64,000 nt of DNA from Colwellia sp. (GTDB lineage: Bacteria; Pseudomonadota; Gammaproteobacteria; Enterobacterales; Alteromonadaceae), in NCBI GenBank assembly GCA_013215385.1, contig JABSOY010000002.1, positions 1 through 64,000 on the forward strand, in the 5' to 3' direction. Both the position numbers and the translations under genes were made by a program. The notes beneath the pieces were generated by a model that was given only the letters and a program-made list of their open reading frames with translations, did no database searches and was not told the DNA's origin. Positions 1 to 64,000 of this stretch are shown here, one piece after another. Every line of letters starts with the position of its first letter. Position 1 is the stretch's first letter.

Positions 1-252
<252 letters not shown>

Positions 253-458
253 TACAACACCTAAGTCGTTTTAGGCGATGAAGTGCATTGTATGAAGACT
301 GACAGAAAGTCGATAAGAACGTTCATCCATGAACATTATCGACATTAGTGCATCCGTGCACGTCATCACGCACTAAAGTGAATTGAATAAGAAGCTTTTG
401 TTATACAGCATTCCAAGATTGATAAATTAACTGAGCGATAGCTTGGTTAAGACGTTTT
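253..458 (+). other. 23S-5S internal transcribed spacer
   Basis: About 200 bases lie between the 23S 3' end and the 5S gene. No tRNA cloverleaf is seen. A small hairpin built on AACGTTCATCCATGAACATT and a run of short dyads probably form the rRNA processing stems. No protein-coding signal is present. Confidence 0.6.
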
Positions 459-576
459 TGTCTAGCGACAATAGCGACATGGCCCCACCTGATCCCATTC
501 CGAACTCAGAAGTGAAACGTGTTAGCGCCGATGGTAGTGTGGGAGTTCCCATGTGAGAGTAGGACATTGCTAGGCT
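459..576 (+). rRNA. rrf: 5S ribosomal RNA
   Basis: The conserved core CCGAACTCAGAAGTGAAACG followed by GCGCCGATGGTAGTGTGGG is a canonical gammaproteobacterial 5S. The ends were set by pairing the terminal helix (GTCTAGC with GCTAGGC). It is the last rRNA of the operon and is directly followed by a terminator hairpin. Confidence 0.96.
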
Positions 577-589
577 TCTAATTTGAATA

Positions 590-611
590 CCCAACTTTAT
601 AGTTGGGTTTT
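590..611 (+). terminator. Rho-independent terminator after 5S rRNA
   Basis: CCCAAC and GTTGGG flank a six-base loop and are followed by TTTT. It lies 13 bases after 5S and only 10 bases before tRNA-Tyr, so the tRNA is either made by read-through or from a promoter overlapping the end of the rRNA operon. Confidence 0.8.
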
Positions 612-620
612 CGGCCCCGT

Positions 621-705
621 GGAGGGGTTCCCGAGTGGCCAAAGGGACCAGATTGTAAATCTGATGGCTCAGCCTTCGGTGGTTCGAATCCACCTCCCTC
701 CACCA
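621..705 (+). tRNA. tRNA-Tyr (anticodon GTA), CCA encoded
   Basis: A class II tRNA with acceptor GGAGGGG/TCCCTCC (last pair G-T), D-arm CCC/GGG, anticodon loop TTGTAAA, a long variable arm with GGC/GCC, T-arm GGTGG-TTCGAAT-CCACC, discriminator A and encoded CCA. The GTA anticodon reads Tyr codons. The pair at the top of the anticodon stem (27-43) is a C-A mismatch, where E. coli tRNA-Tyr has G-C; the rest folds normally. Confidence 0.95.
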
Positions 706-753
706 CTTTTTCTTCAAATCCACTATCTATATTAAATCAAAGTTATCCTCCAT

Positions 754-2394
754 CTAGATTATTATCATATTCTTCATCATTAACTTATAGTTATTGTTCA
801 ACTTCTGAAAACGTATAAAAGACTCACCATTCGGTTTCAATTCTCTCAATTGTTTGATTAACACTTCTGCTTGCTCTAAATTATTTATTCTTTGTATATC
901 TTTTTCTACAGTAACAATTAAGACCTGCAACAAATTTAGTTTAATTCCAACGTGGTTAGGAAAATGAACTAGCGCTTTTTTTAGTTCAAGTATCGCTAAA
1001 GTATACTGTTCATTACGGTATAAATTGACACCAACTTCTAAAGAATTTTGCGCGGTTATTGTATGGTTTCTTCTTAAAGATAAACTACACAAAGAATCGA
1101 TTTTGTTAAGTATGTTAGTGTTATTCGGATTTGATTGAGCTAAACCGTCAAGTAAATTATTAGCATAAGACTTTCTGTCTAGGGCAATTAGAGATTTAGC
1201 AATGGATAGTGTGCCGGAATCTGATATTTGGTGTTTAGACTGATTTAATAATCTTTCAGCGTCCTTTAATGCTTCTTTAGAAAGTTGTGGATCTTTTATT
1301 TTTTTATGCAGTCTAGCTGACAATAATTTAGTGCGAATCTTTACTTCTATAGAATTAAAATCTTTAGCCATAACAGTCAGAGATTTAAAAGCTTTGTAGC
1401 TAAGTTTACGCACTTCTAGCGAAGATAATTTCTCTCCATATTCAAGTAAAGCTTCAACAAAATGTAAAGTGTTTTCAGGTTTTTTATGGACAGAGTGATA
1501 AGCTAGGTCCGTTGTTTTAGAGAATGCGTAAGCTGCTTTATCAAAATTTTCATTGTTCAAACATAAATCAGCATATTTTTCTAAACGCGCTACCGATAGT
1601 GGTGAAACTAATATTGCTTTTCCTAAAGTTTCTTCAGCTATATTAGATTGTTGATTAAGTTGGTAAGATTTTGCCAACCAATCGTAAGCACTTAAATAAA
1701 GTGGGTAATTCTGTACAACCTCACTAAAATGAGAAATTGCTAACTCATAGTCATTCTCTGCAAGTGCGATTTTTCCTAAGCCAATAGCAGCCCACTGGCA
1801 GTTCCGTGCTCCATTATAGGCGGTATAGATGTTCCTAGCTTTTTCAAACTGTTTTAACTCAAAATACTGTCTAGATTTAATACCTAAGCATTCTGTTTTA
1901 TAGATTGAATTAGCGGAAATAGCATGTTGACATAAGGTGAGAACTTTTTGATAGTTGTTAGCGTCCATTGCATTGTATATATCAAGCATAGCCATTTTCT
2001 TTTTAAAGCTACGCTGTAACCGGATGCTAAGATCATTAAGTGTATATGGCTTTGCAAGATACTCATCAGGTTTATGTTCTAGAGCTGCTAGCACCATAGC
2101 TTGTGAAACTTCTGCAGTTATCATAACGATCGCACATTGACGGGATATCAGCTTTTTAGAACGTAACTCTTCAAGTATTTGTTGACCATTTTTTTTATCA
2201 TCGCCAAGATCATATCCAAGTAATATAACGTCGAATTCAATACTTTCACAAAGAGAAAAAATATCAGGAGCGTGATGACTGGTATCAACCTTTAAAGCAC
2301 CTAGACTCTTCGCGAATACTTTTAATGTATCGCGCGATTGATTAACGTTTTCGACAACCAAAAAGCGTTTATTGCTGTATTCAATTTTATTCAT
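754..2394 (-). CDS. TPR-containing response-regulator-like protein with degenerate receiver domain
   Basis: The protein has 546 residues: a receiver-like domain (about 8-130) and then a long helical region with tetratricopeptide-like repeats (about 140-500). Proteins of this build occur in Vibrio, Shewanella and Alteromonadales and are thought to be scaffold-type signalling proteins. The receiver keeps the conserved Thr (MITAE) and Lys (AKPYT), but the phospho-acceptor Asp is replaced by Gly (ILLGYDLGD where relatives have LCDYNLGD; codon GGA), and the acidic pair is Glu-Asn (VVENV). It is therefore probably a phosphorylation-independent pseudo-receiver. It stands alone, convergent with the tRNA. 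Function unknown beyond the domain assignment. Confidence 0.85.
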   Translation of the reverse strand: MNKIEYSNKRFLVVENVNQSRDTLKVFAKSLGALKVDTSHHAPDIFSLCESIEFDVILLGYDLGDDKKNGQQILEELRSKKLISRQCAIVMITAEVSQAMVLAALEHKPDEYLAKPYTLNDLSIRLQRSFKKKMAMLDIYNAMDANNYQKVLTLCQHAISANSIYKTECLGIKSRQYFELKQFEKARNIYTAYNGARNCQWAAIGLGKIALAENDYELAISHFSEVVQNYPLYLSAYDWLAKSYQLNQQSNIAEETLGKAILVSPLSVARLEKYADLCLNNENFDKAAYAFSKTTDLAYHSVHKKPENTLHFVEALLEYGEKLSSLEVRKLSYKAFKSLTVMAKDFNSIEVKIRTKLLSARLHKKIKDPQLSKEALKDAERLLNQSKHQISDSGTLSIAKSLIALDRKSYANNLLDGLAQSNPNNTNILNKIDSLCSLSLRRNHTITAQNSLEVGVNLYRNEQYTLAILELKKALVHFPNHVGIKLNLLQVLIVTVEKDIQRINNLEQAEVLIKQLRELKPNGESFIRFQKLNNNYKLMMKNMIII

Positions 2395-2608
2395 AAATTC
2401 CCTTTACTGAAATTCCAACTGCACAGGCTTTTTAACTGATATTATTGTGCTTGTCTAGCATAGAAAACAACAAAGATTAAATATCCGCATATAAAGGTTA
2501 TTTACCAGGTGATTCGGTTACTCGTAATTGCACTTATAATGGCTATACTGTATTCTGCAACGCCGCTGTACATTGGCTAACTTCCACTTTATATAAAGAG
2601 ATTCACCT

Positions 2609-3985
2609 ATGAGTTTTACCTCGTTGGGCTTAGCTGCTCCAATTCAAAAAGCGATTGCCGAAAAAGGCTATACCGAACCTTCACCAATACAAGCACAAGC
2701 TATTCCGGCAGTGCTCGCAGGTGAAGACGTAATGGCGGCAGCGCAAACGGGCACGGGGAAAACTGCAGGCTTTACTTTACCCATTTTAGAGCGTTTGTCT
2801 GGCGGTGAACGTCCACGACCACACCAAGCTAGAACATTAATTTTGACACCAACACGTGAACTAGCAGCACAAATCTATGAAAACGTCGAAATGTATGGCA
2901 AATATTTACCATTAACAGCAGCGGTTGTTTTTGGTGGAGTAAAAATTAATCCACAAATTTCGCGTTTACGCCAGGGTGTCGATATATTAGTCGCCACTCC
3001 AGGTCGTCTTCTTGATTTATATAACCAGAAAGCCGTTAGCTTTAAGCAACTTGAAATTTTAGTGTTAGATGAAGCCGATCGTATGCTAGATATGGGGTTT
3101 TTACGCGACATTAAAAAGATCTTGTCTTTGTTACCGAGACAACGTCAGAACCTCTTATTTTCAGCGACATTCTCAGAAGATATACGTAATCTTGCTCGAG
3201 GTTTAGTAAACAACCCAGTTGAAATCTCTGTAAGCGCGAGAAATACCACAGCAGAAAGGGTTGAGCAGGTTATATACCCTGTTGATAAGAAGAAAAAGGC
3301 AGGTTTATTAACTGCATTAATTAAAGATAATGAATGGCCACAAGTTTTAGTGTTTATGAAAACTAAACACGGCTGCAATAAGTTAACAAAACAATTGGAA
3401 GCTGAAGGTATAAAGGCCGCTGCTATTCATGGTAACAAAAGCCAAGGTGCAAGAACGAAAGCATTGGCTAATTTCAAAGATGGTACTGTTACTGTTTTAG
3501 TCGCTACAGATATTGCTGCACGTGGTATCGATATTGACCAACTACCACAGGTGGTTAATTTTGAATTACCTAATGTTGCCGAAGACTATGTTCATCGTAT
3601 TGGACGAACTGGACGAGCGGGAGCCAGCGGCAAAGCTGTCTCGTTAGTATGTTCAGATGAAATTGATTTATTAAACGATGTTGAACATTTGATTCAAACA
3701 CATATTCCTCGTGAAGTCATTCCGGGGTTTGAACCTTTTAATGTCTTATTGGAGTCTCGTCCATTAAGACCTATAAAAGCTAATAAACCGAAAAAAGCGA
3801 AAAGTGAACATCATGACGGTCAGCGTTCTGCAGATAACGCCCGAGGTCATAAACCTAAAAGTAAGAACCCTCGCCATAGAAGTGACAGTAGCGCGAATAG
3901 AAATTCAAATACCGGTGGCCGCAGTAAAAATCCGGCGGGTAGTGCCCCTAAAACTAGTAGCGACCCATACTCGGCTTCACGCTAA
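2609..3985 (+). CDS. rhlE: DEAD-box ATP-dependent RNA helicase, RhlE type
   Basis: A 458-residue SF2 helicase that unwinds RNA, with likely roles in ribosome assembly and cold adaptation. All motifs are visible in order: Q motif ([24 protein letters not shown]), Walker [33 protein letters not shown] and HRIGRTGR. The C-terminal tail from about residue 390 is basic and low in complexity (Lys, Arg, Ser, Asn), as in RhlE proteins, and probably binds RNA. It is monocistronic and ends at a bidirectional terminator shared with yaiI. A second helicase of the same family lies at 5558. Confidence 0.92.
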
Positions 3986-3992
3986 TTAAATA

Positions 3993-4020
3993 AAAGTAAG
4001 GCTCGAAAGAGCTTTACTTT
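3993..4020. terminator. Bidirectional terminator between rhlE and yaiI
   Basis: AAAGTAAGGCTC and GAGCTTTACTTT form a hairpin with a GAAA loop, with A/T tracts on both sides. It sits between converging genes and overlaps the stop codon of the minus-strand gene. Confidence 0.8.
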
Positions 4021-4460
4021 CTTTTCGCTAATAACTTATCAAGATTGTTCGCAAACATTTGACGGTCAGCCTGACTTATTGGTGGAGCACCACCCGTTTG
4101 TACGCCGCTTGAACGCAACGTATCCATAAAATCTCTGATATTAAGCCTTTGCCTAATATTACTCTCGGTATACAACTCACCTCTTGGATTTAACGCTAAA
4201 CAGCCTTTTTCAACAACCTCTGCAGCTAAGGGAATGTCTGCGGTGATCACTAAATCATTCTCGACTGCTCTTTTAACAATTTCATTATCTGCAACATCAA
4301 AACCAGCGCCAACCTGAATAAAGTCTATGTACTTTGAAGGTGGCGTTTTAATAAAATGATTAGCTAATAGGGTGGTTGTAATCTGCGCGCGATCAGCCGC
4401 TCGAAATAAAATTTCTTTAATAACTACCGGACAAGCATCTGCATCGACCCAAATATTCAT
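4014..4460 (-). CDS. yaiI: UPF0178 family protein YaiI/YqxD
   Basis: A 148-residue cytoplasmic protein of the YaiI/YqxD family (PIN-like fold, biochemical function not established). It begins with the hallmark [18 protein letters not shown] and keeps [22 protein letters not shown] and [13 protein letters not shown]. The acidic residues of the first motif resemble a PIN-type metal site. Length is typical. It is a single gene with its own upstream region, convergent with rhlE. Confidence 0.9.
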
Positions 4461-4630
4461 GACGTTCCCTCAAAAAAGAATAGCCCACACCAGTTTAGTG
4501 CGATATTTTGCTATTTTAATATGATGATTGTTGGTATACCTAATATAATCTAGATAATAGCTAATTTTTCGTTCTAGAATACCCTCTACTCATCAAGAGT
4601 AACCCAAAGATATATTAAGAGAACTCAACA

Positions 4631-5107
4631 ATGAATAAACCGCAACGCGATATTACCTTAAGATTTTTAGCTGAACCACAAGACGTCAATTTTGGCGGTA
4701 AAGTTCATGGTGGTGCTGTAATGAAGTGGATCGATTTAGCCGCTTATGCTTGTTCTGCAGGTTGGAGTGGACGTTATTGTGTAACTGCTTATGCGGGAGG
4801 CATACGTTTTGTTGCGCCTATTCATGTTGGCAGCTTAGTCGAGGTTGCGGCTAAAGTAATCTACACCGGAAACTCATCCATGCATATCGCATTGGAGGTA
4901 AATGCCTGTGATCCTAAATCATTGAATCGTCGATTAACCACACATTGCATCGTGATTATGGTCGCAGTGGACCAGAATGGACAATCAGAGCAAGTACCAG
5001 AATGGGTGCCTGAATCGCCCGAAGATATCAAAGAACATGAATCAGCAAAAAAACTGATGGAAATGCGCAAACAAATCGGCGAAGAGATGCAAATTTTTGT
5101 AGAATAG
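4631..5107 (+). CDS. Acyl-CoA thioesterase, hotdog fold
   Basis: A 158-residue hotdog-fold thioesterase (YciA/cytosolic acyl-CoA hydrolase type) that hydrolyses acyl-CoA to free acid and CoA. The start is preceded by AGAGAA. Family signatures are LAEPQDVNFGGKVHGGAVMKWIDLAA, with the helix and active-site Asn/His-Gly region, and YAGGIRFVAPIHVGSLVEV. It is probably cytoplasmic. The spacing of about 40 bases to the DUF2750 gene suggests co-transcription with it and with the helicase at 5558. The exact substrate range cannot be told from sequence. Confidence 0.85.
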   Translation: MNKPQRDITLRFLAEPQDVNFGGKVHGGAVMKWIDLAAYACSAGWSGRYCVTAYAGGIRFVAPIHVGSLVEVAAKVIYTGNSSMHIALEVNACDPKSLNRRLTTHCIVIMVAVDQNGQSEQVPEWVPESPEDIKEHESAKKLMEMRKQIGEEMQIFVE

Positions 5108-5145
5108 GCCCGCTTACCCAATATACAGCTCGATAGGATAATTTC

Positions 5146-5553
5146 ATGGCGCAAACTCTCGACGAACAACAAATCAAGCAAATTTTAAATTACGATGATG
5201 CTCAACGAGCAAACTATTTTCTGAAAGAAGTTGTCGCTAGCAATGAAATTTGGATATTAAAAGACCAGCATGGTTGTGTAATGCTTAATACCGAAGATGA
5301 AGATTGCGTGCCTGTCTGGCCAAATGAAGCGTTTGCACAAGCTTGGGCCACCGATGAGTGGCAAGAATGTCAGGCTGAAGCGATTTCATTAAGTAAATGG
5401 TTTAGCCGCTGGTCACATGGCTTAGCTGATGATGAATTAGCTTTGGTCGTTTTTCCTAGTCAAAGCGAGCAAGGGCTTGTGTTCTACCCTGAAGAACTTG
5501 AACAAGAAATAAAAAACAAACAGAAAAACCAATCTGCAAAAGGTCAGTGTTGA
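5146..5553 (+). CDS. DUF2750 domain-containing protein
   Basis: A 135-residue cytoplasmic protein covering one DUF2750 domain. Typical features are the N-terminal helix LNYDDAQRANYFLKEVV, a strand pair IWILKDQHGCVML, VPVWPNEAFAQAWA and an acidic C-terminus. AGGATAATTTC precedes the ATG. No biochemical function is known for the family. It is only 4 bases upstream of the helicase at 5558, so the two are almost certainly translated from one mRNA. Confidence 0.82.
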   Translation: MAQTLDEQQIKQILNYDDAQRANYFLKEVVASNEIWILKDQHGCVMLNTEDEDCVPVWPNEAFAQAWATDEWQECQAEAISLSKWFSRWSHGLADDELALVVFPSQSEQGLVFYPEELEQEIKNKQKNQSAKGQC

Positions 5554-5557
5554 TAAT

Positions 5558-6811
5558 ATGAGTTTTACTTCTTTAGCTTTAGACAAAAATCTAACCGACG
5601 CCGTTAAAGCGCTAGGTTATACCGAAGCCACACCTATTCAGCAAAAAGCTATTCCAGCTATTTTAGCCGGAAAAGATATTATGGCTGGAGCACAAACGGG
5701 CACAGGTAAAACGGCTGCTTTTGCTTTACCTATTTTACAAAAATTGATGGCAGAATTGCCAGGAAATCGCCCGGTACGTGCTTTAGTATTAACACCGACA
5801 CGAGAACTTGCTCAACAAGTGTATAAAAACTTTGTTGGTTACGCGGAAAACACCGAACTCAATATTGCAGTTGTTTATGGTGGTGTCAGTATTAAGCCAC
5901 AAATTGCCGCATTAAATAAAGGTGCAGACGTATTAGTAGCAACACCTGGTCGATTACTTGATCATATAATCAATGGCTCACTGACGTTAACAGAGCTTGA
6001 ATGCTTGGTATTTGATGAAGCCGATCGTATGTTAGATATGGGCTTTAAAGATGAAATCGATCGCATTTTAAATCGTGTACCTCTCAAGCGCCAAACACTG
6101 TTATTTTCAGCGACCTTCGATGATGCTATTTTCAAACTCAGTAAAAGTTTATTAACCGAGCCTGAATTAATCGAAGTAAACGAACGAAATACAGCGGCAA
6201 CCAGTGTTGAGCAAGTTCTTTATACAGTCGACAGCTCACGAAAACGAGAGCTAACCTCATTTTTAATCGGTTCAAAAAATTGGCAACAAGTACTTATTTT
6301 TACCCGTACTAAACAAACCGCAGATGATCTTGCAAAAGAAATGTGTAAAGACGGCATTAAAACACAATCTATTCATGGTGATAAATCGCAAGGCGCAAGA
6401 GAAAAAGCTTTAGCAGAATTCAAAGAAGGAAAAATTCGCGCCTTAGTGGCTACCGATGTTGCTTCTCGTGGTTTGGACATAGCACATTTAAATTATGTGA
6501 TTAACTACGAACTGCCTTATATCGCAGAAGATTATATTCACCGCATAGGAAGAACAGGGCGAGCAGGTAATAAAGGTATGGCTGTGTCGTTAATGAGCCC
6601 AAGTGAAGAATGGTTGTTAGAAGCTGTTGAGAAAGTACTTGATACACGATTACTGCAACAGTGGTTTCCTGGTTATGAACCTGATTTAACTAAAATAGAA
6701 AAACCAGCAAGAAAAGGTAGTCAAAAGCAGCGCGACAGAAAAAAGGCGTTAGGTGAAAATGCTCGAACTAAAAAGCGAACTAGCACACAAAACAAATATG
6801 GTCGCCGTTAG
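5558..6811 (+). CDS. DEAD-box ATP-dependent RNA helicase
   Basis: A 417-residue RhlE-like helicase with Q motif (FTSLALDKNL, ATPIQQKAIP), [40 protein letters not shown] and HRIGRTGR. The C-terminal tail is short and basic. It is a paralogue of the protein at 2609 and differs mainly in the tail, so the two probably share the unwinding activity but not RNA targets. It follows DUF2750 by 4 bases and is closed by a terminator at 6868. Confidence 0.9.
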   Translation: MSFTSLALDKNLTDAVKALGYTEATPIQQKAIPAILAGKDIMAGAQTGTGKTAAFALPILQKLMAELPGNRPVRALVLTPTRELAQQVYKNFVGYAENTELNIAVVYGGVSIKPQIAALNKGADVLVATPGRLLDHIINGSLTLTELECLVFDEADRMLDMGFKDEIDRILNRVPLKRQTLLFSATFDDAIFKLSKSLLTEPELIEVNERNTAATSVEQVLYTVDSSRKRELTSFLIGSKNWQQVLIFTRTKQTADDLAKEMCKDGIKTQSIHGDKSQGAREKALAEFKEGKIRALVATDVASRGLDIAHLNYVINYELPYIAEDYIHRIGRTGRAGNKGMAVSLMSPSEEWLLEAVEKVLDTRLLQQWFPGYEPDLTKIEKPARKGSQKQRDRKKALGENARTKKRTSTQNKYGRR

Positions 6812-6867
6812 TCTTCATCTTGTTAGTTAGCCGAAAGACTAACAATAGGCCAATTCATTAAAATTTT

Positions 6868-6894
6868 AGCGCCAACAACGGCGCTTTTATTTTG
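6868..6894 (+). terminator. Rho-independent terminator after the 5558 helicase
   Basis: AGCGCC and GGCGCT with a six-base AACAAC loop, followed by TTTATTTT. It separates the helicase from the exporter relic that follows on the other strand. Confidence 0.8.
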
Positions 6895-6907
6895 CCTGTT
6901 TTCTACA

Positions 6908-8046
6908 CTAAGCTGACAATTCACCAAAAACGCCATCTTTTTGGATCACTGAATCTTCGATATTTTTGACAAATAAACTTTGTTTGCTACGTGGGCGTAG
7001 ACCGGGGACTTGCCTAAGATAGGTCGCCTCTTTGTCATGACGAACAAATATTTGAGCTGAGATAGACAATGACGGGCGAGCATTTGATGTTAGTTCACTC
7101 GTAATAACGGCCTCTGCTAATACCGAACCTCTAGTCACTACGCTCACAATTCGACTGATACGTGCGGTGATAAAACCTTTTTGGGTATTAATAGTCACGA
7201 GCGCGCCAATATCAATTTGGTCAGCCTGCTGCTGTGGTAAACGTAATCGTGCGATCAGCTCTTCATTACTACCCACTCTAGCGAGCGATTCGCCCAATTG
7301 CACACTTTGGCCAAGTTCAACTTCTAAACTCTGCAATGAACCATTAATACCGGCTTTAACGTGCATATCGTCTAACTGCTGCTCTAATAAAGTCACTTGA
7401 GACTTTTGCTGAGTAATGGTGATATCGCGCTAAGTTAATTGGTAGCTCTGCATTTCAATAAATTGTTGATACTTTTCTTTTTCAAATTCTAAGCGCTTGC
7501 TTTGTTGCTTAACTGATAACTTAGCGCGTTGTAATTCAATTTTTGATGCAACGCCTAAATCCATTAAGTTTTCATTAACAGAAAGCTCTAATTGCGCTTT
7601 TTCAATTTCGGCTTCAATTTCCGCAATACGACCTTGATAGTTTAACCTAAGGTTTTGTTGTTCATATTTAAACGCCTCACATTGTGCCTGTTGCTGTGCT
7701 AAAAGCCCTTTAGCTTGATTGACTTCTTGTACTAATTTTGGATTTGATAAAAGTAAGATAATGGTTTCAGGGGGGATTTTTGTGCCAGGTGTATTAAAAT
7801 TTCTGCAACTTTCCCCATCGCAGGTGCCGTTAATAAACGTTCTTTAGCCGAATAGAATTCACCATAAGCATTGGCATAAACATCGAGCGCACCTTGCTCT
7901 ACGGTTTGAAACGTTAAACTATCGCGAGCAACTTCCTTACTAGTTTTACTGCTAACTGCAAAAGCGGCATAAGTGATTAAGCTAATAAATAAGACTAATC
8001 CAAACCATTTTTTCCATGCGGTTTGTTGTTTCAGTTCAATGTTCAT
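6908..8046 (-). pseudogene. Broken HlyD/MacA-like periplasmic adaptor (exporter relic)
   Basis: Reading the minus strand across frames gives an adaptor like that at 14529: N-terminal membrane segment (WFGLVLFISLITYAAFA), PAMGKVAEILI, coiled-coil hairpin, and a beta-barrel part with VKAGINGSLQSLEVELGQ. It is broken twice: a one-base deletion near 7785 (after AEILI, where PGTKIPPETI should follow) and an in-frame TAG at 7430-7432. The C-terminal 40-50 residues of the family are also missing. No ATPase or permease is next to it. It retains upstream sites resembling those of the intact exporter at 14529, so it appears to be a dead paralogous operon. Confidence 0.88.
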
Positions 8047-8087
8047 TTATATATTTTCAACGTTGGCTGTGAATTTGAATTATATAA

Positions 8088-8104
8088 TGAAAGGTTTGTG
8101 CCAA
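8088..8104 (-). promoter_or_regulatory. Decayed sigma-54-like promoter of the adaptor relic
   Basis: On the minus strand, TTGGCACAAACCTTTCA has an intact -24 element (TTGGCAC) and, 12 bases on, TTTC in place of the expected TTGC. The predicted start is near 8077, about 30 bases before the adaptor ATG. Confidence 0.5.
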
Positions 8105-8165
8105 TATTTAAATTGTATATTTATTAGATGGTAGTGTTTTATAGAGCAGGGGGATGGATTTATTT

Positions 8166-8200
8166 GTTCGTTTATAACTAGGACTTGTTCGGAAATGAAA
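8166..8200. promoter_or_regulatory. Degenerate activator-site pair upstream of the adaptor relic
   Basis: GTTCGTTTATAAC (8166) and GTTCGGAAATGAAA (8187) resemble the GTTCGATAATGAAC dyads near the intact exporter. Their centres are about 95 and 116 bases from the predicted start, nearly the same as at 14529. Each half-site match is imperfect. Confidence 0.4.
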
Positions 8201-8232
8201 AAGCCAGCTAAGTTTTAACTTAGCTGGCTTTA
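8200..8232 (-). terminator. Rho-independent terminator after dsbA-like gene
   Basis: A perfect stem AAAGCCAGCTAAG/CTTAGCTGGCTTT with loop TTTTAA; on the minus strand it ends in a T run. Confidence 0.85.
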
Positions 8233-8255
8233 TTAGGTAATTCTCAAGAATGTTA

Positions 8256-8906
8256 CTATAGGGTAAACAAGTAAGCGACTAATGCGGTGTAGTCTGCAAA
8301 AAAGGTTTTACTGTCTAGCTCTTTGGCATTTATCAAATATTTGCCATTAACTACCATAGTAGGAACAGCCGTTAGCTGGCGAGCGTTTGATAATTTATCT
8401 TGTGTCTTTTTATTACGTTTAGCCTGACTAACGATACTAAAATTTTTCATACCTTTATCAAATTTAGCGCCGTCACCACCACTTAATACAAAAATATTAC
8501 GGACATCTTTTTCTGAGCTTATGGTTGCTCGGTCGGTTTGTAAATATTTAAAAACGGCGGGAGAAAACTTGTTAGCAATACCTGTCTTTTCTGCAATAAT
8601 TAGCGCTTTGCTCAACATAAATTGAATCTCTGGCGTTGCCTGTCTCATAAAATCAACATGAGTTTTTGCGAATTTTGCACCGCTGGGCAGTACTTTTTTA
8701 AAATCATTTAAGTAAGGTTCATAAGCACGACAGCTGGGACAGTAATAAGAAAAATATTCACGCAGTTCGGGTTGGTTAGTCGCTTGTGCTGAAATAACAG
8801 TGTAATGCTTACCTTCTTCAAATTTACTCGCTTGTGCTGAAATAACTGTTGTTGCAAATAAAGTAAAGGCGAGTAATCCACCCATTAGGGTTTTAAGTGT
8901 TTTCAT
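8256..8906 (-). CDS. dsbA: Periplasmic thiol:disulfide interchange protein, DsbA family
   Basis: A 216-residue secreted thioredoxin-fold protein that would introduce disulfides into exported proteins. The start at 8906 was chosen because AAGGA lies 8 bases upstream and a clean signal peptide follows (MKTLKTLMGGLLAFTLFATT, cleavage after SAQA). The active site is CPSC (YYCPSCRAYEP) rather than the canonical CPHC, and the cis-Pro loop is TAVPTMVV. The residues VISAQA occur twice, at the signal cleavage site and 17 residues later, encoded by a repeated stretch of about 20 bases, so the mature N-terminus carries a small internal duplication. It is monocistronic. Confidence 0.85.
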   Translation of the reverse strand: MKTLKTLMGGLLAFTLFATTVISAQASKFEEGKHYTVISAQATNQPELREYFSYYCPSCRAYEPYLNDFKKVLPSGAKFAKTHVDFMRQATPEIQFMLSKALIIAEKTGIANKFSPAVFKYLQTDRATISSEKDVRNIFVLSGGDGAKFDKGMKNFSIVSQAKRNKKTQDKLSNARQLTAVPTMVVNGKYLINAKELDSKTFFADYTALVAYLFTL

Positions 8907-9025
8907 GGTTTTCCTTGGAAAGTAAACGATAAATTTTATTTGTTGCAATTATAGACCAAAGAGCAAATTGTTCGTTCAAGGTTAAATGTAAAATTTTATT
9001 TCATCGATGTTTTATAAATAATGCG

Positions 9026-9190
9026 CTATTTAAAGTTAATTAAATAGCATAAGTTTAACTTCTTTGAAATAACAGCTAAACGCTGTTGGAAATTTGATGT
9101 GCTAGGTTTCTGCTTCGTATCGCTATTATCAGTGGTGTTTACTATTTTGTCTTTATTATCAAGGTGTAGTGTGTTTTTGTGCTTTTCCAT
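9026..9190 (-). CDS. Possible small hypothetical protein (54 residues)
   Basis: A short open frame beginning MEKHKNTLHLDNKDK, preceded by AAGGA seven bases before ATG. The product is hydrophilic and has no signal peptide, membrane segment or family I recognise. It is divergent from the LysR gene, with a palindrome between them, which is the usual arrangement for a LysR target. The good ribosome site and position support it; the short length and lack of homology argue caution. Confidence 0.35.
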   Translation of the reverse strand: MEKHKNTLHLDNKDKIVNTTDNSDTKQKPSTSNFQQRLAVISKKLNLCYLINFK

Positions 9191-9270
9191 AATATGTCCT
9201 TATTAATAAGTGTATGAATATTTTGTCAAAGTAGCTAATGACAAACCAACGATAAGAATTCATAATTAAC

Positions 9271-9285
9271 ATAAGTAAAACTTAT
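9271..9285. promoter_or_regulatory. Candidate LysR-type operator
   Basis: ATAAGT-AAA-ACTTAT is a perfect dyad and contains the T-N11-A core of LysR boxes. It lies 19 bases before the LysR gene start and between two divergent open frames. Assignment to the adjacent regulator is inference. Confidence 0.4.
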
Positions 9286-9303
9286 ATATCTTTATGGGTA
9301 TCT

Positions 9304-10230
9304 ATGGATCAGCGTCTTAAATATTTAAATGCACTGCGTACCTTTGAAAGTGCAGCACGACATAAAAGTTACACGAAAGCTGCCGAAGAGTTATACGTTT
9401 CACAAGCGGCAGTTAGTCAACAGATGCGCCAATTGGAGCAGGTCTTGTCGGTGAAATTGTTTATGCGCAGTGGCCGAAAAATGATACTTACGCAAAGTGG
9501 TGAAAGCCTTTATACATCTACACATCAAGCACTAAACTTATTAATCAATGGGCTTAATAGTATTCAAAATGAAGAGGTTGCCGGCGATTTAACGATTACT
9601 TCAACGCAAGCCTTTTGTTCGTTATGGTTAATGCCGCGCTTATATAGGTTTTCTCAACAACACCCAAACGTTAATGTGCGTATTTTAGGTTCAAATCAAA
9701 AAGAAGATTTACGAAAAAAACACATTGATTTAGCTATTCGCTTTGGTGTGAAAAATCGTGTCGCTGACAGCGAGCATCTTGTGATGGAAGAATTTGGTGA
9801 AGATGTTGTTTACCCGGTGTGTTCACCGAAACTATTGCAACATATGTGGTTAAAAAGTCCTAAAGATCTTTTAGATTGTACTTTAGTGAGCTTAGCGAAC
9901 GAGCGCTTAGTGACGTGGCAAACGTGGTTTGAACATGCTGGCGTAGAAGGTTATGAAAAGGTCACTAAAAAAACAGAAGTTACCTCGAGTGATATGGCTT
10001 TAAGTGCGGTCTTAAGTGGCCACGGCGTTACGTTAGCAGCCAGTGCGATGTTTTCACAATATATTCTGACTAAACAATTGGTTGTTCCTTTTAAAATAAA
10101 ACACCCAATCATTTGGAAGCGCTATTTAGCCTACGACCCAAACTCGGTAAAACGTAAGCGTATACAGGTTTTTATTGACTGGGTACGTACTGAAATGGCA
10201 AGCTCTGAGCCGAAAGTTTTATTGCGTTAA
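9304..10230 (+). CDS. LysR-family transcriptional regulator (GcvA-like)
   Basis: A 308-residue regulator: N-terminal winged HTH (LNALRTFESAARHKSYTKAAEELYVSQAAVSQQMRQLE, about 7-45) followed by a periplasmic-binding-like effector domain (about 92-300). The wording resembles the GcvA group (AVSQQ, LFMRSGRKMILT, GVTLAASAMF). The effector is unknown. The gene ends shortly before the sigma-54 regulator at 10268, but that gene has its own ribosome site. A dyad at 9271 may be its binding site. Confidence 0.88.
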   Translation: MDQRLKYLNALRTFESAARHKSYTKAAEELYVSQAAVSQQMRQLEQVLSVKLFMRSGRKMILTQSGESLYTSTHQALNLLINGLNSIQNEEVAGDLTITSTQAFCSLWLMPRLYRFSQQHPNVNVRILGSNQKEDLRKKHIDLAIRFGVKNRVADSEHLVMEEFGEDVVYPVCSPKLLQHMWLKSPKDLLDCTLVSLANERLVTWQTWFEHAGVEGYEKVTKKTEVTSSDMALSAVLSGHGVTLAASAMFSQYILTKQLVVPFKIKHPIIWKRYLAYDPNSVKRKRIQVFIDWVRTEMASSEPKVLLR

Positions 10231-10267
10231 CTCCCCTTATTACCCTTTTGCTAAGGAATAGATATAG

Positions 10268-11650
10268 ATGTCTTGTATTTTAGTTATTGATGATCGTCCA
10301 GATATTCGCCTTAGTTTGGCGATATTATTAGAAGATCATCACTATAGCGTTATAGAAGCTGACAACCCTCAAATAGCACAAGTAAAGCTTAAAAATCATG
10401 CAGTAGCATTGATTTTGTTAGACATGAATTATCAATTAGATACCACATCTGGAGAAGAAGGGTTAGCCTTCTTAGCCTGGTTGCAAAACTCTTCGTTTAG
10501 TCATACGCCTACTGTAGCAATGACCGCTTGGTCTAACACCGACCTTGTTGTTAAGGCAATGAATTTAGGTGCCAACGATTTTATTGAAAAACCATGGCGT
10601 AATAAACAATTGCTGCATGCTGTTGAGCAACAACTTAATATGTCGAGTTTAGAAAGCCAAAATAAAAAATTAAAACAACAGCTTAGTAAAGATAGTAGTG
10701 AGCATTATGTTTGGCAGTCACCGGTAATGCAGCAATTACTGAAAAAAGTAAAGGCGGTCGCTAATACCGATGTTAGTATTTTATTAACCGGTGATAATGG
10801 CACCGGTAAAAGTGAACTTGCTCGATATATTCATCAGCAATCGCATCGTAGCAGCAACGCCTTTATTTCAGTAAATATGGGCGCTATCAGTGAATCTCTC
10901 TTTGAAAGTGAGATGTTTGGCCATAAAAAAGGAGCCTTTACTGATGCCAAGCAAAGCCGTATTGGTCGATTTGAATTGGCAGAAACAGGAACACTGTTTT
11001 TAGATGAAATTGCCAATATTCCATTGGCTCAGCAGGCAAAGTTGCTGCGTGTTTTAGAAAATGGTGAATACGAGGTCTTAGGGTCGAGCCAAACACAAAA
11101 AACCAATACTCGTGTCATCTCAGCAACCAATGGTAATTTTTCTAAACTATTAGACAATGAACTTTTTCGAGAAGACTTATACTACCGCCTTAATACCATT
11201 GAATTTAGAATACCGTCATTGAAAGAGCGTTCCGAAGATATTTTATCGTTAGCTCACTACTTTATGGGCAAGTTTTCCAAAAAATACCAACGGTCAGTTA
11301 ATGCGATTTCACCAGGGGCAAAGCAGGCAATGCTTGATTATCACTGGCCCGGAAATGTTCGAGAAATGAGTCACTTAATCGAACGAGCAGTCTTGTTGAC
11401 AGAGCATGAGCAATTGTTAGCAGAAGATTTGCACATTAATAATATTGTCAATAATGAGCAAAAGCACAGTACGCCAAGACAAGTATTGGATGAACTACCT
11501 TTGATGACGTTGGCTGAAGCCGAGGTACGCTTAGTAAAGCTCGCTTTAAATAAAACGGCTAGTAATGTACCTCAAGCTGCATTGTTACTCGGCTTAACCA
11601 AAGCTTCTATGTATAGACGACTGGAAAAATATGGCCTTGCTAAAAACTAA
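10268..11650 (+). CDS. Sigma-54-dependent response regulator, NtrC family
   Basis: A 460-residue activator. The receiver domain (1-120) has acidic pair DD at 8-9, phospho-acceptor Asp52 and Lys108 (EKPW). The AAA+ domain (about 145-380) has Walker A GDNGTGKSE, the sigma-54 contact loop GAFTDA at 222-227 and Walker B LFLDE near 243-247. A Fis-type HTH closes the protein (PQAALLLGLTKASMYRRLEKYG). It overlaps the kinase gene by 20 bases, so the two are a two-component pair. A sigma-54-like promoter with dyads is present upstream of the exporter operon at 14529, the most likely target. Confidence 0.93.
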   Translation: MSCILVIDDRPDIRLSLAILLEDHHYSVIEADNPQIAQVKLKNHAVALILLDMNYQLDTTSGEEGLAFLAWLQNSSFSHTPTVAMTAWSNTDLVVKAMNLGANDFIEKPWRNKQLLHAVEQQLNMSSLESQNKKLKQQLSKDSSEHYVWQSPVMQQLLKKVKAVANTDVSILLTGDNGTGKSELARYIHQQSHRSSNAFISVNMGAISESLFESEMFGHKKGAFTDAKQSRIGRFELAETGTLFLDEIANIPLAQQAKLLRVLENGEYEVLGSSQTQKTNTRVISATNGNFSKLLDNELFREDLYYRLNTIEFRIPSLKERSEDILSLAHYFMGKFSKKYQRSVNAISPGAKQAMLDYHWPGNVREMSHLIERAVLLTEHEQLLAEDLHINNIVNNEQKHSTPRQVLDELPLMTLAEAEVRLVKLALNKTASNVPQAALLLGLTKASMYRRLEKYGLAKN

Positions 11651-12923
11651 TTCTCTTGAAAGTTATATTCAAGTTAAGCTCATGCTGCTATGTGCGGTTG
11701 TCTTATTGTTAACTGGCTATGTTTTATGGTTAATAACGATTAAGTGGCAGTGGATTTTAGTGGTTGAATTACTTGTGGCTATGTTGTGTTTTTGGAATGT
11801 ATTGTCTATTAAACAACAGGTAATGAGACCCTACACCCGTGCGTTACTGCATTTAGATGCTATTATCCAAGAAGATTATAACCAGTTTGGTAAGTCAGCT
11901 TTCTCACATGGGAAAGTCAAAGAATTTCATCAACAACTCAAAGTGCTGAGTGAGAAGCTACAGACGCAAAAATCTCATTATGACCAACAAGCTTTTTTGG
12001 TTTACCAACTCATTTCCCAATTAGATACACCCGTATTAGTTTTTAATGAAAAACAACAACTAACGCTAGGTAACGAGGCCTTTTACCATTTATTTAAGCA
12101 GCCTTGGCAAATGTTTCGTCATGCCACCGCAGACTTACTGGGTTTACACTATGGTGATGATGGCTGGCAGTTTATCGACCAAGCAAAACAAAACCGTTGG
12201 CAAATACGACACAGTGAGTTTATTGATGACGGTGAAAATCATCAACTACTTGTTTTTATTGATATTGAACCGGCGTTACGCGAAAGTCAGTTAAATGCTT
12301 GGCAACAAATTATTCGTGTATTAGGGCATGAAATTCGTAATTCACTAACGCCAGTTTCGTCGATGGCTGAAACGCTGGCTGATAAAGCGAGTAACGAAAG
12401 AGATAAAATGGTATTGGGTGTTATTACCGAGCGATGTCAGCACTTACAGTCATTTGTGAATCGTTATGCGTCAATTTCGCAGCAAATACAAATACATTGC
12501 CAATGGTTGTCTATTAAACATGTTATAAAATCTACGGCTGGACTCTTTAATGACGTCAACATTATATTGGACGCCAGTGTTGATGGATTTTGGGCAGATG
12601 GAGAATTTTTCGAACAAATTTTTATTAATTTATTTAAAAATTCACAAGAGGCAGGGGCAACTGATATTCGAGTGACCCTCGTTTTACAGGATCAATATTA
12701 TATTATGGAAGTTATAGATAACGGTCATGGCTTTAGTAACTTATCTAATTTATTTGTCCCCTTATATTCAACTAAACCACAAGGGCAAGGTATTGGTTTG
12801 AGCTTCTGCCGTAATATTATTGAGCAACACCATGGGGTGATGGAATTAAATAACAATGATAATGAAAAAAAAGGTGTTACCGTTATGATTGTTCTTCCTA
12901 AACCGAGTAAAAACGTGCCTTAG
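11631..12923 (+). CDS. Membrane sensor histidine kinase (NtrY-like)
   Basis: A 430-residue kinase with two N-terminal membrane segments (about 16-36 and 42-57), a PAS-like segment (about 120-210), H box with His233 (LGHEIRNSLTP), N box (NLFKNSQEAGA), G1 box (DNGHGF) and G2 box (GQGIGLSFCRNIIEQH). The near absence of a periplasmic domain suggests it senses membrane or cytoplasmic cues. Translationally coupled to the activator gene at 10268 and presumably its kinase. Two dyads lie 6 to 43 bases after its stop. Confidence 0.92.
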   Translation: MALLKTNSLESYIQVKLMLLCAVVLLLTGYVLWLITIKWQWILVVELLVAMLCFWNVLSIKQQVMRPYTRALLHLDAIIQEDYNQFGKSAFSHGKVKEFHQQLKVLSEKLQTQKSHYDQQAFLVYQLISQLDTPVLVFNEKQQLTLGNEAFYHLFKQPWQMFRHATADLLGLHYGDDGWQFIDQAKQNRWQIRHSEFIDDGENHQLLVFIDIEPALRESQLNAWQQIIRVLGHEIRNSLTPVSSMAETLADKASNERDKMVLGVITERCQHLQSFVNRYASISQQIQIHCQWLSIKHVIKSTAGLFNDVNIILDASVDGFWADGEFFEQIFINLFKNSQEAGATDIRVTLVLQDQYYIMEVIDNGHGFSNLSNLFVPLYSTKPQGQGIGLSFCRNIIEQHHGVMELNNNDNEKKGVTVMIVLPKPSKNVP

Positions 12924-12928
12924 AGGCG

Positions 12929-12966
12929 GGTTCGATAATGAACCTATAGTGAGTTCGATAATGAAC
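12929..12966. promoter_or_regulatory. Pair of GTTCGATAATGAAC dyads after the kinase gene
   Basis: GGTTCGATAATGAACC (12929-12944) and GTTCGATAATGAAC (12953-12966) are two near-identical dyads with centres 23 bases apart. The same type of pair lies before the exporter promoter at 14464. No convincing -24/-12 element follows at the matching distance before the cytochrome c' gene, so this pair may be a relic, a remote enhancer, or a site used by another promoter type. Confidence 0.6.
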
Positions 12967-13079
12967 CGCTGTATTGTGAAGAGATAATAGCGCAGACTCC
13001 TTTGGTAAAATAGGCTTTGTTGAAATCAAAAAACCGTACATATAATAATTAGAATAAAAAAAAATAGGAAATAATATTA

Positions 13080-13550
13080 ATGAAATTTATAACAAAAATC
13101 GCCGTCGCTGGTGTTGTTACCGTGCTAACAACGGCTGCAATGGCAGACTCAGCAAAATCTTTAAAGCATGCTGAAAAAGTAACAGAGTTACGTCAATCAA
13201 TATTCAGTTTATTAGGCAATAATATGTGGCAATTGGGTGGTATGGCAAAAGGAAAAATTGCTTTTGATGCTGAAAAAGCAGGCAAACATGCATTACGCAT
13301 AAAGCAATTGTCATTGATGATTGCCGATTATAGCCAGACGGATACTTCGGCACACAAAGTAAAAACTGAAGCGTTAGACACAATTTGGCAACAACCAGAT
13401 GCGTTTGCTAAGCGTATTAAAGACTTAACGCTAGCGGCTGATAATTTACAAAAAGCAGCACTAAGCGGCGACGAAAAGATGGTTAAAAAAGCCATTGGTG
13501 GTGTTGGTAGAACGTGTGGCGGCTGCCATGATAACTTCAAAGCAGAATAA
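13080..13550 (+). CDS. Cytochrome c' (c-556 type), periplasmic
   Basis: A 156-residue secreted c-type cytochrome. A signal peptide (to about residue 22, AAMA) is followed by a four-helix bundle with the haem motif CGGCH near the C-terminus, as in cytochrome c'. An AGGA ribosome site precedes the ATG. Members bind NO or act in electron transfer. It is convergent with a cytochrome b gene; pairs of this kind often form a small membrane redox module. It sits between the two-component genes and the exporter operon, which it seems to interrupt. Confidence 0.9.
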   Translation: MKFITKIAVAGVVTVLTTAAMADSAKSLKHAEKVTELRQSIFSLLGNNMWQLGGMAKGKIAFDAEKAGKHALRIKQLSLMIADYSQTDTSAHKVKTEALDTIWQQPDAFAKRIKDLTLAADNLQKAALSGDEKMVKKAIGGVGRTCGGCHDNFKAE

Positions 13551-13567
13551 TCGTTAAGCAAACCTAA

Positions 13568-13592
13568 GCTAGTGAAACTTTATCTCACTAGC
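13568..13592. terminator. Terminator hairpin between cytochrome genes
   Basis: GCTAGTGA and TCACTAGC with a nine-base loop between converging genes. T-rich sequence on both sides is moderate. Confidence 0.6.
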
Positions 13593-13594
13593 TA

Positions 13595-14284
13595 TTAATA
13601 ATACTCTTCTACAATTGGTACATTCAATACCACTAACCAATAGACAAACACAGTCACCATTATAATAATAAAAGCGGCAAGCCATAATTTTGAATGTTTA
13701 ATTACGTCAGAATCATTGATATGCTTTGCTGGTTTTCTGCCCGTGATCATCGGAACAATCAAAGTTTCTTTTTTAATACGAACATAATAAAAAATAGCCA
13801 GTAAATGCAAGGCTATAGCGCCAATCATGTAATCAAAAACATGGTGATGCAAAAAAGCCATTACTTGCTCTATATCCTTAGTAACAATAGCGTTATAAGG
13901 TCCTGAAGAATATATATCGTCATTAATAAATAAGCCGCTAATGGCTTGTAAGCTTATGAGCATAATCATCAAAATAACCATTAAACTGCCCAATGGGTTA
14001 TGACCAATACTGGCCGGTGCACGATTCTGCTTTAAGTTTTTTATATAGTGATGTAATTGCTTAGGTTTAGGCACAAAAGAAATAAAACGAGCGTGTTTGG
14101 TACCAACAACACCCCAAAGAAGTCTAAAAATAATTAAGCCTAAAGCAAAATAGCCAAGTTGGATGTGCAGTTCAATTAAATCATGGTCTTGATCTGAGGT
14201 GTACCACGAAGCGATAACAGTACCGGCAAATAACCAATGAAAAACACGTAAGGGTAAGTCCCAAACAAGAGCGGGTTTAGACAA
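13595..14284 (-). CDS. Cytochrome b561-type membrane protein (cytochrome b/b6 domain)
   Basis: A membrane di-haem cytochrome b. An ATG-started frame reaches 14434, but its first 50 residues do not look like the family. A TTG at 14284 with CAGGA seven bases upstream gives the expected start SKPALVWDLPLRVFHW, so I chose that (229 residues). Four membrane helices with His residues (RVFHW, LIELHIQLGY, MAFLHHHVFDYMIGAIALHLLA) are the likely haem ligands. It probably passes electrons from quinol to a periplasmic cytochrome such as the neighbouring cytochrome c'. The shorter start also leaves the exporter promoter region intergenic. Confidence 0.82.
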   Translation of the reverse strand: MSKPALVWDLPLRVFHWLFAGTVIASWYTSDQDHDLIELHIQLGYFALGLIIFRLLWGVVGTKHARFISFVPKPKQLHHYIKNLKQNRAPASIGHNPLGSLMVILMIMLISLQAISGLFINDDIYSSGPYNAIVTKDIEQVMAFLHHHVFDYMIGAIALHLLAIFYYVRIKKETLIVPMITGRKPAKHINDSDVIKHSKLWLAAFIIIMVTVFVYWLVVLNVPIVEEYY

Positions 14285-14367
14285 AAGAAAATCCTGAAAA
14301 TGAAAGCAAGCACGCAGTGTAATGCCTCTATAAAGGTATGTAAAAAGTAAAAAAGGATAATTGAGAC

Positions 14368-14403
14368 CTTCAATATTGAAGTAATGCGAGTTCAATATCG
14401 AAC
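14368..14403. promoter_or_regulatory. Upstream activator-site pair for the exporter operon
   Basis: CTTCAATATTGAAG (14368-14381) and GTTCAATATCGAAC (14390-14403) share TTC-N6-GAA with the dyads at 12929. Centres are 22 bases apart, two helical turns, and lie about 116 and 94 bases before the predicted sigma-54 start. That is the usual place for enhancer sites of NtrC-type activators. The protein bound is inferred to be the regulator at 10268. Confidence 0.65.
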
Positions 14404-14463
14404 TATTGCGAAAAACATAAAAAACAATATTCATTAGTCATTGATATTTATTAATATTATTTT

Positions 14464-14479
14464 TGGCACGAAAATCGCT
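14464..14479 (+). promoter_or_regulatory. Sigma-54 (-24/-12) promoter of the exporter operon
   Basis: TGGCACG-AAAA-TCGCT matches the consensus TGGCACG-N4-TTGCW with one change. GG and GC are 12 bases apart, as required. The predicted start is near 14490, about 40 bases before the adaptor start codon. Confidence 0.72.
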
Positions 14480-14528
14480 TTATCAACGAAATAGATAATA
14501 GTGCTACTAATTAAACCAAGAGAATAAT

Positions 14529-15776
14529 GTGGATATTGTAAAAAAGAAGCCTAAGAAAACACTGTTAAATAATAAAACCGTCATGATAGTTATAGCGATT
14601 ATTGTCGTTACAGTCTTAGTGACCTATGCCAAGGCCTCTTTAAATAGTGTTAGTTTAGCAAGAAAAGACTTGTTATTAGCAACCGTTAAACAAGGGGATA
14701 TCGACATTACCGTAGAAGGCTACGGCAAGCTAACTTCAGACAAATTACAATTAATCACCACATTAACCCAAGCTACGGTTGAAGAAATTGTGCTAAAACC
14801 AGGAGCGGCGGTTACCAAAGAAAGTGTGATAGTAAAATTGGCAAACCCTGAATTGCAACAACAAGTGCAAAGTGCTGAATACTCTTTAGCTGAGTCCAAT
14901 GCAAATTTACGTCAATTAAAGCTCAATCAGAAACGTGAAAAGCTTAACGAAAAATCAAATTACTTAGAGCTAGTATCGCAACATAAAGCGGTAAACCTAA
15001 ACTTAGCGGCACAAAAAAAGTTGGTGAAAAACGGCATTGTGAAACAAATTGAGTATCAAGAAAATATATTACGCGAAGAACAACTTAAAGAACGCATCGC
15101 TATATTCATCGAACGTAATGAGCAACTTAGTCAGGTACATAAAGAAGCGATAAACATCCAACTGGAACGTATTAAACAAGTTGAGCAAAAACTAATTATT
15201 GCCAAAAACCGTCATAGTAAGTTAGTTGTAAAAGCAGGATTTGACGGCGTATTACAACGTTTATCGGTAAAGCTCGGACAAAGTTTATCTGCTGGGCAAG
15301 AAGTCGCATTGATCGGCAGTGTTACCGAATTAATCGCGTTAATTCGCGTTCCACAGAACCAAGTGCAATTAGTGAAAATTGGCCAGAAGGTTATGGTTGA
15401 TACCCGCCAAGTGCTAATTGAGGGGAAAGTTGTACGCATCGATCCTATCGTTGACCAAAATACCGTTGAAGTTGAAATTTCATTACCAAGCATTTTACCT
15501 GAAAGTGCTCGCCCAGAACAAAACATTGATGCCGTGATCACCGCTAAAACGTTGAAAAATATTTATTACCTTGATCGTCCTGCCAATGTTAAAGCTAAAA
15601 GTGAATCATCGCTTTATCAACTCAATAAAAATATGACTGAAGCAAAAAAGGTGACGATAAATTTCGGTGAAAAAACTGGACGATTTATTGAAATTAAGTC
15701 AGGCGGGAAATTAGGCGAGCAATTTATTATTTCAGATTTAAGTAACTATAAAACTCCACGAATCTCGATTTTATAA
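14529..15776 (+). CDS. HlyD/MacA-type periplasmic adaptor of the permease-array exporter
   Basis: A 415-residue membrane-fusion protein, starting at GTG after AAGAGA. One N-terminal membrane helix (about 18-37) anchors it; a lipoyl/barrel half (EEIVLKPGAAVTKES), a coiled-coil hairpin (about 110-235) and the return half (VVKAGFDGVLQRLSVKLGQ) follow. Adaptors of this type join an inner-membrane ABC permease to an outer-membrane channel. It is the first gene of the operon under the sigma-54-like promoter and precedes the ATPase by 34 bases. It resembles the broken adaptor at 6908. No TolC-like channel is encoded nearby. Confidence 0.92.
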   Translation: MDIVKKKPKKTLLNNKTVMIVIAIIVVTVLVTYAKASLNSVSLARKDLLLATVKQGDIDITVEGYGKLTSDKLQLITTLTQATVEEIVLKPGAAVTKESVIVKLANPELQQQVQSAEYSLAESNANLRQLKLNQKREKLNEKSNYLELVSQHKAVNLNLAAQKKLVKNGIVKQIEYQENILREEQLKERIAIFIERNEQLSQVHKEAINIQLERIKQVEQKLIIAKNRHSKLVVKAGFDGVLQRLSVKLGQSLSAGQEVALIGSVTELIALIRVPQNQVQLVKIGQKVMVDTRQVLIEGKVVRIDPIVDQNTVEVEISLPSILPESARPEQNIDAVITAKTLKNIYYLDRPANVKAKSESSLYQLNKNMTEAKKVTINFGEKTGRFIEIKSGGKLGEQFIISDLSNYKTPRISIL

Positions 15777-15810
15777 TTGAGTTATAAAATAATTTTAAAA
15801 GGATATTTAC

Positions 15811-16515
15811 ATGAGCACAGCAATTTTATCACTGCATAATATCGGCAAAATTTTTGAAACTGAAGAATTAGAAACACATGCATTAAAGTCGATCAATTTA
15901 ATCATCAACAAGGGCGACTATGTTTCAATTTCAGGCCCGTCAGGTTGTGGTAAATCAACTTTACTTTCAATTATGGGCTTGCTTGATGTGAGTAGCAGTG
16001 GTGAATACTTTATTGAAGGCGTTAATGTTACCGACTTATCGCTTGATGACGCCGCAGAGGTGAGAAATGCAAAAATTGGTTTTATATTTCAGTCGTTTAA
16101 TTTGATAGATGAACTGTCTGTATTCGACAATGTCGCGTTGCCTCTGCGTTACCATGCCGATAAACCGAATAATGCCACCATTAAAAAACGTGTGACAGAA
16201 TGCTTAGAAAAAGTGGCTTTGTCACATCGTATTAGCCATAAGCCGAATCAACTTTCTGGTGGCCAACAGCAACGTGTTGCCATAGCGCGTGCATTAGTCG
16301 CAAACCCCGCCGTGTTATTAGTTGATGAGCCGACCGGTAATCTTGACTCTAAAAGCGGTGACCAAGTCATGGATGTACTTGATCAGCTTAACAAAGCAGG
16401 CACCACTATTTGTATGGTAACCCATGATCCGCGCTATGCCGATATGGCTCGTACAAAAGTACAGTTACTTGACGGTACTATTTTACAATCGCCGGCAATA
16501 AAAATAGCGAGTTAA
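15811..16515 (+). CDS. ABC exporter ATP-binding protein (MacB/LolD type)
   Basis: A 234-residue ATPase subunit with Walker [12 protein letters not shown] (about 42-52), Q-loop [12 protein letters not shown], signature [15 protein letters not shown], Walker [13 protein letters not shown] and H-loop MVTHD. It powers FtsX/MacB-type permeases by mechanotransmission rather than classical transport. It is the only ATPase in the array locus, so it presumably serves all six permeases. An AAGGATATTTAC ribosome site precedes the ATG. Confidence 0.94.
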
Positions 16516-16555
16516 TGTACCGGTTTAAAGTACAGGCTTAATGTGTATGACCTAA

Positions 16556-16633
16556 CGTCATGCTGACTTTACCTACATGGATGTAGGTACTTAGGTTTAG
16601 TCAGGAACAATAAACCTGTATTTCAGCATCTCG
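16556..16633. repeat. Palindromic intergenic repeat, copy 1
   Basis: Outer arms CGTCATGCTGA and TTTCAGCATCTCG enclose a block (16567-16618) with its own dyad ACCTACATGGATGTAGGT. The inner block recurs in reverse orientation at 29105, and the arms recur at 21575 and 29037. It lies between the ATPase and first permease genes. A REP- or MITE-like element is the best description. Confidence 0.7.
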
Positions 16634-16678
16634 TTGGGAAGTTTAGACATTTTATTAGGGTTAATCGAAGGCTAAAAA

Positions 16679-19093
16679 GTGAACTTATTCATTTACCAAT
16701 TAAAACAAGCTTATTTAAGCTTAAAGCAAAAACCTATTTTTGTGCTTAGTGTAGTTTCGACTATGGGCATAACATTGGGGGCTTTATTGTGTGTGCTTAC
16801 TTTAGCGTATGTCATGTTAATAAAACCTTTGCCATACCCGGATCAAGAACGTCTTTATAATGTTGAACACCAATTAATAAGCAATGAAAACGCTATCGAT
16901 GGTCGTGCGTTTACTTACCCCAACTTGATGCATTTATACAATAAACAGTCGTTATTTGAACAAAGTGTTTTAATGTATGTTGATGGCGATGTTATTACGT
17001 CGTTACCAAGTGAACCTATGGTTGCGCTGTCATTTGTTAGCCCACAATGGTTTTCTTTATTCTCTGCAAAAATGGCACTAGGTAGAGGTTTTGAAGCAAG
17101 TGAAAAAGTGAACAGTTATAACCCTGTTGCTGTTTTAAGTTATGAAACTTGGCAAAATAAGTTTGATGGTACGGCTAATGTGCTTGAACAAAATCTAACC
17201 TTAGGTGGCAATAGCTACCGGATAATTGGCGTACTCGCAGCAAGTAACATTGAAGCACCACTGGCCGGAGCTGGTTTTAAAACAGAATTATACCTGCCAT
17301 GGGATTATAATTCGGTAAGCGAGCGTGAACGCAAACGTTGGGGAAATGACGATGGCGGATTGATATTTGTTGGCAAGCTCGATAAAAAATACAGCGGCTA
17401 TTCAAAACAAAAAATAGACCAAATTCTAACAAGGTTAGTCAGTGACAATTGGCAAAGTGAAGTTGCCGGTCATGCATTTTTCAAAGATTGGTCGATAGCG
17501 CTTCAAACAAAAACATTAAAGTCTTTTATCGTTAGCGATGGCGAACGTAGTGTTTACTTATTATTAATTGGCGCCTTAGGTTTATTGTTGATAGCTTGCG
17601 CAAACATTGCCAATTTATTTGTTTCTCGAACCGTTGAACGACAACAGCAATTAGCCATATCAGCGGCTGTTGGCGCATCTAAAACGCAAATATTTCATAA
17701 CATTTTAGCGGAAACAGGCTTGTTAATGTTTGTTGCTATAGTGCTGGCGCAGTTTATTATTTTTATCGGCTTTAGCGCTTTACAATATTATCTTGGTGAT
17801 TTCCTACCACGCATTGATGAACTTGAACTGAATAGCTTTTCATTTAGCATTTCAACTTTACTATTAGTGCTATTAACCGTTGTTTTTTCACTCTTGTGCC
17901 GAAAAATGATCAACTACCATGCCCTAAATACGACGTTGCAATCGAGTGGTAAAGGCAGTGGCATTCAAGTGTCAAAGCGAGTGAGAAATATCCTGATTAG
18001 TAGTCAAATAGCGATAGCAACAACCTTGGTTTTTATTAATGTTGTTCTGTATAAAGATGCCAGTGAATTAGTCAACCAGCCTTTGGGTTATCAAACAGAA
18101 AATATTACTTCGGTCGTATTAGCACTACCCAGTGTTGAAAAAGGCTTGCAGGTGCAAAAAATCAACGAGCTTAAAAGTGAATTATTAGCTCATCCGAAAG
18201 TAAAAAATGTTAGCCAAGCGATGCGTCCTACGGGGTTTGGCACTTTAGCGCTTACTGCGAGTATTACCGAGCAACGTTACACGGTATTAGGCAAAGATGT
18301 TGATGAACAATATTTCAATATGCTTGAACAAGAAATTATTGCAGGTGAAAACTTCAGTGCCGCCGATATAAAAGACGATAGCAGTGTGATGATTGTTAAC
18401 GACGTTTTTGCGAAAAAATTAGCACCAAATGGTAGCGCTATTGGTTTTAAATTTAAAAATGGTGTCGAAATTATCGGTGTTGTTAACAGCATTAATGTGC
18501 CAGGTCGACAACGCATAGAGTCTCGCTTTTATTACCCCGCAAGTTTAGCAAGAAACATGTTATTGATTGAACAACATCAAGGGCAAGTTTTTAGCCGTGA
18601 TGAAATGATTACCGCACTTAAAAAAGTCGATAGAAAATTGAGTTTGTTCAGTTTTACTTCGCTCAATGAATATAAAAACCAGCGCTTATTTTCTTCACAA
18701 ACTACCGCAGTAACCACCTTAGTTTTGGCCATTTTAACACTGTTTTTATCAGGGCTCGGTTTGTACGGTATTCTTAACTACTCAAGCCAAATGCGTCGGT
18801 CAGAAATAGGGACGCGCATGGCGATTGGCGCCAAAGGCAAAGACATTGTCGGTTTGGTCATTAAAGACAATGCCGGCGCCTTAGTTATTGGCTTAGCGGT
18901 AAGTTTTGTGGTGTTATTAGTGTTGTATCTCAGTTTTAGTGACAGCTTAAGTGCTTATATTAACTTAGAGCTTCTACCGTTATTTATGCTGACAATGGGC
19001 GCGATAGCTCTGCTTTCATCGCTTGCCTGTTATATACCGTTACGTCAGTTTATTAAAAAACCTGTCATTCATTCTTTGAAGGGCAGTGAATAA
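16679..19093 (+). CDS. MacB/FtsX-type ABC permease, array copy 1
   Basis: An 804-residue permease starting at GTG. Order: cytoplasmic amphipathic start, membrane helix 1 (about 20-47), periplasmic MacB_PCD domain (about 50-270), FtsX block with three helices (about 288-420), a second helix-plus-periplasmic unit (about 435-680) and a final FtsX block (about 690-790). The duplicated layout matches the large ADOP-type permeases of MacB-like systems. It is the most divergent copy at its N-terminus (YLSLKQKPIFVLS). Stop and next start overlap (TAATG), so translation is coupled to copy 2. Substrate unknown. Confidence 0.92.
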   Translation: MNLFIYQLKQAYLSLKQKPIFVLSVVSTMGITLGALLCVLTLAYVMLIKPLPYPDQERLYNVEHQLISNENAIDGRAFTYPNLMHLYNKQSLFEQSVLMYVDGDVITSLPSEPMVALSFVSPQWFSLFSAKMALGRGFEASEKVNSYNPVAVLSYETWQNKFDGTANVLEQNLTLGGNSYRIIGVLAASNIEAPLAGAGFKTELYLPWDYNSVSERERKRWGNDDGGLIFVGKLDKKYSGYSKQKIDQILTRLVSDNWQSEVAGHAFFKDWSIALQTKTLKSFIVSDGERSVYLLLIGALGLLLIACANIANLFVSRTVERQQQLAISAAVGASKTQIFHNILAETGLLMFVAIVLAQFIIFIGFSALQYYLGDFLPRIDELELNSFSFSISTLLLVLLTVVFSLLCRKMINYHALNTTLQSSGKGSGIQVSKRVRNILISSQIAIATTLVFINVVLYKDASELVNQPLGYQTENITSVVLALPSVEKGLQVQKINELKSELLAHPKVKNVSQAMRPTGFGTLALTASITEQRYTVLGKDVDEQYFNMLEQEIIAGENFSAADIKDDSSVMIVNDVFAKKLAPNGSAIGFKFKNGVEIIGVVNSINVPGRQRIESRFYYPASLARNMLLIEQHQGQVFSRDEMITALKKVDRKLSLFSFTSLNEYKNQRLFSSQTTAVTTLVLAILTLFLSGLGLYGILNYSSQMRRSEIGTRMAIGAKGKDIVGLVIKDNAGALVIGLAVSFVVLLVLYLSFSDSLSAYINLELLPLFMLTMGAIALLSSLACYIPLRQFIKKPVIHSLKGSE

Positions 19094-21546
19094 TGAACCT
19101 ATTTACCTATCAATTAAAACAAGCATTTCTAAGCCTCAAACAAAAGCCGGGCTTTGTCTTTAGTATTATTTCAACCATGGGCATTACTTTAGGTGCTTTG
19201 TTGTGTGTATTAACGCTAGCCTACTTGCTGCTAATTGAGCCATTGCCTTACCCCGAGCAAGATCGCCTTTTTGTCGCTGAACATAAGGTTATCGGCGCAA
19301 AAAAAGAGACCAAAACGATTGCTTATAGTTATGCTGGCTTGGTGCACTTGTACAAAAGTAAAGTGGCATTTGAGCAAACGGCAATGATGTATTATGACCA
19401 AGATGTGATCATTTCTCACCTTAGCCAACCACTTGTTAATACCACTTATACTACACCAGAGTTACATCAACTTTTAGCGTCGACTATGGCGATAGGCCGA
19501 ATGTTTGCGGCGAGCGAAGCCTTAGATACCAATAATCCAGTAGCTATGCTCAGTTATAATGCTTGGCAGCAAAAGTATGATGGCAATGCAGATATTCTTG
19601 AGCAAAAAATCAATATTAGGGGTGTTAGTTATCGTATTGTTGGTGTCTTGGCAAAAAACTTTGTTGAACCAGAATTGGCTGAAATTGGCCGTGAAACGCA
19701 AGTTTGGCTGCCATGGGACTTTAATCAGACTGACCAAGGGAGCAGAGAAAGTTTTTTGAGTATAAAAGGTAACTTTAAATTTATTGGTCAATTAAAAGAA
19801 GGGCTTAGCCAAAGACAAGCACAACAACTTTTAACCCCTTTAGTGAGTGAACGTTGGCAAGAAGGTGTTGCTGACATGGACTTTTTCAAAGCTTGGTCAA
19901 TCGAAATGCGAGTCCGCTCAGTTAAGGACGTTATGCTCGGGGAGAGTGAGTCTATTGCGGTCATGTTGTTAGCGGGTGTGATTGGTTTAGTCTTGATTGC
20001 CTGCGCAAATATCTCTAATTTGTTTATCGCACGTACTGCAGAAAAGCAACGTCAAATGGCGATTCAAGCCGCGATTGGTGCCACTAAAAAACATTTATTT
20101 AAAGCGATGTTTGCTGAAACTAGTTTGCTGATGTTGATGTCGATCATACTCGCCTTGGTACTTTCCAAGGGCGGATTTTATATTATGCAGCAATATTTGG
20201 CCTCGGTATTACCGCGAGTTGACGAGTTATCTCTTAATCCGATAACTCTTAGCTGTGCGGCGCTGATCACCCTTATGTTTGCATTGTTTTTTGCTAAATT
20301 AAGTACTCGTATTATCAATTATCGTGCACTCAATGCTAGCTTACAAAGTAGTGGTAAGGGCAGTGGTTTACAGGTATCAACAAAGACACGCCAAGTATTA
20401 ATCGCCAGCCAAGTGGCATTAGCGACGTTATTAGTATTTGCCAACTTTAGCTTACTTAAAGATGCCGTTAAAACCATTAATACCCCGATAGGTTTTACCA
20501 CTAATAATATCTCAACGTTAACTTTAAACTTCTCTTCAACCCCAATATCTAGTCAGGAAGAGGTCATAGCCATTATGGCTGAGATCATAGAAAAGCTTAA
20601 AGCCTTACCGCAGGTGGAAGCAATTGCGCATGGGAGTTCACCTTTAGATGGCTTTGGTATTAAATTGCTAACCAAACTTGCTGATAATGAAGGGCATTCA
20701 CCGTATTTAAAAAGAATTGATCATAGATATTTCAAACTTATTGAGCAACCGCTATTACAAGGTGAAAATTTTACAAAGCTAGATAGCCGAGATAACAAAT
20801 ATTCGATGATTGTTAACCAAGCTTTTGCTAAGCAGTTAAAACCTGACGGTGATGTCGTAGGTATGCGACTAGTATCGATAAATGAGCCTGAATTTAAAAT
20901 AATAGGCATTGTTAAAGATATTGCAATTCCTGGCGATACTCCGTTTGGCAGCGACGATGCAGCTGCGCCTATACCAAGGGCCTATTTGCCCGATAATCTA
21001 AACGACAACAAATTTATACTTAAAATAAAGGCTGGCCAGTCTATTAGTCGCCAACAACTGGGTAAATTGTTAGCCGAAGTTGACGCTAGATATTCTGTCT
21101 TTAGCTTCAAATCAGCAGATGACATGCTTACCCAAAGTCTCTTTACTCAAATTACTACCGCGGTGACAACGACAGCTTTAACGTTAATCACTTTTTTCCT
21201 CGCGGGCATTGGCCTCTATGGCATTTTAAGTTACAGCACACAAATGCGACGCCTTGAATTAGGTACACGTATGGCCGTTGGTGCAAAGCGTTATGACTTA
21301 ATATTCATGATCATAAAAGACAATATGAAGCCGATTCTCTTTGGCGTATTGTTTAGCATAATTATGTTATTGAGTGTGTATTTATCCTTCAGTGTTGAAC
21401 TTTCATCCTATATCACCCTGCAATTAGCGCCGCTGTTTGTCGCGACTATTTTATTGATTTCTACCCTTTCTTTATTAGCTTGCTATTTACCGCTCAGAAA
21501 ATTTATCAATGTGCCAGCGATAAACAGTTTGCGAGGTCATGAATAA
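19093..21546 (+). CDS. MacB/FtsX-type ABC permease, array copy 2
   Basis: An 817-residue permease with the same two-unit layout as copy 1. The periplasmic regions are closest to copy 6 (shared EHQLL-like stretch, QDVIIS, EPELAEIGRETQVWLPWD). The C-terminal tail (RKFINVPAINSLRGHE) departs from the QYINKPVIHSLKGSE ending of the other copies. It ends about 100 bases before copy 3, and that gap contains a palindromic repeat, so coupling to copy 3 is looser than at the TAATG junctions. Confidence 0.92.
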   Translation: MNLFTYQLKQAFLSLKQKPGFVFSIISTMGITLGALLCVLTLAYLLLIEPLPYPEQDRLFVAEHKVIGAKKETKTIAYSYAGLVHLYKSKVAFEQTAMMYYDQDVIISHLSQPLVNTTYTTPELHQLLASTMAIGRMFAASEALDTNNPVAMLSYNAWQQKYDGNADILEQKINIRGVSYRIVGVLAKNFVEPELAEIGRETQVWLPWDFNQTDQGSRESFLSIKGNFKFIGQLKEGLSQRQAQQLLTPLVSERWQEGVADMDFFKAWSIEMRVRSVKDVMLGESESIAVMLLAGVIGLVLIACANISNLFIARTAEKQRQMAIQAAIGATKKHLFKAMFAETSLLMLMSIILALVLSKGGFYIMQQYLASVLPRVDELSLNPITLSCAALITLMFALFFAKLSTRIINYRALNASLQSSGKGSGLQVSTKTRQVLIASQVALATLLVFANFSLLKDAVKTINTPIGFTTNNISTLTLNFSSTPISSQEEVIAIMAEIIEKLKALPQVEAIAHGSSPLDGFGIKLLTKLADNEGHSPYLKRIDHRYFKLIEQPLLQGENFTKLDSRDNKYSMIVNQAFAKQLKPDGDVVGMRLVSINEPEFKIIGIVKDIAIPGDTPFGSDDAAAPIPRAYLPDNLNDNKFILKIKAGQSISRQQLGKLLAEVDARYSVFSFKSADDMLTQSLFTQITTAVTTTALTLITFFLAGIGLYGILSYSTQMRRLELGTRMAVGAKRYDLIFMIIKDNMKPILFGVLFSIIMLLSVYLSFSVELSSYITLQLAPLFVATILLISTLSLLACYLPLRKFINVPAINSLRGHE

Positions 21547-21574
21547 TGACAACTATCCCTAAAGAAATCATGCC

Positions 21575-21603
21575 CGTCATGCTGAATTTATTTCAGTATC
21601 TCG
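21575..21603. repeat. Palindromic intergenic repeat, copy 2 (minimal form)
   Basis: CGTCATGCTGAA-TTTA-TTTCAGTATCTCG in the gap between permease copies 2 and 3. This is the bare arm-to-arm hairpin without the inner block of copies 1 and 3. Confidence 0.7.
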
Positions 21604-21647
21604 ATGTGGCGTGAAACACTTTTTATGGTTAACACAAGGCTAAAAAA

Positions 21648-24119
21648 ATGAACCTATTTACCTATCAATTAAAACAAGCATTTTTAAGCTTGAAGAAAAA
21701 TCCGGGCTTTGTTTTTAGTATTGTTTCAACCATGGGTATTACCTTAGGTGCCTTGCTGTGTGTATTAACATTGGCGTATGTGATGTTAATAAAACCGCTA
21801 CCGTACCCTGAACAAGAAAAACTCTATATCGCATCACATGAGCATATTGACCCAAAAGGGGCGTTAATGTTTGAGGCTTTTCCTTATCCTGCCTTAATGA
21901 CCTTATACCAAGAAAATACTGTTTTTACAGAATCAGCATTGGTTATGTATACCAAGGGCGTTTTACTGAGCCAACATGATTTACCTATGATGGAAGCGAC
22001 GTTTGTTTCACCGCAATGGTTTAGTCTCACGGGTATGCCGATGGTTATGGGCCGAGCATTTCAAGAAACAGAAACTGTTGATAAATATAACCCTGTGGCA
22101 ATTATCAGCCATGAAACTTGGGTAAATACTTTTTCGGCAGACAAGAAAATTTTAGGTAAAAAAATTGATTTTGATAATGTCTCTTATCAAATCATAGGTG
22201 TCGTTGGAAAAGGCTATATTGAGCCACAAGTTTATTCGTATCAACGGGGTGCCAGTAAGTATAGAAAAACACAATTATGGTTACCTTGGGACTTTAATAC
22301 CACTGACGTTGCCGCACGTAAAATTTGGTGGCAAGTCAATAATGGGCTTCTTATTGGTAAGCTTTCGGAAAAATTTACTGTCAGACAAGCTGAAAGTAGT
22401 CTAACACCATTGATTAATGAAAAATGGTTAGCGGCAACCGTTGGTGATAAACGCTTTAAAGATAAAACGAAAAAAATAGCCTTGCACGATTTCAAAAAAG
22501 TGATCATCGGAGACAATCGCAAGTCTGTTTATTTTTTATTGGCTGGCATTGTCGGCTTAGTGATTATTGCTTTTACCAATATTGCTAATTTAATGACCTC
22601 AAGGGCCTTTATGCAACAGCGTAATATGGCCATACAAGCGGCGATTGGCGCAAAAAAATCAATGTTATTTAATATGTTTTTTTGTGAAGCGTTAGTGCTT
22701 GTTTTTCTGTCACTTATCGTAGCGATAACGGTTACTTTCTTCGGTTTCTCATTAATTGAATATTACTTAAGTTCTTCATTGTCACGGGTAAATGAAATGT
22801 CTGTGAATGGTTTTACGCTCACGACATCGGTCATCATCTTATTAGTCTTCGCTTGGTTGTTCGCCAGAATATCATTAAAAAGTGTCAACAATAAAACATT
22901 AGCGGTAACGATCAATACCAGTGGTAAAGGCACGGCCAGTCAGCTACCAAAAACACTACGCCAAGTGCTTATTATTAGCCAAGTTACAGTTGCCAGTCTA
23001 TTGATTTTTATCAGTATGAATTTATTTAAAGAAGCGCTGACGAGTATAAATGCGCCGAGTTACTTGAATGTTGCACGGGTGATATCTTTAACATTAGCAC
23101 CGACAAAAACAGTTGTGTTAAGTGAGGAGTCAGGGCTAGCCGAATTAAGTGCAATTAAGCAAAAACTAGCCCAGTTACCGCAAGTTGATACTATTAGTCA
23201 CAGTGCATCACCTTTTACATTTTATAGTCGTTGGTGGCCAGGCTTAACGGAACAGGAGAATAATGAAAAACATAATATGGTTTACCGTATTATTGATGAC
23301 CGATATTTTGCTTTGTTTGAACAGTCATTATTAGTTGGTGAAAATTTTTCCGCATCAGATGTGCGAGATAAAAATAATGTCATGATCGTAAATGATGTCT
23401 TAGCTAACAAATTGTCTAAGCAAGGTGACGTTATAGGCAAAAAAGTTTTCTTCAAAGAAGACCGTATATTTACCATTGTTGGTGTAGTCAAAGGTATGAA
23501 AGTACCTGCAGAAAATAATATTGCTGAACGTGCCTATTTACCTCGCTCAGCCGTTTATGACTTACTGGCGCAAGAAAAAAAAGCCATGCTTATAAAGTTA
23601 AAAGGTGAGCAGAAAATAACTAGACAACAAGTTATTGAGGTTATTAAAAGCGTTAGCTCGGCTTATAGCGTCGACCAACTTGAATCGTTAGAGAATGTTA
23701 GTTATCAACGGCTATTTAATCAAATAGTGACTGCTGTTGTCACTGCGGTGGTCGCCTTATTGAGTTTGATACTTGCCGGTATTGGTATTTATGGCATTTT
23801 AAGTTATTCCATTCAAATACGCCGCTTTGAAATAGGAACAAGATTAGCTCTGGGTGCTAAACGAACGAATATTTTTACGCTGATTTTTAAAGATAATGCC
23901 GGGGGAATATTAATAGGCTTTGGCGTAAGTACCTTGTTGTTACTTTGTTTGTTCCTGAGCTTTAATGGGTACTTAAAGACATATATTAGTGTGCAAATGC
24001 TGGCGTTATTTATGCTGACCCTCTCTTTAATTTTAGCTATTTCATTTCTCGCCTGCTACTTACCACTGCGACAGTACATCAATAAACCTGTGATCCATTC
24101 TTTAAAGGGAAGTGAATAA
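21648..24119 (+). CDS. MacB/FtsX-type ABC permease, array copy 3
   Basis: An 823-residue permease. The ATG is preceded by a gap that holds a palindromic repeat. The N-terminal 50 residues match the array consensus, but the first periplasmic domain is distinct (HEHIDPKGALMFEAFPYPAL) and carries an insertion of about ten basic residues (YSYQRGASKYRKTQ) before the conserved LWLPWDFN. It ends with LPLRQYINKPVIHSLKGSE and overlaps copy 4 by TAATG. The distinct periplasmic part suggests a different substrate from its neighbours. Confidence 0.92.
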   Translation: MNLFTYQLKQAFLSLKKNPGFVFSIVSTMGITLGALLCVLTLAYVMLIKPLPYPEQEKLYIASHEHIDPKGALMFEAFPYPALMTLYQENTVFTESALVMYTKGVLLSQHDLPMMEATFVSPQWFSLTGMPMVMGRAFQETETVDKYNPVAIISHETWVNTFSADKKILGKKIDFDNVSYQIIGVVGKGYIEPQVYSYQRGASKYRKTQLWLPWDFNTTDVAARKIWWQVNNGLLIGKLSEKFTVRQAESSLTPLINEKWLAATVGDKRFKDKTKKIALHDFKKVIIGDNRKSVYFLLAGIVGLVIIAFTNIANLMTSRAFMQQRNMAIQAAIGAKKSMLFNMFFCEALVLVFLSLIVAITVTFFGFSLIEYYLSSSLSRVNEMSVNGFTLTTSVIILLVFAWLFARISLKSVNNKTLAVTINTSGKGTASQLPKTLRQVLIISQVTVASLLIFISMNLFKEALTSINAPSYLNVARVISLTLAPTKTVVLSEESGLAELSAIKQKLAQLPQVDTISHSASPFTFYSRWWPGLTEQENNEKHNMVYRIIDDRYFALFEQSLLVGENFSASDVRDKNNVMIVNDVLANKLSKQGDVIGKKVFFKEDRIFTIVGVVKGMKVPAENNIAERAYLPRSAVYDLLAQEKKAMLIKLKGEQKITRQQVIEVIKSVSSAYSVDQLESLENVSYQRLFNQIVTAVVTAVVALLSLILAGIGIYGILSYSIQIRRFEIGTRLALGAKRTNIFTLIFKDNAGGILIGFGVSTLLLLCLFLSFNGYLKTYISVQMLALFMLTLSLILAISFLACYLPLRQYINKPVIHSLKGSE

Positions 24120-26548
24120 TGAACCTATTTACCTATCAACTAAAACAAGCATTTTTAAGTTTGAAGAAAAAGCCGGGCTTTGTTTTCAGTGTTATTTCCA
24201 CCATGGGCATTACCTTAGGTGCTTTATTGTGTGTATTAACGCTGGCGTATGTGATGTTAATAAAACCATTGCCTTATACAGACCAAGAGCGAATCTATAA
24301 AATTGAGCAAGCGCCTTTTAGTACAACATCGAATAATAGTTTTCAGGGGCTAAGTTATCCCGCCGCGTTGGAAATTTATAAACAAAAGCAGCAATTTGAA
24401 CGCGTGGCTATATCTTATTATGGTGAAGAAGTATTAACGTCTTCAGAGAGCAAACCTTTGTTATCAACCAGTTATGTTACCCCTGATTGGTTGCCTTTAT
24501 TTAATGGCAATATGTTAATGGGTAGAACGTTTGAGCAAAGAGAGTCATTGAATGATTTTGCGCCTACCGCGATCTTAAGCCACCAAACGTGGCAAGAATA
24601 CTTTGATCATGATAACGATATAGTCGGTAAAAAAATTAGTGTGAAAGGAGCCACCTTTACTGTTATTGGTGTGTTGTCGGCAGATTTTTATCAACCTAAA
24701 TTAGGGCGTATTACTCAGCTCTATTTACCTTGGGGTTATAATACCGCGTCTGAAAGTCAAAAAGGTCATTGGGGAAGATTCTCGCGTTCACTCACCATGA
24801 TCGCAATGATAAATATAAATTTCGCTAAAGAACAAGTAGAGCAATCGTTAACCTTAGCGACTGATGAATTATGGCAAGAAAAAGTTAGCAGCATGGCCTA
24901 CTTTGCTGACTGGCAGTCTAAGGTTGCCATGACATCGTTGAAAGAAGTACTGATTAATAAAAGTCGTGATTCGATATATTTGTTAATTGCGGCAGCATTA
25001 GGGGTAGTGTTGATCGCCTTAACGAACATTTCTAATCTCTTTATTTCTCATATTACGACACAAGCTAGTGTTATTAGCGTTCATATCGGACTTGGTGCCA
25101 AAAAGCATCATATCGGAAAATTAATACTTGTCGAAGCTTTGCTCATGATGACTTTAGCGATTGGTGTCGCTTTAGCTGTTACACAGTTGGGCTTCCATAT
25201 ATTGCAAAGTTACTTAGCCGATGTATTCTCACGGTCTCAAGAGTTATCAATCGATGGCATTACCTACTTGTTGGCTTTTACTTTTCTGATCATGCTGTCG
25301 GTTTTCTATACCAAAGTAAGCTTGTCAGTATTTAACTTTAGTCAAATGCCTAAAAATTCTGGTAATAAAGGTGTAGCAGGCCAAGTTAAATCACGTGTTA
25401 GATATTTTCTTATCGCTTGCCAAGTAAGTATCGCGCTAACGTTAATATTTTTAATGTTAACGATATACAAAGCGGCAATGACTGAGATAAAAACGCCTCT
25501 TGGGTTTACCAGTGAAAAAATTATGCAATTAACATTGGTGAGCGCAACTAATGAAGCTATTTCAGATGATGAAAATAAATCGATGCTAGCTGAAATAAAG
25601 AGATCGTTATCGTTACATGCAAACATTATAGCGGTGAGTCAGTCAAGCTCACCATTAGCAGGCTTTAGAGTATTTAGACGAGGCTTAAAGTACGAGGGTT
25701 CAACAGGTGAAGAGCGAATAGTTGCCGGCATTAAAGATGCTGACGCTGAATATTTCTCAATGCTCAATTTAACGCTAAAAGAAGGTGAAGTCTTTTCTAA
25801 AGCTATGATAGCTGATGACCAAGCTGTGATGATAGTTAATGACGTGATGGCGAAGGAAATAGATGCTAATGGGTCTGTTATCGGTAAGCGTTTATCGATG
25901 AGAGGTGACGATTATTTTACCATTGTTGGCGTTGTTGAAGGTGCGGTTAAAGTACCAGACCAGCAAAGCATTGTTCGTCAAGCATACTTGCCTGCTGAGC
26001 AATTAAGTAAGCAGTTTATTTTTGAGTATCGTTCAGCACAAGCTCCAACAAAAGAAGTGCTTCTTAATATTATTAATAGCGTTACCAGTAAGTTTGGGGT
26101 TTTTGAATATGAAAGTGTCGAAAACTCTCAAAAATCACTTTTGTTTTCGCAATACTTAACCGCATACACAACGTCAATTTTAACGATTATAACGGTAGTT
26201 TTAGCGAGTCTAGGTTTATACGGAGTTACTCACTTATCTACCCAAATGCGCCGTTTTGAAATTGGCACTCGCATGGCGATTGGTGCCAAAGGTAAAGATA
26301 TTATCTCAATGGTAATTAATGATAATGCAGGCGCTATATTACTGGGCGTTGGTGTAAGTGTTCTAACATTGTTGGCCTTATATTTTGGCTTAGGCGAACG
26401 TATAACAAGCTACTTTACCTTGGCGCTTATTCCCTTATTTATTGTCACGCTGGCGTTAATCTCATTGATTTCATTTCTGGCCTGCTACTTACCACTGCGT
26501 CAGTACATCAATAAACCTGTGATCCACGCTCTGAAAGGCAGTGAATAA
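24119..26548 (+). CDS. MacB/FtsX-type ABC permease, array copy 4
   Basis: An 809-residue permease. Its leader is nearly base-for-base identical to that of copy 5. Periplasmic parts are again different (EQAPFSTTSNNSFQGLSYPAAL; HITTQASVISVHIGLGAKKHH in the first FtsX block, where other copies have SRT...QAAIGAKK). The second half contains the conserved MRRFEIGTRMAIGAKGKD. It overlaps both neighbours by TAATG. It is the most diverged copy in the middle FtsX block, which may reflect relaxed selection or a changed partner. Confidence 0.92.
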   Translation: MNLFTYQLKQAFLSLKKKPGFVFSVISTMGITLGALLCVLTLAYVMLIKPLPYTDQERIYKIEQAPFSTTSNNSFQGLSYPAALEIYKQKQQFERVAISYYGEEVLTSSESKPLLSTSYVTPDWLPLFNGNMLMGRTFEQRESLNDFAPTAILSHQTWQEYFDHDNDIVGKKISVKGATFTVIGVLSADFYQPKLGRITQLYLPWGYNTASESQKGHWGRFSRSLTMIAMININFAKEQVEQSLTLATDELWQEKVSSMAYFADWQSKVAMTSLKEVLINKSRDSIYLLIAAALGVVLIALTNISNLFISHITTQASVISVHIGLGAKKHHIGKLILVEALLMMTLAIGVALAVTQLGFHILQSYLADVFSRSQELSIDGITYLLAFTFLIMLSVFYTKVSLSVFNFSQMPKNSGNKGVAGQVKSRVRYFLIACQVSIALTLIFLMLTIYKAAMTEIKTPLGFTSEKIMQLTLVSATNEAISDDENKSMLAEIKRSLSLHANIIAVSQSSSPLAGFRVFRRGLKYEGSTGEERIVAGIKDADAEYFSMLNLTLKEGEVFSKAMIADDQAVMIVNDVMAKEIDANGSVIGKRLSMRGDDYFTIVGVVEGAVKVPDQQSIVRQAYLPAEQLSKQFIFEYRSAQAPTKEVLLNIINSVTSKFGVFEYESVENSQKSLLFSQYLTAYTTSILTIITVVLASLGLYGVTHLSTQMRRFEIGTRMAIGAKGKDIISMVINDNAGAILLGVGVSVLTLLALYFGLGERITSYFTLALIPLFIVTLALISLISFLACYLPLRQYINKPVIHALKGSE

Positions 26549-29007
26549 TGAACCTATTTACCTACCAATTAAAACAAGCATTTTTAAGCTTGAAGAAAAA
26601 ACCTGGCTTTGTTTTTAGTGTTATTTCCACCATGGGCATTACCTTAGGCGCTTTGTTGTGTGTATTAACGCTAGCTTATGTGATGTTAATAAAACCACTA
26701 CCGTACCCAGACCAAGACCGATTATACCGTGTTGACAGCCAACAGTTTGATGCTGCTGGCGCTTTAAACGTTACCGCTTTTAGTTATCCGAGCTTGGTAC
26801 ATTTATACAAGCACCAGAAAGAGAAGAACCAGCAGGTTTTCGAGCAAGTCGCGTTAGCTATTTATGACGATGAAGTATTAACTTCACTAGCGGCGCAACC
26901 GACAATATCGACCGCCTATGTTACCCCCGAATGGTTTGAGCTTACTGCTGCCAATATGGCGATGGGTCGGCCATTTGCAGAGTCTGAGCACATTAATAGC
27001 AATGTTCCTGTTGCCGTATTAAGTTATCAAACATGGGTCAATGACTTTGCTGAATCGACGAATATTCTCAATGAAAAAGTAACTTTTCGTGGCGTGAGTT
27101 TTCAGGTTATCGGTGTATTATCGTCAAAATTTATTGAGCCGAAAATATCAACCATTAGCCGAGAAACCAAAATTTGGCTACCTTTCAACTTTAATGCTGG
27201 CGGCGAAACGTATCGAGCTCGTTGGTGGGACAGGGCGAATAATTTAACCTTTATTGGCAAGCTGGCTAGCGATGAAAATATTGCACAAGCGCAAGCGAAA
27301 GTTACCCAGTTAGTCAATGAAACCTGGCAAGAAAATATCGACCAAAACGGCTACAACAAGGGCTGGCATATCGAAGCGAAATTATTGTCTTTTCAGTCAG
27401 TAATTTTAGGCGAAAGTGGCCGCAGCGCTTATTTATTGTTATTGGGCGTTATTGGTTTATTAGCGATAGCCTTTATTAATATCGCTAATTTACAACTTTC
27501 TCGTACGGTTGAAAAAAAGAACCAACTAGCTTTACAGGCGGCTGTTGGTGCGAAACGCAAAGATCTTTTTAGTGTACTTTTTGCTGAATCCTTTCTACTG
27601 ATGTTTGGTGTGCTGTTATCCGCCTTACTTATTGCCCAAGTCGGTTTTGAGGTATTACAAACACAATTGCAGCAAGTATTACCACGGGTAAATGAACTGA
27701 GCCTTGGCTTATTTACCTTGACCAGCGCGGTGCTCACTTCTTTACTTTTGGCTATTTTATTTGCGTTATTAAGTTACCGAGCCATAGATTTACGCCGCTT
27801 AAACAACAGCATGCAAACCAGCGGTAAAGGCACAGGGTTACAAGTCTCGAAAGCGATGCGCACCTTCTTAGTGATCTGCCAAGTAACCGTGGCAACCGTA
27901 CTGATTTTTATTAATATAAACTTATTGAAAAGCTCATTAGAAACTATTTACGATCCGAGCGTAATGAAGGTTAAACAATTAAGCAGTGTGGTACTGACTC
28001 AATCTGATGCGAGTACCTTAACACGCGCAGAAAGCTCCGCTATTACCGCTGAAATATTGCAAAAAATAGCTCAATTACCGCAAGTGAGTGTGGCGAGTAG
28101 AAATAGCTCACCGTTAACTGATGGCGAAGGAACCTGGTCGCTAACCGAAGTAAGCTCTAACCAAATCGTATTACCGCTCGGTAAAAGTGTCGATAGTCAT
28201 TACTTTTCGTTAATGGGGCAACGGCTATTAATGGGCGATAATTTTATTGAAAGCCACTTTACTGACCGAGCACCGGTACTGATTATTAATGAACAGCTTG
28301 CTAAGCAGTTAGTCACAGAGGAGCAAGGTAATTTGAACGCAGCATTAGGTAAGAAACTTTCCTTTGGCGGCCCGAGTGCGTTTACTATTATTGGTATTGT
28401 TAATGACCATAAATTACCGGGGAAAATGACGATTCCAACGCGTGTTTATATGCCTAATTTAAATCGTGCTAACTTGCTGATTAAAGTAAAAAACAATCAA
28501 ACCTTAACGCGAGAGCAGTTAGTTGCCGCTATTCAATCGACCAGTAAGTCGTTCAGTTTATTTGAATTTTCAACGCTAGAACAACAAAAGGCACAGCGAT
28601 TATTTAGCCAGTATACCGTGGCAATTACCACCGCGGCACTTACCGTTATCACCTTCATTTTGTCAGCGATTGGTTTGTACGGTATTTTAAGTTACAGCAC
28701 GCAAATGCGCCGTTTTGAATTGGGAACACGCATGGCCATTGGTGCTAAACGTGGTGACTTAATCAAATTAATTATTAAAGATAATGCTAGCGCAATACTG
28801 TTGGGCATATTGTTCAGTGTCGGTATTTTGTCATTATTAACGATTGGTTTTAGTGAACAAGTAAACCACTACATAACATTACAATTACTGCCGGTCTTTA
28901 TCGTGACACTCGCGATGATCAGCATGCTGTCGTTATTCGCCTGTTATTTCCCGTTACGCCAGTACATTAACAAACCTGTTATTCATGCTTTAAAGGGCAG
29001 TGAATAA
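26548..29007 (+). CDS. MacB/FtsX-type ABC permease, array copy 5
   Basis: An 819-residue permease with a typical array leader and tail. The C-terminal block (GAKRGDLIKLIIKDNASAI, FSEQVNHYITLQLLPVFIVTLAMISM) is shared with copy 6 but with no other copy, while the rest of the two proteins differs; this is the donor-like side of a mosaic. About 200 bases with a palindromic repeat separate it from copy 6. Confidence 0.92.
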   Translation: MNLFTYQLKQAFLSLKKKPGFVFSVISTMGITLGALLCVLTLAYVMLIKPLPYPDQDRLYRVDSQQFDAAGALNVTAFSYPSLVHLYKHQKEKNQQVFEQVALAIYDDEVLTSLAAQPTISTAYVTPEWFELTAANMAMGRPFAESEHINSNVPVAVLSYQTWVNDFAESTNILNEKVTFRGVSFQVIGVLSSKFIEPKISTISRETKIWLPFNFNAGGETYRARWWDRANNLTFIGKLASDENIAQAQAKVTQLVNETWQENIDQNGYNKGWHIEAKLLSFQSVILGESGRSAYLLLLGVIGLLAIAFINIANLQLSRTVEKKNQLALQAAVGAKRKDLFSVLFAESFLLMFGVLLSALLIAQVGFEVLQTQLQQVLPRVNELSLGLFTLTSAVLTSLLLAILFALLSYRAIDLRRLNNSMQTSGKGTGLQVSKAMRTFLVICQVTVATVLIFININLLKSSLETIYDPSVMKVKQLSSVVLTQSDASTLTRAESSAITAEILQKIAQLPQVSVASRNSSPLTDGEGTWSLTEVSSNQIVLPLGKSVDSHYFSLMGQRLLMGDNFIESHFTDRAPVLIINEQLAKQLVTEEQGNLNAALGKKLSFGGPSAFTIIGIVNDHKLPGKMTIPTRVYMPNLNRANLLIKVKNNQTLTREQLVAAIQSTSKSFSLFEFSTLEQQKAQRLFSQYTVAITTAALTVITFILSAIGLYGILSYSTQMRRFELGTRMAIGAKRGDLIKLIIKDNASAILLGILFSVGILSLLTIGFSEQVNHYITLQLLPVFIVTLAMISMLSLFACYFPLRQYINKPVIHALKGSE

Positions 29008-29036
29008 TGGTCATGATGTTTAAGGCTATAACTTTC

Positions 29037-29160
29037 CGTCATGCTGAATTTATTTCAGACTCTCAAAGTAGTGCAAGGATAGTCGAAAATCAGCTCATGA
29101 AACCCAGGTTTATGTTCCAGACTAAACCTCAGTACCTACATCCGTGTAGGCAAGTTCAAG
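29037..29160. repeat. Palindromic intergenic repeat, copy 3 (with inverted block)
   Basis: Begins with the CGTCATGCTGAATTTATTTCAG hairpin (written here as arms CGTCATGCTGA and TTTCAG) and at 29105-29154 carries the reverse complement of the inner block of copy 1 (CAGGTTTATGTTCC, TAAACCTCAGTACCTACATC). It lies between permease copies 5 and 6. Confidence 0.7.
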
Positions 29161-29203
29161 ATGACAATCTCGGTCATATCATGGTTAACGGAAAACTAAC
29201 ATA

Positions 29204-31651
29204 ATGAATTTATTTCTCTATCAACTAAAACAAGCATTGTTAAGTCTGAAGAAAAAACCGGGCTTTGTCTTTAGTGTGGTTACTACCATGGGCATTACGT
29301 TAGGGGCGCTGTTATGTATATTAACCCTAAACCATTTGTTGCTGGTAGAGCCTTTGCCTTACCCAGAACAAGATCGTCTTTTTGTTGCTGAACATGGGTT
29401 TGTCGACTCAACAAATAATAACGATGGTTTTTCTTTTACTTATCCTGGCCTAGTGCACTTATATAAGAGTAAAGATGCATTTGATCAAGCGGCGATGATA
29501 CTTCATGGTCAAGATGTGATCATTTCAAAAAACAATCAACCACTGGTTAATACAGCTTATGTGACACCTGAATTCCATCAACTGTTAGCCTCACCTCTGG
29601 CACTGGGTCGTATGTTTGAGGCCACTGAAGCCTTAGATACATACAATCCTGTCGCTATGCTTAGTTATAAAACTTGGCAACAAGAGTTTACTGGCAGTGT
29701 GAACATTCTTGAGCAAAAAATTAACCTAAGTGGTGTGAGCTATCGCATTATTGGGGTGCTGGCTGAAGGCTTTTTTGAACCAGAGCTAGCCGAAATTGGA
29801 CGGGAAACACACGTATGGTTGCCATGGGACTACAATCAAACAGGAGAGAGGTACAGAAAACGTTTTGGTAATTCAAACCGTAGGCTTAAATTTATTGGTC
29901 AACTGAAAGAAGGGGTCAGTCAAAGCCAGGCACAGCAAATTTTAACCCCTTTGGTGAATAATCGCTGGCAAGAAGGTGTTGCCGATATAGAATTTTTTAA
30001 GGGCTGGTCTATAGAAATGCGTGTGCGTTCAGTTAAGGACGTTATTCTCGGTGGAAGTAAATCAATTGCGATTATGTTGTTAGCCGGTGTGCTTGGTTTG
30101 ATATTGATCGCCTGCGCAAATATTTCCAACCTGTTTATGTCACGTACCGCAGAAAAACGACATCAAATGGCGATTCTAGCGGCTATTGGCGCAACCAAAA
30201 AGCATTTATTTAAAACTATGTTTGCTGAAACTAGTTTACTGATGTTTATGTCCTTAATACTGGCATTGGTGCTTGCCAAGGTCGGATTTTATATTATGCA
30301 ACAATATTTGGGCGCGATATTACCTAGGGTTAGCGAGTTGTTTTTGACTCCGATGACTTTTGGGTTTGTGGTGCTAATTACCGTTATTTTGGCGTTATTT
30401 TTCGCTAAATTAAGTACCCGTATGATCAATTACCGCACGCTAAATACTAGGTTACAAAGTAGTGGTAAGGGCAGTGGTTCACAGGTATCTAAAAAGATTC
30501 GTCACGTATTAATTGTCAGCCAAGTAGCATTAGCGACAGTATTGGTATTTGCTAACTTTAGCCTGCTTAAGGGAGCAGTGAAAACCATCAATGCTCCGAT
30601 AGGTTTTGCGACCAATAATATCTCGACTTTGGTCTTGAATTTTTCATCCACAGATAATCCTAGCCAAAAAGAAGCGATATCCATTATGGCTGAAATAATG
30701 GAAAAAATCGAAGCGCTACCACAAGTGAAATCTATAAGTCAGTCAAGTACTCCTCTTGGCGGTTTTGGTCTATTAACGGTAACTAATCTTACCGACAACG
30801 AAAAATATACACCACATTCCAAGTGGGTTGATCATCAATATTTTAATATGATTGAACAACCATTATTACAAGGGGAAAATTTTTCTGTATTAGATCGTAG
30901 AGAACGTATTAATGTGATGATTGTTAATCAAGCTTTTGCCAAACGATTAAAAGCTGATGGTAATGTATTGGGCATGCAAGTATCTACGGGGCGTCCAGAG
31001 CCTTTCAATATAATTGGTGTTGTCAAAGATATTACCCTTCCTAGCGATACAGTTAAAGACAGAAAAAGTGCAGATATACCAAGAGCCTATAGAGCAAATT
31101 CGCTTAGCACAGAAACTTTTATGCTTAAACTAAAACTCGGTCAGTCTGTTAGTCGAGAACAACTAGGCAAGCTATTAGCCGAGGTTGACTCTAGATATTC
31201 TGTTTTTAGCTTCACCTCAGCAGATGACATGCTTACCCAAAGCTTATTTACCGAAATTACCACAGCGGTGACAACCGCAACTTTAGCGTTAATCACATTT
31301 TTTCTCGCGGGTATTGGTCTATATGGCATTTTAAGCTACAGCACTCAAATACGTCGTTTTGAACTGGGAACCCATATGGCTGTGGGCGCTAAACGTGGGG
31401 ATTTAATAAAACTGATTATTAAAGACAATGCTCGTGCAATATTATTCGGCATGCTGTTTAGTATCGGTATGTTGTTATTACTCACTTTTGCTTTTAGCGA
31501 ACAAGTAAACCACTACTTAACCTTACAACTACTACCAGTGTTTATAGTGACCTTAGCAATGATCAGCATGCTCTCTTTTTTCGCCTGCTACTTACCTCTT
31601 CGCCAATACATTAACAATCCTGTGATCCATGCTTTAAAGGGCAATGCATAA
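29204..31651 (+). CDS. MacB/FtsX-type ABC permease, array copy 6 (mosaic)
   Basis: An 815-residue permease. Up to about residue 715 it is closest to copy 2 (FVAEHGFV, GLVHLYKSKDAFDQ, QDVIISK, EPELAEIGRETHVWLPWDY, ATKKHLFKTMFAETSLLM, SADDMLTQSLFTEITTAV), but from IRRFELGT onward it switches to copy 5 (GAKRGDLIKLIIKDNARAI, FSEQVNHYLTLQLLPVFIVTLAMISM). The crossover lies near 31330-31390. This is direct evidence for recombination between array members. It overlaps the truncated copy 7 by TAATG. Confidence 0.92.
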   Translation: MNLFLYQLKQALLSLKKKPGFVFSVVTTMGITLGALLCILTLNHLLLVEPLPYPEQDRLFVAEHGFVDSTNNNDGFSFTYPGLVHLYKSKDAFDQAAMILHGQDVIISKNNQPLVNTAYVTPEFHQLLASPLALGRMFEATEALDTYNPVAMLSYKTWQQEFTGSVNILEQKINLSGVSYRIIGVLAEGFFEPELAEIGRETHVWLPWDYNQTGERYRKRFGNSNRRLKFIGQLKEGVSQSQAQQILTPLVNNRWQEGVADIEFFKGWSIEMRVRSVKDVILGGSKSIAIMLLAGVLGLILIACANISNLFMSRTAEKRHQMAILAAIGATKKHLFKTMFAETSLLMFMSLILALVLAKVGFYIMQQYLGAILPRVSELFLTPMTFGFVVLITVILALFFAKLSTRMINYRTLNTRLQSSGKGSGSQVSKKIRHVLIVSQVALATVLVFANFSLLKGAVKTINAPIGFATNNISTLVLNFSSTDNPSQKEAISIMAEIMEKIEALPQVKSISQSSTPLGGFGLLTVTNLTDNEKYTPHSKWVDHQYFNMIEQPLLQGENFSVLDRRERINVMIVNQAFAKRLKADGNVLGMQVSTGRPEPFNIIGVVKDITLPSDTVKDRKSADIPRAYRANSLSTETFMLKLKLGQSVSREQLGKLLAEVDSRYSVFSFTSADDMLTQSLFTEITTAVTTATLALITFFLAGIGLYGILSYSTQIRRFELGTHMAVGAKRGDLIKLIIKDNARAILFGMLFSIGMLLLLTFAFSEQVNHYLTLQLLPVFIVTLAMISMLSFFACYLPLRQYINNPVIHALKGNA

Positions 31652-32030
31652 TGAATTTATTTATCTATCAACTTAAACAAGCATTGTTAAGTCTCAAGAA
31701 AAAACCGGGCTTTGTTTTTAGTATTGTTAGTACCATGGGCATTACGTTAGGGGCGTTGCTTTGTGTATTAACGCTGGCGTATGTGATGTTGCTTAAGCCG
31801 TACCATATCCTGAACAAGAAAAATTGTATTGGCTTGAGCATGGCTTAGCTGACAGTTTTGGTGCAGAGCGAAGCAGTAGCTTTAGTTATCCTGGCCTGAT
31901 TCATTTTTATGAAAAGCAAACTGTTTTCAGTGAATCTGCATTGCTTTGTTTTGGTGAAAGTTTATTAGCCTAGGATCCTGCACAGCCACTAATTAATACC
32001 ACATTTTTAACGGCTGAATTTTTCCCTTTA
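31651..32030 (+). pseudogene. Truncated permease, array copy 7
   Basis: Starts like the other copies (MNLFIYQLKQALLSLKKKP) through helix 1. A net two-base deletion after MLLKP (before CCATATCCTGAACAAG, which should read PYPEQEKLY) breaks the frame near 31800; in the restored frame the first periplasmic domain continues (EKLYWLEHGLADSFG, SSFSYPGLIHFYEK) until an in-frame TAG at 31971, and homology stops near 32025. About 680 codons are absent. It marks a decaying end of the array at the boundary with the next gene. Confidence 0.92.
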
Positions 32031-32501
32031 AAGGTTGTAGCTACCATCAATTAAATATTTCACTGGTTTTCTTTTGACGATATTAATGGAGTCAGTAGAA
32101 GCTTCATTACACATATGAATTGCTTGTGCTGTGTAATAATAATGATTGAGGATAATAGCTTGAGCAGACATATTGGTTGATATTAATTTTTGATCATTTT
32201 TATAAGCAATAACGGCGATAGCGTCGGCGCCTAATTTCACTGCTTTTATTTTTAGCTCTTGAATGGCGCTTTCTTTATTTCCCTGTGCGCTAGATACACG
32301 CATGCTTAGTGGGGAATTAGATTGGTTATACACATTATTAAGCTCTTTTCCGCTGCGAACCTTGATCGTATCGATTACTTTATAATCACAGTTTGGGTAA
32401 TGCGATAGTGCGATTATTTTAGTCTTCGTTTGATTATTTTGCAGGCTTGAGCAAGCGGTGAAGAATAAAAGGCTGAGTACCATTAGGTATTTTCTTAACA
32501 T
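32028..32501 (-). CDS. Putative lipoprotein, RcsF/YbjQ-like domain
   Basis: A 157-residue predicted lipoprotein: signal peptide with lipobox ending FFTAC (Cys17). The core (ALSHYPNCDYKVIDTIKV ... IQELKIKAVKLGADAIAVIAYKN) has the pattern of small strand-helix-strand domains such as RcsF/YbjQ, where GADA precedes a buried strand. The assignment is weak. The last codons overlap the end of the permease fragment, so its C-terminus may have been changed by the deletion that truncated the array. Likely envelope-located; partner unknown. Confidence 0.65.
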   Translation of the reverse strand: MLRKYLMVLSLLFFTACSSLQNNQTKTKIIALSHYPNCDYKVIDTIKVRSGKELNNVYNQSNSPLSMRVSSAQGNKESAIQELKIKAVKLGADAIAVIAYKNDQKLISTNMSAQAIILNHYYYTAQAIHMCNEASTDSINIVKRKPVKYLIDGSYNL

Positions 32502-32814
32502 AAAGTCTTCCTTGGTTTTAGAAAATCTGTACGAGTCGCTTCGTAATATAAAGATAATTTACCTGAAATAAAAAATTAAGCAAGTACGAAATTCATACAG
32601 AAATAGAGACTAACCGAGTTAACTAATAAAAACAGTTTATCTGTGTAAGCTTAACTATGACTATTTCAGATCACAGTTTATAACGTGTAGCTTACTGTTT
32701 AAATATACTTAAACGCGGGATGAATAGTAATTACTAAATGCTTCGTAATTAATGCTTGTATGATTTTTGTTCCAATGGTATAAAAAACAATAAGAATAAA
32801 AATAGAGTATAAAA
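32502..32814. other. Intergenic region between divergent genes
   Basis: About 310 AT-rich bases separate the lipoprotein gene and the zinc-ribbon gene. It must hold both promoters, but I see no convincing -35/-10 pair, operator or RNA gene. Confidence 0.4.
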
Positions 32815-33855
32815 ATGGAATACAGTGAGTCAATAATTCAAGGTAGCGTAATAGATGAGTTAACTTGTCCAGATTGTGGTTCTAACCATCATCAAGTGAA
32901 AGGAGTGATAAAATATGCTTTCTTTTTTATCGAGTCGATTCCTTTTTACCCAGTGGAAAAAAATACCATTATTCAATGCCAGCAATGTTGGGCTAAAGCT
33001 GACGTTAATACCTTGCCACAACAAAGACTAAAAGAGCTTTCGAAAAACCTCTTTCCTGCTTGGCGGCTGATCAGTAAATTCTTAGGCACGCTGTTAACAT
33101 TAATGCTTTTAGCTTACTTTGTGCAGGGAGAATTTGAAAAACAGCAATGGTCAGATCAATTTATCGAAAACCCTGCAGTGAACGATTTTTACCATGTTGA
33201 TTTTCGCTACTTGTCTGATGAATTACGACCGACTGAAAAGTATAGAATAGGTAAAGTTGTTGATATTACTGGTGATATCGCAACGGTCGTCTATAGCCGA
33301 TTATTTTATAATATGCAGCGTGGTGCTGATGAAAGTATCAGGGTTGGTCATGTTACTCATTTCAGTTTTTTCTCAAGAAAAGCATACCACTATAGCTTTA
33401 CCGAACTACAGAGAATGCGCGCACAAGGGGCTATTTATCGTGTTGAAAGACCGGTTAAGAATAGACTACGTGGCAAGCCAGTAGTGACCGCTAAAAAGCG
33501 TTTTTTAAGTAGTACATATTTCCCTGGCGCAAGACAAAATAATTCTGGATTAGCATTTGCTGAAGCGGGTTACATAACCGATCACTATCAACGAGCTTTC
33601 GAAAAATTCAAAGTCTCTGCACAAAGGGGACATAAGTTAGGACAAGTGAATTTAGCCGAACTTTATATTACCGCTAAGCATGGAGAACGTGACCTAAACA
33701 AGGCGTTATTTTGGCTGCAAGAAGCAGCCTTGCAGGATCATCAACCCGCTATTGATAAATATCTTATTGTTTGCCAACAAGTTGCAGAATGTACTAAAAG
33801 TGACTTTTTAAAAGTGCTGTCTAATGCTGGGGTCAATTTTCATTTAGAGAAGTAA
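32815..33855 (+). CDS. Membrane protein with N-terminal zinc ribbon and C-terminal Sel1-like repeats
   Basis: A 346-residue protein of unknown function. The N-terminus has a zinc-ribbon-like set (CPDCG at about 19-23 and CQQCW at about 57-61), then a membrane helix (FLGTLLTLMLLAYFV, about 88-105), then an extracytoplasmic part with a strand-rich segment (about 135-195) and two Sel1-type alpha repeats near the end (AFEKFKVSAQRGHKLGQVNLAELY, ALFWLQEAALQDH). Sel1 repeats usually mediate protein contacts. It is a single gene upstream of a TonB receptor, without clear operon evidence. Confidence 0.7.
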   Translation: MEYSESIIQGSVIDELTCPDCGSNHHQVKGVIKYAFFFIESIPFYPVEKNTIIQCQQCWAKADVNTLPQQRLKELSKNLFPAWRLISKFLGTLLTLMLLAYFVQGEFEKQQWSDQFIENPAVNDFYHVDFRYLSDELRPTEKYRIGKVVDITGDIATVVYSRLFYNMQRGADESIRVGHVTHFSFFSRKAYHYSFTELQRMRAQGAIYRVERPVKNRLRGKPVVTAKKRFLSSTYFPGARQNNSGLAFAEAGYITDHYQRAFEKFKVSAQRGHKLGQVNLAELYITAKHGERDLNKALFWLQEAALQDHQPAIDKYLIVCQQVAECTKSDFLKVLSNAGVNFHLEK

Positions 33856-33923
33856 ATATCTTCAAAAGTTGATATTCACGACTATACTGTGATTAATAGT
33901 ACATTAAGTTGGACTGTCTTCTC

Positions 33924-35873
33924 ATGAAAAGGAACTTCATACTACTTCTCTTCGTTTTGCCATATTGGTGTTCAATCGCTTTAGCTGATGATATGGATGC
34001 TGCATTTGATCTCAGCTTGAAAGAGTTGATGAGCATAAAGATCACTGGCGCGACACTGAGTGAAGAAAATTTACTTAGTGTCCCTACTGCAGTCACTGTT
34101 ATTTCAAGTGGTGAAATTAAACGACTAGGTTTCACTCGCCTTGATCAATTAATGAATTTTATTCCTGGCTATCAGTCATATCGCACTGATTCTCACTCAC
34201 AAAGTTATGTATTCTCTAGTCGAGGTCGACGTGTAGGTAATGCTGGGCGTGAGGTCTTAATACTGCTCAACGGTATGAGAGTTAATGATGACTGGTCTGG
34301 TGGTGGCTCCTCAAAAGAACCGGCAATTAGCTTGGTTAATGTTGAAAGGGTCGAGTTCATGCGCGGCCCAGGTTCAGCTATTTATGGTAGTAACGCTTTT
34401 TTAGGGGTTATTAATATTATCACTAACAAAGATAAAAAAATAATTATTGGATTTGGTGAGCATCAAGATAAAAGTGCAAATTTACAATGGTACTGGCAAG
34501 AGGGAGATAAAGCACTTAGCTTTAATTATCACCAACAAGAAAGCGGTGGTGAGTGGCTTGATATTTACGACCCTGATAAAACCCAAGAAAAATTTGTTGT
34601 AAGTGAAGATCCCTATCAGTGGAAAAATATTGATGTAAAAGTGCAAGTAGGGGACACCTCTTTACAAGTACACTTTAGTGAATTCGATAGTAATAAGTTT
34701 TATGCGGAAGGATTTGTTTCAGATGAGATGAATTTTGAACATCGCGAAAGCTATTATGCGCACTTGAGCCACTATAAGGAACTCAATAAATTTTGGACAA
34801 TTAAAGCAAGTTTATCTATTAGTGAAAAAAAACTTGAAGCAGGTTCTAACACAAATAAAGCTACTTCTTTTGGAGTAACCGGAAAATCCTATGAAAGAGA
34901 GCCACAATTTAACTTTAATATCAGTTATAACTATGACGATAAAACAAAAGCGGTAGTGGGCGTAGAGTACCGTAAACCTGAATTAACGAATACGCAGACA
35001 ACAGTTTTTGGCGTTATAAACTCAACTTTTCTTCAGGCGCCTGAAACCAGCAGAACGATTAAAGGCGTGTTTGGCCAATATCAATATAAGTATAATTCAC
35101 GCTGGTCTGGAATTTTAGGTTTTCGATTGGACGAATACTCTGATTTCGGCACGCACGTTAGCCCTAGAGCAGGGGTAATTTATCATTTATATAATAATAC
35201 TAGTATGAAGCTACTATATGCGGAGGCTTTTCGAGCACCAAGCCGTGTTGAAACGGATACTGAAATAAGTAACTTATTTATTGGTAATCCTGACTTAAAG
35301 CCAGAAGTTGCAGCAACTACTGAGTTGGTTTGGTCTCATGTGCTTAGCAAGGGTGAGTTCCAAATAACACTTTTCAATGTTGAAATTAAAGATGCTATCG
35401 TTGATGCTGATACACCAGAGCCAAGACTGCGAATTAATTTTGGACAACAAACGATCAGTGGTATCGAAATCGAGTGGCAACAAGAAGTAGCGAAATACTG
35501 GTTTGTACGTAGTGCGAACACTTGGATAGCGAACCCTGTTACAAGTGTTAATTCAGAATCTGAACTACTAAGTTCGCTAAGCTTTAGTTATCAAAATAAA
35601 GCCTTTAGCGCGGCCATTAATGCGAATTATCAAAGCGAAAAGCTTAATCGTAGCCAAACAGCTTTTTCCGGGCAAAGTTACAATCGTTTAGGGGGAAAAA
35701 CACTGTTTAGCATTCATCTTTCTTATCGGTGGAGTCATGCAATTGAAACCTATTTTACCCTTGATAATGCTTTTGATAAAAAATCGTTTTCTCCAGCCGA
35801 AAGACAAGACAATGTGATAGGTGCGACAAATAAAGGGGCATTATTTACCGCAGGGTTACGCTGGAAGCTGTAA
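33924..35873 (+). CDS. TonB-dependent outer-membrane receptor
   Basis: A receptor of 649 residues. The ATG at 33924 gives a clean signal peptide (MKRNFILLLFVLPYWCSIALA); an upstream TTG would only add five residues. A plug domain follows (about 45-160: VPTAVTVISSGEIKRLG, LILLNGMRVNDD, VERVEFMRGPGSAIYGSNAFLGVINIIT) and then a beta-barrel to the end (final W-K-L). The plug resembles receptors of the CirA/BtuB group. No siderophore or vitamin gene is adjacent, so the ligand is unknown. Confidence 0.9.
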   Translation: MKRNFILLLFVLPYWCSIALADDMDAAFDLSLKELMSIKITGATLSEENLLSVPTAVTVISSGEIKRLGFTRLDQLMNFIPGYQSYRTDSHSQSYVFSSRGRRVGNAGREVLILLNGMRVNDDWSGGGSSKEPAISLVNVERVEFMRGPGSAIYGSNAFLGVINIITNKDKKIIIGFGEHQDKSANLQWYWQEGDKALSFNYHQQESGGEWLDIYDPDKTQEKFVVSEDPYQWKNIDVKVQVGDTSLQVHFSEFDSNKFYAEGFVSDEMNFEHRESYYAHLSHYKELNKFWTIKASLSISEKKLEAGSNTNKATSFGVTGKSYEREPQFNFNISYNYDDKTKAVVGVEYRKPELTNTQTTVFGVINSTFLQAPETSRTIKGVFGQYQYKYNSRWSGILGFRLDEYSDFGTHVSPRAGVIYHLYNNTSMKLLYAEAFRAPSRVETDTEISNLFIGNPDLKPEVAATTELVWSHVLSKGEFQITLFNVEIKDAIVDADTPEPRLRINFGQQTISGIEIEWQQEVAKYWFVRSANTWIANPVTSVNSESELLSSLSFSYQNKAFSAAINANYQSEKLNRSQTAFSGQSYNRLGGKTLFSIHLSYRWSHAIETYFTLDNAFDKKSFSPAERQDNVIGATNKGALFTAGLRWKL

Positions 35874-35874
35874 G

Positions 35875-36324
35875 TTAGGGGGATGATAATTTTTGTGTAA
35901 AAATACTTTTAAAACGGTTCATAAATCCGGAACCATTAGCAGAGTCTTCTTGATATTTATAGGGTGAATCTAACAATGCTAAGCGCAGTGAATACGTACC
36001 GCCGTGCCCCCAAGGCCACCATAAGGCTATAATTGCTGGCGTAGAGTCTGTAGCAGGTCGAGCTAAAATAAGCTGATCTTTATGCAGTTTAATTAATGAA
36101 CCTAAATGATCCTTGATTTCTTGCGGTGCTTTTTTTACTGTTTTTTTATTCCATTCGTGCTCAAATTGTTGGCGGAGTGCTTCTAGGGTTATATCTTTTT
36201 TATCACGGGAAAATTCAGACAACATCACCGAAAATCTATCTTCCCAGCGCCATGTTAATTGATCGCCTAATAAATGGATTATCGGCTGGGTAAACTCTTC
36301 GGTTTTTTCTTGGGAATATGGCAC
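35875..36324 (-). CDS. Conserved hypothetical protein, no recognised domain
   Basis: I take the GTG at 36324 as start because AGGA lies six bases upstream and the product (149 residues) begins PYSQEKTEEFTQPI; an ATG further upstream at 36378 would add an unlikely Phe-rich stretch. The protein is soluble, with a Trp-rich WRWEDRFSVMLSEFSRD segment and ALWWPWGHGGTYSLRL near the C-terminus. No signal peptide or membrane helix. It converges on the TonB receptor with one base between them. Function unknown. Confidence 0.6.
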   Translation of the reverse strand: MPYSQEKTEEFTQPIIHLLGDQLTWRWEDRFSVMLSEFSRDKKDITLEALRQQFEHEWNKKTVKKAPQEIKDHLGSLIKLHKDQLILARPATDSTPAIIALWWPWGHGGTYSLRLALLDSPYKYQEDSANGSGFMNRFKSIFTQKLSSP

Positions 36325-36500
36325 AAAAATCCTATAAAAAATGCATTCAAAGATGAACTTATTTTTGCATAACAACAAATTATGGCTGGTATATTACAAC
36401 TGTTCCACCAGAGAAACAAAGTCTTTATTACGCAGAGTTATTATTTATTGGCAATGTAAAATCAACTTGCTTAAAACCAATATTTGATAGTAAGTAATTG

Positions 36501-36541
36501 AAATGGAAAAATTAATAATGAAGATGATTTTTCCATTTTAG
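36501..36541. terminator. Terminator-like hairpin after M61 gene
   Basis: AAATGGAAAAAT and ATTTTTCCATTT form a perfect 12-base stem about 45 bases beyond the M61 stop codon. The stem is AT-rich and the T run is internal to it. Confidence 0.5.
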
Positions 36542-36582
36542 TTATTATGAGTAGCTATCTATATCAAGTTACTCACATTTGC

Positions 36583-38415
36583 TTACTCTTTATCTGTTCC
36601 TATCCATGCTAATGAAAATGCTTTTTGTGATTCACTTAAGTCTTCACCGGCTATCTGTTTTACTTTGAGTTTTGGATTCTCAATAAAAGTAACTGTTGCG
36701 GATAATTTCTTACCCCGCTGAATGTATTCAATCCCAGTGTTTTCACCGGGTTTAAACTGCTCTAAAGCACTTGTCCATTTGCTTTTTGAACCTATAATTC
36801 TTCGACCTAATTTTATTATTTGGTCGCCGCGTTCAATGCCTGCTTTATATAATGGTGAACCTACTTTTATCGGTTTTGAAATAATGGCAGCCGCACCGTT
36901 AAAGTTAAAAGTAACAGCGCCTAAAAAGGCTTCATCTTCATTCGTTTTGACGATTTCTAAGCCTGCACTTTTCAGTAACGGGGTATAGTTAGGTTTTATT
37001 TTTCCATAAATATGTTGGTCAAAAAACTTTTTAGCGAATGCTTCGTTATCCAATAAGCTGGCTAAGGTGATGCGTAAATCATCTCGTGTGTAAGGGATTT
37101 CTGCTTTACCAAAATCTGTCCACATTTTCTTCATAAAATCGTCGAGAGATTTATGTGGAAATTCTTGTCGAATGGATAAATCGAGTGCTAAGGCCATTGC
37201 TTTACCATAAGAGTAATAGCTGTAAAATATATTGCTGAAATTAGTTTTATCAATGGAAGTCCCTGCATCGGTAAATGTTGCCAGCATACTGGCACCTTCA
37301 GGAGTGAAAAACTGGCCGCCGGGAACTTGCTCAGCCTGATTAACAATCGATGAAACAACTTTTAAATATTCATCAATGGTCGATTCCTGTGCACGACGGA
37401 TCATCAATTTGTCGTAATAAGAGGTGAATCCTTCAGCAAACCATAAATTAGTTGTCATGTTTGCGGCACTAAAATTGAAAGGCTCTAATGCTTTTGGACG
37501 AATGCGTTCAACGTTCCATGCATGGAAAAACTCGTGTGATAAGGTACCTATTTGTGAAAAGTCACCTTCGTCGAGTGATTTTGTATTAGTAAGAATGGTC
37601 GAGTTTCTGTGCTCCATTCCATCGCCATTGACATGAGGTAAATAACAGGCAATAAAGGTGTATTCACCATAATCAAAGGCTGGTAATTCTCCGTAAACTT
37701 TGATTTGTTGTGCGACAACGGCTTTTGCTTGACGAGCAAATTCAACCAAATCTTCATCGATACCATTATGATGCACCGCTAAATTAATTTTATAATCTTG
37801 ACCGTTTGAGCGTACGGTCCAGCTTTTTACTTGATGATCACTTAACTCGGTTGGGCTATCCATAAAATAAGCTAAATTAGGAGCGGTAAAGGTGTACTTA
37901 TCTGATGTTTTTTTAAGCTGAGTAGCGACCTTCCAATTTTTATCAAAAGGTACAAACTCGACTTGAATAGGACGTATTTCATGATTAGTAGCCCACATAA
38001 AAGTGGCTGGAATATTCAAATGAGCATGGCTGCGATCTATTTGAGAATAAGTACCGTCAGCGCGGTCACCAAATAAGGTGTAACTTAACGTAACTTCACC
38101 GTCATGGTTAGCAATATGCCATTGGTAAGGGTTTGGACGTGTTACCGTTAACGATTCGCCCTTGCTGTTTACGGCACTTACTTGATAAACGTTTTTAGCA
38201 AATTCATGTAAGGCATAACGGCCGGGAGAAGTGCGGCTCATTTGTACTTCTAATACCGCTGTTTCAATCTGGGTGAAAGTAGCATTGATGCGAGCTTCAT
38301 GATGTACAGCATTATCGAATGTTGCTTTATAGCGAGTGATATTATCTTTAACAGGTAACGAGTGGCTTGAACAAGCCACAGTTAATGCTAAAAGAACTGT
38401 GAGGGCAATTCTCAT
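36583..38415 (-). CDS. M61-family metallopeptidase with PDZ domain (glycyl aminopeptidase type)
   Basis: A 610-residue zinc peptidase. The N-terminus looks like a lipoprotein signal (LLALTVAC, Cys15). The M61 N-terminal beta domain (about 25-190) is followed by the catalytic domain with HEFFH at 294-298 and the third ligand Glu in WFAEGF near 329. A C-terminal PDZ domain spans about 500-595 (GAAAIISKPIKVGSPLYKAGIERGDQIIKL). M61 enzymes remove N-terminal Gly and other small residues from peptides. Probably periplasmic or membrane-anchored. It is followed by pip on the same strand upstream, another peptidase. Confidence 0.9.
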   Translation of the reverse strand: MRIALTVLLALTVACSSHSLPVKDNITRYKATFDNAVHHEARINATFTQIETAVLEVQMSRTSPGRYALHEFAKNVYQVSAVNSKGESLTVTRPNPYQWHIANHDGEVTLSYTLFGDRADGTYSQIDRSHAHLNIPATFMWATNHEIRPIQVEFVPFDKNWKVATQLKKTSDKYTFTAPNLAYFMDSPTELSDHQVKSWTVRSNGQDYKINLAVHHNGIDEDLVEFARQAKAVVAQQIKVYGELPAFDYGEYTFIACYLPHVNGDGMEHRNSTILTNTKSLDEGDFSQIGTLSHEFFHAWNVERIRPKALEPFNFSAANMTTNLWFAEGFTSYYDKLMIRRAQESTIDEYLKVVSSIVNQAEQVPGGQFFTPEGASMLATFTDAGTSIDKTNFSNIFYSYYSYGKAMALALDLSIRQEFPHKSLDDFMKKMWTDFGKAEIPYTRDDLRITLASLLDNEAFAKKFFDQHIYGKIKPNYTPLLKSAGLEIVKTNEDEAFLGAVTFNFNGAAAIISKPIKVGSPLYKAGIERGDQIIKLGRRIIGSKSKWTSALEQFKPGENTGIEYIQRGKKLSATVTFIENPKLKVKQIAGEDLSESQKAFSLAWIGTDKE

Positions 38416-38505
38416 TTTTAATCCTAAGCGTTTTATATTGTATTATTATTGGCCTAGTGTAGAGAATTCTTATTGATTTTTATAGTGGCGAGCTTAAAAA
38501 AATTA

Positions 38506-38541
38506 ACGTAAGCAATTCTAAATATTCAGAAAAGCTTACGT
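38506..38541 (-). terminator. Terminator after pip
   Basis: ACGTAAGC and GCTTACGT pair across a 20-base loop; on the minus strand the stem runs into TTAATTTTTTT. Confidence 0.65.
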
Positions 38542-38552
38542 GAAATTCAATA

Positions 38553-39497
38553 TTATAGGGTTAACATTTTTTTGGTTGCGTTAATTAATTGCTGTGTCGT
38601 CTCAGGCTCAATTGAAGCATGCCCGGCAATAGTACTGAACAACTCTGAATTAGGAAGTCGTTGATGTAATAACCACGCATTATCAAAAGGACAAACAATG
38701 TCGTAACGGCCATGGACAATAGTCATTGGGATATCCTGGATTTTATCGCAGTTTTCGAGTATTTGATTTTCAGATAAAAAGCAACCATGCGCCATATAAT
38801 GAGCTTCATGTCGTGATAATGTCCAACATGAATCATCGCCAGTTAGTGCCGCGACAAATTCTTCGTTAGGCTTAAGGGTACAACAACGAATCTCCCATTT
38901 AGCCCATGCTTGTGCTACTTTCTCAGCGGCCACTTTATCGTCGCCTATCATGATATCGTATGCTGTTCTTACACTGGTTTGGTTTTCACCATCAGGCAAT
39001 GCATCAAGATACTCTTGCCAATAATCGGCAAATATTCGTGTACCACCGCCACCTTCAAATGCCCAACGGGTATCTTCTGGTCGACCCAGAAATATACCTC
39101 GCAGTACTAAACTGACCACTGAACTAGGGTGTGTTTGTGCATAAACTAAAGAAAGTGTTGATCCCCAAGAACCACCAAATACATGCCACTTTTTAATCTT
39201 TAAATGCTGGCGAATTTTTTCTATATCGGTAACTAATAAATGAGTTTCATTGTTTTCTAAACTAGCAAAAGGTAACGAACGACCGCAACCGCGTTGGTCA
39301 AATAAAATAATAAGGTATTTTTCAGGGTCGAAAAAACGTCGGTCATTGGCTGAACATCCTGCTCCCGGGCCACCATGAATAAAGACAACGGGTTGGCCTT
39401 TTGGATTGCCGCATTGCTCTACATACAACTGATGATTGTCACTGACAGCTAATAAAAAATGATCAAAAGCAGTAATTTCGGGATACAGTTGCTTCAT
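38553..39497 (-). CDS. pip: Prolyl iminopeptidase
   Basis: A 314-residue alpha/beta-hydrolase that releases N-terminal proline from peptides in the cytoplasm. Oxyanion motif HGGPGAGCS (about 41-49), DQRGCGRS, nucleophile elbow GGSWGS with Ser110, and the late Asp (HGRYDIVCP) and His (AGHAS) of the triad are all visible. Length fits the S33 family. It has its own terminator at 38506 and is not obviously in an operon. Confidence 0.93.
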   Translation of the reverse strand: MKQLYPEITAFDHFLLAVSDNHQLYVEQCGNPKGQPVVFIHGGPGAGCSANDRRFFDPEKYLIILFDQRGCGRSLPFASLENNETHLLVTDIEKIRQHLKIKKWHVFGGSWGSTLSLVYAQTHPSSVVSLVLRGIFLGRPEDTRWAFEGGGGTRIFADYWQEYLDALPDGENQTSVRTAYDIMIGDDKVAAEKVAQAWAKWEIRCCTLKPNEEFVAALTGDDSCWTLSRHEAHYMAHGCFLSENQILENCDKIQDIPMTIVHGRYDIVCPFDNAWLLHQRLPNSELFSTIAGHASIEPETTQQLINATKKMLTL

Positions 39498-39543
39498 GGC
39501 GACACTCTTATTTAATATTGAAATTCATTAATCTCATTTTGGG

Positions 39544-40266
39544 TTAAACAGGAAAACCTAGTTGTGTTTTCAGTTTACTGGCTTGGCGACGTGAAATTTC
39601 TACTTCTACATTATTTTTAAGCTGCGCCATTAAGCCGTAATTAACAGTTTGTTCAAGTTTTTCAATGGCATCTAAACGCAGGATATCTACACGACTGGCG
39701 CGAAAATAGGTATTAGCATCAAGTCTGGCTTCAATTTTATTTAATGAACTGTGTAAGTAAGCTTTACCTTGTGGTGTATAAATAGCGGCATGGTTACCAA
39801 TACTTTCAAAGCGAGAAATATCACCTAGGCGAATAATTTTCATGTGATCGCCAAATTTCACCATTAGCTTAAAATCGTCATCTAGAGCAGCTTGTTCAGC
39901 TTCTATTTCACGGTCGGAAAATTTATTTATTGTTTCAGCTAAACGCTCTGGTACGATTGGTTTAACTAAGTAGTCGATAGCATTTAACGCAAAAGCATCT
40001 ACTGCAAATTCGTCATAGGCGGTACAGAAAACAATAGGGATTTCACCTTTAAGTTTTTCTGCAAGGGTTAACCCCGTGCCGCCAGGCATTTCGATATCTA
40101 GAAATATGATGTCCGGTTGATGTCTTTCTATTTCTTCTAATCCTTGATCAATGTTTTCGGCTTGGGCGACGACAGTAATGTTCGGGTGCTTTTTTAATAA
40201 ACGTAGTAATTCTTGGCGCGCCATACGCTCATCGTCAATAATAATGGCGTTTAATGGCTTATCCAT
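39544..40266 (-). CDS. LytTR-family response regulator
   Basis: A 240-residue regulator: receiver domain (acidic pair DDE, phospho-acceptor in FLDIEMPG, Lys in YLVKP) followed by a LytTR DNA-binding domain (about 135-240: IRLGDISRFESIGNHAAIYT, LHSSLNKIEARLD, FRASR). I chose the ATG at 40266, which overlaps the stop of the kinase gene (ATGGATAAG), over one 15 bases upstream. It forms a two-component pair with the kinase at 40259. Targets are unknown; the neighbouring CPBP protease genes are candidates by proximity only. Confidence 0.9.
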   Translation of the reverse strand: MDKPLNAIIIDDERMARQELLRLLKKHPNITVVAQAENIDQGLEEIERHQPDIIFLDIEMPGGTGLTLAEKLKGEIPIVFCTAYDEFAVDAFALNAIDYLVKPIVPERLAETINKFSDREIEAEQAALDDDFKLMVKFGDHMKIIRLGDISRFESIGNHAAIYTPQGKAYLHSSLNKIEARLDANTYFRASRVDILRLDAIEKLEQTVNYGLMAQLKNNVEVEISRRQASKLKTQLGFPV

Positions 40267-41314
40267 TTTCGATAGGTTCATAAGGTAAACTCATATTTAC
40301 ATGAAAAGTATCATGGTCTGTTTTTTGGCTTAATTTACCTTGCTTGCCAAAAATCAGTTCAATCCGTTGGGTTAAATTTTTCAGTCCGAGCTTAGTGCCC
40401 GACTTCACTAGATCTGACTGGTAGGGATTAATAACATCAATAATCACTCGGTTATTTTCTATTTTGCTATTGAGCGTTAATGTCCCCCCATCTTTTAAAT
40501 GGGCTATACCATGTTTAATGGCATTTTCTACAATAGTTAATAAACCCATTGTGGGTATTTTTGCACTTTCACTGTCGGCTGAGATATTCATTTTTATGCG
40601 TAAACGATCGCCCAAACGAATATCTTCGATGGCTAAATAATGCTGACAAACACTAAGCTCTTTTCCTAAGCTAGTATAGGCCTTGGTATCAGTAGATAAG
40701 TTATAGCGAAATAAGGTTGATAATTGGGTGATTAACTCGGCCGCTTTGTCTTCGTCTTCGTAGATCATACCGCGAATAGTATTTAGAGAATTGAATAAAA
40801 AGTGCGGATTAATTTGATTCATCAAACTAGCAAGTTGCTGATCTTTCAGCTGGTCAGCCAGTTTTCTGCGGTCTCTAATGGAAGTAATGGTTAAATAGAG
40901 CAGGCTCCATATTAAGAAGATGAAGGTATTAGTAATTAAATAAGACAATAACTCTACAATAATACCGTAGTTATAAATAAAGACATCAAGTTCAGGTATA
41001 CCAAACAACCCTTCCAATACCTGATCAGTTACTGTGCTTAGCACAGCACATTGTAAAATAATTTTAGAAAAAACCTTTAATTCTGTCACTTGGTTTTCTA
41101 GCTGGTAGCTACGTAAAAGGTAATGCGTTAATAATATGACGACGAAATAAGCGAGAATAGTTTTTATAACCAAGTTATTTGCAGAAGCTTGGAATTCCGG
41201 GGTTTGAAATTGAGGGTCGACATTAAGGCTGAACAATGTAGCGGCAAGCACGATGAACAAGCCGAAAAACTGGCAAATATAATAGGCGGTGTTAGATTTT
41301 TTTTGATCAGGCAT
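40259..41314 (-). CDS. LytS-type membrane sensor histidine kinase
   Basis: A 351-residue kinase with about four N-terminal membrane helices, the His_kinase motif LMNQINPHFLFNSLNTIRGMIYED (phospho-acceptor His in NPHFLFN) and an ATPase domain (VENAIKHGI, GLKNLTQRIELIFG). The start ATG at 41314 aligns with the paralogue at 42650; an upstream GTG at 41341 is possible. It overlaps the LytTR regulator gene. The signal is unknown. It is closely similar to the orphan kinase at 42650 over the C-terminal two thirds. Confidence 0.9.
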   Translation of the reverse strand: MPDQKKSNTAYYICQFFGLFIVLAATLFSLNVDPQFQTPEFQASANNLVIKTILAYFVVILLTHYLLRSYQLENQVTELKVFSKIILQCAVLSTVTDQVLEGLFGIPELDVFIYNYGIIVELLSYLITNTFIFLIWSLLYLTITSIRDRRKLADQLKDQQLASLMNQINPHFLFNSLNTIRGMIYEDEDKAAELITQLSTLFRYNLSTDTKAYTSLGKELSVCQHYLAIEDIRLGDRLRIKMNISADSESAKIPTMGLLTIVENAIKHGIAHLKDGGTLTLNSKIENNRVIIDVINPYQSDLVKSGTKLGLKNLTQRIELIFGKQGKLSQKTDHDTFHVNMSLPYEPIENG

Positions 41315-41371
41315 TGTTATCGCTTGGTTATTTTCTGTCACTATTTTTTAGTGAGAGAAAGAAAAATTATT

Positions 41372-41405
41372 TTAGCTAAGCAGTATATCGTTACTGCTTA
41401 GCTAA
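41372..41405. terminator. Strong hairpin upstream of kinase, downstream of CPBP gene
   Basis: TTAGCTAAGCAGTA and TACTGCTTAGCTAA form a 14-base perfect stem with a short loop, placed after the CPBP stop codon. It can act as the terminator for that gene; a regulatory role before the kinase is possible. Confidence 0.6.
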
Positions 41406-41442
41406 GTTAAGGGCTTAACATAAATTGTTAATATTGAAGCTA

Positions 41443-42246
41443 TTAATTCATAAATATATACAGAGAAACTGACGAGTATAAGTTGTTTGCGAAATGTAAA
41501 TAAATCGGTAAATAAATACCACCGCTACGTTGACGTGCTAAGCCTAAAATAACTGCTAAGGGGAATAATATCGCTAGTACGGTTAAGTCGTATTGGCCAG
41601 CATGTATCAGGGTAAATAAAACACTGGTAATAATAAGAGTACCAATAACGCCTAAAGGTGAATTTTTTAACCCTTTAAACATAAAACCACGAAAGACGAG
41701 TTCTTCAAAAATAGGTGCGGCAATCACTACGGCAATGAATAATAAAAACAAATAGTCAGTGGTGCTGTACATATCGATCATTATTTGCGGTGTTTCGATG
41801 CCTAAGGCAGTAGAAGCAAAATAAGAAAAAATAAAGTAGCCTAATATAGCTAAGTTAAACGTAATGAAATTAGCTTTGCTTGGCAGTTTGCTAAAACCTA
41901 AATAGGCTGCTGCGGTTGTTACTTTTCTGCGACCGGCAAAATGGAAGACTAAAGGAGATAAACATAATGCGGTAATAAGGTAATTTATTGCAGTAAAGTC
42001 ACCGTCGAGAGCTAACTCTAGTCCAAATGTTTCACCAAAGGCTTGGGCATTTTCTGCCGTTACCCCCGATGATACTGCCTCAATTCCGGCGCCAACGATT
42101 AAACTTATTATTGAGATCACAAAATACATAATAAAAAGTAAAAGTGTTAAACCCAAAGTGGCTGTAGCACTCCAAGGTTTTATTGTTGCGTTTTCAGCTG
42201 TGTTTGCCGGTATATCAATGTTGGTTTTTTCGATGACAGTCGACAT
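41443..42246 (-). CDS. CPBP-family intramembrane protease
   Basis: A 267-residue polytopic membrane protein of the CAAX/Abi (CPBP) family. Catalytic motif 1 is EELVFRGFMFKGL and the later His is in TLIHAGQYD. These glutamic intramembrane endopeptidases act in protein or peptide maturation and in self-immunity to bacteriocins. It sits between two LytS-type kinases. A second, longer member lies at 44044, which suggests a functional link to the signalling genes. Confidence 0.88.
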   Translation of the reverse strand: MSTVIEKTNIDIPANTAENATIKPWSATATLGLTLLLFIMYFVISIISLIVGAGIEAVSSGVTAENAQAFGETFGLELALDGDFTAINYLITALCLSPLVFHFAGRRKVTTAAAYLGFSKLPSKANFITFNLAILGYFIFSYFASTALGIETPQIMIDMYSTTDYLFLLFIAVVIAAPIFEELVFRGFMFKGLKNSPLGVIGTLIITSVLFTLIHAGQYDLTVLAILFPLAVILGLARQRSGGIYLPIYLHFANNLYSSVSLYIFMN

Positions 42247-42330
42247 GCTTCTTTCCTTAGGTAGCTATTATTTAAAGTAAAATGATAAGTATTATAATTA
42301 AAATTATGACTGGCATGGTGATATCCTTAT

Positions 42331-42519
42331 CTATTTCGTTTCAGTTGTTTGTTGGTCAAAGCAAGTAAAATTCATTGAATTAACTTCTTGAATGTTACTT
42401 TGATTGCCACAAGCTTTTAATGCCATTTCTTGATGGTGAGCTGTGTTAAATCCTTCAGAAAAAATTCCAAGAATAATTAAACTTCCTACTACAGCGATAA
42501 TCATTTTTAATGATGTCAT
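42331..42519 (-). CDS. Small exported or membrane-anchored protein
   Basis: A 62-residue protein with a hydrophobic N-terminus (MIIAVVGSLIILGIFSEGF) and a short polar C-terminal part containing two Cys (ALKACGNQS, NFTCFDQQ). AAAGGAAATAAAA precedes the ATG, a good ribosome site. The hydrophobic segment could be a membrane anchor or signal peptide. No family recognised. It lies between the CPBP gene and the orphan kinase on the same strand. Confidence 0.6.
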   Translation of the reverse strand: MTSLKMIIAVVGSLIILGIFSEGFNTAHHQEMALKACGNQSNIQEVNSMNFTCFDQQTTETK

Positions 42520-42649
42520 TTTTATTTCCTTTTAAAATGTAACTATTTTGCGTTGTGCTTACTGATTGATTGTAAGATTACAGCGCAAAATAGATAAATT
42601 AGGTAAAAAGTGACAAGCGGTCAGAAAAAAGGATGAGTGGTTATATTAG

Positions 42650-43663
42650 TTAAACAGGCTCGAAGGGTAAAGCTAAAGACACGGTAAATAGGTTGTCAGT
42701 ACTTGTTTTATTGAGCGTTCCTTTGCTACCAAAAATTAAGCCAATACGTTGCTGTAAGTTTTTAAGGCCTACTTGCGTACCAGATTTTACTAAATCTTCA
42801 CGAAAAGGATTACTTACAGTAATGAGCAGAATATTATTTTCTACCTTACTGCTTAAGGTAACAGTGCCACCTTTTTGTAAATGTGCGATACCATGTTTAA
42901 TAGCATTTTCAACTAAGGTTAGTAGACCCATAGTAGGAATTTTAGCTGTTTTACTCTCCGGGGAAATTGTTATATTAACTTTTAATCGCTCGCCTAAACG
43001 TATGTCTTCAATATCTAAATAATGCTGACAAACGCCCAACTCAGCCCCTAAGCTGGTGTGGGCTTTAGTATCTGTCGATAAATTATAACGAAACAAGGTC
43101 GATAGTTTAGTCACTAACTCTGCTGATTTATCTTTGTCTTCGTAAATCATACCGCGAATGGTGTTAAGCGAATTAAACAAAAAATGCGGATTGATCTGAT
43201 TCATCAAACTAGCTAATTCTTGATCCCGTAGCTGCTGGCGAAGTTTAATACGCTCTACAATTGAAGTTAAGGCTAAGTATAAAGAGCTCCATAATGTATA
43301 AAGGAATAGGTTGGCTAAGGTAGTTACTAATATGTAATTGACTGAAAAATAAGTTTTTTCGCTATCGCCAAAAGCTAGCCCCCAAACAACGTCTGCTATT
43401 GTGACACTAGATGCCGCGAGAAATGTTGCAATAGTGTATGTTTTAAAAGACGATTTAGTGTCGGATACGTGCTTTTTGATATAAGCACGTAAGACAAAAT
43501 GTGAGACTGCAATATAAAATATTAGATTTTTAAGTAAAGCTATAAACTCGTGAGTAAGGTCAATATTTTCTTTTTCAGCATTAATCTCGAATAAAAATAT
43601 AGTAAAAAAGAAAAGCAAACTTCCTACTAATTGGCAAAGATAATAGCTTTTACTTGTTTTCAT
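42650..43663 (-). CDS. LytS-type membrane sensor histidine kinase, orphan paralogue
   Basis: A 337-residue kinase with four predicted membrane helices and the same catalytic block as the protein at 40259 (MNQINPHFLFNSLNTIRGMIYED, VENAIKHGIAHL, GLKNLQQRIGLIFG). No response regulator is encoded next to it, so it probably phosphorylates the LytTR regulator at 39544 or forms a heterodimer with its paralogue. The membrane parts of the two kinases differ, which implies different signals. Confidence 0.88.
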   Translation of the reverse strand: MKTSKSYYLCQLVGSLLFFFTIFLFEINAEKENIDLTHEFIALLKNLIFYIAVSHFVLRAYIKKHVSDTKSSFKTYTIATFLAASSVTIADVVWGLAFGDSEKTYFSVNYILVTTLANLFLYTLWSSLYLALTSIVERIKLRQQLRDQELASLMNQINPHFLFNSLNTIRGMIYEDKDKSAELVTKLSTLFRYNLSTDTKAHTSLGAELGVCQHYLDIEDIRLGERLKVNITISPESKTAKIPTMGLLTLVENAIKHGIAHLQKGGTVTLSSKVENNILLITVSNPFREDLVKSGTQVGLKNLQQRIGLIFGSKGTLNKTSTDNLFTVSLALPFEPV

Positions 43664-43755
43664 TTTGTTAACTTTTTGTGACTTTTTAGAGGATGTTGCG
43701 ATGCTAACATAGTAAGAATAATCTGTAACCTACTGTTTGTCCGCTTTATAAAGTA

Positions 43756-43787
43756 AAAAAGCTAGTTAAATAATTAACTAGCTTTTT
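43756..43787 (-). terminator. Rho-independent terminator after the 67-residue gene
   Basis: AAAAAGCTAGTTAA and TTAACTAGCTTTTT pair around a short loop and are flanked by A/T tracts, 36 bases after the stop of the gene at 43823. Confidence 0.75.
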
Positions 43788-43822
43788 GATAGCACTTTGT
43801 ATTGAAATAATATTAATCGTTG

Positions 43823-44026
43823 TTATTCAACCTGTTCTTGCTTTGCGGCTTCTGCAAAATGTTGACTGAGATTCCAACCACCAAAGGCGGCTACAATAAC
43901 AAAAACCCCAATGGCTACTTTACCTACATTTTTATTCTTTATGTATAAATAAGACACACTAAACAGTAATACGAGAAAGAGTACCCCCCATGCAATAGGC
44001 GGTAATAATGAGAACAAATGAGTCAT
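43823..44026 (-). CDS. Small two-helix membrane protein
   Basis: A 67-residue protein with two hydrophobic helices (AWGVLFLVLLFSVSYLYI and VGKVAIGVFVIVAAFGGW) and a charged C-terminal tail. GAAGGAAATAAT precedes the ATG. It is 17 bases downstream of the CPBP gene at 44044 and so probably shares its mRNA. No family recognised. Confidence 0.65.
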   Translation of the reverse strand: MTHLFSLLPPIAWGVLFLVLLFSVSYLYIKNKNVGKVAIGVFVIVAAFGGWNLSQHFAEAAKQEQVE

Positions 44027-44043
44027 ATTATTTCCTTCGATTT

Positions 44044-44973
44044 CTATCTGTTTTCGTTGCTTTTATATTTCATATGAATATAAATTGTCGAAGCAATCAT
44101 CATCACAGTAAGCAATAAAGAACCTTCAAAGCCAAAGTCTCCGCCAGTAATAAGTGGGTTACCTGATACTTGTTGATTGATGACACTTTCCATTTTAATG
44201 CCACTGACTTCAAAGCCTAATACCGGACCCTGAAAGAAGTTCCAGGTAAAGTGCATCGCAATAGGAAACCATAAATTACGCTTATGAATGGTGTAAATAC
44301 CTAGCATAAGACCCGCTATAAATAGATTCACTGTTGATATGAAAGAGGTACTGTCGTTGCCTAAGTGCATCACAGAGAATAATAACGCTGAGACGATTAA
44401 TGCCCAATATTTATTTATTGAAGCCATTAGGTTAGTTAATACATAACCGCGCACTAAAATTTCTTCATTAAAAGCGACAATAGCAAAAAATGCGATGTAA
44501 CTTAACCATTGTATAGCGCCAAAATCAGAGTCTATCACCGTAATAAAACCACTAAAATAAAGTGCGAAGAAACCTAGTGATATTAACGCGACTCCCCAAA
44601 CTAAGCCTTTTAATAAATCAGCTTTGTAGTTTGTTAATTCAAAGCCGAGTGACTTGAATGATTTTTTATCAATAAATTTCCGAAAAAGATAGAGAGCAAA
44701 TAATGCACATAAAAACTGTGAAAGCATAAATGTCAGCATAGTATTTACACCGACAGCATTGAAAAGTTCGCTGGTAGGCATCGTCAACATTTCTGGCGTA
44801 ATTGCACCTGAAACAACGAATGGAATAACGCCGAAGCCAGAAAAAAGGCTAATGACGATGGCACCAATAATAGCGCGTAACCAACCTTTTTTGATGGCCG
44901 GTTGTTTTGGGTTTTCGTTAGCTAAAATAGGCTCTACATTGGTTGGTGCGCTTAAAGTGCTCGTGTCCATCAT
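44044..44973 (-). CDS. CPBP-family intramembrane metalloprotease-like protein
   Basis: A membrane protein of about 309 residues from the ATG at 44973, chosen because AGGAATAAT lies directly upstream; a longer frame to 45024 lacks a ribosome site. Motif 1 is NEEILVRGYVLTNL and the later His is in VMHLGNDS. Eight or so membrane helices. It is a second member of the same family as 41443, upstream of the small membrane protein at 43823. Role in maturation or immunity is possible; the substrate is unknown. Confidence 0.86.
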   Translation of the reverse strand: MMDTSTLSAPTNVEPILANENPKQPAIKKGWLRAIIGAIVISLFSGFGVIPFVVSGAITPEMLTMPTSELFNAVGVNTMLTFMLSQFLCALFALYLFRKFIDKKSFKSLGFELTNYKADLLKGLVWGVALISLGFFALYFSGFITVIDSDFGAIQWLSYIAFFAIVAFNEEILVRGYVLTNLMASINKYWALIVSALLFSVMHLGNDSTSFISTVNLFIAGLMLGIYTIHKRNLWFPIAMHFTWNFFQGPVLGFEVSGIKMESVINQQVSGNPLITGGDFGFEGSLLLTVMMIASTIYIHMKYKSNENR

Positions 44974-45097
44974 ATTATTCCTGTGTCGTTCAATTTTATT
45001 AATCGATTTTGATGATGAAAGCATATCGCGTCAGAAAAAATAAAGGTCGACTAAGTGATGAGTGGTTAAAAAAAATGATGAAAGGCGAAAATGCAGC

Positions 45098-45313
45098 TTA
45101 AAGCGAGGTGAAGTTGTCTTCTTTGGTTAAATTGAATTTTTTTATGCATGCTTGGCAAATACAAACTTTGTCTTTGTCTTCATCAGATACTTGTTGAATT
45201 AATGCTTTAGGGACTTTTTCTAACAAGCACCAACATCCTTGTAGGGAAGCAATTTCACAACGATTTTTTTGCTGGCAAAGAGGGCAATGGCTGACGTTAG
45301 GGTTTAAAGTCAT
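45098..45313 (-). CDS. Cysteine-rich CWC family protein
   Basis: A 71-residue protein with CPLCQQKNRC, GCWC and CICQACI, the pattern of the cysteine-rich CWC family (function unknown, probably zinc-binding). The start at 45313 (MTLNPNVSHCP) fits the family length; upstream frame to 45355 is an unlikely extension. Single gene. Confidence 0.82.
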   Translation of the reverse strand: MTLNPNVSHCPLCQQKNRCEIASLQGCWCLLEKVPKALIQQVSDEDKDKVCICQACIKKFNLTKEDNFTSL

Positions 45314-45501
45314 CTTTTTACTCTTTAATAATATGACGTAATTAGGTTTGTTCATTATACCAATAAATATTTAGCCTTACTCTTTTATTCGCTCAGATGC
45401 TTTTGCTGTACCGGAATACCCTTACTCGGCTTAAAAGTATTGCTATCTTGTCCTGTTTAAAGGCAAACTAGAAGAATAATCAAAACAAAAAGGACTTTTT
45501 T

Positions 45502-48492
45502 TTGCCAGTTTTCAATTGTTTATCTCGAATAAAAATACGCATTATTACAACTTTTTTATTGTTTTTTAGTGGTTTTATCCACGCTGAAAAATATAATGAG
45601 ATTTATATCGAAGCCGCTCCAACTTGGGTCGAGTATCGTAATATTACATTGACGCAAGATATTCCGGTTGATGAAATAACGGACGGTGTCTTCTATCAAT
45701 TACTCGATTCACAAAGGAAAGTGTCTGCAACTGAGAAAGTTGCTTGGTATTCTCGATATATTGAAACAGTTGTAAATCAAGTTGGTGTTGATTATAGCTC
45801 ACAAATAAACCTCGACTTCGACCCCTCTTACCAAAAACTCGCACTAAATACCCTATTCATTATTCGAAATGGTAAGCGCATTGATAAATTGTTAAGTGCG
45901 AAAATCTCATTATTAAATCGCGAAACCGAATTAGAAAATCAAATTTATAATGGCTCTTTAACTCTTAATATTCTGCTTGATGATATTCAAACGGGTGACA
46001 CCATTGATTATAGTTTTACACGTTATGGGAACAACCCTGTTTATAAAGGAATTTTTGCTGACAGTCGTTCACTTAATTGGAGTGTGCCGGTAGGGGAGCA
46101 ATTTGTTCGAGTACTTTGGGGTAAAAAGAATCCTTTATTCTTTAACACTCGTAATATCTCTCCAAAAATTAATGAGCGCAAGTTAGGAGAATTCACTGAA
46201 TACCAAGTACATATGAATAATGCTGAAACATTATCAATTGCAAGTGAAGTTCCTGGTTGGTATGAACCATATGGCTTAATATCGTTTAGCGAAAGTAAGG
46301 ATTGGGGAGATGTCGTTATTTGGGCGGAAACGCTATATCAACCGAGTGAATTACACCATAGTATTATTGAGCTTGCCGATAACATTAAGCAAAATAACAC
46401 TAACCAAGCAGAACAAATTACAGCCGCACTAAAATATACACAAGACAACATACGTTATGTCGGCTTGGAGATGGGCGTTAATTCACATTTACCGACAGCT
46501 GCGCATGAAACATTAGCGTTAAAATATGGGGATTGTAAAGATAAAGCACTGTTGTTCATTAACCTTCTCAAGGCTCTTGGTATTGAGGCTTATCCTGCGC
46601 TCGTTGATACCGACGACACTAAATTATTGGCAGAAAAGTTACCAGCGGTAAATTTATTTAATCACGTGATAGTAACATTGCAATTTAACGGCGAGCGTAT
46701 TTGGCTAGATCCAACCTTAAGTTACCAAGAAGGGCAGTTAGCGAACATTTTTCAGCCTGATTATGGTTTTGCTTTAGTCGTTAAATCGGGTGAAACAGCT
46801 TTAACTGCTATGAAAAATAACGGGCAAAATACTTATATCCATGTAGAAGAAAGCTACATTATTGCCGAGGGGCTAGAACAAGCTGTTTCATATAGTGTCG
46901 TCAGTAAATACTTAGGTGACGAAGCACAAACGAAGCATGGTCAAATAGAGCGTGATGGTAAAAAGAAGCTTACGCAAGACTATAAAGTCTTTTATCAAGG
47001 TACTTACCCTAAATTAACCTCAACCGCACCAATTGAAATTTTAACTGATCCGATATCCGGTGTTTTACAATTAACAGAAAGCTATTCTATTAATGAATTT
47101 TGGAAAAAAGGTGATGTCGATTACGAAAGTGATTTTTATCCTGCAAATATTAGGAATGCGGTATACAAACCTAAACAGCAGGCAAGGAAAGCACCGTTAT
47201 GGTTCGACTTTCCCAATAATATTATCAATAAAACCACGGTTGTCTTTAAAGAAAAAAACTGGGAATTTGATAATGATAATTTTGTGGAAGACAATGATTT
47301 CTTCTTTTTCAAACGTAATGTCGCTTTTGCTGATAATACATTAAGCCTAACGTATGAATACCGCTCTAAAACTGATCATATTCCCGCAGATAAAATTGAT
47401 AATTACCTTACTGCAAGAGATTTGTTAATGAGCAAAGCTTATTATGGCATTATTAAGTTTGCTGAGCCGGCAGATAACACCGCAGATAATGATGGCAGTG
47501 CTTTAGGAACTTGGATAGTAATTGTTATTTGTACTTATATTTTTGTTTTGCTTGTTCTTATTGTCAGCTGGCGAATAGAATCGGGTAAGCGGACTGAGTT
47601 TTCTGAAAGTCACCTATTCCCTGTCTCAATGGTTAAGTTTTTAGTTTTGTCGTTATTTACTTTGGGGTTTTACAATACTTATTGGATGTATCGAAATTGG
47701 CAAGCTATTAAGAAAAATAAGCAAAGCGATATCATGCCAATAGCGCGTGGGATCTTTTCTATTTTTTGGTTTTATCCACTATTTTCAGCATTAAAAAATG
47801 ACAGTACGGATCGTTTCGAGAACAATAAAGTGATGCTTCCTGTTGTTGCCATTATTTTTGCTTTGGTTTATTTTGTATTTTCAATAGCTGGAAGCTATGT
47901 AGAATATGCTGCTTTGAGTTTGCTTACCTTATTATTACCATTACTCTTTATTCCTTTAGTGAAATATATTAACAATATTAATCATCATAATAGTGACGGT
48001 TATCGCTACAACTCTAAATGGAATATTCAGAGTATTGCGGCCATTGCATTATATCTTCCGTTGTTAGGCTTTACGATTGCTCAAGAGACCCCTTTCATAC
48101 CTAGCGATTCAGTCGTTACACAGGATGATATTATGCAACATGACATGAAGTACCTATATCGACAGAACGTTTTATCGGCGAATGAAAAGATCCATTATTT
48201 TTACAGTGATGGATTTTTAAGTATTCGAGATGACGGAAATGGCTTTACTGAAAAGCAGGTTTTTTCATATTGGCAAGACGATAATAATGGTTTCCAAGTC
48301 GAAAAAGCGACATTTAATGACATCAAAGATATACAGGTAAAGTATGCGGATAAAAAAGATGCAAACACCATAATTACCATTATTCGATTTGATGATACTA
48401 GCTTTAAGCTCTTTGTTGCATCGGTAAAAGAAAGGGATAAATTATTCGTTGATAAATTAAAATCATTTTGGAAATTAATAAAGATTAGCTAG
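45502..48492 (+). CDS. DUF3857/transglutaminase-like protein fused to a multi-helix membrane domain and a PH-like tail
   Basis: A 996-residue protein that starts at TTG with AAGGA eight bases upstream. A signal peptide (to about 28) is followed by a DUF3857 domain (about 35-250), a transglutaminase-like domain with apparent triad Cys345 (KYGDCKDKAL), His388 (LFNHVIV) and Asp403 (WLDPT), a beta-rich part, a membrane helix near 670-690, then a four-helix block with LGFYNTYWMYRNW (DUF4234-like), and finally a soluble strand-rich tail (about 895-996) that looks PH-like. The periplasmic half resembles DUF3857 proteins of Bacteroidetes and marine gammaproteobacteria. The fusion to a DUF4234-like membrane part is unusual. 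A terminator follows. Confidence 0.78.
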   Translation: MPVFNCLSRIKIRIITTFLLFFSGFIHAEKYNEIYIEAAPTWVEYRNITLTQDIPVDEITDGVFYQLLDSQRKVSATEKVAWYSRYIETVVNQVGVDYSSQINLDFDPSYQKLALNTLFIIRNGKRIDKLLSAKISLLNRETELENQIYNGSLTLNILLDDIQTGDTIDYSFTRYGNNPVYKGIFADSRSLNWSVPVGEQFVRVLWGKKNPLFFNTRNISPKINERKLGEFTEYQVHMNNAETLSIASEVPGWYEPYGLISFSESKDWGDVVIWAETLYQPSELHHSIIELADNIKQNNTNQAEQITAALKYTQDNIRYVGLEMGVNSHLPTAAHETLALKYGDCKDKALLFINLLKALGIEAYPALVDTDDTKLLAEKLPAVNLFNHVIVTLQFNGERIWLDPTLSYQEGQLANIFQPDYGFALVVKSGETALTAMKNNGQNTYIHVEESYIIAEGLEQAVSYSVVSKYLGDEAQTKHGQIERDGKKKLTQDYKVFYQGTYPKLTSTAPIEILTDPISGVLQLTESYSINEFWKKGDVDYESDFYPANIRNAVYKPKQQARKAPLWFDFPNNIINKTTVVFKEKNWEFDNDNFVEDNDFFFFKRNVAFADNTLSLTYEYRSKTDHIPADKIDNYLTARDLLMSKAYYGIIKFAEPADNTADNDGSALGTWIVIVICTYIFVLLVLIVSWRIESGKRTEFSESHLFPVSMVKFLVLSLFTLGFYNTYWMYRNWQAIKKNKQSDIMPIARGIFSIFWFYPLFSALKNDSTDRFENNKVMLPVVAIIFALVYFVFSIAGSYVEYAALSLLTLLLPLLFIPLVKYINNINHHNSDGYRYNSKWNIQSIAAIALYLPLLGFTIAQETPFIPSDSVVTQDDIMQHDMKYLYRQNVLSANEKIHYFYSDGFLSIRDDGNGFTEKQVFSYWQDDNNGFQVEKATFNDIKDIQVKYADKKDANTIITIIRFDDTSFKLFVASVKERDKLFVDKLKSFWKLIKIS

Positions 48493-48501
48493 ATCCTTTT
48501 G

Positions 48502-48552
48502 CCCGTATCCTTTAGTTGCAGACTGCTTGGAGAATACGGGTTTACTTTTTTC
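48502..48552 (+). terminator. Rho-independent terminator after the transglutaminase-like gene
   Basis: CCCGTAT and ATACGGG pair across a loop of about 25 bases and are followed by TTTACTTTTTTC. Confidence 0.65.
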
Positions 48553-48575
48553 TTACTAATCTGACCATTCTACCG

Positions 48576-49334
48576 TTAGAGGTTAGAGTGTTGAATGCCA
48601 TATTTACGGTGAATTTGTTTTATGTCACCAGATTTAACTAAGACAGCCATGCGATGGTTAAAGTACTTTATCATTTTATTGATGCGCGCCTTTTTTGTGG
48701 TGACAGGTGTAAAGGCTAAAAATATTTCAGCTTTAGATACGCATCCTGCATTTCGTATTTTGTGATATATATTTTCATTGTTAAGTTCGTAGAGCGTTGT
48801 GTTATTGGTAAATATAAAAGCATCGATTCGTTTTTTTAATACCTTGTTTACATTTTGAGCTAGAAAACGCTCATGATAAGGCTGGTATTGAAATTGTTCA
48901 GGATGCTTTTGAATGTAAGCATTTAGCTCTTCGATGGAAGTGTCGATAGCAATACCTATTTGCATGCCCTGCAAACTCTGCTCATTTTTGTACTGCCAGG
49001 TATTGTTTGCATCGGTAAAAAAGCACATTTGTTGGAAACCAACTGGGAAGTTTGGGAAAACTAAATGTGGCGCTTCTTTTTTCGCAGGGGCAAGTAAAGC
49101 ATCATACTTTCCATCTGAAACGTATTTTATGGCGCGAGTCCAGGGAAAAATATCAATCTCTACCGTGTATTCGCTATTTTGAAAGATTTTTTTTATTAGG
49201 TCTACGGTGTAGCCAGGATTCTCTTCATCAGTGCAAATTTGTGGGCACCAATCAATTGCCGCTACTTTAATCGTTTCAGCTTGTATAGTTTGGATATGAA
49301 GCAACAAAAAAAGCAATATTTTAATTATTTTCAT
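48576..49334 (-). CDS. Periplasmic solute-binding protein, family 3 (amino-acid type)
   Basis: A 252-residue secreted binding protein: signal peptide (MKIIKILLFLLLHIQTIQA), then a two-lobe SBP_bac_3 fold beginning IKVAAIDWCPQIC, with NPGYTVDLIKKIF and ALLAPAKKEAPHLVF. Such free-standing members occur widely in Alteromonadales and Shewanella without a cognate permease, and several act as sensors or have lost transport. No transporter gene is adjacent. Ligand unknown. Confidence 0.8.
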   Translation of the reverse strand: MKIIKILLFLLLHIQTIQAETIKVAAIDWCPQICTDEENPGYTVDLIKKIFQNSEYTVEIDIFPWTRAIKYVSDGKYDALLAPAKKEAPHLVFPNFPVGFQQMCFFTDANNTWQYKNEQSLQGMQIGIAIDTSIEELNAYIQKHPEQFQYQPYHERFLAQNVNKVLKKRIDAFIFTNNTTLYELNNENIYHKIRNAGCVSKAEIFLAFTPVTTKKARINKMIKYFNHRMAVLVKSGDIKQIHRKYGIQHSNL

Positions 49335-49522
49335 ATAGTTAATGCTATATATACTCTTTTGTTATTCGTTTGGTAAATTATAATATACATATTTTCTCGG
49401 CAAAAATGAAGCGAGATGAATATTTAATCGAACTTAGCAATTTGAACGTAAAAGAGTGAGAACGCCATAGTAGTCACTGTATATTGAACATTGCATTATG
49501 GATAATTAAGCCTCTCACGCTC

Positions 49523-49563
49523 AATTTCCATTATCTTAAGCTATGCCTGAGGTAATGGAAATT
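49523..49563 (-). terminator. Terminator hairpin after permease at 49573
   Basis: AATTTCCATTA and TAATGGAAATT form an 11-base perfect stem with a 19-base loop just beyond the permease stop codon. Confidence 0.65.
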
Positions 49564-49572
49564 CTATAAAAA

Positions 49573-51951
49573 TTAGTCTTGATATCGTACTAAATCAGAA
49601 ATTGGTACTGATATAACTTCACGAAAGGCTAGTAATATCAAGAACCCCATTATTACTGTCAGGGTAATGATTGATATTATTAAATAACTCACCGTATGCC
49701 ACGTCAGGTGAAACCATTCTTGGCTCAGAGATAGTAACCAGAATAAAACCAGGCTTGTTAGTGCAGCAAAATAAGGCGGACTAAATTGAACCAAAGATTG
49801 GTGCAATATTTTATGATCTGGGGCTCCTACTGCAAGTAAAGTCCCCAATTTCAAATATTGCTTTTTCAACGTGGCCTGAATCTGATAATACAAAGTAAAA
49901 ATAGCTGACAACATCAAAATAGCCAATAACGTTAAACTCATCAGAATGAACCAAATTCGTTGCAGATCAAGTTGTGCAACTTGCGTTTGCAAGCTTCCCC
50001 TTTCTTTCAGCTCAATATCTGGCAAGGCAATCGTTTTTAGAGCCTCGATATTGTTCAGTAATAGATAACCATTAAGTAATAAATCATTGTTATACAAGGT
50101 GTATATTACAGGGGTATCTGAATTTTGTTGACCGTAGTGGGGTAGGTTTGCCACAACAGCAGCAACCTGCTTAGTGCTACTATTGGTTTCGCCTATTATT
50201 AGTGATTGATCTAACACACTTTGCGCTGATTTATTTCCGGACAGCAACTTTAATGCGGCCTGGTTTATGATCACATTTTGTTGATTCAACTCGCCGGCAG
50301 CTAAGAAGTTGGGCTGGAGAAGCTTAAAATAATTGGCAGAAACAGACATTCTTAAAATGCGCACACTGCTATTAATATCCTGGCCTGCCCAGTGTACTAA
50401 GTCACGCGCTGCGTCAGGATCAACAAATCGACTTCCTGTAAACGCAACCTCTTGTCCTAACTGCTGCTGTAGTGTTATCACTAATGTATTTGACAACGTA
50501 TGCCCTGATACCTGTCTGACATTATATTCCACTAGGTGATGAGCAAAGCCATCGAGCGTTTTTTGTTGCCATTGTGCGGAGATAAAATAACATGATAAGA
50601 AAACTGTAATTCCTGCAATGATTAATTGCACAAAATTTATGATAACGCGACTACGCTGTTGCTGTAGATCTTCTCCACCTCCTGTTTGGCGTGAAAAAAG
50701 ATTATCTTTTAGTCCATGGTACATAGGGATAATATTGGCGGCTAAAATACTTATAAGAATAATAAGCATACTTAATATTAATACTGGGCCGCTTGGTGAT
50801 GGTAAAGGTCCTCCTAAGAAAGAAATAAGCGCAGCGTGGTCAGCAAAAAAAACATAAAGTGTACTGATTAACCCAGTTGTTAGCCCCATTACGACAAGTA
50901 ATAACGGAACAGACTCTATTAGGAATTGCTGTAATAATTGATAAGTTTGGGCGCCGGAAGTTAATCTCACTATAATTTCTTGCCGACGTTCGATGAGCTG
51001 ATTACTCGCAAACGAAGCTAGGTTGATAATTGCGAGTGCGCCAAAAAACATTACCAATGTAGTCAACAGCCACCACTGACTTTGTAGCTTCTGTTTTACT
51101 TGTGGTGCAAACTGCATACCTGGCACAAGCCAGTAGTCCAGACCTGCGCCTAACATGGTGAAATCTACAGCATTATCAGCAGGTTTATCTAGCGCTTGGT
51201 AATCTGACATAATGCGTGGCAAGGGAATATCTGCAGCTATAATAGCTATCCCATAACGGATTTCCATTTTTTTTAAGATCGTCTGCTTCGCTTGACGTAA
51301 TAGCTGCTCTTTAGTGTCAAAATCCATATTTTCGGGAAACTGAATATTGATTGGTAAAAGCTTGGTTATAAACTCTGCAGAAAGCCAGATATCAACAGAG
51401 CTACTACCAATATAATTCATTGATTCTGGTAAAATACCCGCTACGGTAAAAGCGGTACGCTCTGAGCCAAGATATATATTCTGACCTCGGATATTTTGTC
51501 GTTTAAACTGCTGCTCCCAAAATTCATGACTCAGCCAGACTAATCGTTTTTCGCCAGCTTCGCTGATTTTTGCTGTGATATCTTGAGCCAATAATGCTCC
51601 CATACCATGACTGAACAAGGCAGCTTGCACTTTATTTTTATTATCACTCTGTTCAGTCTGTAAAGTAGTCGGCATTAGGCTCATAGACTCAACTTGCTTA
51701 ACGCCAGATACTTGCGCTAACAACTCTACATCTTGTTGAGATACAGGAGAAAAACCGCCTTCAGCAGTAGTTTTACCTAATGTTATTAACCTAACGTTTT
51801 GTTCGGCCCATACTGGGCGATCCCGTAATACATAATCACCAATCGCTAGGCATAGTGTTATAAACGTAAGAAAAAAACTGAAACACAATACGAGGATGAT
51901 AAATTGCTGTGGTTTTTGCCGTAACTTTCGCAGGCTATAAGTTAGTAACAT
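49573..51951 (-). CDS. MacB/FtsX-type ABC permease of the second exporter
   Basis: A 792-residue permease, starting at the ATG at 51951 with AAGGAG six bases upstream. It has the same two-unit layout as the array permeases (helix 1 at about 15-40, periplasmic domain, FtsX block, second unit), but the sequence is only distantly related and lacks their constant ends. It is translated right after the ATPase gene (51962), within an adaptor-ATPase-permease operon read from 53880. It sits downstream of the small-peptide locus at 53929-55381. Substrate unknown; the peptide there is one candidate. Confidence 0.9.
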   Translation of the reverse strand: MLLTYSLRKLRQKPQQFIILVLCFSFFLTFITLCLAIGDYVLRDRPVWAEQNVRLITLGKTTAEGGFSPVSQQDVELLAQVSGVKQVESMSLMPTTLQTEQSDNKNKVQAALFSHGMGALLAQDITAKISEAGEKRLVWLSHEFWEQQFKRQNIRGQNIYLGSERTAFTVAGILPESMNYIGSSSVDIWLSAEFITKLLPINIQFPENMDFDTKEQLLRQAKQTILKKMEIRYGIAIIAADIPLPRIMSDYQALDKPADNAVDFTMLGAGLDYWLVPGMQFAPQVKQKLQSQWWLLTTLVMFFGALAIINLASFASNQLIERRQEIIVRLTSGAQTYQLLQQFLIESVPLLLVVMGLTTGLISTLYVFFADHAALISFLGGPLPSPSGPVLILSMLIILISILAANIIPMYHGLKDNLFSRQTGGGEDLQQQRSRVIINFVQLIIAGITVFLSCYFISAQWQQKTLDGFAHHLVEYNVRQVSGHTLSNTLVITLQQQLGQEVAFTGSRFVDPDAARDLVHWAGQDINSSVRILRMSVSANYFKLLQPNFLAAGELNQQNVIINQAALKLLSGNKSAQSVLDQSLIIGETNSSTKQVAAVVANLPHYGQQNSDTPVIYTLYNNDLLLNGYLLLNNIEALKTIALPDIELKERGSLQTQVAQLDLQRIWFILMSLTLLAILMLSAIFTLYYQIQATLKKQYLKLGTLLAVGAPDHKILHQSLVQFSPPYFAALTSLVLFWLLSLSQEWFHLTWHTVSYLIISIITLTVIMGFLILLAFREVISVPISDLVRYQD

Positions 51952-51961
51952 CAATGTCTCC

Positions 51962-52675
51962 TTAGGCCGACTTTTGCTGTGCTATCGACCCAAGTTTTTG
52001 TATCATCCCATCAAACAAATGGATCTGACGTGGACAGGCTTCGGCTAGCTCCGAGGAATGGGTCACCATGACTATAGTTTTCCCTTCACTATTCAGTTTT
52101 TTTAACAGTGAAAATACCATCTGTGCATTTTCACTGTCGAGGTTTCCGGTTGGTTCGTCGGCCAGAATAAGATCTGGTTTAGTGACAATGGCACGGGCAA
52201 TAGCTACCCGTTGCTGCTGGCCACCAGAAAGTTGAGCAGGAAACTGGTGTGTTTTGTCTGATAATCCTACCGTAGCTAGTGCTTCTTTGGCTTGTTGTTG
52301 TCTATGTTTTGCCGGTACTCCTGGATGGTACAACAAAGGCACCATCACATTTTCTAAAGCAGTCATATCGGCAATTAGGTTAAAATTTTGAAATATCCAG
52401 CCCAAATGCTGATTGCGTAAAATAGCCAATTGGTAACGATTTAGATCGGTCACATCCTGACCGCAAAGTAAATAACGCCCTTCCTGATAGCTATCAAGTA
52501 GTCCAATCAAAGACAATAGTGTTGATTTACCTGAACCTGACGAGCCAGTAATCGAAACCATATCACCGCGAAAAATGTCAAGACTAATGCGTTTTAGAAC
52601 TTGTTGTTTAACAGTACTGTTGCCAAAATATTTTCCTAGCCCTTCCAACTGAATCAAGAGTTCATTAGTTGCCAT
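51962..52675 (-). CDS. ABC exporter ATP-binding protein of the second exporter
   Basis: A 237-residue MacB/LolD-type ATPase. Walker [13 protein letters not shown]-loop [10 protein letters not shown], signature [15 protein letters not shown], Walker [13 protein letters not shown] and H-loop MVTHSS are present. AGGAAATATT precedes the ATG. Located between its adaptor (52687) and permease (51951) with gaps of about 10 bases, so the three form one operon. Confidence 0.93.
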
Positions 52676-52686
52676 AATATTTCCTG

Positions 52687-53880
52687 TTATAAATTTTTTA
52701 ATGCAATAGTATCGCCAACGGTGAGGCCACTGATAATTTCTATGTGATCTTTTGTAATATCCCCGAGTTGGATTATTCGTTCTTTAAACTCACCATTTTG
52801 TTTTGTTTGTCGCCATACTGTGGTCTCAGTATGGGCACGGGTAATATAGTCGGGTTTACTCACCATAAGAGCCGGCTTATCTATGACCGCTATTTGTCCT
52901 GTCACTTCAATATTCAGTCGGGCAGTACTGGGTAATTCAGCAAGTTCTATTAATACGTGCACTTGGTTATCTACCACATTAGGTTCGATATGGCTGATAG
53001 TACCTGTAGCCATTTCGCCCTTTATATTTAGCTCAACCGACTGGCCTACATTAAGCAGAACAGCATAACTAGCCATTACCTTGCCTTCAGCATAAAGATT
53101 GTCATCTTGTGCTATGCTACCTAAGCTTTGCCCTGCGTTTAACCATTGGCCAATCTTGATGTTTTTATCTAAACTTTGAATAATACCGTTCATGCCGGCT
53201 TTGATCTCTAGCCCATCTTGGTTACTGGTAGCAATGCGTAATTTGGCTTCTGCTTGTTTCAACTTTGCCATAATCACATCTTCTCTAGCTTGTCTTAGCT
53301 CAGTAAAGTCCAGTAATTCTTCTTTGGCCATTTGCCATTCCAACTGTGCTTGTTGGCTGGATATTTCGGCCTGTAGCAAATCAATCGTTGAGATAATATG
53401 TTTTTCTGCAAGTTGTTTATTAGCGGCCAACTCGGCTTTCGCAAGAGCCAGCTTTGATTTGGTTAAGGCTTGTTGATTAGTCAGTCTCCTTTGTTGACGA
53501 ACAAGTTCGCTTTTTAATTCTTTGACATTAGCTGCAGCTGACATCAGGTCGAGTGTTGCGCTAATCAGTGCCTGTTCAATTTTAACATTGTTCAACCGGA
53601 AAATTGGACTCTGTGATAATACCCTATCGCCAGGGCGTACCAGTTTCTCGGCTACGGTTCCATCAACACGGGGAATGATGCTCTGCTCGTTTTTTGCCTT
53701 TAATAGACCGAATATAGGTATTGTTCGTAGCATTTTTCCGTGAATAACCTTGTCTGTAAGGATTGGAGTTGCTGATTTAGAGGGAAACCAGAGTAATAAA
53801 GCTCCTATTACCACAAGAGTAATAAATAAAAGTAGCGATTTAATGGGTAAACGATGAGTTTTCTTCTGGGGTATTTGCAT
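52687..53880 (-). CDS. HlyD/MacA-type periplasmic adaptor of the second exporter
   Basis: A 397-residue adaptor: one N-terminal membrane helix (about 15-34), barrel/lipoyl half (GTVAEKLVRPGDRVLSQS), coiled-coil hairpin rich in Lys, Gln and Ala (about 95-205), return half (IKAGMNGIIQSLDKNIKIGQW) and a C-terminal membrane-proximal domain ending GLTVGDTIALKNL. First gene of the adaptor-ATPase-permease set. The upstream region carries a decayed copy of the small-peptide gene and its terminator, so the operon may be partly co-transcribed with that locus. Confidence 0.91.
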   Translation of the reverse strand: MQIPQKKTHRLPIKSLLLFITLVVIGALLLWFPSKSATPILTDKVIHGKMLRTIPIFGLLKAKNEQSIIPRVDGTVAEKLVRPGDRVLSQSPIFRLNNVKIEQALISATLDLMSAAANVKELKSELVRQQRRLTNQQALTKSKLALAKAELAANKQLAEKHIISTIDLLQAEISSQQAQLEWQMAKEELLDFTELRQAREDVIMAKLKQAEAKLRIATSNQDGLEIKAGMNGIIQSLDKNIKIGQWLNAGQSLGSIAQDDNLYAEGKVMASYAVLLNVGQSVELNIKGEMATGTISHIEPNVVDNQVHVLIELAELPSTARLNIEVTGQIAVIDKPALMVSKPDYITRAHTETTVWRQTKQNGEFKERIIQLGDITKDHIEIISGLTVGDTIALKNL

Positions 53881-53896
53881 ATTACTTCTTCAAAAG

Positions 53897-53918
53897 GCGG
53901 CATAGCTATCTATGCCGC
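53897..53918 (-). terminator. Hairpin after degenerate peptide gene
   Basis: GCGGCATA and TATGCCGC with a short loop. It is the duplicate of the hairpin at 54689 (CGGCATAG/CTATGCCG). Confidence 0.7.
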
Positions 53919-53928
53919 TAAAATATAA

Positions 53929-54026
53929 CTATCTAATCAGAACAATTTATACCAGTACAGATAACTAAATATACTGTAGCTGTGCCGTTGCTGATTCTTC
54001 ATCCAAGATTTAGATGAATCTTTTAT
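53929..54026 (-). pseudogene. Decayed duplicate of the small-peptide gene
   Basis: The minus strand shows the same beginning as the gene at 54729 (AAATCTTGGATGAA shared), but the start codon is ATA in place of ATG, the frame shifts right after KSWMK, and the middle is shortened by about 50 bases. The 3' end again runs into the GGCATAG terminator. It lies 6 bases beyond the stop of the CKPC protein at 54032, mirroring the order of the intact copy. Confidence 0.7.
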
Positions 54027-54031
54027 TTTTA

Positions 54032-54469
54032 TCACTTTGTTAGCACTAGTTTAATATGCGGTAGATCAAAATAATTCTTTTCTTGCAAAGTATCCTGTTG
54101 GATTGAACAGGGTTTGCAATCAGCAATGTCCTTACTAACACTTACCGTTAGTATTACTTTTTCATGTTGCTTGAATTCTTGCTGTAACGATTTCCACACT
54201 TTTGGAAAATGCTCTTTCAATACAGGGATAAGATTCTTATCGGTAGGTTTACCGTTGGATAAGGCTGCTAAATAACTCTCTTTGTCGCCGAATTGTAATT
54301 GACTCACTAGCGTGGTGTTATCATTTTTTAATATATAGGTCTGGGGGAAAGACACTGCTTGGCCTGCTGTCGCCCATTTAAAAAGGTTTTCTTCAAGGAT
54401 TGGACTGGCCGCGTTAGCAAGGCCCGTAATGCTAAGCATTAAAAATAGAACAATACTTCTTTTCATCAT
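54032..54469 (-). CDS. Secreted CKPC-motif protein, copy 2
   Basis: From the ATG at 54469 (AGGA about ten bases upstream; 54466 also possible) this is a 145-residue protein: signal peptide MMKRSIVLFLMLSITGLANA and a soluble domain with conserved ASP.LEENLFKWATAGQAVSFPQTY, GKPTDKNLIPVLKEHFPKVW and a C-terminal CKPC (ADCKPCSIQQD). I do not recognise the family. CxxC suggests redox or metal binding. Nearly identical to the protein at 54947, changed mainly at the signal peptide. Confidence 0.75.
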   Translation of the reverse strand: MMKRSIVLFLMLSITGLANAASPILEENLFKWATAGQAVSFPQTYILKNDNTTLVSQLQFGDKESYLAALSNGKPTDKNLIPVLKEHFPKVWKSLQQEFKQHEKVILTVSVSKDIADCKPCSIQQDTLQEKNYFDLPHIKLVLTK

Positions 54470-54688
54470 GAATTTAAATCCTATTGATATTATCGTGCTC
54501 AAAGGCTGAACACTTATTCTGTTACCGATAAATAGACCACAAAAATAACATGATTGCAACATATTGATAACGATTTGACTGGAGCCAATATTATATAAAC
54601 ATATCGGTTGTTAACCATTCTACTTTTGAAGCGAATATTTAGACAAAGTTATTATTCGTAACAACATTCATAATAATTCTTAAAAATA

Positions 54689-54708
54689 CGGCATAGATAA
54701 CTATGCCG
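54689..54708 (-). terminator. Terminator of the small-peptide gene
   Basis: CGGCATAG and CTATGCCG with a four-base loop, followed on the minus strand by TATTTTTA. It lies 20 bases beyond the peptide stop. Confidence 0.75.
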
Positions 54709-54728
54709 TTATATTAGAATAATTTAAT

Positions 54729-54878
54729 CTAATGAATGATAATAATTAAACAGTGAGTAGAGTTACAAGCAATAATAATTACTGCAGCAGCAGCTTGTGC
54801 GCTTGCTAAACTTAGGGCTGTAACTGCAGTTGTTGCTACTGCGACTTTTTTCATCCAAGATTTTGTTAATGTTTTCAT
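54729..54878 (-). CDS. Small secreted two-cysteine peptide precursor
   Basis: A 49-residue open frame missed by length filters. AAGGA lies 7 bases before ATG, and the gene is closed by a terminator. The N-terminus (MKTLTKSWMKKVAVATTAVT...) is a textbook signal peptide ending LASAQA. The predicted mature part is about 20 residues, VIIIACNSTHCLIIIIH at its core: a CNSTHC loop between two runs of Ile/Leu/Val. A disulfide would close a six-residue loop. No known bacteriocin, microcin or RiPP class is recognised. It follows the gene for a secreted CKPC protein and an exporter operon lies downstream. Reality of the gene is well supported; function is open. Confidence 0.72.
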   Translation of the reverse strand: MKTLTKSWMKKVAVATTAVTALSLASAQAAAAVIIIACNSTHCLIIIIH

Positions 54879-54946
54879 TTTTCTGTCCTTTTTTATAATT
54901 GTTTTAGATATACGACTTTGATTAAGCGTACTATTTTTTCTTCTTA

Positions 54947-55381
54947 TTATTTTGTCAGCACTAATTTAATATGAGGCAGATCAAAATAATTCTTTTCTTG
55001 CAGGGTGTCCTGTTGTATTGAACAGGGCTTGCAATCAGCAACTTCTTTACTAATACCTACGGTTAGTATTACTTTTTCATGTTGCTTAAATTCTTGTTGT
55101 AACGATTTCCAGACTTTAGGAAAATGTTGTTTCAAAACGGGGATAAGGTTTTTATCGGTAGGTTTACCGTTGGATAATGCTGCTAAATAACTCTCTTTGT
55201 CGCCGAATTCTAATTGGCTCACTAGCGTGGTGTTATCATTTTTTAAAATATAGGTTTGAGGAAATGATATTGCCTGGCCTGCGCTCGCCCATTTAAAAAG
55301 ATTTTCTTCAATGGTTGGACTCGTCGCATTGGCAATGCTTGCTATGAAAAACATTAAAAATAGAACAATACTTTTTTTCAT
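54947..55381 (-). CDS. Secreted CKPC-motif protein, copy 1
   Basis: A 144-residue protein from the ATG at 55381: signal peptide MKKSIVLFLMFFIASIANA, then a domain of about 124 residues with EENLFKWASAGQAISFPQTY, NDNTTLVSQLEFGDKESYLA, HFPKVWKSLQQEF and Cys117-Lys-Pro-Cys120 near the C-terminus, ending DLPHIKLVLTK. The family is not recognised. A redox-type CxxC next to a two-cysteine secreted peptide is suggestive of disulfide handling, but this is inference. It precedes the peptide gene by 68 bases on the same strand. Confidence 0.75.
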   Translation of the reverse strand: MKKSIVLFLMFFIASIANATSPTIEENLFKWASAGQAISFPQTYILKNDNTTLVSQLEFGDKESYLAALSNGKPTDKNLIPVLKQHFPKVWKSLQQEFKQHEKVILTVGISKEVADCKPCSIQQDTLQEKNYFDLPHIKLVLTK

Positions 55382-55432
55382 TATTAATCTAAACCCTATT
55401 AATATCAGAGTGTTCAAGGACTGAATACTCAT

Positions 55433-55609
55433 TCCGTTGCCAATTAATAGAACATAACATTATCATGACGTCAACAATTATATGTCGATTTAGTTACAAT
55501 GTATTAACACATGAGCAACATTTGGCGGCAAGATTTAATTGTAGGTATTGGGCTGTAAATAATTAGAACTCTTAACAGCACATTGACTGTCGTGCTTGTT
55601 ATTATTTGC
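55433..55609. other. Promoter region of the CKPC/peptide locus
   Basis: About 180 bases upstream of the CKPC gene. The first 80 match the upstream region of the second copy at 54480-54580. No clear promoter elements are seen by eye. Confidence 0.4.
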
Positions 55610-55911
55610 AGTTCATCACTTGATGATTACTTTGGCATGCCTGTGATAACCATATGAATATTATTGGATACATTAAAGCTTCCTGTTTCGACGGATAATG
55701 GTTTATGTCAATAAATTCAAAGATATACATAGGTGGTAGAAAGTAATGAATCAAAAATTGAAATAACCGATACGTAGCTAAGAAAAAAGAGCTCATCCGC
55801 ACTATAGATAATTGTTTTGATGTTACTTTGCCAAATATTAGTGTCACTTTAAATGACCCGATTAATGACAATTTTCATAATTTAATAAATTCTCTTCAGC
55901 TAATTTGCTAG
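55610..55911 (+). pseudogene. Decayed NRPS fragment (end of adenylation domain plus carrier domain)
   Basis: Translating the plus strand across frames gives fragments in the order expected of an NRPS module: SSLDDYFGMP (A8/A9-like), ILLDTLKLPVSTDNG (A10-like, cf. LDTLPLTxNGK), and then KKELIRTIDNCFDVTLPNIS ... DDNF-like DPINDNFHNLINSLQLI, where NSLQLI corresponds to the DSLQLI/HSL carrier motif with the attachment Ser. Frame changes and stops (TGA, TAA, TAG) interrupt it. The end is at TAG 55909, 121 bases before the PPTase. The assignment rests on motif order, not on similarity search. Confidence 0.45.
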
Positions 55912-56032
55912 GGAGGTTCCATTGTAATGATAATGGTAAAATATTTTTTTTAAATCAAACAGATAAAATTGTTGCTACAAATCTTAAGCCCTTATAAGCT
56001 TCAATCTTCTGTATATTGAGGTTAATTAAACT

Positions 56033-56755
56033 ATGTATTTAAATGCTTTTATTAGCTTTTTAAAACCTAATCGAAAACTTGAATTTTTTTTTAATAATAA
56101 AATATCAAGCACAGTTAAAATTTCAGCATGTCACTATAATACCGTACTCTTTAATGTTAATTTATTCGAAAAACTTGATATTAACATGCCTGATTCTATC
56201 GTTAAATCAGTTGAAAAAAGACAATCTGAATTTTTAGCTGGAAGGATGATGGCTCGAAGTGCCCTTGCATTATTAAATGATGATAAATTTACAGTTGATA
56301 TTGGTGAAAATAGAAGCCCTGTTTGGCCTAATAATATAGTTGGTTCTATCAGTCATAGTGCTGAAATGGCGCTTTGTATTGTTAGTGACAAATGTGCTTG
56401 TAGATACGTTGGCTGTGATATTGAACCCTTTATTACTTGCACTACACAGTCCGAAATCAGTAATTCGATTATTAATTCGGATGAAAAAACGTTAATAAAA
56501 AATAGTCAGTTGGAATCAGGTGTTGCTTTCACGCTTATATTTTCAGCGAAAGAGAGTCTATTTAAAGCACTTTATCCTTATGTTAAATGTTATTTTGATT
56601 TCAGAGATGCAGAGGTTTTTGATATTGATACTCATAAAAATGAATTTAAAATAAAAATTATCAAGGGGTTATCCTGTGATCTTTCAGAAGGTACACAATT
56701 TTCTGGGCACTACACATTAAATGAAAAACACGTAATAACTTTTATTATTCACTAA
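56033..56755 (+). CDS. 4'-phosphopantetheinyl transferase (EntD/Sfp type)
   Basis: A 240-residue enzyme that moves 4'-phosphopantetheine from CoA to the Ser of carrier proteins, activating NRPS or PKS machinery. EntD-type motifs: KRQSEFLAGRMMARSAL (about 62-78), NRSPVWPNNIVGSISHS (P2), VGCDIEPF (Mg site) and FSAKESLFKALYP (WxxKES equivalent). Strikingly AT-rich, more than its neighbours. It directly follows the NRPS fossil and faces the exporter at 57027. Whether an active carrier protein exists elsewhere is unknown. Confidence 0.88.
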   Translation: MYLNAFISFLKPNRKLEFFFNNKISSTVKISACHYNTVLFNVNLFEKLDINMPDSIVKSVEKRQSEFLAGRMMARSALALLNDDKFTVDIGENRSPVWPNNIVGSISHSAEMALCIVSDKCACRYVGCDIEPFITCTTQSEISNSIINSDEKTLIKNSQLESGVAFTLIFSAKESLFKALYPYVKCYFDFRDAEVFDIDTHKNEFKIKIIKGLSCDLSEGTQFSGHYTLNEKHVITFIIH

Positions 56756-56955
56756 ATATCTCATGCATGAGTTGCTAATGTTTTACAAAAAAAGCTATAT
56801 ATTTAACAAAAAGTTAATAAATATAATGGCAAAAAATGAATGGTGCTAAAATATTAATAGTCACTAAATTTGTGATTTTCAACCTATAATTTAAATGGTG
56901 TTATGAGTTTTTCATCTTAATAGGTATATGAAAAAGTTAAGTTTACTCTTTAAAA

Positions 56956-57000
56956 TTGGACATATATTAACAAAAGTGAAATTGTATTGTATATGTCCAA
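56956..57000. terminator. Hairpin between convergent PPTase and permease genes
   Basis: TTGGACATATA and TATATGTCCAA are perfect 11-base arms 23 bases apart. The position between converging genes suggests a bidirectional terminator, although the loop is long. Confidence 0.55.
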
Positions 57001-57026
57001 ATGTGTTATCCATTTCTTAGTTATGC

Positions 57027-59522
57027 CTAACCTTCGCGTAGCCCTTCACTAGGCTCCTTCTTGATAACTTTACTGGCCGGGAGATAGGTGGCTATTAATA
57101 CCATCATTATAATGAATATCGGTATACCTATTAGGCCAATTAGATAGCTATTGCTATCGATAATCATTGATTGTGTTATCTGGCTGATAAGCCAAAGCGA
57201 CAGCGATATACCCAGAGCGAGGCCGAACAGTAGTTGCATGCCTGCTTGCTTTAAAAACAGCTTTATTACTTGGTTGTTTCGAGAACCCAACGCACGCCGT
57301 GTAGCTATCTCCTGCTTTCGCAGGGTAATACTGTTGGCGGCAACCGCATAAATCCCACTGGCAGCAAGAAATAAGGCAATCAACCCACACCATAAAAAGA
57401 TTGTGTTTATGGCATTCACTAACATCATCGGCTGTTTAATCAAATTGTCATAACTTTGAATATGATAGGCGGTGACATCGGCGTCTATGTTGTTGATTGC
57501 TTCTAGGAATGTGCTTTCAGCCAGGGACTGTGGTCCTGAATAATGAACTGCCGTAACCAATCTGAACCATGGATCCCAGTCCATCAGGAGATAAGCGGTA
57601 TACTGGGCACTAGTGGTTTGCATCACCGAGCCGTGAATACTGTCTGAAACAATGCCTATTATGGTTTGCCAGTCTCTATTGAAGTTTGCAGAAGCATGGC
57701 GAATTCTCTGACCTAAGGCGTCGCCATTGGGAAAGTAATGTTTGGCCATGGACTCATTGATAATGATGTTTTCTCCTTCGCTAACCATATCTCTGAGGTC
57801 AAATTCACGGCCAGCGATCATTTTCATTCCTACTGCGCTCCAAGCGTCCCGGGTAACGATTCCATGATTGCAGCTAGGATTCTCGTTGTACAACTCAGCT
57901 GCTTTACCTTCAATTTCACAGTGAACGGTACCATTTCCCGTACCGGGTAATAGGTTGAAAAAAGCGACGCCATGGATATTAGGCTGCTGTTCCAATTCGT
58001 CCTTTAACTGATACCAAAAGCTGTTTATCTTTTTTCTCGCCTCTGGCGCGCCGTCATTCCAGGGATAGGTACCTGAGGGTAAACGCACGGTTGCCGTTAT
58101 CCTGTTCTGGGTATTAACACCATAATCTGCTCGTTGTGCAGAGTAGCTGGTGCTGAGGAGTATAGTGGCGACCATTAATACCACACAAGATAATGCTATT
58201 TCCGCTATTACCAGTATTTTGTTTGCTCGACCTGCTTTTTTCCCCAAGGCACCCCGGGTACCGTCTCTTAATACCCCATTCAAGTCTCCTGAAAGTGCGC
58301 GCCAGGCAGGAATAAATCCGGTCACCAAAATCATTAATACGATGGCAACCAGCAGCACCATAATTGCATTCATGTCTAAACTAATCTGCCACCAAAAAGG
58401 TTTCTCACCATTTATTGCAAAAATCTGGTCAAATACGCTATTGGTTATATGAACGCCCCATTTGGCGAAAAAAAAGGCAAGAAAACCACCTAGACAACAA
58501 ATAAATATGCTTTCCCATAGCATTTGTAATACCAGTCGTTTTCTTGGTATGCCTAATGCGATTCGTATCGCTACTTCCTTGATGCGCTCATTGACCCGGG
58601 CTAATAGTAAATTACCAATGTTAATACAGGTTAACAGCAGTATCAGCATAACCACTATCATCATGGCAATAAACATTGAGTAGTGAACGGTTATCGCGTC
58701 ATTGTTCAATTTAAAGGGAAAGGCTCTTATATATCCCCCGGGTGAAGATGCACGCCAAGCCATCTCCTGTGGCAAGTCTAGAAGGTTCCTTTGTAATATA
58801 ACCTTTAGCTCTTGTTGGAACTGTGGTAGTGAGACGTCCTGCTTTAAACGCGCTACAGCCAATAAGCGGTACTCGAAATCATCATTAAGTTGCGTAGGGG
58901 ATACTCTTTCTGCAGATAAGGGGACCCAGATTTGAGCCACAGCAGGGAATGCAAATCCATCGGGCATTACGCCTATGATACGCGTAGGCACAGTGTCTAC
59001 TCGTGTGGTGGCTCCGATAATATCCTTGTTACCAGAAAAATGGTTTTGCCATACGTCGTTACTGATCACGACCACTTTTTCTGCCCCCGGATCGTGATCT
59101 TGTGGGTTAAATCCCCGGCCTAATATGGGCTGAACACCGGCTACTTCAAATATGTTCCACTGGCTGAAACTTGCATTAAATTTTTTGTTGGCTGCTCCAA
59201 TATCTAAACCTCCTATTAGCGTGGTCCCAGTTATATACAGGCTCATACTATGTAATAGCTCTGTTTCTGCACTTATCTGATTCAGGTGGTAGGCGTCGGC
59301 GCCGGTTCCTACGCCAGCATTGGATCTAAATTGACCTTCAATGGCGATGATGGGGGTACCACCATTCAGGGTGAGCGGCTTAAAAATCAGCTGGTTAAGT
59401 AAAGAGTAAGTGTATAAGGTCAGGCCTAAGCCGATGGCAACAATCAGCACAGAGGTAGCAGTAAATACGGGGTTTTTCAGTAAAAGCCGAGCTGCGTATT
59501 TTATATCAATCCAAAAAGTCAT
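57027..59522 (-). CDS. MacB/FtsX-type ABC permease of the third exporter (ADOP type)
   Basis: An 831-residue permease. AAAGGAATAAAC precedes the ATG. Helix 1 (TSVLIVAIGLGLTLYTYSLLN), periplasmic domain (LGRGFNPQDHDPGAEKVVVISNDVW), FtsX block (LLLTCINIGNLLLARVNERIKEVAIRIALG), second unit and a final FtsX block (TLRKQEIATRRALGSRNNQVIKLF). It is related to the acidobacterial-type duplicated permeases and is distinct from both other exporter families in this window. The DNA is visibly richer in GC than the surroundings. Together with 59543 and 60284 it forms one operon. Confidence 0.9.
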   Translation of the reverse strand: MTFWIDIKYAARLLLKNPVFTATSVLIVAIGLGLTLYTYSLLNQLIFKPLTLNGGTPIIAIEGQFRSNAGVGTGADAYHLNQISAETELLHSMSLYITGTTLIGGLDIGAANKKFNASFSQWNIFEVAGVQPILGRGFNPQDHDPGAEKVVVISNDVWQNHFSGNKDIIGATTRVDTVPTRIIGVMPDGFAFPAVAQIWVPLSAERVSPTQLNDDFEYRLLAVARLKQDVSLPQFQQELKVILQRNLLDLPQEMAWRASSPGGYIRAFPFKLNNDAITVHYSMFIAMMIVVMLILLLTCINIGNLLLARVNERIKEVAIRIALGIPRKRLVLQMLWESIFICCLGGFLAFFFAKWGVHITNSVFDQIFAINGEKPFWWQISLDMNAIMVLLVAIVLMILVTGFIPAWRALSGDLNGVLRDGTRGALGKKAGRANKILVIAEIALSCVVLMVATILLSTSYSAQRADYGVNTQNRITATVRLPSGTYPWNDGAPEARKKINSFWYQLKDELEQQPNIHGVAFFNLLPGTGNGTVHCEIEGKAAELYNENPSCNHGIVTRDAWSAVGMKMIAGREFDLRDMVSEGENIIINESMAKHYFPNGDALGQRIRHASANFNRDWQTIIGIVSDSIHGSVMQTTSAQYTAYLLMDWDPWFRLVTAVHYSGPQSLAESTFLEAINNIDADVTAYHIQSYDNLIKQPMMLVNAINTIFLWCGLIALFLAASGIYAVAANSITLRKQEIATRRALGSRNNQVIKLFLKQAGMQLLFGLALGISLSLWLISQITQSMIIDSNSYLIGLIGIPIFIIMMVLIATYLPASKVIKKEPSEGLREG

Positions 59523-59542
59523 GTTTATTCCTTTAACTTTGC

Positions 59543-60274
59543 TTATACCGCTATGGCTGGCATTTCTGTGATGCGTTCATCTGATACCACTCGACCATCA
59601 AAAACTTCGATTATTCGCTGGGTGCGGGCCGCAAAAACAGGATCATGGGTGACCATACATATGGTTGCGCCATCCTGATGTAATTCATCAAGCAGCGCCA
59701 TAACTGACTCGGCATTTTTAGAATCAAGGTTTCCCGTAGGTTCATCGGCAAGGATAATGGCCGGTTTTCCGCCGATGGCACGGGCAACTGCAACCCTTTG
59801 CTGTTGCCCGCCGGAAAGCTGAGAGGGATAGTGGTTAGCGCGGTGAGCCAAATCGACTTTTTCCAGAGATGAAAGCACCATGTCTTGACGCTGATTTTTA
59901 GTTAGATCTGTTCTGTAGGTCAAAGGCAGTTCAATATTTTCCGCCACCGTTAAGTCACTGATTAAGTTAAAAGACTGAAAAATAAAACCAATCTCTTTAT
60001 TTCTGATCCTGGCTCTTTCATCCTGATTAATGTTCGAGGCATTGTGCCCGGCGAGTTTATACAGACCGCTTGTGGGGGTGTCTAGCAGACCCAGTAAAGA
60101 CAATAGGGTGGATTTTCCACATCCAGATGGCCCTGTAATAGACAGATACTCCCCCTCGTATATGGCTAAATTGATATTACTCAGTGCGTTGGTTTCGACT
60201 TCATCGGTGAAAAACATCTTGTTAAGGTCTTTTAGTTCAACTAAGGCTGTTTTATTATTTGATACATCTTTCAT
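59543..60274 (-). CDS. ABC exporter ATP-binding protein of the third exporter
   Basis: A 243-residue MacB/LolD-type ATPase: Walker [13 protein letters not shown]-loop [12 protein letters not shown], signature [15 protein letters not shown], Walker [14 protein letters not shown]-loop MVTHD. AGGAGA lies six bases before the ATG. Ten bases separate it from the adaptor gene and about 20 from the permease. It is similar to the array ATPase at 15811. Confidence 0.93.
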
Positions 60275-60283
60275 GCAATTCTC

Positions 60284-61540
60284 CTAGTTTATACGAATTT
60301 GTTGATGTTGTTCCCAGCTCGAAGCGTTTGATACTATAATGCTTTGACCTTCCTTTAAACCCTGCTCAATTTGTATGTATTGGCTAGACATTTGGCCGAA
60401 TTTAACATTATGTTTATTAGCATATCGGCCCTCATCGTCTATCAGATAAACGCTCGACTGACTGAAACTATTAGCAAACATAGGCCGTTTAACAAACAGC
60501 GTATCGGGTATTTTGATTATTTCAATTATGCCATCTACAGTTAATTCTGGGCGAGCTTCTTTGGGCAACGTGCCTAAGAGTTCAACATCAATTTGTACTG
60601 AACTGTTAATCACTGCGGGATTAATTCGTTGAACTATGCCCTGTATTTTGCTACTGCGGGTATCTAATATCACTTTTTGCCCAACCATAACGTCTTTGAT
60701 TTGTTTTTCAGGGATCCTAAGTTCGGCAATAAATAGGTCAATTCTGGCGAGCATCGCCAGGTTCGTGCCCGCATCGATTTGTTGGCCCAATTCCATTGGC
60801 ATTTCCTGCACTATGCTGTCCATAGTGGCTTTGACATGCAAACTGTCTACTTGTTGTTGAATGCGCTGTACGCTTTTACGCATAATGTTGAGTCTCGCTT
60901 CATTTGCCTTAACCTGTGCGTTCAGGTTCTCCCGTCTTTTATCTAAACGTGCTTGTTCAAGGTCCAACCGTTGCTTGTATTGTGTCACATCAATTTTTAC
61001 TTCTTCATGGTCGATTCTTGATACGGCGACTATACCCTTACCTAATAGTATTTTCTGGGCATCTAAAGTTAACAGAGCTCTTTCCAAATTGAGTTTTTCA
61101 TTTATAACCGCAATTTCCTGATCTAATAAATCAGATTCTAAGGAGACTTTTCGTGCCTGAGTTTCAGCTTCTATGGCCAGGAGTTCCCATTGGGCTTCTA
61201 TTAACTGTTGCTGTAACTGTGGGTTATTCAGTTCTAATAGCAAGTCACCTTTCTTTACCTTTGCTCCGGCTTTTATTAACACTCTCTCAACGCGGCCTGG
61301 TACATTAATAGCTATCCAGCGAATATCTTTAGGAACTAGTACCCCCGTGCCACGCACAGAAATATTTAATTCTCCATGCTGCACTGTACCTATTAATAAA
61401 CTGTCTCTATTTACCTGGTATGAGGCACTGCTTGTATTAAATACAAAGAATAAAATCAGTGTTGAAATTATCAATAGGCTGATTATTATCTTTATTTTAT
61501 TAGTCAATTTGTTCTTCTTATTTGTGCGAACTATATCCAT
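60284..61540 (-). CDS. HlyD/MacA-type periplasmic adaptor of the third exporter
   Basis: A 418-residue adaptor: N-terminal helix (IIISLLIISTLILFFVF), VERVLIKAGAKVKKGDLLLELNNPQLQQQ, coiled-coil hairpin (about 120-250), VKATMDSIVQEMPMELGQ, and the C-terminal domain ending IIVSNASSWEQHQQIRIN. Close in layout to the array adaptor at 14529. Read divergently from the thioesterase at 62009 across a 470-base gap. Confidence 0.91.
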   Translation of the reverse strand: MDIVRTNKKNKLTNKIKIIISLLIISTLILFFVFNTSSASYQVNRDSLLIGTVQHGELNISVRGTGVLVPKDIRWIAINVPGRVERVLIKAGAKVKKGDLLLELNNPQLQQQLIEAQWELLAIEAETQARKVSLESDLLDQEIAVINEKLNLERALLTLDAQKILLGKGIVAVSRIDHEEVKIDVTQYKQRLDLEQARLDKRRENLNAQVKANEARLNIMRKSVQRIQQQVDSLHVKATMDSIVQEMPMELGQQIDAGTNLAMLARIDLFIAELRIPEKQIKDVMVGQKVILDTRSSKIQGIVQRINPAVINSSVQIDVELLGTLPKEARPELTVDGIIEIIKIPDTLFVKRPMFANSFSQSSVYLIDDEGRYANKHNVKFGQMSSQYIQIEQGLKEGQSIIVSNASSWEQHQQIRIN

Positions 61541-62008
61541 AATCTACTCAATGCATTAATGATTACTAAATTAGGCATGTATATGCCCATTGCTTTACAG
61601 TGTGGTTGTTGAGCTTTACTTACAAGCCGTCCTATAATTGTGATGGGCGAGGAAGTTTTAACTTTGCTTTAATGATCTGTTTTGACAGTAACCCATAGAA
61701 GTAATAGGGTGTAGAGTCGATTATTTGATAATAACTCCCTGTACCTTATCACTATTATGTTGGAAACACTAATCATGTGGCAGGGAAAAATAATTTAAAG
61801 AAGTCTGATTTTACCCTATGGTTAACATTATCCTAGCCAGCTATTATTCGTTTATTTATATTATGCTTTAATTATATTTTCTTTTAGCATATAGTAGTTT
61901 TCTTTCTTATTCTAGCTGTCTCTCGCAACATTATAACTTTGATCGTTATCATGGAAAAAGTCATGTTAACACTAAAATAATCACTACAACTAATAGAGTT
62001 AATTTATC
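61541..62008. other. Intergenic region between exporter adaptor and thioesterase
   Basis: About 470 AT-rich bases between divergent genes. I see no -24/-12 promoter, no GTTCGATAATGAAC dyad, no RNA gene and no convincing coding frame. Promoters for both sides presumably lie here. Confidence 0.4.
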
Positions 62009-62755
62009 GTGAATCAATGGATCGTTAAGCCTAGGCCCTTACATAACCCAGAAATTAAATTATTATGCTTTCCTTATGCTGGTGGAGGTGTACCTGTATA
62101 TTTTCCATGGAAAAATAAGTTAGGTAAAAATGTTGAGCTAAATATTGTACAGCTACCAGGAAGGGGAACGCACTTTTCACAAGCCCCAATAGATAATATG
62201 GAAACTTTAGTTGAGTCATTACTGCCAGCAGTTAGCGATATACTTGATGGGAATTATGTGATTTTTGGCCATAGTGTAGGAAGTAGAATTGGTTTTGAAC
62301 TTGTACGTCAAGCTATGGCAAAAGGGTTTCCCGCACCACTACATTTTTTTGCATCGGGTAGTTCAAGTCCTAAGCATAAATGTTTAGAGAACAAAGTTCA
62401 TGAACTACCAGATAATGAATTTATAAAAGAGCTCAAAGACATGGATGGGACTCCTTCTGAGGTATTAGAGAATCGTGAGCTTATGGAGTTATTTCTACCG
62501 ACTTTACGTGCCGATTTTAAAATCGCAGAACAATATACATGTCATGAAAAATTTATCATTCCAACAACTATAACTGTTTTATCTGGTCGGGACGACAATA
62601 TCTCGTCAGAACAATTACAGATGTGGGGAGATTTTTCTGAAAAATCAGAGGTGGTTATGTTTGATGGAGGTCATTTTTTCATTGACACTAATAAAGAACA
62701 AGTGATTGATATTGTATGTAATAGATTAGAAGATTACTTACATGTTCCTGCTTGA
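62009..62755 (+). CDS. Type II thioesterase (GrsT/SrfD-like)
   Basis: A 248-residue alpha/beta-hydrolase that removes wrong or stalled acyl groups from NRPS/PKS carrier proteins. It starts at GTG. LLCFPYAGGG (oxyanion region), QLPGRGTHF, nucleophile GHSVGSRIGFEL (Ser near 90), SGRDDNIS (Asp) and GGHFFI (His) are visible. It completes an NRPS accessory set with the PPTase at 56033, but no complete NRPS or PKS gene is in the window. It is on the opposite strand to the exporter between them. Confidence 0.88.
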   Translation: MNQWIVKPRPLHNPEIKLLCFPYAGGGVPVYFPWKNKLGKNVELNIVQLPGRGTHFSQAPIDNMETLVESLLPAVSDILDGNYVIFGHSVGSRIGFELVRQAMAKGFPAPLHFFASGSSSPKHKCLENKVHELPDNEFIKELKDMDGTPSEVLENRELMELFLPTLRADFKIAEQYTCHEKFIIPTTITVLSGRDDNISSEQLQMWGDFSEKSEVVMFDGGHFFIDTNKEQVIDIVCNRLEDYLHVPA

Positions 62756-63118
62756 TTTACTGCTGTTCATTCCAAAATTCAACGTTGACTCGTTACAATG
62801 ACAGTTTAAATCATATACACACTAGTTTGTCTCACGCGTGATATATATTAAAATTGTACAAAGATAATCATATTTTTCAATTGGGATAATGTGAATTGTG
62901 TCTTTTTTCTAGCATATTAATCCTATAGAGATATACCCAAACCACTTGAATCATCAAGTAGTTTGGGTATAAATAAATATCTACTGACAGTTTTTGATTT
63001 ATGCATCATAACCCGAGCTATATTCAATGGAATTTTACACTGAAAAAAGTCTCCTTATCTTGTAAAGAAGCAACTGGTTATGAATAGTCACGATACATCT
63101 GATGATCTATATCAACAA
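62756..63118. other. Intergenic region with one long palindrome
   Basis: About 360 bases. Its only clear structure is the hairpin at 62931-62971. A 26-codon frame from 63080 overlaps the next gene and has no homology signal. Confidence 0.4.
62931..62971. repeat. Long perfect-arm palindrome (possible terminator or dispersed repeat)
   Basis: ATACCCAAAC-C-ACTTGA and TCAAGT-A-GTTTGGGTAT form a stem of about 18 pairs with one mismatch and a four-base loop. The ACCCAAAC...GTTTGGGT design is typical of dispersed intergenic palindromes. It may also end thioesterase transcription, though no strong T run follows. Confidence 0.55.
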
Positions 63119-63517
63119 TTATTGACTTCTCACTTCAGTCGTAGTCTGTCGCTTAGATAAATTCAGCGCTATAAGGCCCCCTAATGCTCCACCTAACACC
63201 TTAACGAGATGATCTAAAAAGTAATAAAAGTCATAATTTATTTCAATCATACCGGCGAGCTCTGCCGATATCGAAATAAGGAGATATGCCAGAACGGTTG
63301 CCAGACCTACTAAAGCTCCATGTAGTATTTGATTTGACGGTACGCTTCTTCCTACCCATAACCCACAAAGTAAAACGCCAATAAAAAGGGCTGAGGTTAA
63401 CTCTACATCCGTAAGTGAATATTTTAACATTCCTTGAACAACCACGATGAGAGTGGCTAAAAATAATATCTCAAACGCGAAGCCAATAATTAGAATTCTT
63501 TTCAATGGTATTTTCAT
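63119..63517 (-). CDS. Small hydrophobic membrane protein of unknown function
   Basis: A 132-residue protein with four predicted membrane helices (LIIGFAFEILFLATLIVVVQGM; ALFIGVLLCGLWVG; GALVGLATVLAYLLISISA; LGGALGGLIALNLS) and a charged C-terminus. AGAGGATAG precedes the ATG. It resembles TIGR04086/YrzE-like small membrane proteins in size and hydropathy, but I do not recognise the family. Single gene. Confidence 0.6.
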   Translation of the reverse strand: MKIPLKRILIIGFAFEILFLATLIVVVQGMLKYSLTDVELTSALFIGVLLCGLWVGRSVPSNQILHGALVGLATVLAYLLISISAELAGMIEINYDFYYFLDHLVKVLGGALGGLIALNLSKRQTTTEVRSQ

Positions 63518-63683
63518 TTTTTATCTATCCTCTATATTTATACACTAGTTTATTTCTATTAGAATTCGGTAATATACTTTAGTTCGACTAGAACACCCTT
63601 GTCATAATCCAGTTGATTTATTAACTATTATTCGTACAACAAATAATGAGTAAATTTTGTTAATAGTTTCTTCTCGTAGACTC

Positions 63684-64000
63684 TTACAGTTTTTCTATAA
63701 CTATATCGAATTGATATTGAGTAAAATTAGTCGAAGTTCTCCCGATCATTTTTGCGGTCATAAGCTCTGTTTCTTGTGCCGTTTTTCGATTGATCAAGCC
63801 GTCTTGAGCGTTTAAAGGGTGATGAGGAAAGTACATCATGGTCATTAAAGGTACATAGCCTTCTTTACTTATTTTAAAATGAATATGAGGCGTTCTAAAC
63901 TCGGTGCCATCGCCTACAGGATAGGCACCTGGAGCAATCGTTTTGATTTTATATCGACCGTCAGCATCACTTTTAATGATGGCCCAACCTTGAAAATCAT
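63684..64000 (-). CDS. Intradiol ring-cleavage dioxygenase-like protein (partial, C-terminal part)
   Basis: The minus-strand frame enters from the window edge and ends at TAA 63684-63686, giving about 105 residues. FQGWAIIKSDADGRYKIKTI, APGAYPVGDGTEFRTPHIHFKIS and MMYFPHHPLNAQDG match the beta-sandwich core of intradiol dioxygenases, where the PHIH residues are iron ligands. The N-terminal part and start are outside the window. Several such proteins are secreted and act on aromatic substrates; the substrate here is unknown. Confidence 0.75.
   Translation of the reverse strand, partial: DFQGWAIIKSDADGRYKIKTIAPGAYPVGDGTEFRTPHIHFKISKEGYVPLMTMMYFPHHPLNAQDGLINRKTAQETELMTAKMIGRTSTNFTQYQFDIVIEKL

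Follow-up and report, generated by a model that had tools for sequence, protein, structure and literature searches.

The first 64,000 nucleotides of contig JABSOY010000002.1 from Colwellia sp. (assembly GCA_013215385.1; hereafter the window) carry a tandem array of six intact permease genes (about 815 residues each, 16679–31651) and a seventh, broken one, beside a single adaptor gene and a single ATPase gene (Table 1). The locus probably encodes a sigma-54/two-component-regulated Type VII ABC exporter, with one energising module beside an exchangeable set of complete permeases. We see about an even chance that the permease bodies are plug-in cassettes, passed from one species to another and inserted through homologous recombination of their constant ends, swapping the range of export, and perhaps of sensing, while the ATPase, adaptor and kinase–regulator pair stay fixed. 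In the usual description of Type VII ABC systems each ATPase goes with a pair of permeases or with a single fused one, and up to nine permeases beside one ATPase and one adaptor make an unusual, apparently modular export system. Such arrays amount to a natural experiment that can separate the parts of a MacB-type permease that must fit the ATPase from those that determine cargo, and suggest a route for changing export functions without transfer of a whole operon. A literature search, which covered open-licence papers, found no comparable permease arrays.

On the evidence of their silent sites, at least two bodies, those of p6 and p2, were shown to have crossed from species to species, with their ends remaining local. 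Between p6 and the sixth permease of G005, a genome of the same genus, silent codon differences amounted to 5% in residues 38–718 and 30% outside (0/300 permutations), with 47% in neighbouring genes; between p2 and the second permease of G002 they were 9% in residues 147–711 and 32% outside (0/300 permutations), with 45% in neighbouring genes. Nei–Gojobori pS between p6 and its G005 counterpart was 0.09 in the body and 0.42 and 0.33 in the ends, and ten neighbouring genes including the adaptor and ATPase gave 0.54–0.83. Near-identity of the bodies at silent sites, with ends and neighbours that are not near-identical, is the mark left by bodies that are transferred when recombination runs through the constant ends. 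Of 66 cross-genome pairs tested, 7 had a segment of low divergence unmatched in any permutation; the transfer claim rests on two of those pairs, the other five being weaker, and the same permutation test found no such segment for p1 and p3 between the genome described here (G000) and G005. In the closest pair of genomes, G001 and G002, the right flank (83%) has also diverged further than the left one (94.5%), and part of the turnover in this pair may therefore reflect exchange of a larger block.

Table 1. Features of the array and its surroundings (positions in the window)
Feature	Position	Strand	Basis or remark
NtrC-type response regulator (receiver, sigma-54 activation domain, Fis-type HTH)	10268..11650	+	Pfam; adjoins the adaptor in many relatives, not all
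Histidine kinase	11631..12923	+	Pfam, hydropathy
Cytochrome c'	13080..13550	+	Pfam; retained next to the locus in some relatives (synteny)
Cytochrome b561-type membrane protein	13595..14434	-	Pfam, synteny
Sigma-54-like promoter site TGGCACG-N4-TCGC	14464..14478	+	65 nt upstream of adaptor start
HlyD/MacA-like periplasmic adaptor	14529..15776	+	the array's only one
ABC ATPase, LolD/MacB type	15811..16515	+	the array's only one
Permease p1	16679..19093	+	804 aa; lineage in first slot of all five genus arrays
Permease p2	19093..21546	+	817 aa; residues 147–711 (p6 numbering) apparently recently common to G002 slot-2 gene
Permease p3	21648..24119	+	823 aa
Permease p4	24119..26548	+	809 aa; among 67 compared, no relative at 60% body identity
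Permease p5	26548..29007	+	819 aa; lineage found too in G005 and G060 (another genus)
Permease p6	29204..31651	+	815 aa; residues 38–718 apparently recently common to G005 slot 6
Broken seventh permease	31651..32030	+	frame change, in-frame stop; truncated near residue 127, where similarity ceases

An earlier note on this DNA had described six intact and one broken permease joined mostly by TAATG overlaps, and both points held: the open reading frames are as listed in Table 1, and TAATG occurs at four of the six junctions, the other two (p2/p3 and p5/p6) having spacers of 101 and 196 nt. A search of genomes, which the note had proposed, recovered the same array in all but one of the six genus genomes, with six permeases plus the broken one in G000, two in G001, eight in G002, five in G003, nine in G005 (the last two being MAGs) and none in G004. 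Each of the five arrays has one adaptor and one ATPase, and related loci combine one of each with 1 to 9 permeases, in agreement with the proposal that, by gene content, a single pair serves the array. Additional ATPases or adaptors of the same family matching each permease, which would contradict that proposal, were searched for in the genome and not found; the next best ATPase (64%) and adaptor (38%) both lie at another permease locus on contig C29, and separate partners per permease were rejected on this ground. Linkage, together with conservation of the expected contact sites, suggests that all permeases jointly use the one ATPase and adaptor. The family search scored the two best candidates per genome and gave 67 genomes with a match. 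Up to 25 candidates were scored in a re-search of 40 genomes (39 of the 67 plus G038) and all candidates in the five genus genomes; in total 44 of the 67 were closely examined, the other 23 being covered by the first search.

By Pfam, transmembrane (TM) prediction and a structural model of p6, each permease is predicted to be an internally duplicated, complete double unit, with two MacB_PCD and two FtsX stretches (all above cut-offs) and eight TM helices in all six. An FtsX-type TM fold is combined with a LolD/MacB-type ATPase, the hallmark of Type VII ABC systems; a PDB sequence search matched the permeases to MacB and the ATPase to MacB/LolD, and Foldseek on the p6 model returned YbbP at the top, with MacB, LolE and BceB also matched. 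The array proteins therefore belong to the Type VII ABC (MacB/FtsX) superfamily and are ADOP-like. ADOP (TIGR03434) is the best family match of all six, nearly full-length, at scores (390.1 to 470.8 bits) below the curated cut-off of 622.3 bits. Its original family name implies an orphan permease, that is, one without an adjacent ATPase, whereas here an ATPase gene adjoins the array; the adaptor, the tandem copies and the homogenised ends are further differences. The phrase 'duplicated orphan permease' occurs in a passage of PMC11573002. The adaptor carries HlyD_3 and HlyD_D23 domains (Pfam) and one N-terminal TM helix (18–36), as a MacA-like adaptor should.

Several characterised systems resemble the array in part. 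It shares with MacAB–TolC the Type VII fold, periplasmic core domains, an adaptor and a LolD/MacB-type ATPase. However, MacB has an N-terminally fused ATPase and four TM helices per monomer, as described in part of PMC5985334, whereas here the ATPase is a separate gene and the eight-helix permeases are encoded by six or seven genes; the window ORFs that were scanned include no member of a TolC-type outer-membrane channel family. In YbbAP(-TesA) of E. coli, too, the permease is single and internally duplicated, and it sits on two separate ATPase subunits (a 2:1 ATPase:permease complex), but YbbP has 10 TM helices and a TesA partner (both from a portion of PMC12646458), and the structural similarity is only modest (TM-score 0.39, normalised by query length). 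The darobactin exporter DarBCD (NCBIfam NF038007/8/10) also combines a separate adaptor, ATPase and permease of ~780 aa, and its profiles matched the array ATPase (E 3e-73) and adaptor (E 4e-21); the curated cut-offs were missed by far (246 of 375 bits for the ATPase, 75.3 of 450 for the adaptor, at most 51.2 of 700 for the permease), and a general scan of neighbour genes found no darobactin-type biosynthesis gene. In group II ECF importers one energising module serves several exchangeable membrane subunits, a likeness in the shared module, although these are importers of another fold and have no recombining array.

The regulator and kinase stay with the locus in many relatives. The sigma-54-like pattern occurred in 14 of 36 distinct adaptor upstream regions and was absent in 22, against a mean of 0.04 in mononucleotide shuffles. 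By hydropathy the kinase has two predicted TM helices (17–35 and 42–60), joined by a loop of some 6 residues, and lacks a periplasmic sensor domain; 28 of the 30 kinase ORFs from relatives share this layout, with one gene (L001/L024) entering the count twice. BceS-type kinases also lack an extracytoplasmic sensor domain, and the array resembles BceAB–BceRS as a Type VII transporter tied to a two-component system. The permeases might thus be mainly receptors in a Bce-like module, their bodies sensing different envelope-active compounds and signalling to the sensor-less kinase. The kinase layout and the retention of the regulator and kinase favour this reading, as do BceAB/BceABS among the fold matches and the two-component partnership of BceAB-type transporters described in part of PMC5985334. 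We nevertheless regard it as unlikely: an adaptor sits beside the ATPase in the genus arrays, pointing to export; the roughly 160 cytoplasmic kinase residues preceding HisKA could themselves be a sensor; some relatives have no kinase in the stretch around the locus examined; and BceAB, with a 10-TM permease (same source) and one large extracellular domain, differs from array permeases with eight TM helices and two periplasmic domains, served by an NtrC/sigma-54 regulator and an adaptor.

Averaged over all pairs of the six permeases, identity was 89% in alignment columns 1–40, about 27–50% over most of the interior, 66–68% in windows spanning columns 720–780 and 72% at the extreme C-terminus. 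Identity plotted along the genes, a check proposed beforehand, was therefore non-uniform, with conserved ends and a variable interior. The near-constant ends claimed earlier were borne out, but variability was not restricted to the periplasmic domains (0.38 and 0.34): the whole interior diverges, including TM3 (0.39) and TM4 (0.29). Coupling helix 2 is highly conserved (0.81), and coupling helix 1 lies inside the variable body (0.45). In MacB the amphipathic N-terminal helix, the major coupling helix and the C-terminal minor coupling helix sit at the ATPase, according to part of PMC5985334, and in the p6 model the N-terminal helix (4–16), coupling helix 2 (718–726) and C-terminal helix (807–812) fall in the constant parts. 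The suggestion that the constant ends contact the ATPase thus fits in that parts of them are expected contact sites, and these sites would also suit ordinary tandem duplication and divergence, with the ends conserved solely through binding the shared ATPase. The moderate closeness of p2 to p6 and of G002_2 to G002_3 (69% body identity) points the same way. We consider this explanation improbable. Functional constraint alone does not explain why the ends are homogenised at silent sites, and it is insufficient because coupling helix 1, an expected ATPase contact, lies in a variable, unhomogenised region, where a same-genome nearest neighbour was found for 1.0 of 66 rows (residues 301–340).

Along the whole protein, the nearest neighbour came from the same genome in 20.4 of 64 rows at residues 1–20, 15.9 of 65 at 21–40 and 6.8 of 65 at 41–60, in 0 to 5 of 66 at residues 61–700 (random expectation, 4.2 of 66), and in 9.8, 11.0, 21.4 and 28.7 of 66 in successive windows toward the C-terminus. 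Given the same residue, the same codon was used at a frequency of 0.530 within versus 0.434 between genomes in residues 1–40, and 0.491 versus 0.402 in residues 786–815 (0/2000 label shuffles in each case). A small within-genome excess in the bodies (+0.019 to +0.032) means that background effects, codon usage for instance, account for some of the signal at the ends; the excess was still larger there than in the bodies, which duplication with constraint would not produce. Among 42 orthologue pairs, a paralogue from the same genome outscored the orthologue 16 times at the N-end and 24 times at the C-end, but only twice in the body, again against simple duplication. A 30-row version of the test pointed the same way: identity differed less strongly (label shuffles, p 0.05–0.16 for the two ends), but the nearest-neighbour contrast was the same, with same-genome nearest neighbours in 15 and 10 of 30 rows at the ends (all positions) and 1 to 4 of 30 between them. 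By these measures the 5' and 3' ends were shown to evolve in concert within a genome, silent sites included, with bodies tracking orthology across genomes, and the ends appear to act as recombination boundaries.

The age of the lineages also argues against duplication. At 60% body identity, 67 compared permeases formed 28 lineages, 12 of them in more than one genome and some common to different genera in the tree, and just 2 of 138 same-genome pairs reached that level (median 38%), so recent tandem duplication was rejected. The set excluded copies shorter than 740 aa, copies whose stretch contained no stop codon, copies with frameshifts (for example, the first one in G310 and the L028 copies), loci with a single permease except G038 ('type B' loci among the excluded) and repeat fetches of the same genome; the second permease of G340, shortened to 776 aa, was retained. 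By body identity the comparison showed the permeases of an array to be old, distinct lineages, mostly with counterparts in other genomes, and the body-only transfer of p6 and p2 adds to the case. As for carriers, a tblastn search of plasmids with p6 returned 4 records, none reaching 60% identity, and a scan of viral contigs found no relative.

In an exporter with exchangeable bodies, every junction would be a homologous stretch made of a permease 3' end and the first ~170 nt of the next gene, and homologous recombination between such stretches would delete, add or replace bodies in frame, changing the repertoire and leaving the ATPase, adaptor and regulation untouched. The ATPase dimer would dock on any single permease via the coupling helices and the helices at the two termini. 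By MacB-like mechanotransmission, each interior would handle its own periplasmic or membrane-borne compound, different from those of the others, and pass it to the common adaptor, then to a putative TolC-type outer-membrane channel encoded elsewhere. Since the kinase has no periplasmic sensor, induction may come from the cell interior or through the transporter. Most likely, the system expels a shifting range of antagonistic amphiphilic compounds or shields the cell from them.

In five pairs examined, pN was lower than pS in both periplasmic domains and TM2–5, and no positive selection on the periplasmic domains was seen; purifying selection thus appears to act on the permease bodies. This bears on a silent cassette store in which p1 alone is expressed and the others are gene-conversion donors, as in antigenic variation. 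Although p1 adjoins the ATPase, its lineage comes first in all five genus arrays and the gene ends are suited to conversion, such a store is very unlikely: p1 does not resemble a conversion target, the downstream frames are intact (one of seven broken) with four TAATG-coupled junctions, and pN stays below pS. Heterodimeric or combinatorial pairing, suggested earlier and prompted by several paralogues encoded together, was rejected as scarcely credible and is not needed, because every permease is predicted to be a fused eight-helix double unit already containing both halves, like its top fold match YbbP, which works as a single permease (part of PMC12646458). In the broken seventh copy, the first ~170–180 nt match all six permease genes (blastn) and the frame changes at about nt 149; the genes that end the G002 and G005 arrays come closest to its variable part, at 82% over 77 aa.

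The six intact permease genes (p1–p6) and the broken seventh copy of the array lie behind one adaptor gene and one ATPase gene. In the own genome (5.1 Mb in 40 contigs), the next best matches after the array genes were 64% identical for the ATPase and 38% for the adaptor, both on contig C29 at a locus with a permease of its own, which upholds the earlier note's observation of a single ATPase and adaptor for the array. Named records with the closest permeases came from Colwellia, Cognaticolwellia, Thalassomonas and related genera. Within the genus, five of 6 genomes carry 6+1, 2, 8, 5 and 9 permeases at the locus; the sixth had no such permeases (E limit 1e-150) and no close adaptor (E limit 1e-60). 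Both flanks, kinase and regulator on the left and Sel1/M61 on the right, are common to the own genome (G000) and its congeners G001, G002 and G005, the fetched stretch of G001 reaching only part of the regulator, and G003 has the left flank in common with these. Close relatives of the array permeases turned up in 67 of 395 genomes when the search was extended to the family (own genome counted). Re-searching 40 genomes, with up to 25 candidates scored in each, revealed at least two adjacent permeases of this kind in 19 (partial copies counted), the largest array being that of G060, with eight. Relatives occurred in 12/295 genomes of the order sample and 7/398 of the phylum sample (own genome and family members counted; E limits differed, and two or three candidates were scored per genome). 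No description of a permease array of this kind was found in the literature searched.

Features of the array and its surroundings in the window
Feature	Position	Strand	Remark
Decayed pieces of a further adaptor gene	6953-7995	-	with stops
LysR regulator, NtrC-type regulator, histidine kinase, cytochrome c', cytochrome b561	from 9304	+	in this order; cytochrome b561 on reverse strand
Adaptor of array	14529-15776	+	
ATPase of array	15811-16515	+	
Repeat in first array spacer	16557-16625		related short repeats
Permeases p1–p6	16679-31651	+	followed by broken seventh
Repeat in second array spacer	21575-21596		related short repeats
Repeat in third array spacer	29037-29165		related short repeats
Weak DUF4156-like match	32028-32501	-	in place expected for remainder of broken seventh permease
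Complete adaptor/ATPase/permease set	49573-53880	-	one permease; weak ADOP match, 100 bits
4'-phosphopantetheinyl transferase	56033-56755		
Complete adaptor/ATPase/permease set	57027-61540	-	one permease
Thioesterase	62009-62755		

Matches of p1–p6 to the NCBIfam ADOP model were nearly full-length but scored 390–471 bits, below the 622-bit cut-off. Each of the six has two MacB periplasmic and two FtsX stretches, and eight TM helices were predicted in all of them. An AlphaFold2 model of p6 (49-row alignment; mean pLDDT 84.3, pTM 0.74) matched the fold of E. coli YbbP best, followed by MacB, LolE and BceB, the whole-chain likeness to YbbP being modest (TM-score 0.39 by query length). YbbP, internally duplicated like the array permeases with their doubled stretches, is described in one account as binding two ATPase subunits (PMC12646458), so that a permease dimer, whether homo- or heterodimer, would be unnecessary here. 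The permeases are thus complete units, and the heterodimers proposed in the earlier note are not needed.

When 83 permeases were placed in a tree by a quick method (LG+G4), with some long branches flagged, most array members grouped with counterparts from other genomes, not with their array neighbours. The 67 array permeases of 19 genomes fell into 28 lineages at 60% body identity, body meaning the variable interior; 12 lineages occurred in more than one genome and 16 were singletons, and 2 of 138 same-genome pairs reached that identity. The array copies are therefore old lineages, many of them common to several genomes. Their order is partly retained: the p1 lineage opens 5/5 genus arrays but is the third and last in Cognaticolwellia mytili, and for the broken seventh copy the closest match is the final gene in the arrays of G002 and G005 (82% over 77 residues).

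The ends behave differently. Over their first ~170 nt, the window's p3/p5 and p4/p5 pairs are 90–91% identical, and similarity drops steeply past codon ~60. Across the set of 67, the copy of highest nucleotide identity came from the same genome for 20.4/64 rows at residues 1–20, 15.9/65 at 21–40 and 6.8/65 at 41–60, for 0 to 5 of 66 rows at residues 61–700, and for 9.8, 11.0, 21.4 and 28.7 of 66 rows in successive blocks beyond residue 700, against a random expectation of 4.2/66. Codon choice at identical residues showed a within-genome excess of +0.096 at residues 1–40 and +0.089 at 786–815 (0/2000 shuffles each); the excess elsewhere, +0.017 to +0.037 and mostly above shuffles too, probably reflects common codon usage. 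The permease ends evidently evolve in concert within a genome, and the larger silent-site signal there means that amino-acid constraint alone is an insufficient cause. Mapped onto the p6 model, conservation is found in the N-terminal helix with TM1, in coupling helix 2 (mean identity 0.86 over 67 permeases, 0.81 among p1–p6) and in the C-terminal segment, with lower values for coupling helix 1 (0.56 and 0.45). MacB is reported to meet its ATPase with an N-terminal helix and with coupling helices, the minor one C-terminal (PMC5985334). Such contact, which the earlier note had invoked, can by analogy explain part of this conservation, but not the silent-site pattern. The periplasmic domains do diverge, as that note held, but the variation is not confined to them and spans the whole interior, TM3 and TM4 included.

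Judged by silent sites, two bodies moved between species. Ten neighbouring genes of G000 and G005, adaptor and ATPase included, had pS of 0.54–0.83, and nine of them pooled gave 47% silent codon differences. Between p6 and its G005 counterpart, residues 38–718 showed 5% silent differences inside and 30% outside, and between p2 and its G002 counterpart residues 147–711 showed 9% and 32%, with neighbours at 45% (0/300 permutations each). Likelihood gains for these pairs, 25.7 and 24.8, were the largest of 66, the next being 15.6. Seven of the 66 pairs gave 0/300 permutations, the other five being weaker, for example the slot-2 permease of G002 against the slot-3 permease of G003 (residues 514–619, 14% and 41%). 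Between G000 and G005, p1 (57/300) and p3 (188/300) had no such low-divergence segment, and p5 had a weak one (8/300). The closest pair, G001 and G002, is alike at 94.5% in the left flank and about 93–95% in the p1 body, yet their arrays have 2 and 8 permeases, respectively. In G001 the second permease is mosaic, its final ~85 codons being similar to those of G002 slot 5. Identity is only 83% between the right flanks, where a larger stretch may therefore have been replaced.

We propose that bodies are exchanged by recombination through gene junctions, that the single ATPase would be used by all array permeases, and that the permeases would differ in cargo, with protection against antagonistic compounds as a putative use of the array.

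The adaptor is preceded, at a distance of 65 nt, by a sigma-54-like site. Of 36 distinct regions upstream of adaptors, 14 contained this pattern and 22 did not, the expectation from mononucleotide shuffles being 0.04. By hydropathy, the kinase has two TMs separated by a loop of ~6 residues, a layout that recurs in 28/30 kinase ORFs of relatives, a set that includes one gene twice. Sensing would thus take place inside the cell or by way of another membrane protein, for which the transporter is a candidate.

Several further observations concern gene content. Next to the array locus of G002, G003 and G005, on the far side of the LysR gene, there is an adaptor, adjoined by an ATPase in G002 and G003, and in G002 and G005 a Sel1-type gene is the next listed ORF past the last permease. 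A second locus type (L016, L018, L020, L021, L023, L025, L026) consists of regulator, kinase, adaptor, ATPase, one permease of the p2/p6 kind (66–70% identical to p6) and a further ATPase, and L049 of G142 has one permease between adaptor and ATPase and two more past the ATPase. The 4'-phosphopantetheinyl transferase and thioesterase genes suggest that a gene cluster for a non-ribosomal peptide or polyketide lies close to the second single-permease exporter of the window. Among the repeats of the array spacers, CGTCATGCTGAATTTATTTCAG has two exact occurrences, and the first and third spacers share a 69-bp inverted match (84%); these repeats may represent small dispersed elements that have entered the gene junctions.
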